Shown here: in pieces, positions 1 through 34,789 of the stretch
How the letters are laid out: every line of letters starts with the position of its first letter
How positions within the stretch are numbered: the stretch's first letter is position 1
Assembly (NCBI GenBank): GCA_905236105.1
Contig: CAJOOI010000153.1
Span: 1 to 34,789, forward strand
Direction: 5' to 3'
Length of the DNA stretch: 34,789 nt
Source: an uncultured Acholeplasmatales bacterium
Lineage (GTDB): Bacteria; Bacillota_I; Bacilli_A; Acholeplasmatales; Anaeroplasmataceae
Program-made: the position numbers and the translations under genes
The notes under the pieces: generated by a model
Databases searched by the model: none
What the model saw: only the letters and a program-made list of their open reading frames with translations
What the model was told of the DNA's origin: nothing

Positions 1-2
1 AA

Positions 3-1748
3 TTATTTTACTGTTGCAGTTTGTGATGCATAAACAGTTGTAGAACCACTATATGAATAAGTGTTATTATAACTAATTGTTGTAGAACCTACTGTAACTG
101 TATGTGAACCTGTGCTTAAGCCAGAAGAAGATGTTGATTTTGTAAGGCCTGAAGCACTAATTGTTCTTGATGCAGCACCAATTATAATAATTGTACCACC
201 AGTTAATTTAATAGAACCATCAGCATCAAGTGGTGACATCATATCACTATTTGGACCTCTTGTTATAACTATTCCACCTGATATTGTAATAGAGCCATTT
301 GAATCTATTCCATCATAATCACCATTAGATGGAACTGTAACATCAACTCTTCCTCCTGAAATATTTATTGAATTTGATGCATTTATTCCATCATCAGATC
401 CAAATACTGTGATATCTCCACCAGTAATATTAATAATTTTACCTTCTAGACCTTCATGTGCTTCTGCAACATAAATTGTACCACCACTAATTGTTAAAGT
501 GCCATCTGCATGAATTCCATCATCACTAGCTTTTAACGTAAGAGTACCACCGCTAATATTTATATTAGCTTTAGCAGTTGTACCTGTATCAAGTGTATTA
601 TTATTTGTATGCAATCCATCATCATATGTATATGTGAAAATTGTACCTGCAGTGATATTTATATATTCATTAGCTTTAATACCTTTAGCTGAATCATCTG
701 CCTTTTCAGCAGATTTACCACCGCTAAAGCCTCCGCCACCAAAGCCACCTCCAGGATTTCCACCAGGATTACCACCAGGATTTCCGCCAGGGCCTGGTAA
801 AACATAGCTTAATAATTCACTAGTTAATGATGATGTATTAGTATAAGATGAATATTTATTTGTATAAATATCAACTACTGGTGTGTAAGTAATGTTATCT
901 GAATCTGTACTTGTGCCAAATTCAACAGCATATGCTGCATCAATTCCATCACCATATGAGTTGATTGTTATAGTACCACCATTAATATAAATATAACCAT
1001 GTTGAACATTAGTCCCCATATCAGAATTAGATGTTGTAATACCATTATTACCACATACAATTCCTATTGTAGGATTTTCTTCAATAGTTACTTTATCATT
1101 TCCTTTGATACCATTATTCATAGCTTTTATTAATAATGTGACATTTTTTACTGTAACATTATCTTTTCCATGAATGCCACTATTATAATTACTGATTACA
1201 GATAATGTTCCTTTTCCACTTATTTTTAAATCCCCATTAGCAACATAAATTGCTGCATTACCTTGTGTCTCATCAGTAGAATTAGAATAATCTGTTGTTC
1301 TAGTATCATAAATGTAATTTGTTGTATTTTTCTTAACTTTTAAAGTAAAATCATTTACATCTTTTACAAATATAGGGGAAACTGAATTATTTGTAATTGA
1401 CACACCTTCTAAATTTAATTCAACATCTAAATCAGCTGCATCAACATAGATCTGACCAGTTAATTTTCCTGTTGCCGTATAACTTCCTGCCTCAGTTATA
1501 GTATATACACCATTAGTTGCTGAAATATTTGTTCCATCTTCTTTAGTTAATGAAAAAGAAGAATTAATTGAATCATCTTCAATTTCAACATCTTGTGTAT
1601 TTCCTTCTGCACTAATTGTTGTACCAGAAGAATTTGTAATTTCTGTAACATTATTTGAATTACCGCTTACTTGTCCTGAATTATTGTTTGCAGAACAGCT
1701 TGCAAGAATAAATGCAATTCCAAGTAATAATAAATATCTTTTTTTCAT
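3..1748 (-). CDS. Carbohydrate-binding domain lipoprotein, DUF4353/Cthe_2159-like beta-helix
   Basis: Lipoprotein signal peptide MKKRYLLLLGIAFILASC; repeated 'ISGGTI.I.ASDDGIHA' beta-helix strands typical of the Cthe_2159/DUF4353 family; Gly/Pro-rich insert; SD GGAGG upstream. Confidence 0.8.
   Translation of the reverse strand: MKKRYLLLLGIAFILASCSANNNSGQVSGNSNNVTEITNSSGTTISAEGNTQDVEIEDDSINSSFSLTKEDGTNISATNGVYTITEAGSYTATGKLTGQIYVDAADLDVELNLEGVSITNNSVSPIFVKDVNDFTLKVKKNTTNYIYDTRTTDYSNSTDETQGNAAIYVANGDLKISGKGTLSVISNYNSGIHGKDNVTVKNVTLLIKAMNNGIKGNDKVTIEENPTIGIVCGNNGITTSNSDMGTNVQHGYIYINGGTITINSYGDGIDAAYAVEFGTSTDSDNITYTPVVDIYTNKYSSYTNTSSLTSELLSYVLPGPGGNPGGNPGGNPGGGFGGGGFSGGKSAEKADDSAKGIKANEYINITAGTIFTYTYDDGLHTNNNTLDTGTTAKANINISGGTLTLKASDDGIHADGTLTISGGTIYVAEAHEGLEGKIINITGGDITVFGSDDGINASNSINISGGRVDVTVPSNGDYDGIDSNGSITISGGIVITRGPNSDMMSPLDADGSIKLTGGTIIIIGAASRTISASGLTKSTSSSGLSTGSHTVTVGSTTISYNNTYSYSGSTTVYASQTATVK
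751..797. repeat. 12-bp tandem repeat encoding GGNP units in the Gly-rich insert
   Basis: ccaggatttcca/ccaggattacca/ccaggatttccg/ccagggcctgg read directly; encodes GPGGNPGGNPGGNPGG. Confidence 0.85.
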
Positions 1749-1827
1749 ATTCGCATACCTCCAAATTTTTTGTATGCCTTAATTATATGTATTATTAATA
1801 AAATTTAATAAAACAAATTATGGTAAA

Positions 1828-1847
1828 AAATGTGATTTTAAACATTT
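1828..1847. promoter_or_regulatory. Inverted repeat AAATGT-N8-ACATTT upstream of the DUF4353 lipoprotein
   Basis: aaatgt gattttaa acattt; same motif at 9015-9034 and 24601-24620. Confidence 0.45.
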
Positions 1848-2251
1848 GCTTTAAATTTTGGTTTATTTTTATTTTTCTTTTCCTTTTTTTTATCTAAAAT
1901 AATGAAAAATATAATAAATCCTATAATTAATATAGTAGGTATAATCCAATAAAGATAAGCAAATTCATCATAATTACCTATATGCCTAATTAAATAATAT
2001 GCAGCAACAGCAATAAGTAAATAACTTGAATGAAGAGCTAAAGTATAAGGTTTCATATCATAACCTTTAACTTTATAATATCCTAATATAATAAAACCAT
2101 AATTTAAGAAAGTAGTACCTATTACAAAAAATATTGTGCAATAATAAAAAGATACATTGAATTTAAATAGAAATATACCTAAAAATAAATCAGTTAATAA
2201 AAGAATAATTAGAGAAATTAGATTTAATAATCTTAATGTTTTTAAGCTCAT
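1838..2251 (-). CDS. Small integral membrane protein, about four TM segments, Lys-rich C-terminus
   Basis: Hydrophobic ORF overlapping the stop of the upstream pncC/cinA-like gene. Confidence 0.6.
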   Translation of the reverse strand: MSLKTLRLLNLISLIILLLTDLFLGIFLFKFNVSFYYCTIFFVIGTTFLNYGFIILGYYKVKGYDMKPYTLALHSSYLLIAVAAYYLIRHIGNYDEFAYLYWIIPTILIIGFIIFFIILDKKKEKKNKNKPKFKANV

Positions 2252-2715
2252 AATAATTTATATAACTCCCCAAAAATGTAATCTTTTGCTTTTTCTCTAA
2301 CTTCATTTCTACTTAAATTAGCAAATGTTTTTTCATAGGTTTTAATTTCTCCATTAAAATAAATACCAAAGCAAACATAACCTGCAGGTAAATCTCCTTC
2401 TGGATTAGGGCCCGCAATTCCGGTTGTTGAAATGCAAATTTGAGCTTTAGTTATATTATGAAGTCCTTGTGCCATTTCATAAGCAACTTCTTTAGAAAAA
2501 ACAGAATATTTATTTATTGTATTTTCATTTACACCTAAATATTTAATTTTAGATTCGTTAGAATATGTTACAAAAGCTTCATTTAATACATTAGATGCAC
2601 CGCTTATTGCAACTAAAGAAGAAGCACAAAGCCCTCCAGTTAAGCTTTCAGCAAAAGAAATATGCCATTTTTTTTCTTTTAGGTATTTTATTAAATTTCC
2701 TAAATTATTAATCAT
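2248..2715 (-). CDS. pncC: CinA C-terminal domain protein (nicotinamide-nucleotide amidohydrolase family)
   Basis: FAESLTGGLCASSLVAISGASNVLNEAFVTYSNESK and STTGIAGPNPEG motifs; SD GAGGG. Confidence 0.88.
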   Translation of the reverse strand: MINNLGNLIKYLKEKKWHISFAESLTGGLCASSLVAISGASNVLNEAFVTYSNESKIKYLGVNENTINKYSVFSKEVAYEMAQGLHNITKAQICISTTGIAGPNPEGDLPAGYVCFGIYFNGEIKTYEKTFANLSRNEVREKAKDYIFGELYKLL

Positions 2716-2737
2716 AAAATTCCCTCATTCATAATAA

Positions 2738-2762
2738 TATGGAGCAGATAAACTGCTCCATA
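2738..2762 (-). terminator. Hairpin downstream of pncC's upstream neighbour uxaC, terminator-like
   Basis: TATGGAGCAG-ATAAA-CTGCTCCATA, 10-bp stem; U-tract weak on the minus strand. Confidence 0.5.
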
Positions 2763-2792
2763 AAATAATTTTTTATTTATAATTTGTAATTA

Positions 2793-4205
2793 TTAAAAGC
2801 CAAAATATTTTTTAGCGTTATTATAACAAATATCTTCAACAATTTGGCCGAGTCTATCTAATTCTTCAACAGGATATTGTCCTGATTCAACTAAATTACC
2901 AAGTTTTTGACATAATATTCTACGGTAATATTCATGACGAGGATATGCAAGGAAACTACGTGAATCAGTTAACATACCAACAGTTTGAGCAATTAATGCA
3001 ACTTGCATCATATGTTCCATATTAGTTGACATACCTTCTTGTTGATCTAAGAACCACCAAGCAGTACCAACTTGTACTCTATTTTGTACACCTTCTTTTT
3101 GGAAGCATCCAGCTAAAACCATAAGTGGATAATTATCTCTTGGATTTAGATTATATAATATAGTTTTAGGAAGCATATCTGCTTCATCAAGCGCGCCTAA
3201 TAATGCAGATAATTTTTCCATATATACTTGGTCTTCAATTGCATCAAAACCAGTATCTGGGCCGATTTTTTTTAACATTGATTTAGAATTATTTCTTAAT
3301 GCGCCGATATGATATTGTTGTGTCCAACCATGCTTGAAATATTCTTTTCCTAAGAATACCATAATATATCCTTTATATTGATCTTGTTCTAAATCAGATA
3401 CTGCATCCCCCTTCATACCTTTTTTAAATACTTTATTTGCTTCATCATAAGTAGAAGGTACGAAATGAACAACATCAAGTGCATGGTCTGAAAGACGAGA
3501 ACCCATTTCATGGAAGAAATCAATTCTTAAAGATAATGCTTTTTCTAAATCTTTTAATTCTTTAATTTCAAAGCCTACAACTTTTGAAAGCTGTAAAACC
3601 CAATCTTTGAACCAAGAAAGTTCAACATTGATGGCTTTATCTGGTCTAAATGCAGGTCTAACTTTAACTTTTAATGTTTTATCTGCATTCATTTGTTTAT
3701 GCCAATGTAAGTCATCTACTGGATCATCAGTAGTACATACTGTATCAACATTGAATTTGTATAACATTTCTCTTGCAGTAAGTGTTTCTAGTTTTTTATT
3801 TGCTTTATCCCAAATAACTTTTGCATTCTTTTCATTGATTATTTCATAAATATCAAAATATCTTCTTAATTCAAGATGGCTCCAGTGATATAAAGGATTA
3901 CCAACAAAATAAGGCATAGATTCTACGAATTGTAAATATTTTTTATAATCATCATCTGGTCCAGAAATAGAATCTTCGTTATAACCTCTAGCTCTTAGAG
4001 CTCTCCATTTATAATGATCTCCATATCTATCACCAGCACCTAACCAAGCTTCTGCTAGATTTCTAAATTTTTTATCTTCTGCAATTTCTTTTGGTTGAAG
4101 ATGGCAATGATAATCAATAATTGGCATCTTTTCTGCATGCTCATGATATAATTTTTTTGCAGTTTCAGTAGTTAACAAGAAATCCTTGTCCATAAATTCT
4201 TTCAT
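2793..4205 (-). CDS. uxaC: Glucuronate isomerase (uronate isomerase)
   Basis: IIDYHCHLQPKEIAEDKKFRNLAEAWLGAGDRYGDHYKWRALRARG and DSRSFLAYPRHEYYRRILC motifs; adjacent to uxaA and uxaB. Confidence 0.95.
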   Translation of the reverse strand: MKEFMDKDFLLTTETAKKLYHEHAEKMPIIDYHCHLQPKEIAEDKKFRNLAEAWLGAGDRYGDHYKWRALRARGYNEDSISGPDDDYKKYLQFVESMPYFVGNPLYHWSHLELRRYFDIYEIINEKNAKVIWDKANKKLETLTAREMLYKFNVDTVCTTDDPVDDLHWHKQMNADKTLKVKVRPAFRPDKAINVELSWFKDWVLQLSKVVGFEIKELKDLEKALSLRIDFFHEMGSRLSDHALDVVHFVPSTYDEANKVFKKGMKGDAVSDLEQDQYKGYIMVFLGKEYFKHGWTQQYHIGALRNNSKSMLKKIGPDTGFDAIEDQVYMEKLSALLGALDEADMLPKTILYNLNPRDNYPLMVLAGCFQKEGVQNRVQVGTAWWFLDQQEGMSTNMEHMMQVALIAQTVGMLTDSRSFLAYPRHEYYRRILCQKLGNLVESGQYPVEELDRLGQIVEDICYNNAKKYFGF

Positions 4206-4371
4206 TTTTCTCTCTCTTTCATTTCCTTAAATTTTCTATTTTTATATTTGTAAATATATTTTAAAGATAAGAAGTAGTATTTTAAATAAGATATATATTA
4301 TTGAGTGAGTAATATTTTTAATCAAATTTAATAATCAAATACAACATTTTTTATGCATAGCTTTTATTTTT

Positions 4372-5850
4372 TTATAGAACTACACCATCTTTAAAAATTG
4401 ATATTTCTCTAAAGTTATTTTGTTCATTTTTAGCTTGTTTCTTGCCGGAAGCAATATCACAAATTAAGTCGATGAAATCTTCTAATAATTCATCCATATT
4501 CTTTTCATCAACTAATGCACCCGCATTAAAATCAATCCAGTTTGATTTTTTTGTTGCAAGTTGAGTGTTAGTTGCTACTTTAACTGTAGGCACAAATCCA
4601 CCAAAAGGAGTACCTCTACCAGTTGTAAATAATACCATTTGACAACCACTTGCAGCAAGTGTAGTAACTGCAACTAAGTCATTGCCAGGAGTAGTAAGTA
4701 AGCTTAAACCTTTGCTTTTAATTCTATCTCCCATTTTTAATACATCATTTACTTTTGATGCACCACCTTTTTGAACACAGCCTAAAGATTTATCTTCAAG
4801 AGTTGTAATTCCCCCATTTTTATTGCCTGGAGATGGATTATCATAAATAACTTGATCATGATTTTTAAAATAAACTTTGAAATCATTGATTAATTCAACA
4901 ATTTTGTCAAATGTTAATTTATCTTTTGCACGAGCCATTAATAATTGTTCTGCGCCAAACATTTCAGGAACTTCTCCTAAAACAGTAGAAGCATCATTTA
5001 ATGATAAGAAATCAGAAAATCTACCTAATAATGGATTGGCAGTAATACCACTCATACCATCAGAACCACCACATTTTAGACCGATTCTTAATGCACTTAA
5101 TGGTCTTGTAACACGATTATCATTTTTCATTTGGTCAAATAATTCTTCAAGTAATTTAACGCCAGCTTCAACTTCATCTTCAACTTCTTGGCTAACTAAA
5201 AAACGAGTTCTATCTTTGTCATATTCGCCTAATGAAGCAATAAATTCAGACATTTGGTTTTCTTCACAACCTAAACCTAAAACTAATACACCACCAGCAT
5301 TTGGATGTTTTACCATATCTTGTAATAATTTTCTTGTAAGATTTAGGTCATCTCCCATTTGTGAACATCCAAAAGGGTGTGTGAAAGTAAATACACCATC
5401 AATACAAGAAGTATCATGTTTAGCTTTAAATTCTTTTATAATGTTATTAGCCATACCAGAAACACAACCTACAGTTTGTATGATCCATAGTTCGTTTCTA
5501 ATACCATATTCACCATTTTTTCTTTCAAATACATCAACAGTACGATCAGATTTATATCCTAAAACTTCTGGATAATTTGGTTCATATTTGTATGTGATAA
5601 CATCATCAAGGTTAGTTGCTACATTTTGTACATGTACATGGCTACCTTTTTTGATGTCTTTTGTTGCATGTCCAATTGGGTTACCATATTTAATGATATT
5701 TTCACCTTTTTTGATATCAACTAATGCAACTTTATGTGCTTGAGGAATATCTTCAAGTAGTGTAACTCCTAATATTTGTTCGCCTTTTTTAAATGGACGA
5801 AGTACTACAGCTACATTATCTATTTTATGTATAACTATAAAATCATTCAT
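4372..5850 (-). CDS. uxaA: Altronate dehydratase
   Basis: N-terminal SAF-like domain, then GCVSGMANNIIKEF, THPFGCSQMGDD, GLKCGGSDGMSGITANPLLG. Confidence 0.94.
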   Translation of the reverse strand: MNDFIVIHKIDNVAVVLRPFKKGEQILGVTLLEDIPQAHKVALVDIKKGENIIKYGNPIGHATKDIKKGSHVHVQNVATNLDDVITYKYEPNYPEVLGYKSDRTVDVFERKNGEYGIRNELWIIQTVGCVSGMANNIIKEFKAKHDTSCIDGVFTFTHPFGCSQMGDDLNLTRKLLQDMVKHPNAGGVLVLGLGCEENQMSEFIASLGEYDKDRTRFLVSQEVEDEVEAGVKLLEELFDQMKNDNRVTRPLSALRIGLKCGGSDGMSGITANPLLGRFSDFLSLNDASTVLGEVPEMFGAEQLLMARAKDKLTFDKIVELINDFKVYFKNHDQVIYDNPSPGNKNGGITTLEDKSLGCVQKGGASKVNDVLKMGDRIKSKGLSLLTTPGNDLVAVTTLAASGCQMVLFTTGRGTPFGGFVPTVKVATNTQLATKKSNWIDFNAGALVDEKNMDELLEDFIDLICDIASGKKQAKNEQNNFREISIFKDGVVL

Positions 5851-5862
5851 ATATTCACCAAA

Positions 5863-7359
5863 TTAAAAGAATTTTTTTAAAGCTTCTCTTTCAGGATTGT
5901 TTACAATTTCAAATAATGCTTCGCTTACAAAATCAGTAACACCTGAAACTTGATTTAAGTCGCATCCCCAATGTTCTTTTAATCCTAATACTTGTTTAAC
6001 TAATTTTCGTGCACCTTCTTTAGTGTTTTCATAATTAGCCCATAATTCTTTAAACATTTCAATAAATTTAGGATCGTCTTTTAAATCAATTACTTGATTA
6101 TTACAAATAGGTCTTATACCTCTATAGAAAACCATTAATGATGCTAAAGAGAATAATGCATGTTTAGGTAATTCATTCTTTCTTTCAATATATTGTAATA
6201 CTGTAGGTAAAACTCTTTCTTTATATTTAGAACATGAATTTAATGCGATACTCATTAATTCATGGCGTACATATGGGTTCATATACCTTTCAAGTACGCT
6301 ATTTGAGTATGCAACCATTTGATCATGAGGAATATCAATTGTAGGGATAACTTCATTAAAGATAAATTCTTTAACAAATTTACCTAATTGTTCATCTTCA
6401 ATTGTTTCTCTAACTGTATCAATACCACTTAAGTATGAAACTGGAACTAAAGTAGTATGAGAACCATTTAAGATTTTAACTTTTCTTTGTTTATAAGGTA
6501 CGATAGAATCAACAAATAAAACATTTAAACCAGCTTTTTCTGTTGGAAGATTTTCTTTTAATAAAGCAAGATTCTTTTTATTTAATTCTTTATCATTTGT
6601 AGTTTGAGCATCTAAACACCATAAATGGAAGATTTCACCTACAACCATATTATTATCTTGATATCCTAATTCTTGTTGGAATTGATCAGCTTCATTTCTA
6701 GGATAGCCTGGTACGATTCTATCTACTAATGTGTTATAGAATCTGTTTTCATTTTCAATCCATGAAACAAATTTTTCATCTTTGTTGCAATGTCTTGCAA
6801 GTTTAACTAAAACTTCTTTTAATGTTTCACCATTATGATCAATTAATTCACATGGAATTATGAATAAACCTTTCTTAACAGTATTATATCTTCTTTCTAA
6901 GAAAGCAAGAAGTTTTCCTGGATAACTTTTTGGACAACTAGAAAAATCTGTATCTTCTGGGTCGAAAGCAATTCCAGCTTCAGTAGTATTTGAAATAACG
7001 AATTCTAATTCAGGAGATTCAGCATATTTTAAATATTTTTCATATTCTTCAAATGGATTAAGTGCATCTTGAATAGCATTAATTACTTCATGAACTCTTT
7101 GTGCCTTGCCATCTTGAAGGCCTTGTAAATATAAAGTATAAAGACAATTTGCTTCCTTTAATTCTTTACATCTACCAAATGGCATAGGTTGAACTACGGC
7201 AACACCTCCGTTAAATACTCCTTTTTTGTTCATCGAATTAATAATCCAATCTACGAAAGCTCTTAAGAAGTTTCCTTCACCAAATTGTAAAACCTTGATT
7301 GGTAAAGGTTTAACTTTGTTTACCTCTTGAATTAAAGGTAGTTTTTTTACATCACTCAT
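5863..7359 (-). CDS. uxaB: Tagaturonate reductase (altronate oxidoreductase)
   Basis: VLQFGEGNFLRAFVDWIINSMN and KVKILNGSHTTLVPVSYLSG typical of mannitol/altronate dehydrogenases; SD GGAGG. Confidence 0.93.
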   Translation of the reverse strand: MSDVKKLPLIQEVNKVKPLPIKVLQFGEGNFLRAFVDWIINSMNKKGVFNGGVAVVQPMPFGRCKELKEANCLYTLYLQGLQDGKAQRVHEVINAIQDALNPFEEYEKYLKYAESPELEFVISNTTEAGIAFDPEDTDFSSCPKSYPGKLLAFLERRYNTVKKGLFIIPCELIDHNGETLKEVLVKLARHCNKDEKFVSWIENENRFYNTLVDRIVPGYPRNEADQFQQELGYQDNNMVVGEIFHLWCLDAQTTNDKELNKKNLALLKENLPTEKAGLNVLFVDSIVPYKQRKVKILNGSHTTLVPVSYLSGIDTVRETIEDEQLGKFVKEFIFNEVIPTIDIPHDQMVAYSNSVLERYMNPYVRHELMSIALNSCSKYKERVLPTVLQYIERKNELPKHALFSLASLMVFYRGIRPICNNQVIDLKDDPKFIEMFKELWANYENTKEGARKLVKQVLGLKEHWGCDLNQVSGVTDFVSEALFEIVNNPEREALKKFF

Positions 7360-7378
7360 TTTTTATCCTCCAAAATAT

Positions 7379-7396
7379 TATGTGATTAATCACATA
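7379..7396. promoter_or_regulatory. 18-bp perfect palindrome, candidate operator for the uxa operon
   Basis: TATGTGATTAATCACATA, between the predicted -10 and the uxaB SD. Confidence 0.65.
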
Positions 7397-7406
7397 CTTT
7401 AAAAAT

Positions 7407-7435
7407 ATTTTATCATTTAAAAAAAGTTTAGTCAA
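7407..7435 (-). promoter_or_regulatory. Sigma-A-type promoter for uxaBAC
   Basis: Minus strand TTGACT (7430-7435), 17-nt spacer, TG-A-TAAAAT (7407-7412). Confidence 0.75.
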
Positions 7436-7442
7436 TGTAAGA

Positions 7443-7466
7443 AATAAAAACCACCCTATAAGGGTG
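7443..7466 (-). terminator. Rho-independent terminator downstream of rlmH
   Basis: CACCCT-ATA-AGGGTG (7452-7466) followed on the minus strand by GTTTTTATT. Confidence 0.7.
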
Positions 7467-7548
7467 ATTTTGAATTTCAAACGCTTTCAATTAATTTAAA
7501 CTAATTTTTAAAATATGAAATGCTTAAAAAGGAAAAAATAGCATAGCT

Positions 7549-8025
7549 TTATTTGTGATATTTTTCGCCATTTATAATTTTAAAAGAACGATATATTTGT
7601 TCTAATAATATGACTTTCATCAAGTTGTGAGGAAATGTCATTTTAGAAAAAGATAATTTAAGGTTTGCTAATTTTTTTACTTCATCAGATAATCCTAAAG
7701 AAGCACCAATAATAAAAGTTATATGCGAATTAGTATTATATATATTTTCAATTTTATCAGCAAAAGAAATACTATCAAATTCCCTACCTTCAATAGCTAA
7801 TACAACAACATAACTATTTTTAGGAAGAGAATTAATTATTTTTTCTCCTTCTTTTTTTAAGATGATTTCTTCCATATTTTTAGATGCATTATCAGGAATT
7901 GGCTCATCTAATAGGGTTATATCATTTAATTCTACAAATTTAGATAATCTTTTTTCATATTCTTTTATTGCATCAAGTGTGAATTTTTCTTTAATTTTAC
8001 CTACTGTAATGATTGTTATTTTCAT
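7549..8025 (-). CDS. rlmH: 23S rRNA (pseudouridine1915-N3)-methyltransferase RlmH
   Basis: ITVGKIKEKF, FIIGASLGLSDEVK, MTFPHNLMKVILLEQIYRSFKIINGEKYHK. Confidence 0.96.
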   Translation of the reverse strand: MKITIITVGKIKEKFTLDAIKEYEKRLSKFVELNDITLLDEPIPDNASKNMEEIILKKEGEKIINSLPKNSYVVVLAIEGREFDSISFADKIENIYNTNSHITFIIGASLGLSDEVKKLANLKLSFSKMTFPHNLMKVILLEQIYRSFKIINGEKYHK

Positions 8026-8861
8026 ATTTCAAATGTATCTTTCTTATATGCTTTTAAAATAACGAATTTAATATTATCTTGGGATATTTGATATTCTTTA
8101 AATACTTTTTCTCTTTCAAGCTCTATAATTTGAGATAAATTACATTCTGTAGAAACATGGGCATGTAAAACTAATTTTGTATTATTGCCTATTACACTTA
8201 CTAATGTTAGCATTGAATCTAAATTAGATAAATGCCCATAATCAGATAAAATTCGCATTTTTAATTGATATGGTCTATTTGATGATAGAAGAATATCTGG
8301 GTCATGATTTGATTCTAACAAATATCCATCTGCATTCTTAATAATATCAAATAATGCATTATGTACATAACCAGTATCTGTGATATAAACAAATCTTTTT
8401 AATTCAGCTGTAAATACAAATCCTACAGATTCTCTAGCATCATGAAATGTTGGAAGGGGTTGGACATAAAAATCTTTTATATTAAAGCCTTCATATAAGA
8501 AATTATCTTTTTCTCTTCTTAATATTCTAAATATCCCTCTGTTATATTTTTCCATTAATTTTTCATAAGATTTTTGATCGTTTTTGGCTTTAAATTGTGA
8601 AACAATTGCGTTTAATGTTCCTTCAGTTAAATATATTTTTATGTCAAATTTATTTAAAATAGCCATTAATCCTTTTATATGATCAACATGTTCGTGGGTA
8701 ATCAATATGGCATCTATATCATTAAGTGATAAACCAGATGAAGATAAATATTCTTCAATCATCTTTTTGGATAAACCTACATCAACTAATATGTTTGTCA
8801 TATTCGCTCTTATTAATGCTGAATTACCATCTGAACCACTTGAAAAAACTTCAATTTTCAT
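8022..8861 (-). CDS. walJ: MBL-fold metallohydrolase, WalJ/YycJ family
   Basis: SSGSDGNSALIRANMTNILVDVGLS, ITHEHVDHIKGL. Start taken at MKIEVF (8861), preceded by a GAGG SD, rather than the ORF-track start at 8897. Confidence 0.88.
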   Translation of the reverse strand: MKIEVFSSGSDGNSALIRANMTNILVDVGLSKKMIEEYLSSSGLSLNDIDAILITHEHVDHIKGLMAILNKFDIKIYLTEGTLNAIVSQFKAKNDQKSYEKLMEKYNRGIFRILRREKDNFLYEGFNIKDFYVQPLPTFHDARESVGFVFTAELKRFVYITDTGYVHNALFDIIKNADGYLLESNHDPDILLSSNRPYQLKMRILSDYGHLSNLDSMLTLVSVIGNNTKLVLHAHVSTECNLSQIIELEREKVFKEYQISQDNIKFVILKAYKKDTFEI

Positions 8862-8990
8862 ATTACGCCTCAATTCTTTTGATATTATAACACGCATTCA
8901 AACTAAAATTAACTAAATATTTTAAGATATTTTAATATGAATTATAGAGTATTATTCAAATTGCTTGTTGAATTTGTGTTAATTGAAAGC

Positions 8991-9012
8991 CCATAATTAA
9001 TATTAATTATGG
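8991..9012. repeat. 22-bp perfect palindrome upstream of the tandem lipoprotein operon
   Basis: CCATAATTAATATTAATTATGG equals its own reverse complement. Confidence 0.85.
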
Positions 9013-9036
9013 AAAAATGTTTTTTGCGACATTTTT
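9013..9036. promoter_or_regulatory. Inverted repeat AAAAATGT-N8-ACATTTTT just upstream of the -35
   Basis: 8-bp arms 9013-9020 and 9029-9036; motif recurs at two other loci. Confidence 0.5.
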
Positions 9037-9039
9037 TTA

Positions 9040-9068
9040 TTGAAATCAATATTGAAAAATGATATTAT
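9040..9068 (+). promoter_or_regulatory. Promoter of the tandem giant lipoprotein operon
   Basis: TTGAAA (9040-9045), 17-nt spacer, extended -10 TGA-TATTAT (9063-9068). Confidence 0.65.
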
Positions 9069-9108
9069 ATTACGTGCTATGATTATTTTAAGGTAAAGGA
9101 GTTAAATA

Positions 9109-12100
9109 ATGAGCAAAAGCAAAGTAAAAGCTAAAAGGGCATTGACTGTAACAATGTCACTAGCTTTAGGAATAACACTTTCTGCATGTTCAGGTGCGAC
9201 AAATAATTATGGTTCATTAGACAGCAATTCCGTTTATGCCTCTGCTGGAACTTATGAAGTTACAAAAGGCGAGTTATGGGATGAACTTAAATGGAATGCT
9301 CAAAGTCTATTAAGTGAACAAATTGAAAATGTTGTGCTTGATGAGCAGATAACAAATCTAAGAAACGTATTTGAAAAAACTTACACAGAACTTTCAACTA
9401 CAGAAAAAGAAGATTTAGGTGTTAGTGATGAAGCAGGCTTCAATAGCCTATACGAAAAATACAAAAAAAGATTCATTGATTACGTGGTACAGGACGTATT
9501 CTCATTTACTTACTCTACAGAAGATTATTGGGATAATGTAGAAAATCTTGATGAAACTGATGCAAAAACACTTATTTACAAATATGTTGATACTGTTTTT
9601 ACAACATATCACAAAGAAGCTTTAGAAGATGGAACAACATATTTAAATCTATTATTAGAAGCTTATGAAAATGGTGCTGAAGACAACAAGATGAATTTCT
9701 TTGAATTTGGTTTATCTTTAAAAGAAAAATTCTACCCATTATATGCAAAAGAATTATTAGCATATCAATCTTTAAAAGAAGAAGTAGATAAAGCTGCCGA
9801 AGAAGACACTGATGAAGATGACAATATGATTGGCTATTATGAAAATACATCATATGTAAATAAATTCAAATCAGAATATACAAATAAATATGATTTGGAT
9901 TTAATCTTAATCCGTTTTGCATCATCTGATGAATATAATAATACATTAAGAGCATTTGGCGTAAAAGTATATAATAAACGTTATTATTTCATTAGAGATA
10001 ATGCTGATGATGGTTATGATTCATATCTTGAAAGTGAAAATAAATTATCATTAACAAAATATAATGAATTATATGATGGCTTTTCTACTAGCCAACTTAC
10101 AAAAGAAAATGGTGCATACGAATTAACTAGTGAAGAAGTATTAGAATTGTTCATCCAAATCTATAATTATTCTTATAGTGGTTATCGTAGCCCACTTGCA
10201 TCTACAGTAATAACAAAAAATACAGTTTTACACAAAGATGTAAATGGCAATGATGTTTTAGCAGATTATGCAAATTTAAGTTTAAATAATTTAAGAGATG
10301 TCACATATTCAATTACAAAAGAATATGCATCAAATGCAACTGAAAAATATGAAGCTAATATTGAATCATTAAAAGAAAATAATAAAACTGAAACTACATT
10401 CTATTCTGATGATTTGAAAAATGATTATTCAGATTCATTTAGAGTTTATATGTATGAAACTTTATTATTAACTGATGACCAAGGATATCAAGATTTACAT
10501 GCACGTTATACTACAACAACACAAAGTGCAAATAGTGCTCAATATGCTATCTACAAATTTGGCGAAGAAAAGAATTTCCGTGAAGGTGAAGAAGTAGATG
10601 ATGAAACATTATTAGAATATCAAAATTTCTATAAATCATCTTTATCTAAATATGAAATTCTTTCATATATTCAAGATGATAGTAGAAAAGTCTTATTTGA
10701 AACAATACTTGATTTATTAATGCATGATGATATTACTTCAAATAAAATTTCAACTGTTTTAAGTGATGAAACTGAAAATGTAAAAGTATCAATTTATAAT
10801 GAAGCAGTAGAAATTGGTTATAAAAAAGATAATTCTGATTATTCTAATACAATTCTAAGTGCAGCAAATAATAATATTTTAGCCACATTAAGCTATGATG
10901 ATAAAACTTGGAATTTAAATATCGTAGGTGATGCAAATGATGAAAATTCATTAAAGGTTGCAGGATATGATACTCCATATAGCGCATATGATGTATTAGA
11001 AAGACAAAATGGTATTTCAGTAGCATCTTCATTATTATCTAGAAAGATTGTAAAAGATACTAAAACTTATAAAGATACACTAAATGAAAAAGATACAAGA
11101 GAAAGCTACAAAAATTATTTAGAGAATATGTTAATTTATTTTTCTAATGATTATTATTCTTCAAGTGGTTATCCTTCATCTATCGGTAAATATAATTTCT
11201 TAATGTTATATTTCCATACTGCTGATGTAAATTCAATTATTGAAAATACATATTTATTATCACTTGCTACATCTAGATTACTTACTGATTATTCATCAGA
11301 TACTTTAGCATCATTCTTCAAAGAATATGCTGATTTAGCATATGATAAATATTTCTCAATGGAATCTAAAACATTATTAGTTTATTTTGACCGTGATGAT
11401 GACGATGAACCAGATGAGGTAGATGTAGATGATCCTAATAACTGGATTTTTGATGAAGTATCATTTGATGGTGATTTCCATACAAGGGGATATGTAGCTA
11501 AATCATTAATATATGATGTTTATCAAGAACTTGCAGCATCATCTACAGCTCATAGTGATTATTTAGATACTTTAGTTACTGAAATTAATAATTCAAGTAA
11601 AGCTGTTTATGAAGAAAATCCAATTTCTTCTGAAAACAAATGGGCAAAATATCGTTATTTAGGCTTTAAAGTAAAAACAGTTACAAATTCTGTAACTAAC
11701 GCAACTACTCAAATCGACTTTGATTTAAAACAAAGATTATTTGATTATGCTAAAGGCTCAAATGATGATGGTACTAAGACCTATCAATATTTCATAAATG
11801 ATTCAATCCCAACTTCATATATGGAAATTTTAAGTCAAGATAATGTTGCAGAAAATGATGATACAATCTTAAGAACTGTTGATGGATATAACCTAAATTT
11901 AATAACAACAGGTACAGCTAAATCATCTGCTAAATGGAGTGAAGATGATTATAAAAACACTGAATTGTTAGAAAATATTTGGTTAAAATATAATGAAAAA
12001 TATGTTAAGGTTGATAATGTCTATAATGAAGATGATAAATTATCTTTAAATCAAATTTTATTATATGTACTTGACCAAGCAGTTAATGGCTCATCTACAT

Positions 12101-12444
12101 TAAGCCCAGCCGCAATTAATGATGCACTTACTAATTATTTAAGCCCTGTATATACAAGATTTACAAGTGATGCAACTCAATCAATTGTATTACTTAACTT
12201 TATTAAAAAAGCAACTAATTCAGAAGCAGAATTATATGATGTTATAAAATATAATTCTGATAATACATATAATGGTGTTTCAGGAAAAGTTGCAAGAACT
12301 ATTATCATCAATGAAGATGTTGCTGATTCATATTCAAGATATATTAACGATACAACAGGAACATCAGATACATTTGAAAATTGGTGGGAAAAATTATACG
12401 AACAAGTTGCTAACTTCCTAAGCAAGAAAGAGGAGGATAAATAA
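9109..12444 (+). CDS. Giant lipoprotein A (1111 aa), putative divergent SurA/PrsA-like (parvulin-fold) protein
   Basis: Lipobox LSACSG; SurA_N-like 'TYEVTKGELWDELKWNAQSLLSEQIENVVLDEQI'; two parvulin-like modules inferred by alignment to the next gene; SD AAGGAG. Confidence 0.6.
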   Translation: MSKSKVKAKRALTVTMSLALGITLSACSGATNNYGSLDSNSVYASAGTYEVTKGELWDELKWNAQSLLSEQIENVVLDEQITNLRNVFEKTYTELSTTEKEDLGVSDEAGFNSLYEKYKKRFIDYVVQDVFSFTYSTEDYWDNVENLDETDAKTLIYKYVDTVFTTYHKEALEDGTTYLNLLLEAYENGAEDNKMNFFEFGLSLKEKFYPLYAKELLAYQSLKEEVDKAAEEDTDEDDNMIGYYENTSYVNKFKSEYTNKYDLDLILIRFASSDEYNNTLRAFGVKVYNKRYYFIRDNADDGYDSYLESENKLSLTKYNELYDGFSTSQLTKENGAYELTSEEVLELFIQIYNYSYSGYRSPLASTVITKNTVLHKDVNGNDVLADYANLSLNNLRDVTYSITKEYASNATEKYEANIESLKENNKTETTFYSDDLKNDYSDSFRVYMYETLLLTDDQGYQDLHARYTTTTQSANSAQYAIYKFGEEKNFREGEEVDDETLLEYQNFYKSSLSKYEILSYIQDDSRKVLFETILDLLMHDDITSNKISTVLSDETENVKVSIYNEAVEIGYKKDNSDYSNTILSAANNNILATLSYDDKTWNLNIVGDANDENSLKVAGYDTPYSAYDVLERQNGISVASSLLSRKIVKDTKTYKDTLNEKDTRESYKNYLENMLIYFSNDYYSSSGYPSSIGKYNFLMLYFHTADVNSIIENTYLLSLATSRLLTDYSSDTLASFFKEYADLAYDKYFSMESKTLLVYFDRDDDDEPDEVDVDDPNNWIFDEVSFDGDFHTRGYVAKSLIYDVYQELAASSTAHSDYLDTLVTEINNSSKAVYEENPISSENKWAKYRYLGFKVKTVTNSVTNATTQIDFDLKQRLFDYAKGSNDDGTKTYQYFINDSIPTSYMEILSQDNVAENDDTILRTVDGYNLNLITTGTAKSSAKWSEDDYKNTELLENIWLKYNEKYVKVDNVYNEDDKLSLNQILLYVLDQAVNGSSTLSPAAINDALTNYLSPVYTRFTSDATQSIVLLNFIKKATNSEAELYDVIKYNSDNTYNGVSGKVARTIIINEDVADSYSRYINDTTGTSDTFENWWEKLYEQVANFLSKKEEDK

Positions 12445-12445
12445 T

Positions 12446-15394
12446 ATGAAATTAAATAAGAAAATATTATTTGGCCTTTCTTTAGGCTTAGCTGGTATAG
12501 CTTTAGCAAGCTGTTCAACTGAAAAATATAATCAAGTTGTTCCATATGGAACTCTTGAAGGAAGCTTTGATACTAAAATTGCTACAGCAAATGGCGATTT
12601 AAGTATGAATTTAAAACAATATTATTCTCGTTTAAGAAATGCAGGTTATGATGTTGTTGAAAATGCAATCAATAAACAATTATTCAAAGCTGAATTAGCA
12701 TGTTATAAAGATATGTTATTTGCTAAGACTATTAATGAACTTCAAGACAAAGAAAATACTTTAAAAACTTTAGCATTAACTAAAGACAATGTTAAATTAT
12801 ATGAAATTACAGATGAAAAATACGCTGAATTAAGAGAAGAATTATTAGAAGAAGTAAACACATCTTTAGCTTCAGCAATTTTCTCTACTGGTGTTGAAGA
12901 AACAATTAATAACCAAACTGAAAAAGAAAAAACAATTGCAATTAAAAAATTCGTTAATGCCCAAAACCAATTAGGCGTTGAATTAAGTGCTTCTGATATT
13001 GCATGGTTTGGAAAATCAAATCCAAATTATACTTTAAAAGAAACTTCAAAATTAATTCAATTTGAAGATACTACTTTAAGAAAATTAAGTAATTTAGTTG
13101 ATGGCTATTTATTAACTGAAGCTCAAAAATTATCTGCTAAAAAAGCATTATACGAAATTGCTGATAAAGAATATATTTATGATTCTGATAAAGAAGATGA
13201 TATAAAAAATTCAAATTATTTATTTTCAGATAAAGATATTAAAGCTGCATATAATAATACATATAAAACATATGGTACTTATAAAGCAGTTGTTATTCAA
13301 TTCAACACACTTAAAGAAGCACTTGATACAATGAATAAAGTAACTGCAAATGCAGGTATTTCAAGTGATGCTGATGTTGCTAAAACACAATATTTAGGAA
13401 TATATAATTCTTATTATTCATTTAAAGATCAGTTAACTGATGCAAAATCATTTGTTGTATCTAAAGATCAAAATGAATTATCAGATTTTAGCTCAAGCAT
13501 TCAAACATTAATAAAAGAAACTTTAGAAGATAATGAATATCTTCTAGAACCAAGAAACTTTAACAATAAATATGTTTTAGTTTATAAATTTGATACTGAA
13601 TATGATTTACATTCTTCTGAAGGTGCAAATAAACAACTTGATTTTGATAAACTAAGTGAAGAACAATTACAAGAATATACAGTAAAAATTAAAGAAGATA
13701 TTCTTGATGCTAGTGTTTCATCATACTTATCAGTAAACAAACAAAATTTATTAGAAGATTCAAATATTAAGATTTATGATCCTCTATTTGAATCAAAATT
13801 CTATTATGCTAATTCTAGCTTTTATGAAAGAATTACAGATACTGTTTCATCTACAAGTTCTAATATTTTCTCAATTGGAGATTATAATTACACAGTAAAT
13901 GATTTTTATGATGAAGCATCTTTAAAATATGCATCAAGCATAATTAATGAACATTTAACGCTTGAATATACATATAAATATTATGATCAATATGTAAATC
14001 AATATTACATTTCAAGCGAATTACATGATACAAATGTTGAAACATTAGAAAGTGATATCAGTAGCTTTGAAGCTGGTAAAAAATCACAATATCCTACATC
14101 ATATGGTCTTTCTACATATTTATTAGGAAATTATGGATATGAAACAAAAGAAGACGTAATCAAATATTATTATGATGCACGTCAAGCAAGAACTACTTAT
14201 TTATCTAGATATGTATTTGAAGAATGGTCAGATTTAGAAAATAATGTAACTGATGTTGCTAAAACAGGTTTCTTAAACAAATTACTTGAAACTGGTAATG
14301 AAAATTACAAAAATTTATTTGAAATTAATTTAGATCATATCTTAATTAATATTGATGATGATGGAGATGGTTCTCCAGATGATCCTAATAAATTCTTAGC
14401 TGATAACCCAGCAGTTGCAGATGAATTTAAAGAAGCAGTTGCAGAATTAGCTGTAGCTTTATATCAAGAATCAATTAATGAAGTTTATTCAGGCAATACT
14501 TTATATGAGATTTTAACTCATATTAAATCTGATTTCCAACGTGGTGAAACATTAAAATCAGATAATACTAAAACATGGGATGATTTTAAGAAATTTAATT
14601 TCTTATTAACTGTTGAAAAACTTGCATCATCTTCAAATATTACTGAATCAACAGTATCAAGCTTTGTTACTCCATTTGCTGATTATGTAAAGAATGTTTA
14701 TAAATTCGCATCTTCAGATGGTGAATCTAAAGCAAGTACTTCAAATTCAGATGGTGTATATTATTTTGTATATACTAATGATGAAGGTGAATTAACAGGT
14801 CATACTGCTAAAACTCTAGAAGATAGTAAATATATAACTTATGATTCATTATGTATGACTAATTATGGTTATCATATGTTAATCTTAAATTCATATACTA
14901 AACCTAGAGAAACAATTTCAAAAGAATCTGATGATAGCGTAAATTACTTAAAAGAAATTAAAGTAATATTACATAAATATACAGATGACGATGATAAAGA
15001 AGTTAGTATTTATGCAGTTCTTGATGGTTATAATGAAGATACAAAAGATGCAGCAAACTTCAATCAATTCTTCATTTATTATGTACAAAAACAAAATGGA
15101 GATAGTTCTTCATTAGAATCAAACATTTATAATCTATTATGTCGTATGTTTGATAATTCTGTATCTACATTTAATTCTTCTAATTTCCAAAATTATTTAT
15201 TAGCTAAGACATTAGATGTAAAAATAAATACATCAGCTATTCTAAATGTTTCATTAAAACAATTATATGTTGATGCTTTAGTTGAAAATTATGAACTAAC
15301 ATTAACTAATTATGGTACTGAAGATACATATGAAAGCTGGTTAATTGATGATGCAGATGATCTTGCATCTTGGGCAAGACCTGACAAAAAATAA
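12446..15394 (+). CDS. Giant lipoprotein B (982 aa), paralog of A, putative divergent SurA/PrsA-like protein
   Basis: Lipobox LASCS; 'SDKDIKAAYNNTYKTYGTYKAVVIQFNTLKEALDTM' and 'HILIN...NYGYHMLIL' resemble parvulin strands; one nt after the stop of A; SD AGGAGG. Confidence 0.6.
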   Translation: MKLNKKILFGLSLGLAGIALASCSTEKYNQVVPYGTLEGSFDTKIATANGDLSMNLKQYYSRLRNAGYDVVENAINKQLFKAELACYKDMLFAKTINELQDKENTLKTLALTKDNVKLYEITDEKYAELREELLEEVNTSLASAIFSTGVEETINNQTEKEKTIAIKKFVNAQNQLGVELSASDIAWFGKSNPNYTLKETSKLIQFEDTTLRKLSNLVDGYLLTEAQKLSAKKALYEIADKEYIYDSDKEDDIKNSNYLFSDKDIKAAYNNTYKTYGTYKAVVIQFNTLKEALDTMNKVTANAGISSDADVAKTQYLGIYNSYYSFKDQLTDAKSFVVSKDQNELSDFSSSIQTLIKETLEDNEYLLEPRNFNNKYVLVYKFDTEYDLHSSEGANKQLDFDKLSEEQLQEYTVKIKEDILDASVSSYLSVNKQNLLEDSNIKIYDPLFESKFYYANSSFYERITDTVSSTSSNIFSIGDYNYTVNDFYDEASLKYASSIINEHLTLEYTYKYYDQYVNQYYISSELHDTNVETLESDISSFEAGKKSQYPTSYGLSTYLLGNYGYETKEDVIKYYYDARQARTTYLSRYVFEEWSDLENNVTDVAKTGFLNKLLETGNENYKNLFEINLDHILINIDDDGDGSPDDPNKFLADNPAVADEFKEAVAELAVALYQESINEVYSGNTLYEILTHIKSDFQRGETLKSDNTKTWDDFKKFNFLLTVEKLASSSNITESTVSSFVTPFADYVKNVYKFASSDGESKASTSNSDGVYYFVYTNDEGELTGHTAKTLEDSKYITYDSLCMTNYGYHMLILNSYTKPRETISKESDDSVNYLKEIKVILHKYTDDDDKEVSIYAVLDGYNEDTKDAANFNQFFIYYVQKQNGDSSSLESNIYNLLCRMFDNSVSTFNSSNFQNYLLAKTLDVKINTSAILNVSLKQLYVDALVENYELTLTNYGTEDTYESWLIDDADDLASWARPDKK

Positions 15395-15402
15395 AAAAAT
15401 AT

Positions 15403-15428
15403 GAAGAGGCTAAATGCCTCTTCTTTTC
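15403..15428 (+). terminator. Rho-independent terminator of the tandem lipoprotein operon
   Basis: GAAGAGGC-TAAAT-GCCTCTTC followed by TTTTC. Confidence 0.75.
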
Positions 15429-15442
15429 ATAAGGTGAAATTG

Positions 15443-16366
15443 ATGAATTATTTTACTAAAGATAAGCCTTATAATTCTTTAAATGAATATTATTTAAAAA
15501 AATATGGATTTAAGGTTGCAAAGATTCCGCTTAATTTAAATTTTAGTTGTCCAAATAAAGATGGATTAAAAGGTTATGGTGGTTGTATATATTGTAGTAA
15601 AATGGCTAGTGGTGATATACAAGATTATCACAATGATTTAAAAACACAATATAATAAATTAAAAGAATTACAATTAAATAAATGGAAAAATATTAAATTT
15701 ATGCCTTATTTACAAGCTGGCACAAATACTTATGCAGATACATCTATTTTAAAAGAAATATATAATAATGCTTTAAATTTAGATGAAGATTTATTTGGTT
15801 TATCTATTGCTACAAGGCCAGATTCTATTACTGAAGATACATATGAATTATTAAATGAATTAAATAAAAAAACTCATTTGCAGATTGAATTAGGGTTTCA
15901 AACAGCAAATGAGGAAACTTCTAAATTTATAAATAGAGGCTTAACAAATTTAGAATTTGAAAATTGTGTTAATCGTTTAATTAATAATAATATTGAAGTC
16001 GTTGTCCATATAATAAATGGACTTCCATATGAAACATATGATGATATGATTAATACAATTAAATATTTAAATCAATTTAAGATAAGTGGAATAAAAATTC
16101 ATATGTTATTAGTTTTAGAAGATACCAAATTATATGATATTTATAAATCAAAACCATTTCATTTATTAACTTTAGATGAATATGTAAAAATAGTATGTGA
16201 TCAAATTTCATATTTGAATGATAATGTAATTATTCATCGATTATCAAGTGATTCACCTATTGATGGATTTATGCCAAAATGGCCTAAAAAGAAAATAATA
16301 GTTATGAATGAAATAGATAAATATATGAGAAAAAATAATTTATTTCAAGGAAAATATATAAAATAG
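15443..16366 (+). CDS. TIGR01212-family radical SAM protein (YhcC-like)
   Basis: NFSCPNKDGLKGYGGCIYCS (radical SAM Cys cluster); start at MNYF with SD AAGGTGA, not the ORF-track start at 15401, which lies in the terminator. Confidence 0.88.
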   Translation: MNYFTKDKPYNSLNEYYLKKYGFKVAKIPLNLNFSCPNKDGLKGYGGCIYCSKMASGDIQDYHNDLKTQYNKLKELQLNKWKNIKFMPYLQAGTNTYADTSILKEIYNNALNLDEDLFGLSIATRPDSITEDTYELLNELNKKTHLQIELGFQTANEETSKFINRGLTNLEFENCVNRLINNNIEVVVHIINGLPYETYDDMINTIKYLNQFKISGIKIHMLLVLEDTKLYDIYKSKPFHLLTLDEYVKIVCDQISYLNDNVIIHRLSSDSPIDGFMPKWPKKKIIVMNEIDKYMRKNNLFQGKYIK

Positions 16367-16386
16367 CGCTGAAATCAGCGCTATTT
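16361..16386. terminator. Bidirectional Rho-independent terminator
   Basis: AAATAGCGCTG-AAAT-CAGCGCTATTT, T/A tracts on both sides, between convergent genes. Confidence 0.88.
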
Positions 16387-16387
16387 T

Positions 16388-17209
16388 TTAACTTCTAAGT
16401 GGTCTATCTAATTCTTTATTATGAACCTTATTTAATTTTTCTAAATCTTCTTTATCTAATTTAAAATCGACATCTAAATTCATTTTTTGACGTTCTAAAT
16501 TAGTAGATTTAGGTAGTGGTAAAGTATTTCTTTCGATACAATATCTAATTGCTACCTGAGCTACTGTAACATTATGTTTATTAGCAACTTCTATAATATT
16601 TTTATCATTTAATATATTACCAGTTGCAAGAGGTGAATATGCTTCTACTAAAATATTGTTATCTTGACAATATTTTAATAATTTTTCTTGAGTATTACCA
16701 ATAAAAAATCTTATTTGATTTACATGTGGAATAAAGCCTGTTGCTTCAATTAAAGGCTTAATATCTGATTCTAAGAAATTAGAAACTCCTATAGATCTTA
16801 TATAACCATTTTTATATAATTCAACCATCGCTTTCCATGCTTCAATGTTGCCATCCTTGCAATCAAGTCCAATATTACTCCAAGGCCAAGGTGCATGGAT
16901 AAGATATAAATCTAGATATTCAAGATTAAGTAGATTAAGTGATTTATTAAAATATTCTTTAGCACCGTCATAAGATTTAATATCAGAAGGTAGCTTAGAT
17001 GTAATAAATAATTCGCTTCTATCAATTTTTGAATCTTTAATTGCTCTACCGATAGCTTCTTCATTTTGATATGCATATGCTGTATCAATATGTCTATAAC
17101 CAATTTTGATGGCATTTAGTGTTGCTTCATACGCATCTTCATTTGAAATTTGCCATGTCCCAAAACCAATACTGGGTACTAATACACCATTATTTAATTT
17201 AAAATTCAT
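16388..17209 (-). CDS. Aldo/keto reductase
   Basis: IGFGTWQI, HIDTAYAYQNEEAIGRAI, SIGVSNF, PLPKSTNLER. Confidence 0.93.
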   Translation of the reverse strand: MNFKLNNGVLVPSIGFGTWQISNEDAYEATLNAIKIGYRHIDTAYAYQNEEAIGRAIKDSKIDRSELFITSKLPSDIKSYDGAKEYFNKSLNLLNLEYLDLYLIHAPWPWSNIGLDCKDGNIEAWKAMVELYKNGYIRSIGVSNFLESDIKPLIEATGFIPHVNQIRFFIGNTQEKLLKYCQDNNILVEAYSPLATGNILNDKNIIEVANKHNVTVAQVAIRYCIERNTLPLPKSTNLERQKMNLDVDFKLDKEDLEKLNKVHNKELDRPLRS

Positions 17210-17255
17210 AGTATTCTCCTAATTTTCTTCATTATAACAAATATATTTTAATAAA

Positions 17256-17286
17256 AAAAGGCAAAATTAACTAAATTTTACCTTTT
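17256..17286 (-). terminator. Terminator downstream of tex
   Basis: Minus strand AAAAGGTAAAATT-TAGTT-AATTTTGCCTTTTTTTT; one position pairs only as G-U on the minus strand. Confidence 0.7.
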
Positions 17287-17294
17287 CTTTCGAA

Positions 17295-19517
17295 TTATTG
17301 TTTGTTTTTTACCATAGAAAGTGCCATTTTGTGCTTATCATAATCAATATCTATGACATAAACATGAACTGTATCACCTACACCAATTATGTCAGATGGA
17401 TGATTGATTCTGTTTTCGCTCATTTTTGAAATATGTACTAATCCATCATATTTAACACCACAATCAACAAATGCACCAAAATCGACAACATTTCTTACTG
17501 TACCATCAAATTCATCACCGATTTTTACATCTTCAAAATGCATTATATCACTTCTTAATTTTAATCCATCATATGTATCTCTAATATCTCTTTGTGGAGC
17601 TTTAAAAGCTTCTAAGATATCAGCAAGTGTATATTTATCGATGTTTAATTTATTTACTAATTCTTCTTGATTTAAATTATTTATTTTTTCTTTAATTTCA
17701 TCAGTACCAATATTTTCTACATTTTCATTTAATAAATCAAGAATTTGAAGTGCTTTATCATAACTTTCAGGGTGGATTGCAGTTTCATCTAATTTATTAG
17801 TACCACCTAATATTCTTAAGAAACCAACACATTGTTCATATGTCTTAGGACCCATTTTAGCTACTTTTTTAAGTTCTTCTCTTGATGTAAATTTAGAATT
17901 TGCTTCACGATAAGCAATTATATTTTTTGATACTGTTTTATTTAAACCAGAAACATAAGAAAGCAAAGAAACTGATGCAGTATTTAAGTTAACACCTACT
18001 TTATTTACGGCATCAAATACAACATCATCAAGTGATTTAGATAATTTTGATTCAGTTACATCATGTTGATATTGACCAACACCAATTGATTTTGGATCAA
18101 TTTTAACTAATTCAGCTAGTGGGTCTTGAATACGTCTACCAATTGAAATAGCACTCCTTTTTTCAACTGTTAAATCAGGAAATTCTTCAATTGCTATATC
18201 GCTTGCTGAATATACAGATGCACCAGCCTCACTTACAATTACATATTTCGTATCTAGATGGTTTTCATTGATTATTTCAGCAATAAAGCTTTCTGTTTCA
18301 CGAGATGCAGTACCATTACCGATAGCAATTATATCTACATTATATTTTTTTATTAAATTAATAATAGTTCTTTTTGAACCTTCTACTAATTTAGAATCAA
18401 CTTCGATACCTTTTGATTTTTCATTTGGATAAATTACAGATATTTCTAATACATTTGATGCAGGAGAAATAACTGCTAATTTACAACCAGTTCTAAATGC
18501 TGGGTCAACACCTAATACTACTTTACCTTTCATAGGTGGTTGAAGTAATAAATTTTTTAAATTAAGTGAGAAAATATTGATTGCTTGAGCTTCTGCTTCT
18601 TCATTTTTAATAGCTCTAATTTCTCTTGAAATAGATGGAGCAATTAATCTTTTATATGAATCATTTATTGCATCAATTAATTCTTCTTTAAATAATGATT
18701 CTCTTTCCCTTGTAACTTTAAATTTTAAATAATCAATATCACGTTCAGGTTGTAAAATTACATTTACAGTTACAACATCTTCATCTTCTGCTCTATTTAT
18801 AGCTAGAAGTCTATGTGGTTTAATTCTTGATATTGATTCAGAATAATCATAATAATTTTTATATTTTTCTTCAGGATCATTATCGTTTTTCTTCTTTTTT
18901 GATGTTATTGTACCAAATATTAGAGCTTTATCTCTAATATGTTGACGATATTCAGCATTATCACTAATTCTTTCAGCGATAATATATTTTGCATATTCTA
19001 ATGCTTTTTCTTTAGTAGGAACATTTTCATTAATATAAGGCATGATATAATAATCTCTTTCACCTTTTTGGTAATTTTTCATCATTATATCAGCAAGACC
19101 ATCTAAACCTAAAGCAATAGCTTCAGTAGCTTTAGTTTTCTTCTTTTCTTTATATGGACGATATAAGTCTTCTACTTCAATTAATTTAGTTGCAGCATTT
19201 ATTTTTTCTTCAAGTTCTGGAGTTAATAATTCTTTTTCTGCAATCAATCTAATTACATCATCTTTTCTTTTCTTCAAAGAAAGTTGATATTTATAATCTT
19301 CTTCAATTGCTCTTATAACTTCTTCATCTAATCCACCAGTTAATTCTTTACGATATCTTGCAATAAATGCTACTGTTTTATCTTCAGCAAGCATAAGTAA
19401 TACTTGTCTTGCTGCTTCAACTTTAATACCAAGCTTTAAAGCAGTTTTTTCAACTATTTCATCATTAATAATTGAATCAGTTTTAGTTTCTTCCTTAATT
19501 TCTTTTACTTCTTCCAT
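17295..19517 (-). CDS. tex: Tex family RNA-binding protein with C-terminal S1 domain
   Basis: VLGVDPAFRTGCKLAVIS, IGRRIQDPLAELVKIDPKSIGVGQYQHDV, C-terminal S1 'VGDEFDGTVRNVVDFGAFVDCGVKYDGLVHIS'. Confidence 0.95.
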   Translation of the reverse strand: MEEVKEIKEETKTDSIINDEIVEKTALKLGIKVEAARQVLLMLAEDKTVAFIARYRKELTGGLDEEVIRAIEEDYKYQLSLKKRKDDVIRLIAEKELLTPELEEKINAATKLIEVEDLYRPYKEKKKTKATEAIALGLDGLADIMMKNYQKGERDYYIMPYINENVPTKEKALEYAKYIIAERISDNAEYRQHIRDKALIFGTITSKKKKNDNDPEEKYKNYYDYSESISRIKPHRLLAINRAEDEDVVTVNVILQPERDIDYLKFKVTRERESLFKEELIDAINDSYKRLIAPSISREIRAIKNEEAEAQAINIFSLNLKNLLLQPPMKGKVVLGVDPAFRTGCKLAVISPASNVLEISVIYPNEKSKGIEVDSKLVEGSKRTIINLIKKYNVDIIAIGNGTASRETESFIAEIINENHLDTKYVIVSEAGASVYSASDIAIEEFPDLTVEKRSAISIGRRIQDPLAELVKIDPKSIGVGQYQHDVTESKLSKSLDDVVFDAVNKVGVNLNTASVSLLSYVSGLNKTVSKNIIAYREANSKFTSREELKKVAKMGPKTYEQCVGFLRILGGTNKLDETAIHPESYDKALQILDLLNENVENIGTDEIKEKINNLNQEELVNKLNIDKYTLADILEAFKAPQRDIRDTYDGLKLRSDIMHFEDVKIGDEFDGTVRNVVDFGAFVDCGVKYDGLVHISKMSENRINHPSDIIGVGDTVHVYVIDIDYDKHKMALSMVKNKQ

Positions 19518-19533
19518 TTTAAACTCCTTATTT

Positions 19534-19560
19534 TATAAAAAAGAAGGCTATTAAGCCTCC
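19534..19560 (-). terminator. Terminator overlapping the 3' end of the thioredoxin-like gene
   Basis: Minus strand GGAGGCT-TAAT-AGCCTTC-TTTTTT. Confidence 0.65.
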
Positions 19561-20327
19561 TCTTCATCAATGAAATTATTTTCAATATATTTGATTGCGT
19601 TATTAATTATTGTTTGGAATTTAGATGATGATGCTGCTTGATAATAATATAAATCCCAGTCATCTCTAAATTGACCATTAATTGTAGCACTGAATTTTTC
19701 AACTAGTTTGTCATCTTTGTAGAATGCAAGTAGTGGGTAATCTGAACCACTTGTTTTAAATTTTGAGCTATCATCTAATATTGATTTGTTTTCTAAATAA
19801 GAATTTGATGTAGTATCGACAATATATAGTTTGCATTTTGCATTGTTATTTTCATTATATTTATTAATGTTATATTGTAATTTAATTAATAAATCAAAGA
19901 TTCTTTCATGTTCTGTATTTTTTAGATTATTTTCTTTATCAGTGTCTGTAGATAAATAATAATCTTCTGGATAGAACGCTGATAAGTCTGTTGCGAATAC
20001 AAATACATAATCATCATACATATCAGGTTTTGTTGAATCTATATGTTGTAATACTCCTGAATAACTCATTTTTTCAAACTTAATTTCATAAGTTTTATCA
20101 TCTACTTTATATTCTTGAGTTGTTTTAAAATAATCAGGTTTTTCTTCGCTTGAAGAATTATTTGATAATGTGATTGGTAATATTATTGCTAGGGCAATAC
20201 CTGCTAATAAAATTATTAAACAGCACCAAAACCACCATTTCTTAGGTAATTCTTTAAATGAAAATTTATTATTTTTAGTTGCTACATTAGAAACTTTTTT
20301 TCTCTTTATTTGAGCCATTTTCATCAA
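19551..20327 (-). CDS. Single-TM membrane-anchored protein with possible thioredoxin-like fold
   Basis: N-terminal TM 'WWFWCCLIILLAGIALAIILPITL', then a domain with 'DYVFVFATDLSAF' and 'YPLLAFYKDDKLVEKF'. Start may be MAQIKRKK at 20318. Confidence 0.5.
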   Translation of the reverse strand: MMKMAQIKRKKVSNVATKNNKFSFKELPKKWWFWCCLIILLAGIALAIILPITLSNNSSSEEKPDYFKTTQEYKVDDKTYEIKFEKMSYSGVLQHIDSTKPDMYDDYVFVFATDLSAFYPEDYYLSTDTDKENNLKNTEHERIFDLLIKLQYNINKYNENNNAKCKLYIVDTTSNSYLENKSILDDSSKFKTSGSDYPLLAFYKDDKLVEKFSATINGQFRDDWDLYYYQAASSSKFQTIINNAIKYIENNFIDEEEA

Positions 20328-20354
20328 TCCTTTCTACGTGGCTGACATTAATAT

Positions 20355-20383
20355 ATTTTATCATATTTTAAATGCTTCTTCAA
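20355..20383 (-). promoter_or_regulatory. Promoter of the thioredoxin-like gene
   Basis: Minus strand TTGAAG, 17-nt spacer, extended -10 TGA-TAAAAT. Confidence 0.55.
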
Positions 20384-20403
20384 TCAAGATTTATGCATTT
20401 AAG

Positions 20404-21324
20404 TTATTTTTTATCCTCGATTTCAAGTGCTAATGACTTAATTTTTCTAAGGCGATGATTTAAACCTGATTTAGTTAAATATGGATCATATTCATCATGA
20501 ATAATATCAAGTAATTCAGATAATGAATCTTCTGGATTTTCTTTTCTAATCTTCATTGTAATTAATATTTTTTCATCAAGTTTTTCAAGCGGATAATATT
20601 TTTCAATTATATTTATATAGTGAATTTGATCTAAAGCTGCATTATTTGTTTTTGTTTGATTAGCAATATCTAGATTAATGCTTCTTTTAGCAGTGGCTGA
20701 TATTTCATTTTTAATAATTGTATTTTCATAATATTCCATAATATTTGAAGCACCAATATAATATAAAAATTCACCTATATCTGCCTGGGATTTGATATAT
20801 AATACTAAATAATTATTTCTTTTAGTTATACGAGCATTTAAATTAATCTCATTCATTATTCTTTGTAAATATATTATTTCATTATCGCTAGATGAAGATA
20901 TTTCTAGATGATGGTTTTTATTTTTTGGGTCATTTACGCTTCCTCTTGCTAAAAATGATCCTCTTAAATAATTACCATAATCATCTATTTCTAGATTTTT
21001 TCTATAATTTGATTCATCTTCAAACAATTTTAAATCATCTATTATATTTTTAGAGCCATCGCTAATAATTAATGTATATGTTTGTTGTTTATTAAATCTA
21101 TTGATTAATCTTGAAACAACTTCAAATTCAAATTTATAATTTTGTTTAAGAAGACTTAATAATCTTCTTAATACAAATAAATTATTTGATGATACTTCAA
21201 TTTTAAAATTATTAAATGAAATTTCACTTGATAATCTTAAAATTGCTTCAGCCTCAATTTTAGCTAATTTGTTATTTGGCTTAACTGCTAAAAGATCATT
21301 TTTTACATCGAATGTAAAACTCAT
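20404..21324 (-). CDS. whiA: DNA-binding protein WhiA
   Basis: MSFTFDVKNDLLAV, AILRLSSE, YLRGSFLARGSVNDPKNKNHHLEI, ANQTKTNNAALDQ; start at MSFTF with a GGAG SD. Confidence 0.92.
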   Translation of the reverse strand: MSFTFDVKNDLLAVKPNNKLAKIEAEAILRLSSEISFNNFKIEVSSNNLFVLRRLLSLLKQNYKFEFEVVSRLINRFNKQQTYTLIISDGSKNIIDDLKLFEDESNYRKNLEIDDYGNYLRGSFLARGSVNDPKNKNHHLEISSSSDNEIIYLQRIMNEINLNARITKRNNYLVLYIKSQADIGEFLYYIGASNIMEYYENTIIKNEISATAKRSINLDIANQTKTNNAALDQIHYINIIEKYYPLEKLDEKILITMKIRKENPEDSLSELLDIIHDEYDPYLTKSGLNHRLRKIKSLALEIEDKK

Positions 21325-21325
21325 A

Positions 21326-22945
21326 TTAATCTCCAAAGATTTTTAATAATTCAGTTAAATCTTTGATTACATAATCAGGCTTTGCATCAAGCATAATTTC
21401 TGGATGTTTGATATATAAAACACCTACAGCTGTTACATTTGCTTTAATAGCGGCATCTATATCAGATTTAGTGTCACCAACATATGCTACTTTATTTGCT
21501 TCTAATTCTTTTTTAGCCCTTAAGATACCTTCAGGATCTGGTTTGGGTGCTTTTACATTATCTGCACCTATAACTAAATCGATATATTTATCTAAGCCAC
21601 ATATTTCTAATCCATGTAATACTAAATCAGATTTTTTTGAAGAACATACTGCAAGCTTTAAACCTGATTTTTTTAAATTCTTTAATGTTTCTTTTGCATG
21701 TGGAAAAGCTTTTACCATAGAATCATGATTTGGAATATTATATGAGCGATATGTTTCAATCATTTCATTAATTTCTTTTTCATCTGTACTATATTTAGAA
21801 AAAGATTGATATAGAGTTGGACCAAAAAATGAATCTATTTCATCATCAGTTAATTTATAACCAGGACGATGTTTTTCAAATGTATAAATTACAGATGCAT
21901 CAATTAAGGCCTTAGTGTCTAATAATGTACCATCTAAATCAAAAATTACTGCATCATATTTCTTCATCTTCACTTCACTAACTAAATCCATATATGGAGT
22001 TTGTGGAGTATTTATAATTAAATATTTTAATCTATTTGTAAGACCAATATAGGCAAATTTTAGATAATATACAAAAGTATTATTTTCTTCTTTTTTAGGC
22101 ATATCCTTTTTAGGATTTTTAAATTTTACAAAAACTGCAAGTCTTTTTAGAATTAAGAAAATAACACCTACGACAATGAAAATAATACTGATTAAGATTG
22201 AAACAGGAACAGGACCTGCCATAAGTGGTTCAGCAACACCACTTTGTAATCTTAAGCTTTCAGTGAATATTCTAACTGCACCATACCAAGTTAGATAAAA
22301 GCCAAGCAAATCACCTGTTTTAACTTGTTTTAATTTTCTTGGTAGTACAATCATTAATACTAATCCTACTAAATTTAATAATGATTCATATAAAAATACT
22401 GGGTGTCTATAAGCTCCATCAATATACATCATAGGACCAATAAGTGGAATATGTTCAACGAAACCTGAAGCATCGATTGGACCATATAATTCATGATTAA
22501 AGAAATTTCCCCATCTTCCTGTTATTTGACCAATAATGATAGCTGGTGCCATTAAATCAACCATTTTGAAGATGCTTAATTTTTTTATTCTTGAATAGAT
22601 ATAAATAGTTAAAGATGCAACTATTACACCACCATGGATTGCAAGACCAGAAAGACCCATAAATTTGCCATTTCTAAATCCTATTACTTCAGCAAAATTT
22701 GAGAATTGATCTAAATTGAATAATACATACCATATTCGAGCACCAATTATTGCAAGAGGTAATGTTATAATAATTGCTAAATAAATATCATCAGATTTGA
22801 TTCCAATTCTTTTGCCTTCATAAGTAATATAATATGCAGCAATTACAACACCAATTAAAATACATACAGCATACATAGTGAAAATACCAAATAATTTTGT
22901 TGGCTCACCACTATAATATAAGAAAGATAAAAAATTAGTTATCAT
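21326..22945 (-). CDS. lgt: Fusion of prolipoprotein diacylglyceryl transferase and HAD-family phosphatase (PpaX-like)
   Basis: Lgt motifs GLSGLAIHGGV and GRWGNFFNHELYG, then HAD motifs FDLDGTLLDT, KPDPEG, YVGDTKSDIDAA in one uninterrupted ORF; start at MITNF with GAGGTG SD. Confidence 0.9.
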   Translation of the reverse strand: MITNFLSFLYYSGEPTKLFGIFTMYAVCILIGVVIAAYYITYEGKRIGIKSDDIYLAIIITLPLAIIGARIWYVLFNLDQFSNFAEVIGFRNGKFMGLSGLAIHGGVIVASLTIYIYSRIKKLSIFKMVDLMAPAIIIGQITGRWGNFFNHELYGPIDASGFVEHIPLIGPMMYIDGAYRHPVFLYESLLNLVGLVLMIVLPRKLKQVKTGDLLGFYLTWYGAVRIFTESLRLQSGVAEPLMAGPVPVSILISIIFIVVGVIFLILKRLAVFVKFKNPKKDMPKKEENNTFVYYLKFAYIGLTNRLKYLIINTPQTPYMDLVSEVKMKKYDAVIFDLDGTLLDTKALIDASVIYTFEKHRPGYKLTDDEIDSFFGPTLYQSFSKYSTDEKEINEMIETYRSYNIPNHDSMVKAFPHAKETLKNLKKSGLKLAVCSSKKSDLVLHGLEICGLDKYIDLVIGADNVKAPKPDPEGILRAKKELEANKVAYVGDTKSDIDAAIKANVTAVGVLYIKHPEIMLDAKPDYVIKDLTELLKIFGD

Positions 22946-23879
22946 TATTTCCACCTCTTGCTGCAGCGCTATCTACTTTAGTAATAAAATCTAAGGCAGA
23001 ATTTTGGCCTAAAAATTTTAATTTTTCATTCATTGCAGCTGATTCTACTAATAATGCAACTGGTCTACCAGGTAATACAGGTACAATTACTTTTGTAATT
23101 TCAGTATTAAAATATTTGATTGTAAGGTGATCAAGGCCTAATCTATCATAATATTTTCCCTCGTTCCAGCTTTGTAATTCAACAACTAATCTAATATTTT
23201 TTCTTTCTCTATATGCACCAATACCAAACATTGAAATTACATCAACAATACCTATACCTCTAATTTCCATGTATCTTTTTATTAATTCAGGTGCCTGTCC
23301 AATTAGATTTCCTGGTTCTTTTTCCATGATTTCAACTAAGTCATCACTTATTAATTGATGACCACGTTTAATTAAATCAAGTGCTGTTTCTGATTTACCT
23401 ATACCACTTTTACCAATGATAAGAGTTCCCATACCATTAATGTCCATTAATGTTCCATGAATGCTAATTCTTTCAGCTAGGGCATCTTGTAAATATGTAT
23501 ATAATTTAGATGATGTTTGAGTGGTTGGTAAATTGGATCTAAATGTTGCAACATTATATGTATTAGCAACTTCATAAAAAATTCCATCAATAATTACATT
23601 TTTAGAAAATACTACTACTGGTGGCTTTCTTTTATATAATTCATGTACATTATTTTTTATTATGTCATAAGATTGAGTAAATAAGAAGGCTGCATCTTTT
23701 GATCCTATTAATACTAATCTACTGTTTTTAAAATAATTAAAATAGCCATTAAATTCAAGACCAGGTCTTGATATTTCATCTTCGGTTAAAACAGCATCAA
23801 GTCCACCTCCACCAGCTAATAATTCTAGGTTATTATCTTCTGCAAATTTTCTTACTGTAACTGTTTTGATAATAATCAT
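22935..23879 (-). CDS. hprK: HPr kinase/phosphorylase
   Basis: GTLIIGKSGIGKSETALDLIKRGHQLISDD Walker A, MEIRGIGIVDV. Confidence 0.95.
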   Translation of the reverse strand: MIIIKTVTVRKFAEDNNLELLAGGGGLDAVLTEDEISRPGLEFNGYFNYFKNSRLVLIGSKDAAFLFTQSYDIIKNNVHELYKRKPPVVVFSKNVIIDGIFYEVANTYNVATFRSNLPTTQTSSKLYTYLQDALAERISIHGTLMDINGMGTLIIGKSGIGKSETALDLIKRGHQLISDDLVEIMEKEPGNLIGQAPELIKRYMEIRGIGIVDVISMFGIGAYRERKNIRLVVELQSWNEGKYYDRLGLDHLTIKYFNTEITKVIVPVLPGRPVALLVESAAMNEKLKFLGQNSALDFITKVDSAAARGGNNDN

Positions 23880-24550
23880 CTCCTTAAAAATCTATTTAAT
23901 AAATATTGTAATAAATCATAAACTAGAGTAACAAATAATATATAAAACAACCAAATATATGAAAATTCAAAAACATGAAAATAGATATTTAATATCATTA
24001 AAGCTAATATTAAAAATAATATTGGTGTTTTAGCATTTGAAGGAATAAAGCTTAATTTCTTAATATATTCAATCATATATAGTGCTAAAACTATTACTGC
24101 ACCATATATAAATACTTCAAATGGAGCATATAAGATATTTAATCTATAAGAGAATAAACCAAATCCTGCCATTGCACATAAATATAATATAAATGGCTTA
24201 ATAATAAGTTCAATATAATATAATTTATCCTTTGGTTCTTGATGTTTAATTATTTCTTTAATCATAAAATCTTTAAGATTATCAAAATCTTCATCATGAA
24301 TAGGAATTTTAGAATTAGCTTTAAAATTATTTAACATATTAATAGCTTCTATTTCTTCTTTTAGTTTTCTTATTAATTTTTTACGCTTGAATTTTGATTC
24401 TAATAATTTCTTATTTGCTGAATTTGTTTTAAATTCTTTAGCAAATTGTTCATAAGATTTTAAATTATCAGGATTGATAAATTGTTCAACCATATATGAA
24501 TAGTTTATTAAGTTTTCAATTGAATATTCATTACTGCTATTTTTCTTCAT
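23876..24550 (-). CDS. Uncharacterised membrane protein: charged N-terminal region plus about four TM segments
   Basis: Hydrophobic C-terminal half; ATGA overlap with hprK. Confidence 0.6.
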   Translation of the reverse strand: MKKNSSNEYSIENLINYSYMVEQFINPDNLKSYEQFAKEFKTNSANKKLLESKFKRKKLIRKLKEEIEAINMLNNFKANSKIPIHDEDFDNLKDFMIKEIIKHQEPKDKLYYIELIIKPFILYLCAMAGFGLFSYRLNILYAPFEVFIYGAVIVLALYMIEYIKKLSFIPSNAKTPILFLILALMILNIYFHVFEFSYIWLFYILFVTLVYDLLQYLLNRFLRR

Positions 24551-24565
24551 AATTTAAACAAGTAG

Positions 24566-24594
24566 ATTATATAATAATCTAATTAATTTAGCAA
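24566..24594 (-). promoter_or_regulatory. Promoter of the 23876-24550 gene
   Basis: Minus strand TTGCTA, 17-nt spacer, TATAAT; 15 nt between -10 and ATG. Confidence 0.6.
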
Positions 24595-24599
24595 ACACT

Positions 24600-24621
24600 A
24601 AAATGTGTGTAGCTACATTTT
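24600..24621. promoter_or_regulatory. Inverted repeat AAAATGT-N8-ACATTTT just upstream of the -35
   Basis: 7-bp arms 24600-24606 and 24615-24621; same motif as at 9013 and 1828. Confidence 0.5.
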
Positions 24622-24624
24622 TTT

Positions 24625-24655
24625 CAAAATAAAGAACAATCAATCAAGATTGTTC
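24625..24655 (-). terminator. Terminator at the 3' end of hypA
   Basis: GAACAATC-AATCAA-GATTGTTC, followed on the minus strand by TTTATTTTG. Confidence 0.75.
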
Positions 24656-25006
24656 CTCATTTTCAACAATTTCTATATCTTTAATATTTACTTCATCGCC
24701 TGTGATTAAATAAGTATTATCACTTAAGCAATGTGGGCATATTTTAGCAAATGTTGTTGTTTTAAAAGTTTTTTGACAATTATTACAATAACTTAATGCT
24801 TCCAAAACAATTATATTACATTCACAATTCTTCATATATTCTGTTTTTTTAATAGCCCATTTCCATACATCAAGAAAATATTTAGGTATAACTAAAGATA
24901 CTTCACCAATTTCTATATTGATTTTAGTTACTTCTTTAACTTTGTTTTCTTTAGCTATTTTTTCTACTTTTTCAATGATGTGAAATACTATTCCGAGCTC
25001 ATGCAT
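24644..25006 (-). CDS. hypA: Hydrogenase/urease nickel incorporation protein HypA
   Basis: N-terminal MHE Ni-binding motif; zinc motif CNNC...CPHC. Confidence 0.92.
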   Translation of the reverse strand: MHELGIVFHIIEKVEKIAKENKVKEVTKINIEIGEVSLVIPKYFLDVWKWAIKKTEYMKNCECNIIVLEALSYCNNCQKTFKTTTFAKICPHCLSDNTYLITGDEVNIKDIEIVENEEQS

Positions 25007-27890
25007 TTACATGATTACCTGTATTTGGTTTAGTTTTTTTAGCGAATTTATAATGCTTCTTCCAAGCTTTTCTTTTCTTTCTCATTAAACAAGCTTCACG
25101 AGATCTAGAATTAGCAATAATCTTAAATCCACGAACTGTAGCATATGATAAAAGACCTGTAACTTTCTTTTCAGCAATTCTCATATCAGTACATTCAGGA
25201 TGATCTCTTACAAGGTGTATTGCATCAAATTCACATTTAGTAGTACATACACCACATCCGATACATTTGTTGTAATCAACAACTGATGCACCACAACCTA
25301 AACATCTTGATGTTTCAATTTTAACTTGTTCTTCAGTTAATGTTTTATGAGCATCTCTAAATGAATTCTTATGGTCGATTTTATCATCCATACCTTCTTC
25401 TTGACGTTTATGAGTATCATAGCACTCTACTTTTATATCATCAGTATCAAGAGGAATGAAATTACGTCTATCTTTACCGATAGTCATATGAGCATGTGGT
25501 CTTACATATCTATGAATTGAATCAGCTACTTCATGACCTTGAGCGATTGCATCAATTACAAATCTAGGACCTGTATAAACATCACCACCAACAAAAATAG
25601 CCTCATCATCAGTTTGATATGTTAATTTGTCAGCTACTGGATAATTTCCATGCCAGAATTTAACGTTTGTACCCTCTAATAATTTACCCCATTCAATTGC
25701 TTGTCCGATAGCAAATACAATTTTATCTGCTTTAACTGTAATTGTTTCTTCTTCATTATATGCTGGGTCAAATTTTTTAGTTTCAGGATTAATTGTACGG
25801 ATACATCTTTTTAATGTGATTCCAGATACATTTCCTTTTTCATCAACCCAAACTTCTTTTGGACCCCAAGAATTATTGATGATAATTCCTTCTTCTTTTG
25901 CTTCTTTAACTTCATCATTTGAAGCTGGCATAGAATTTGCATCTTCTAATGAATACATATTGACAGTTTTAGCATTTAATCTATGTGAAACTCTAGCACA
26001 ATCTATTGCAACATTACCACCACCGATAACTACAACATCTTTGCCTTTTAAAGATTCCATATTTTCATAAGCATCTTTTAAGAATTCTACTGCAACACTT
26101 GTACCTAAAGCTGTATCATTCTTAACATTAGGACGTCTTCCGCCTTGGCAACCAATTGCGATATAGAAAGCTTTATAGCCTTGAGCCTTAAGAGAATCAA
26201 TAGTGATATCTTTACCTACTTCAACTCCACATTCAATTTCTACACCTAAAGCTTTAATTATTTCTATTTCTGCATCAATTACATTCTTTTCAAGCTTATA
26301 TGATGGAATACCATATTGCATCATTCCACCAGGTTTTGCATTCTTTTCAAATACGTGTGGTTTATAACCTAATATAGCTAAATAATATGCTGCAGAAAGA
26401 CCTGCTGGACCTGCACCAATAATTGCAATTTTTTCATCAAATGAGCCATTTCTCTTAGGTATATTCTTGTTAGGAATATATCTAGTTTTATTATTCATAT
26501 CTAAATCAGCAACAAATTTTTTAACTGCATCTATTGCAACTGGAGCATCAATCTTTCCTCTTGTACACGCATCCTCACATCTTTTGTTACATACACGACC
26601 ACAAACAGCTGGGAATGGATTTTCTTTTTTAATTAAAGCTAATGCTTCTTGATATCTTCCATCTTTTGCCATCTTTAAATAGCCTTGTACTGGAACATGC
26701 GCAGGACATGCAGCTTTACATGGTGATGAACCAGTATCATATGAATTTTTCATTCTTGCTGTATCACGATAATTTTCATCCCAAGCATATTTGCCCCAAT
26801 GAATTTTATCTGGAAGGATAGAAACAGGGTATTTAACCATTGTTCCATCTTTCTTACATAATTTTTGGCCAAGTTTAACTGCACCAGCTGGACAATATTC
26901 AACACAACGACCACAGGCAACACAGTTTTTAGGATCTACTTTAGCTGTATATGCACTTCTTGACATGTTTGGTGTATTAAATAAAAGGCTTGTTCTTAAA
27001 GCGTTACAAATCTTTACATTACAGTTACATATAGCAAATATCTTATTTTCACCATCAATATTTGTAATTTGGTGAACGAAGCCTAATTCTTCTGCTTGTC
27101 TAATAATATCAAGTGCTTCTTCTTTAGTGATTAATCTACCTTTACCTGTTTCAGCCATATAATCGGCCATGTCCCCCATGCCGATACACCAACCCATAGA
27201 ATCATCTGCACAGCCTTCATCTAAGGCAGCACGAGATGCTCTACATGAACATATACCAGTAGAGAAATGTCCATTATATTTTTGAATCCAGTAAGAAATT
27301 TTTTCGAATTTTACTGCTTCACTATTCATTTCAATTGCTTTTTCAACTGGGATGACATGCATACCAATTCCATTACCACCAGGTCTTACCATTGAAGTAA
27401 TTTTTTCAAGAGGTGTGAATGTCATTCTTTCAAAGAATGAGGCAACTTCAGGATGTTCATCTATTCTTGATTGTAAGCTGTTGAAGAACTCAGCTGAACC
27501 AGGAACGAAGAAAGGAAGCATATATCTTTTCTTTCTAGGTGCATCTGTAGGTCCGTTATCATCATAATTATTTCCATAATCATATTCGATTAAACCAATA
27601 ACAGCCATTTCATCTAATATTCTTTGTAATTCTTTTGGATCTAGGTTTTTATTAATTTGTTGTAATTCTTCAAAATAATAATGTTTTCTAACTTTCATTT
27701 TTAAGGCTACATCAGCCATTTCATCAGTAACTATGCTGCTTAAACCCCAATATTCAGCATCGTTACTATTTATACCTAATAATTTATGAGGTACAACGTC
27801 TGTTATTTTTTTACCAAGCTTTAAAATCTTCTTTCTAGGATTTTCTTCACCTTGGGCTTTTACTTTGACATAATCATATTGTTCAGGCAT
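24999..27890 (-). CDS. Large Fe-S/FAD/NAD(P) oxidoreductase with GltD-like core and ferredoxin domains
   Basis: CVACGRCVEYCPAGAVK; GltD-like CKAACPAHVPVQGYL...CGRVCNKRCEDAC; FAD GAGPAGLSAAYYLA; VVVIGGGNVAIDCAR; C-terminal CIGCGVCTTKC. Confidence 0.88.
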   Translation of the reverse strand: MPEQYDYVKVKAQGEENPRKKILKLGKKITDVVPHKLLGINSNDAEYWGLSSIVTDEMADVALKMKVRKHYYFEELQQINKNLDPKELQRILDEMAVIGLIEYDYGNNYDDNGPTDAPRKKRYMLPFFVPGSAEFFNSLQSRIDEHPEVASFFERMTFTPLEKITSMVRPGGNGIGMHVIPVEKAIEMNSEAVKFEKISYWIQKYNGHFSTGICSCRASRAALDEGCADDSMGWCIGMGDMADYMAETGKGRLITKEEALDIIRQAEELGFVHQITNIDGENKIFAICNCNVKICNALRTSLLFNTPNMSRSAYTAKVDPKNCVACGRCVEYCPAGAVKLGQKLCKKDGTMVKYPVSILPDKIHWGKYAWDENYRDTARMKNSYDTGSSPCKAACPAHVPVQGYLKMAKDGRYQEALALIKKENPFPAVCGRVCNKRCEDACTRGKIDAPVAIDAVKKFVADLDMNNKTRYIPNKNIPKRNGSFDEKIAIIGAGPAGLSAAYYLAILGYKPHVFEKNAKPGGMMQYGIPSYKLEKNVIDAEIEIIKALGVEIECGVEVGKDITIDSLKAQGYKAFYIAIGCQGGRRPNVKNDTALGTSVAVEFLKDAYENMESLKGKDVVVIGGGNVAIDCARVSHRLNAKTVNMYSLEDANSMPASNDEVKEAKEEGIIINNSWGPKEVWVDEKGNVSGITLKRCIRTINPETKKFDPAYNEEETITVKADKIVFAIGQAIEWGKLLEGTNVKFWHGNYPVADKLTYQTDDEAIFVGGDVYTGPRFVIDAIAQGHEVADSIHRYVRPHAHMTIGKDRRNFIPLDTDDIKVECYDTHKRQEEGMDDKIDHKNSFRDAHKTLTEEQVKIETSRCLGCGASVVDYNKCIGCGVCTTKCEFDAIHLVRDHPECTDMRIAEKKVTGLLSYATVRGFKIIANSRSREACLMRKKRKAWKKHYKFAKKTKPNTGNHVNA

Positions 27891-27893
27891 TAT

Positions 27894-28565
27894 TTATTTC
27901 CTCCAATTGTTTATTTCTTCTTCAATATAATTTACTAATTCATCAAAACCTTCACCTGTTAGGGCACAAATTGGTAATACTTTTGCTTTTTTATTTCTTA
28001 ATGCGACATTTTCTTTAACTTTTTCTAAACTGAAATTAAAATAAGGCATTACATCAATCTTATTGATAAGTACTAAATCGCACACTTGAAACATAAGTGG
28101 ATATTTAAGTGGTTTATCATCACCTTCTGGAACAGATAAGATATTAATTGATTTTGATGCACCCGTATCAAATTCAGCTGGACAAACAAGGTTGCCTACA
28201 TTTTCTAAGATGACCAAGTCATAATCATTATCTTTTAGTCCTTTGAGTCCTTCTTTTGTCATAGTTGCATCTAAATGACACATACCGCCAGTATGTATTT
28301 GAACTGATTCAACATTAGTTTCTTCAACTATTTTTTGACTATCTACTAGTGAATCAATATCTGCTTCCATAACTGCTATTTTGTATTTGTCTTTTAATTT
28401 ATTGATTAATTTAATCAATGTTGTTGTTTTACCAGCACCAGGAGATGCCATTACATTTAATAAAAATGTTTTTTTATTTTTAAGTTCTTTTCTTAATTCA
28501 TCTGCATGAACTTCATTTTCTTTAAAAACACTTTCTTTTATTTCTATTACTCTTATTTTATCCAT
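27894..28565 (-). CDS. hypB: Hydrogenase nickel incorporation GTPase HypB
   Basis: NVMASPGAGKTTTL P-loop, TGGMCHLDA, ENVGNLVCPAEFD, NKIDV. Confidence 0.94.
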   Translation of the reverse strand: MDKIRVIEIKESVFKENEVHADELRKELKNKKTFLLNVMASPGAGKTTTLIKLINKLKDKYKIAVMEADIDSLVDSQKIVEETNVESVQIHTGGMCHLDATMTKEGLKGLKDNDYDLVILENVGNLVCPAEFDTGASKSINILSVPEGDDKPLKYPLMFQVCDLVLINKIDVMPYFNFSLEKVKENVALRNKKAKVLPICALTGEGFDELVNYIEEEINNWRK

Positions 28566-28640
28566 AATAAAGTCACCATAATTATTTTACCAAAAATAAC
28601 ATAAAAAATAAAGAAAAATATATTATTTCATAATATATGT

Positions 28641-28680
28641 CAAGAAAAAAATAAACAGACTATGTTTAAAAGTCTGTTTA
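28641..28680 (-). terminator. Terminator downstream of the EAL gene
   Basis: TAAACAGACT-ATGTTTAAA-AGTCTGTTTA; U-run on the minus strand. Confidence 0.85.
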
Positions 28681-28686
28681 TATAAA

Positions 28687-30612
28687 TTATTGAATTAATT
28701 CTACATTATTCTTTTCCTTGATGAAATTTATAAATTCATCTTTTTCAAGTGGCTTTGAATAATAAAAGCCTTGGATATAATCACATCCATAATTGATGAA
28801 TGCTTCAACTTGATTTGATGTTTCAGTACCTTCTACTACAATTTTTCTATTTAAATCTTTAATCATATTGATTGTATTTTTTAAGACCATTGACATATCA
28901 TCATCTAAATATCTATCAACTAAAGATTTATCTATTTTTACAATTTGTAATGGAAGCTTTACAAATCTATCAATATTAGAATAACCAGTACCATAATCAT
29001 CAAGTGAGAAATTAATGCCCATTTCTCTTAATTTTTTAATGTTGATATCTACTATGTCAAAATTTGCATCATAACTTTCAGTAAATTCTAGATTTAAAGA
29101 TTCTGGTTTTATGTTATATTTTGTTAATAATTTTTTTATTCTTTCATGTAGGGTTGGGTCAGAACAATCTACAAAAGATAAATTTACTTCAATTGCTTTA
29201 AGGCCTAAAGCTTTAAATAATGGAGACGATATAAATTGCATTACTTCTTCTAAAACAAATGTATCAATTTGTGTTATTCTTCCATTTTTTTCTGCCTGTG
29301 GAATAAATAAATCTGGACCGATGAACCCATATTTTTCACTATTTAATCTTACTAAGGCTTCTGCAGTTTCAAATTTGTTATTCTTAGTGTTAAAAATAGG
29401 TTGATAATATACTTCAAATTCATTATTTTTAAGACCTTCATCTAATATAGATTCAATATTATTTTCTATTATATATCTCTTTTCATTTTTGATTTTAGAT
29501 ATTTCAGTTATTTTTTCACTGTATGAATATTTTGAATGAAGGTTATTGATGAAAGAATTTAATTCAGTTATATTAGAAAAATCTTTAGATATATCAGTTA
29601 CAAAAATATTGATGTTGATTCTAAAATCAACTCTTCTTTTAGATAATAATTCAAAATCATCTTTTAATTTATTAGCTACAACTAATGCAAGCTCATAATT
29701 GCTGAAAACTGCAGCATATATTCCTTCTTCTAAAAAATATGTTTTATATTTTGAATCAATATTTCTATATCTTCTTCCAAATTCAGTTGACATCTCTTTT
29801 ACGTATTTATGAGCGTTTCTATAACTTAACAAACTATATAATTCAAAATAATTCTTAACTTTTAAAATTACTGTAGGTTGTGACCTATGAAATTTAAATG
29901 ATTTCCAAGACATATTAATGAATTGTTTCATTGACAATAAACCTGTTTTTTGATCTAGCAACTCTTCAGGTGTTTCAATTGCAGAACATATCATTATAAA
30001 TGATAAAGTTGAAACAAATAATTCTATGTAATAACCAGGATTGAAAAATTGTATTATTACTGCAGTAAAGGTAAATGGAATAACTGAGAATAATGCAACA
30101 AATTGGTATTTAGAAAAAAATTTATGGCAAATAATTAAATAAATTAATGAATAAATTAAATAATAAAAGGCAATAAGGTATACTACAAATACGAACATAC
30201 CTCTATGATATTCGCCGTTATTATCAATATAGAATATGGCATTTGAATAATAATTAGTTAGAATAAAGCCCATGGCTATTACATATGGAATTGTTAAAGC
30301 TAAAATTAATAATTTTTTCTTTTTAATGATATCCCATGTTTCTGTAATAGATATTAAATATATAATTAAAGCAATGGGCATTGTATTTCTTGCTAAATAA
30401 TAAATTGTATTACAAAACCACATTAAATCCTTACCAATTCTATCAGGAAAGCATGTTGGGATTTCAGCAACACAAGCAATTCCACAGCACATAATAATCG
30501 CAATAAAAACCTTTGTACTGTGATTTCTATGTAGTTTTTTTACGAAGATTGAGAATAAAAGTAAAATTAGGACTAGCTCTGCAGCTGCATCAAAATAAAA
30601 AATATCTCTCAT
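28687..30612 (-). CDS. Multi-TM protein with degenerate GGDEF and C-terminal EAL domain (c-di-GMP phosphodiesterase)
   Basis: EAL motifs EALVRL, EVNLS, LEFTES, LDDYGTGYSN, VKIDKSLV, VVEGTET, GCDYIQGFYYSKP. Confidence 0.9.
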   Translation of the reverse strand: MRDIFYFDAAAELVLILLLFSIFVKKLHRNHSTKVFIAIIMCCGIACVAEIPTCFPDRIGKDLMWFCNTIYYLARNTMPIALIIYLISITETWDIIKKKKLLILALTIPYVIAMGFILTNYYSNAIFYIDNNGEYHRGMFVFVVYLIAFYYLIYSLIYLIICHKFFSKYQFVALFSVIPFTFTAVIIQFFNPGYYIELFVSTLSFIMICSAIETPEELLDQKTGLLSMKQFINMSWKSFKFHRSQPTVILKVKNYFELYSLLSYRNAHKYVKEMSTEFGRRYRNIDSKYKTYFLEEGIYAAVFSNYELALVVANKLKDDFELLSKRRVDFRININIFVTDISKDFSNITELNSFINNLHSKYSYSEKITEISKIKNEKRYIIENNIESILDEGLKNNEFEVYYQPIFNTKNNKFETAEALVRLNSEKYGFIGPDLFIPQAEKNGRITQIDTFVLEEVMQFISSPLFKALGLKAIEVNLSFVDCSDPTLHERIKKLLTKYNIKPESLNLEFTESYDANFDIVDINIKKLREMGINFSLDDYGTGYSNIDRFVKLPLQIVKIDKSLVDRYLDDDMSMVLKNTINMIKDLNRKIVVEGTETSNQVEAFINYGCDYIQGFYYSKPLEKDEFINFIKEKNNVELIQ

Positions 30613-30731
30613 TTTATCGCCTCAGTTCTATATATTTTATCACTAAAAAATTTGGGGCATATATATTTTAATTATATCAATTTATTTTTAAAAAATAAAG
30701 TGAAAAAAACTTGTTGTAAAATCCGTATTTA

Positions 30732-30765
30732 TTTTACAAAAAAAAGCCATTTTTGGTGGCTTTTT
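30732..30765 (-). terminator. Terminator of the metal/corrinoid ABC operon
   Basis: AAAAAGCCA-TTTTTGG-TGGCTTTTT with U-run on the minus strand. Confidence 0.8.
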
Positions 30766-30774
30766 AAAGAAATT

Positions 30775-31359
30775 TTATATTATTTTCTGTAATAAAAGTA
30801 AATATTTAGAAGCATCATCAATCATTTTTAATGATATAAATTCATCTGCATATTTTTTATATTCTAAATTTATTTCATTTAATGGAATAGAAATCATTGT
30901 AGCATGATCATCATGATATTTATTTAATTCTTTCCTTGATAAATCATGAACAATTGCTAAAATACCATTATCTTTTAAAATTGATAAGACTTTTTCTTTA
31001 AATAGTTTCTTATCTAAAAAATGTGGATAAGCATCAAAAATTATAACTTTATCATATTTTTTATTGAAATCATAATTGTAAAAATCAGCACAAATAAAAT
31101 TATAACAATTTTTGTTATTTATTTTTTTTGCTTCTTTAATCATTTCATTTGAAATATCCATTGCATCTACTTGTTTTTGAGTATATTCATAGATTAATGG
31201 GGTAATAATGCCTTTTCCGCATCCTAAATCTAAAACATCATCACCCTTATTAATATTAATTATATCCAATAAACTTTTAATCTTATTGATATCATTATCA
31301 TTTACCCAATTAGAAGCTATTGAATCAAAAAAAATTTTTATTTTATCATTATTTATCAT
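30775..31359 (-). CDS. Class I SAM-dependent methyltransferase
   Basis: DDVLDLGCGKGIITPLIYEYTQKQVDAMDISNEMI; ATGA overlap with the upstream substrate-binding gene. Confidence 0.9.
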   Translation of the reverse strand: MINNDKIKIFFDSIASNWVNDNDINKIKSLLDIININKGDDVLDLGCGKGIITPLIYEYTQKQVDAMDISNEMIKEAKKINNKNCYNFICADFYNYDFNKKYDKVIIFDAYPHFLDKKLFKEKVLSILKDNGILAIVHDLSRKELNKYHDDHATMISIPLNEINLEYKKYADEFISLKMIDDASKYLLLLQKII

Positions 31360-32492
31360 TTAGTAATCACGTCTTTATTTAGTTTTTCATATTTAAATGC
31401 ATAATTATAAATTTTATCTTTAAGCTCTATACCTAAAAAGGCTTTAGTAATTTCGTTTAATTTTGTTTCAATATCAAAATCACTAAATAAATCAGGATAT
31501 ACTACTTTTGCATTAAACCATGTATTGCACAATGCGATTTCTAAATTTGTATAATATGCATTATAAGGTAATTCAACATATACTTCGTTGTTTTGCCAAG
31601 CTTTACAGTTATCGAAGATTGTTGGATCTTCTTTATATAATGTTTTAATATTTTTGATTGCAGCAGCATCGATAATCATTATATCAATATTTGGAGCGAT
31701 ATCTTCAAATTTTTCTTTATCAATTTTTTGAATTCCATCTTTTGGTAAATCATTAATAATGTTGTTTATGTTTGCAACTTTAAACGCTTTATAATTTTGT
31801 GCAGTTTGTAAATAATCTGTTGTACCCCAATTTCCTAAACCACAAATATAAACTTTCTTTTGTTCAGCATTATTGATGTTTTTTACTCTATCTTCGATAG
31901 CTTTTTGTTCTGATGTAATAAAATCTATTAATTTATTAGCTTTTTCAGTTTTATTAAAGATTTCACCTAATAATTTTATAGTTGTTTGAGCTTTTGTGTC
32001 AAATACACCATCGGCACCTACACTTACAACAATTACAGGTATATTTAAATCTTCTTGAAGCTTATTTGCTTTATCATTATCTTCATATTCTGAAATAATA
32101 ATATCTGGGTTACAATTTAAGATTTTTTCAACTTCAGCAACTTGAGATTGAGGGCCACCTACACCACATGAAGGTAATTTTTTAAATGTATCTTCAAAAG
32201 CAATAAAATATGGTCTAGCGGTATTATCAAACATCTTAGGTCTTGTTGATAGTGATGAATTATCTATATCTTCAACACCAGAAAGAAGTGATACATCACC
32301 AACATAAGAATACATTCTAAGTGCACCAGCACCAATACAAACTACTTTTTTGTATTCTCCTGGATTTACTTCGACTTGACGTCCAATTAAATCTATTACA
32401 GTTTTTTTGCCTGTAGAATTATTATTTTTACATGATGCTAATGTAAATAATGCAACAAAGATTGATATAAATAAAAATAAATGTCTTTTAAT
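31356..32492 (-). CDS. ABC transporter substrate-binding lipoprotein (FepB/BtuF type), putative ATT start
   Basis: ORF-track start (32315) lacks the signal peptide. The open frame continues upstream: IKRHLFLFISIFVALFTLASCKNNNSTGKKTVIDLIGRQVEVNPGEYKKVVCIGAGALR-M; lipobox LASC; SD AAGGAGG 9 nt before ATT. Confidence 0.8.
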   Translation of the reverse strand: MKRHLFLFISIFVALFTLASCKNNNSTGKKTVIDLIGRQVEVNPGEYKKVVCIGAGALRMYSYVGDVSLLSGVEDIDNSSLSTRPKMFDNTARPYFIAFEDTFKKLPSCGVGGPQSQVAEVEKILNCNPDIIISEYEDNDKANKLQEDLNIPVIVVSVGADGVFDTKAQTTIKLLGEIFNKTEKANKLIDFITSEQKAIEDRVKNINNAEQKKVYICGLGNWGTTDYLQTAQNYKAFKVANINNIINDLPKDGIQKIDKEKFEDIAPNIDIMIIDAAAIKNIKTLYKEDPTIFDNCKAWQNNEVYVELPYNAYYTNLEIALCNTWFNAKVVYPDLFSDFDIETKLNEITKAFLGIELKDKIYNYAFKYEKLNKDVITK

Positions 32493-32493
32493 G

Positions 32494-33255
32494 TTAGTTT
32501 TCCTCCTTAAATTTTATATATATTTCTTCTTCTATTTTTTTTATTTTACATAATTGATTAAAAGTTTTAAAAAGATTTTCTTCTGTAAAAACATTTTTAT
32601 CACCAAAATCAATTATGTTTCCATCTTTTAAGAAAATAAATTTATCCCCTATTTCATAAGCTAAATTTAAATCATGTATAGTAATGACAGTTGAAATATT
32701 TTTTTCTTTAGTTATTTTTAATATTTGATTTTTTAATTTTATTTCATTAACAATATCTAAATTGCTAGTTGGTTCATCAAAAATTAGAATTTTAGGCTCT
32801 TGTGCAATTGCCCTAGCTATTGCAACCATTTGTTTTTCGCCACCAGAAAGTAAATTTGCATATTTTTCTTTTATATCTTCTAATTTTAATTCCTTAATAA
32901 TGTCATCTACTATTTTTTTATCTTCTTGGCTTATCATAAAATTATAATAAGGTATTCTTCCCATCATAATAACATCATATACTGGTAATTCAGGCATAAT
33001 AACATTTTGACTTACATATGATATATATTTAGCTCTTTGTTTATTAGATAAATCATTTATGTTAATATCATCTACAAAAATTTCACCACTTTTAGGTTTA
33101 ATTAGATTTAAAATAGATTTTAATATAGTAGATTTTCCACTACCATTTTCTCCTATTAATACTCCAATTTCTCCATCATCAATTTGAAAAGAAATGTTAT
33201 TAACTATTTCTATTTTTTTATTATATCCAGAAGAAAGATTTGATATTTTTATCAT
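32494..33255 (-). CDS. ABC transporter ATP-binding protein (FecE/BtuD type)
   Basis: GENGSGKST, LSGGEKQMVAIARA, ILIFDEPTSNLD. Confidence 0.95.
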   Translation of the reverse strand: MIKISNLSSGYNKKIEIVNNISFQIDDGEIGVLIGENGSGKSTILKSILNLIKPKSGEIFVDDININDLSNKQRAKYISYVSQNVIMPELPVYDVIMMGRIPYYNFMISQEDKKIVDDIIKELKLEDIKEKYANLLSGGEKQMVAIARAIAQEPKILIFDEPTSNLDIVNEIKLKNQILKITKEKNISTVITIHDLNLAYEIGDKFIFLKDGNIIDFGDKNVFTEENLFKTFNQLCKIKKIEEEIYIKFKEEN

Positions 33256-34295
33256 TGATTTTGTGCCTTCTTTCTTCTAAATATGATATATAAAAAGAAT
33301 GGTGCTCCTATAATTGAAGTTATAATACCTACTGGAAGAGATGAGCCACCACCAATTAATCTTGCTAAAGTATCTGAAAATAACAATAATATTGAGCCAA
33401 TTAAAATAGTCGCAGGAATAGAATGTTTATGATCTTGACCAAAAATTCTTTTAGCAATATGTGGACATATTATGCCTAAAAAAGCAATAATTCCTAAATT
33501 TGCAACACAAATTGCAGTAATTAAAGACGAAATTAATAATGTAATTAATCTAAGACTTTCTACTTTAATTCCTACAGTTTTTGCAACATCATCTCCAGCA
33601 AGCATAGCATTATATTTATTTGAATATAAGAAAAAAAATGAAGATGATAAAATAAGAATTACTAAAATTAAAAAATCAATATTATAATTTGCTCTACCTA
33701 AATCACCAAAAGACCATACTACTGCCGCAGATAAAGAAACATCAGTTGCATAATATTGTAAAAGTGATGTAAGTCCAGTCCAAATGGCGGTTATAGCAAC
33801 TCCAGCTAAAATTATAGTTTCTTTAGATACTGATGTTAATTTACATAAACCTAAAATTAACAGTATGGAAAAAAATGCAAAAACAAAAGCAATTAAAGAC
33901 GTGGAAAAGATATTTGATGATGCAAAATAATTTGCAATATTATTGCCTGTTGCTAAAAATCCACCTGCAAATCCAATAATTGCTACATTTGCTCCAAAAG
34001 TAGCTGCATTAGTTACACCAAGAGTTTGTGGAGAAGCCATATCATTTCCTAATGAAGTTTGCATCATTAATCCTGCAAGTCCTAAACTAGCACCTACTAC
34101 TATTGCTGCAATACTTCTAGGCACTCTTATTTTTTGCATAATTACTATATGATTATTTTCTCCAATTCCAAAAATAGCCTTTATTTGTTCAGGTAAAGTC
34201 ATTTTTGATGATCCAATAAATAAAGAAATAATAAATAATAATAAGACAAATATTAACATTGTAATTAATAAAATAATTTTCTTTTTCTTTTTCAT
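33252..34295 (-). CDS. FecCD-family ABC transporter permease
   Basis: RVPRSIAAIVVGASLGLAGLMMQTSLGNDMASPQTLGVTNAATFGA, LGIICPHIAKRIFG. Start taken at MKKKKK; the ORF-track GTG start overlaps the predicted -10. Confidence 0.92.
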   Translation of the reverse strand: MKKKKKIILLITMLIFVLLLFIISLFIGSSKMTLPEQIKAIFGIGENNHIVIMQKIRVPRSIAAIVVGASLGLAGLMMQTSLGNDMASPQTLGVTNAATFGANVAIIGFAGGFLATGNNIANYFASSNIFSTSLIAFVFAFFSILLILGLCKLTSVSKETIILAGVAITAIWTGLTSLLQYYATDVSLSAAVVWSFGDLGRANYNIDFLILVILILSSSFFFLYSNKYNAMLAGDDVAKTVGIKVESLRLITLLISSLITAICVANLGIIAFLGIICPHIAKRIFGQDHKHSIPATILIGSILLLFSDTLARLIGGGSSLPVGIITSIIGAPFFLYIIFRRKKAQNQ

Positions 34296-34312
34296 AATAC
34301 TAAAACACGAAT

Positions 34313-34341
34313 ATTTTATCACTATAGGTCTATAAATACAA
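34313..34341 (-). promoter_or_regulatory. Promoter of the FecCD operon
   Basis: Minus strand TTGTAT, 17-nt spacer, extended -10 TGA-TAAAAT. Confidence 0.55.
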
Positions 34342-34360
34342 ATAAAATAATGAATAAATA

Positions 34361-34389
34361 TTGAAAAAATGTTCGGAAAGTATTATATT
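34361..34389 (+). promoter_or_regulatory. Promoter of the TetR gene
   Basis: TTGAAA, 17-nt spacer, TATATT. Confidence 0.6.
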
Positions 34390-34399
34390 ATAAAAATAT

Positions 34400-34414
34400 A
34401 AAACACAGTGTTTT
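34400..34414. promoter_or_regulatory. Candidate TetR operator
   Basis: AAAACAC-A-GTGTTTT perfect inverted repeat at the predicted TetR transcription start. Confidence 0.5.
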
Positions 34415-34466
34415 GTTATTTGTGATATTTATATAAATTATAATATATGATGTTTGTGAGGTTATT

Positions 34467-34789
34467 ATGGATAAAAGAAGTGAAAAAACATTAGACAAGA
34501 TATATGATGCATTTACAGCATTAATGAATGAAAAAGCATATGAAGAAATAATAATTCAGGATGTATTAGATAAATCAAAAGTAGGAAGATCTACATTTTA
34601 TAGCTATTTTAAAACAAAAAATGACCTACTTTTAAAAGTAAGTCATGATATTTTTGAACATGTATTTTCTCATAGCCTTCAAGAAGAAAAAAGTCATGAT
34701 TTTTCTAATGAAAGTATTTTTGATTACAAACATTTAATAACTCATATTTTTTATCATATAAAAGATAAAAATGAATTAATTAAAGGTAT
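34467..34789 (+). CDS. TetR/AcrR-family transcriptional regulator, truncated by the window edge
   Basis: MDKRSEKTLDKIYDAFTALMNEKAYEEIIIQDVLDKSKVGRSTFYSYFKTKNDLL, open to the last base; SD GTGAGG. Absent from the ORF track because it has no stop. Confidence 0.88.
   Translation, partial: MDKRSEKTLDKIYDAFTALMNEKAYEEIIIQDVLDKSKVGRSTFYSYFKTKNDLLLKVSHDIFEHVFSHSLQEEKSHDFSNESIFDYKHLITHIFYHIKDKNELIKG

Follow-up and report, generated by a model that had tools for sequence, protein, structure and literature searches.

PrsA of Bacilli (PDB entries 4wo7, 6vj4, 7l75, and 6vj2; NCBIfam PrsA models) is the closest described counterpart of the two proteins reported here. It is a lipoprotein with a single module of about 290–360 aa, in which SurA_N-like helices, a parvulin fold, and a C-terminal helix and strand follow one another; its parvulin domain is recognized by Rotamase models and carries two active-site His and an Asp/Cys. 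SurA, PpiD, PEB4, and CBF2 also combine one SurA_N-like helical chaperone domain with one or two parvulin domains, and in SurA two parvulins are adjacent. Mpn444 (PDB 9gn0), an essential lipoprotein of Mycoplasma pneumoniae, is another very large lipoprotein of Mollicutes.

We analyzed two genes, termed A and B, in a window of 34,789 nt (the whole stretch of DNA analyzed) from an uncultured bacterium of the family Anaeroplasmataceae, order Acholeplasmatales. The genes, their signals, and the conserved neighbors outside the pair, given as context, were as follows:

9109..12444, + strand: gene A, a lipoprotein of 1111 aa, giant PrsA-like protein of two modules, the second with a pseudo-parvulin
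12446..15394, + strand: gene B, a 982-aa lipoprotein, giant double-module PrsA-like protein that keeps the parvulin histidine pair
9095..9101, + strand: ribosome-binding site of A, AAAGGAG, from the sequence
12430..12436, + strand: ribosome-binding site of B, GAGGAGG, from the sequence, inside the 3' end of A
9178..9189, + strand: lipobox LSAC27 of A, from the sequence and its conservation in the family
12503..12514, + strand: lipobox LASC23 of B, from the sequence, Cys invariant
8022..8897, − strand: WalJ/YycJ-like metallo-beta-lactamase-fold gene, the divergent neighbor in nearly all relatives
7549..8025, − strand: RlmH-like SPOUT methyltransferase gene, a conserved neighbor

Both open reading frames and the single intergenic base between them, as described in an earlier sequence-only reading of this window, were borne out. 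Each protein starts with a signal peptide and a lipobox whose Cys is invariant or nearly so across the A and B families, as for the lipid anchor of PrsA outside the membrane. As the ribosome-binding site of B lies within the last codons of A, translation of the two genes is likely coupled.

Several other genes of the window deserve mention. A radical SAM protein is encoded 6 nt downstream of B in the same orientation (15401–16366, +); the relatives examined had no homolog at the corresponding position, and in them a convergent gene such as tex usually comes next after B. A uronate pathway cluster at 2793–7359 (−), comprising glucuronate isomerase, altronate/galactarate dehydratase, and a mannitol-dehydrogenase-type oxidoreductase, is kept beside the A/B locus across the family. 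At 21326–22954 (−), a single 542-aa ORF joins prolipoprotein diacylglyceryl transferase to a HAD hydrolase (Pfam LGT and HAD_2), which is an unusual Lgt-phosphatase fusion; ORFs of ~440–540 aa recur in Anaeroplasmataceae, whereas the homologous ORF in the sister families is only ~210–240 aa. Consecutive ORFs at 24644–28565 (−) encode HypA, a 963-aa Fe-S/flavin oxidoreductase, and a HypB/CobW-type GTPase; these are genes for hydrogenase maturation, carried here by a wall-less anaerobe. Finally, a 641-aa EAL-domain protein, a cyclic-di-GMP enzyme, is encoded at 28687–30612 (−) in this small-genome wall-less bacterium.

The pair was found in Anaeroplasma bactoclasticum ATCC 27112 (L094) and in uncultured Anaeroplasmataceae/Acholeplasmatales of rumen and gut, all wall-less bacteria. 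Its intact presence in a cultured type strain excluded an artefact of metagenome assembly. B adjoined A in all 45 testable loci, i.e., those whose contig does not end inside A (an initial joint alignment, A4, had proved too diverse to search for loci). The start of B was located −26 to +17 nt from the end of A in these loci, and stop and start shared a base in 24 of them. Nearly all relatives had the WalJ-like and RlmH genes next to the locus. Within the genus, identity to the window proteins was roughly 38–54%. Two sister families in the order have, at the same syntenic place, a single-copy homolog, termed S (one gene per genome). Hence, the proposal that the pair is obligate and always adjacent across the clade held within one family but not in the sister families, which have one gene there. 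The tree distances of A and B correlated at 0.98 (partial r 0.91 when controlled for WalJ and RlmH), a value inflated by phylogeny, and this co-divergence is only suggestive of joint work.

Pairwise BLASTP of A against B detected no significant similarity (E 2.2); the motif matches noted in the sequence-only reading could thus, on their own, have been due to chance, and a stronger test was needed. We gathered orthologs from related genomes and built profiles from 27 A proteins and 31 B proteins. The A-family and B-family profiles aligned end-to-end in hhalign over 874 columns with an E-value of 7e-53 and 18% identity, which is the significant A-B alignment that the paralogy claim required. The profile of S aligned with those of B (E 3e-81) and A (E 1e-107), and single-sequence phmmer matched S proteins to both A and B (e.g., L061: A, 1e-23; B, 2e-19). 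These comparisons indicated that A and B are true paralogs. Three of the four motif pairs occupied matching columns of the multiple alignment, namely AQYAIYKF (A) and NKYVLVYKF (B) with a one-residue offset, SLNQILLY (A) and NFNQFFIY (B), and the C-terminal W motif. The pair VAGYDTPYSAYDV/IGDYNYTVNDFYD was only partly equivalent; the true partner of IFSIGDYNYTVN in B was LATLSYDDKTWNLNI in A, after which A has an insert.

Neither A nor B was recognized by Pfam or NCBIfam, and single-sequence searches of Pfam, NCBIfam, and PDB with them were uninformative. AlphaFold models of B (pLDDT 90, pTM 0.82) and A (pLDDT 86.6, pTM 0.80) were confident. Foldseek against PDB with the B model retrieved, in order, 9a7d (a YrvJ-YacD model; YacD is PrsA-like), PrsA of B. 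anthracis, S. mutans, and L. lactis (6vj4, 7l75, and 6vj2), SurA, PEB4, and an H. pylori PPIase, with E-values of 9e-4 to 0.03 and probabilities of 0.91–1.00 through rank 7. Almost all structural neighbors of B were PrsA, SurA, or parvulins, so that the anticipated SurA/PrsA-like fold was recovered for B. The first four matches of A were likewise PrsA-type PPIases, but they were non-significant (E above 0.2; PrsA first, E 0.27), and the assignment of A rests on its homology to B and to S.

A giant-family profile was constructed from 34 giant proteins, none of which, as far as scanned, is a Pfam-recognized PrsA. Against the whole PDB it gave one significant chain, B. subtilis PrsA 4wo7 (E 2.4e-5). 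The match was collinear on module 1, running through the PrsA N-terminal helices and then the C-terminal helix and strand, and covered residues 6–97 and 167–261 of 4wo7; together with the model and Foldseek result for B, it identified the SurA_N-like N-terminal and C-terminal (NC) chaperone domain of PrsA. In genomes of other Bacilli, the same profile reached ordinary PrsA ORFs of 330–362 aa with E-values down to 1.8e-12 (G208:C21), and these ORFs carry Rotamase_3 in the same ORF. Two other matches, apolipoprotein E in a single-protein search and MlaC/Ttg2D with the S profile (E 6e-4), lay on helical stretches, were gone with the deeper profile, and were treated as helix resemblance. Mpn444 ranked 11th for B and 5th for A in Foldseek with weak probabilities (0.15 and 0.07) and had no sequence match with the giant-family profile. 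From these models, it may be a far relative of A and B, which is a lead only.

Models, alignment, and homologs resolved each protein into two PrsA-like modules:

9190..10830, + strand: A module 1, residues 28–574, SurA_N-like helices, degenerate parvulin, PrsA-like C-terminal helix and strand
9892..10569, + strand: degenerate parvulin of A module 1, residues 262–487, LDLILIRF...AQYAIYKF, lacking the His pair, with a large insert
10876..12417, + strand: A module 2, residues 590–1103, from model and alignment
11356..11913, + strand: pseudo-parvulin of A module 2, residues 750–935, TLLVYF...GYNLNL, both histidines lost
11389..11415, + strand: Asp-rich loop D761–D769 of A, after parvulin strand 1, Ca2+-loop-like
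12515..13810, + strand: B module 1, residues 24–455, from model, alignment, and the 4wo7 profile match
13274..13603, + strand: degenerate parvulin of B module 1, residues 277–386, KAVVIQF...KYVLVYKF
13862..15340, + strand: B module 2, residues 473–965, from model and alignment
14321..14899, + strand: parvulin-like domain of B module 2, residues 626–818, interrupted by a long insert, with His631 and His810 invariant
14354..14380, + strand: loop D637-x-D-x-D641-G-x-x-D645 of B, after parvulin strand 1, EF-hand-like Ca2+ loop pattern

The strands HILIN...GYHMLIL, previously read in B as parvulin-like, proved in the model and alignment to be the first and last strands of its split parvulin domain; the equivalent motifs are HLLIY...GWHLIL in S and TLLVYF...GYNLNL in A. 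Across the giant family, the module 1 parvulin starts with xALVVRFxNLNEAN (strand-helix), ends with YYLVFKL, and has no histidines. The prediction of a SurA_N-like domain and two parvulin-like domains per chain was supported as a two-module build, but both proteins have a degenerate first parvulin, and the second of A has no histidines. B showed every feature of the giant family (two PrsA-like modules, a degenerate module-1 parvulin, and a module-2 parvulin with an Asp-rich loop and a GxH last strand), and A showed the same features except for the His. Since profile comparison of module 1 with module 2 within one protein was only marginal (S, 0.002; B, 0.0009; A, 0.085), the repeat was established from the models, the PrsA match, and intermediate homologs. 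Of the proposed SurA/PrsA-like double parvulin, the PrsA likeness was retained and the SurA layout was not: SurA has one chaperone domain with two adjacent parvulins, an arrangement of the SurA/PpiD group not seen in A and B, whereas here the whole chaperone-parvulin unit is repeated as PrsA-PrsA, with a helical chaperone domain before each parvulin. A and B also differ from that group in being lipid-anchored and of Gram-positive/Mollicute lineage.

The intermediate homologs link these giants to PrsA. The S profile reached L149 and L150 (541–545 aa) and L154, L155, and L167 of family f12 (622–770 aa), all recognized PrsA proteins (NCBIfam, E to 2.5e-48; Rotamase_3, E to 1.6e-17). L149 and L150 have two PrsA modules in tandem within the chain, and residues 61–305 of L149 share 44% identity with residues 265–509 of L150 (E 2e-54). 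Each lacks the parvulin kept in the other: L149 keeps that of module 1 and L150 that of module 2, which could reflect reciprocal domain loss or a domain swap. In these two proteins of one bacterial family (L149:5358-6992 and L150:4774-6396), the missing parvulin is replaced by a linker rich in Ala/Glu/Lys/Ser/Thr. Like A and B, the double-module PrsA proteins are homologous two-module chains with one retained parvulin; unlike A and B, they have a canonical, recognizable Rotamase domain, are shorter, and lack the Asp-rich loop.

S (H662 and H830) and B (H631 and H810) carry both parvulin histidines without exception; the A proteins have neither. Neither B nor S conserves the parvulin Asp/Cys position (GGDLG in PrsA), so that of the PrsA active site B retains both His without the Asp and A retains none. 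Because this position is not conserved, even B cannot be presumed to be an isomerase, and from these residues PPIase activity in B appears doubtful. In most giants, D-x-D-x-D-G-x-x-D or a close variant occurs between strand 1 and the first helix of the module 2 parvulin, and this loop is absent from recognized PrsA members. By its pattern it would be an EF-hand-like loop that may bind calcium.

No Rotamase match was obtained in A, B, or their own genome, nor a recognizable Rotamase domain in any of 60 genomes of the order; the parvulin assignment of A and B was made solely from fold and alignment. As the earlier reading had stated, the two proteins are much larger than standard PrsA (1111 and 982 aa, 3–4 times its length). 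They further differ from PrsA in having two modules per chain, a degenerate module-1 parvulin, a module-2 parvulin split by a long insert and carrying the Asp-rich loop, and two tandem genes. Given the lack of Rotamase recognition, the incomplete active site, and the two modules, A and B fall outside PrsA proper on the defining features tested, although PrsA is their ancestor.

The giant-family profile had matches in 123 of 198 genomes of the class, distant PrsA matches included. Among these 198 genomes, large giants occurred in families that lacked any Rotamase_3 match, with ordinary PrsA present in other families; the exceptions were the intermediate families f12 and f15, in which one protein is matched by both the giant profile and Rotamase_3. 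In the library searched, there was no paper on the giant double-module family, which is currently without any Pfam or NCBIfam name. A maximum-likelihood tree resolved A, B, and S clades, the branching of A and B being largely mirrored. The tandem pairs of family f4 (L064; support 100), L159 (100), and L166 (98) grouped with themselves, indicating that tandem pairs formed several times. The sister relation of A and B relative to S had a support of 25; duplication in the Anaeroplasmataceae stem and an older duplication with loss elsewhere both stand.

In pairs of other orders, the first gene is usually transmembrane-anchored and the second usually a lipoprotein, as judged from sequence. Tandem giant pairs of another Bacilli family (L162, L166, L168, L174, L175, L183, L184, and L185) have a membrane-anchored first gene with N/H at the two parvulin positions and a mostly lipoprotein second gene that has lost both histidines. 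Most pairs have lost the parvulin histidines unequally: A has none and B both; L163 has both in the first gene and none in the second; the pairs of family f9 have N/H in the first and none in the second; L159 and L173 have Q/H in the second; and L192 has Q/H in the first and both in the second. The pair of family f4 is the exception, since both genes keep both histidines. A broader scenario, which we regard as rather unlikely in its entirety, is that across small-genome Bacilli ordinary PrsA gave way to a giant foldase of two modules whose rebuilt parvulin responds to calcium, and that this foldase underwent repeated tandem duplication into enzyme/pseudo-enzyme heterodimers, the histidine-losing copy differing by lineage.

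A PrsA-like folding role for A and B as lipid-anchored extracellular foldases is probable. They would be tandem-duplicated giants descended from PrsA that sit, lipid-anchored, on the outside of the single membrane of a cell lacking a wall. Clients leaving the Sec translocon would be bound in their helical cradles and helped to fold in place of PrsA, as by PrsA in walled Bacilli. Any prolyl-isomerase or proline-binding capacity still left would reside in B, and A would be a holdase or scaffold pseudo-enzyme. A and B would probably act together, possibly as a heterodimer; for a physical heteromer, to which only linkage and co-divergence point, we see almost an even chance. A and B are not the only folding factors of their genome, because it also encodes a cyclophilin and three HtrA-like proteases.

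A serious though less favored possibility is that A and B are lone holdases acting independently on different clients, their adjacency being a relic of an old tandem duplication. The sister families manage with one gene, and in another bacterial family the two paralogs within a genome are ~40 kb apart (G166 and G184 coordinates), as this would allow; it fits poorly with the strict adjacency and near-overlapping stop and start in 45 of 45 loci and with repeated independent tandem pairs in which one partner loses the His pair. Considerably less probable is the recruitment of PrsA-descended proteins as surface structural proteins or adhesins, which would form a surface coat and contribute little or nothing as foldases. 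Giant surface proteins are abundant in wall-less bacteria, and the very large size, rapid divergence, big inserts, and lost catalytic positions would be in keeping with such a coat. However, unlike variable adhesin families, the giants have one locus per genome at a fixed place beside walJ-rlmH, both modules and the His pair of B and S are conserved, and their distribution is complementary to that of PrsA. Chance or compositional (Asn/Asp/Tyr/Ser-rich) resemblance of unrelated lipoproteins, compatible with the non-significant BLASTP, is refuted by the three hhalign alignments, the phmmer matches of A and B to the same single-copy proteins, and the tree groups.

The foldase reading is the one we prefer, and the results supported the sequence-only reading in essence. 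An unnamed surface/secretion family, widespread in Acholeplasmatales and many small-genome Bacilli, can thereby be assigned a fold, PrsA as its ancestor, and a likely function, and it explains the apparent absence of PrsA from these genomes. Canonical PrsA, double PrsA, the giants, and the tandem giant pair with one pseudo-parvulin form a natural series suited to testing how a chaperone function can survive the loss of PPIase activity and what leads foldases to become heteromeric.
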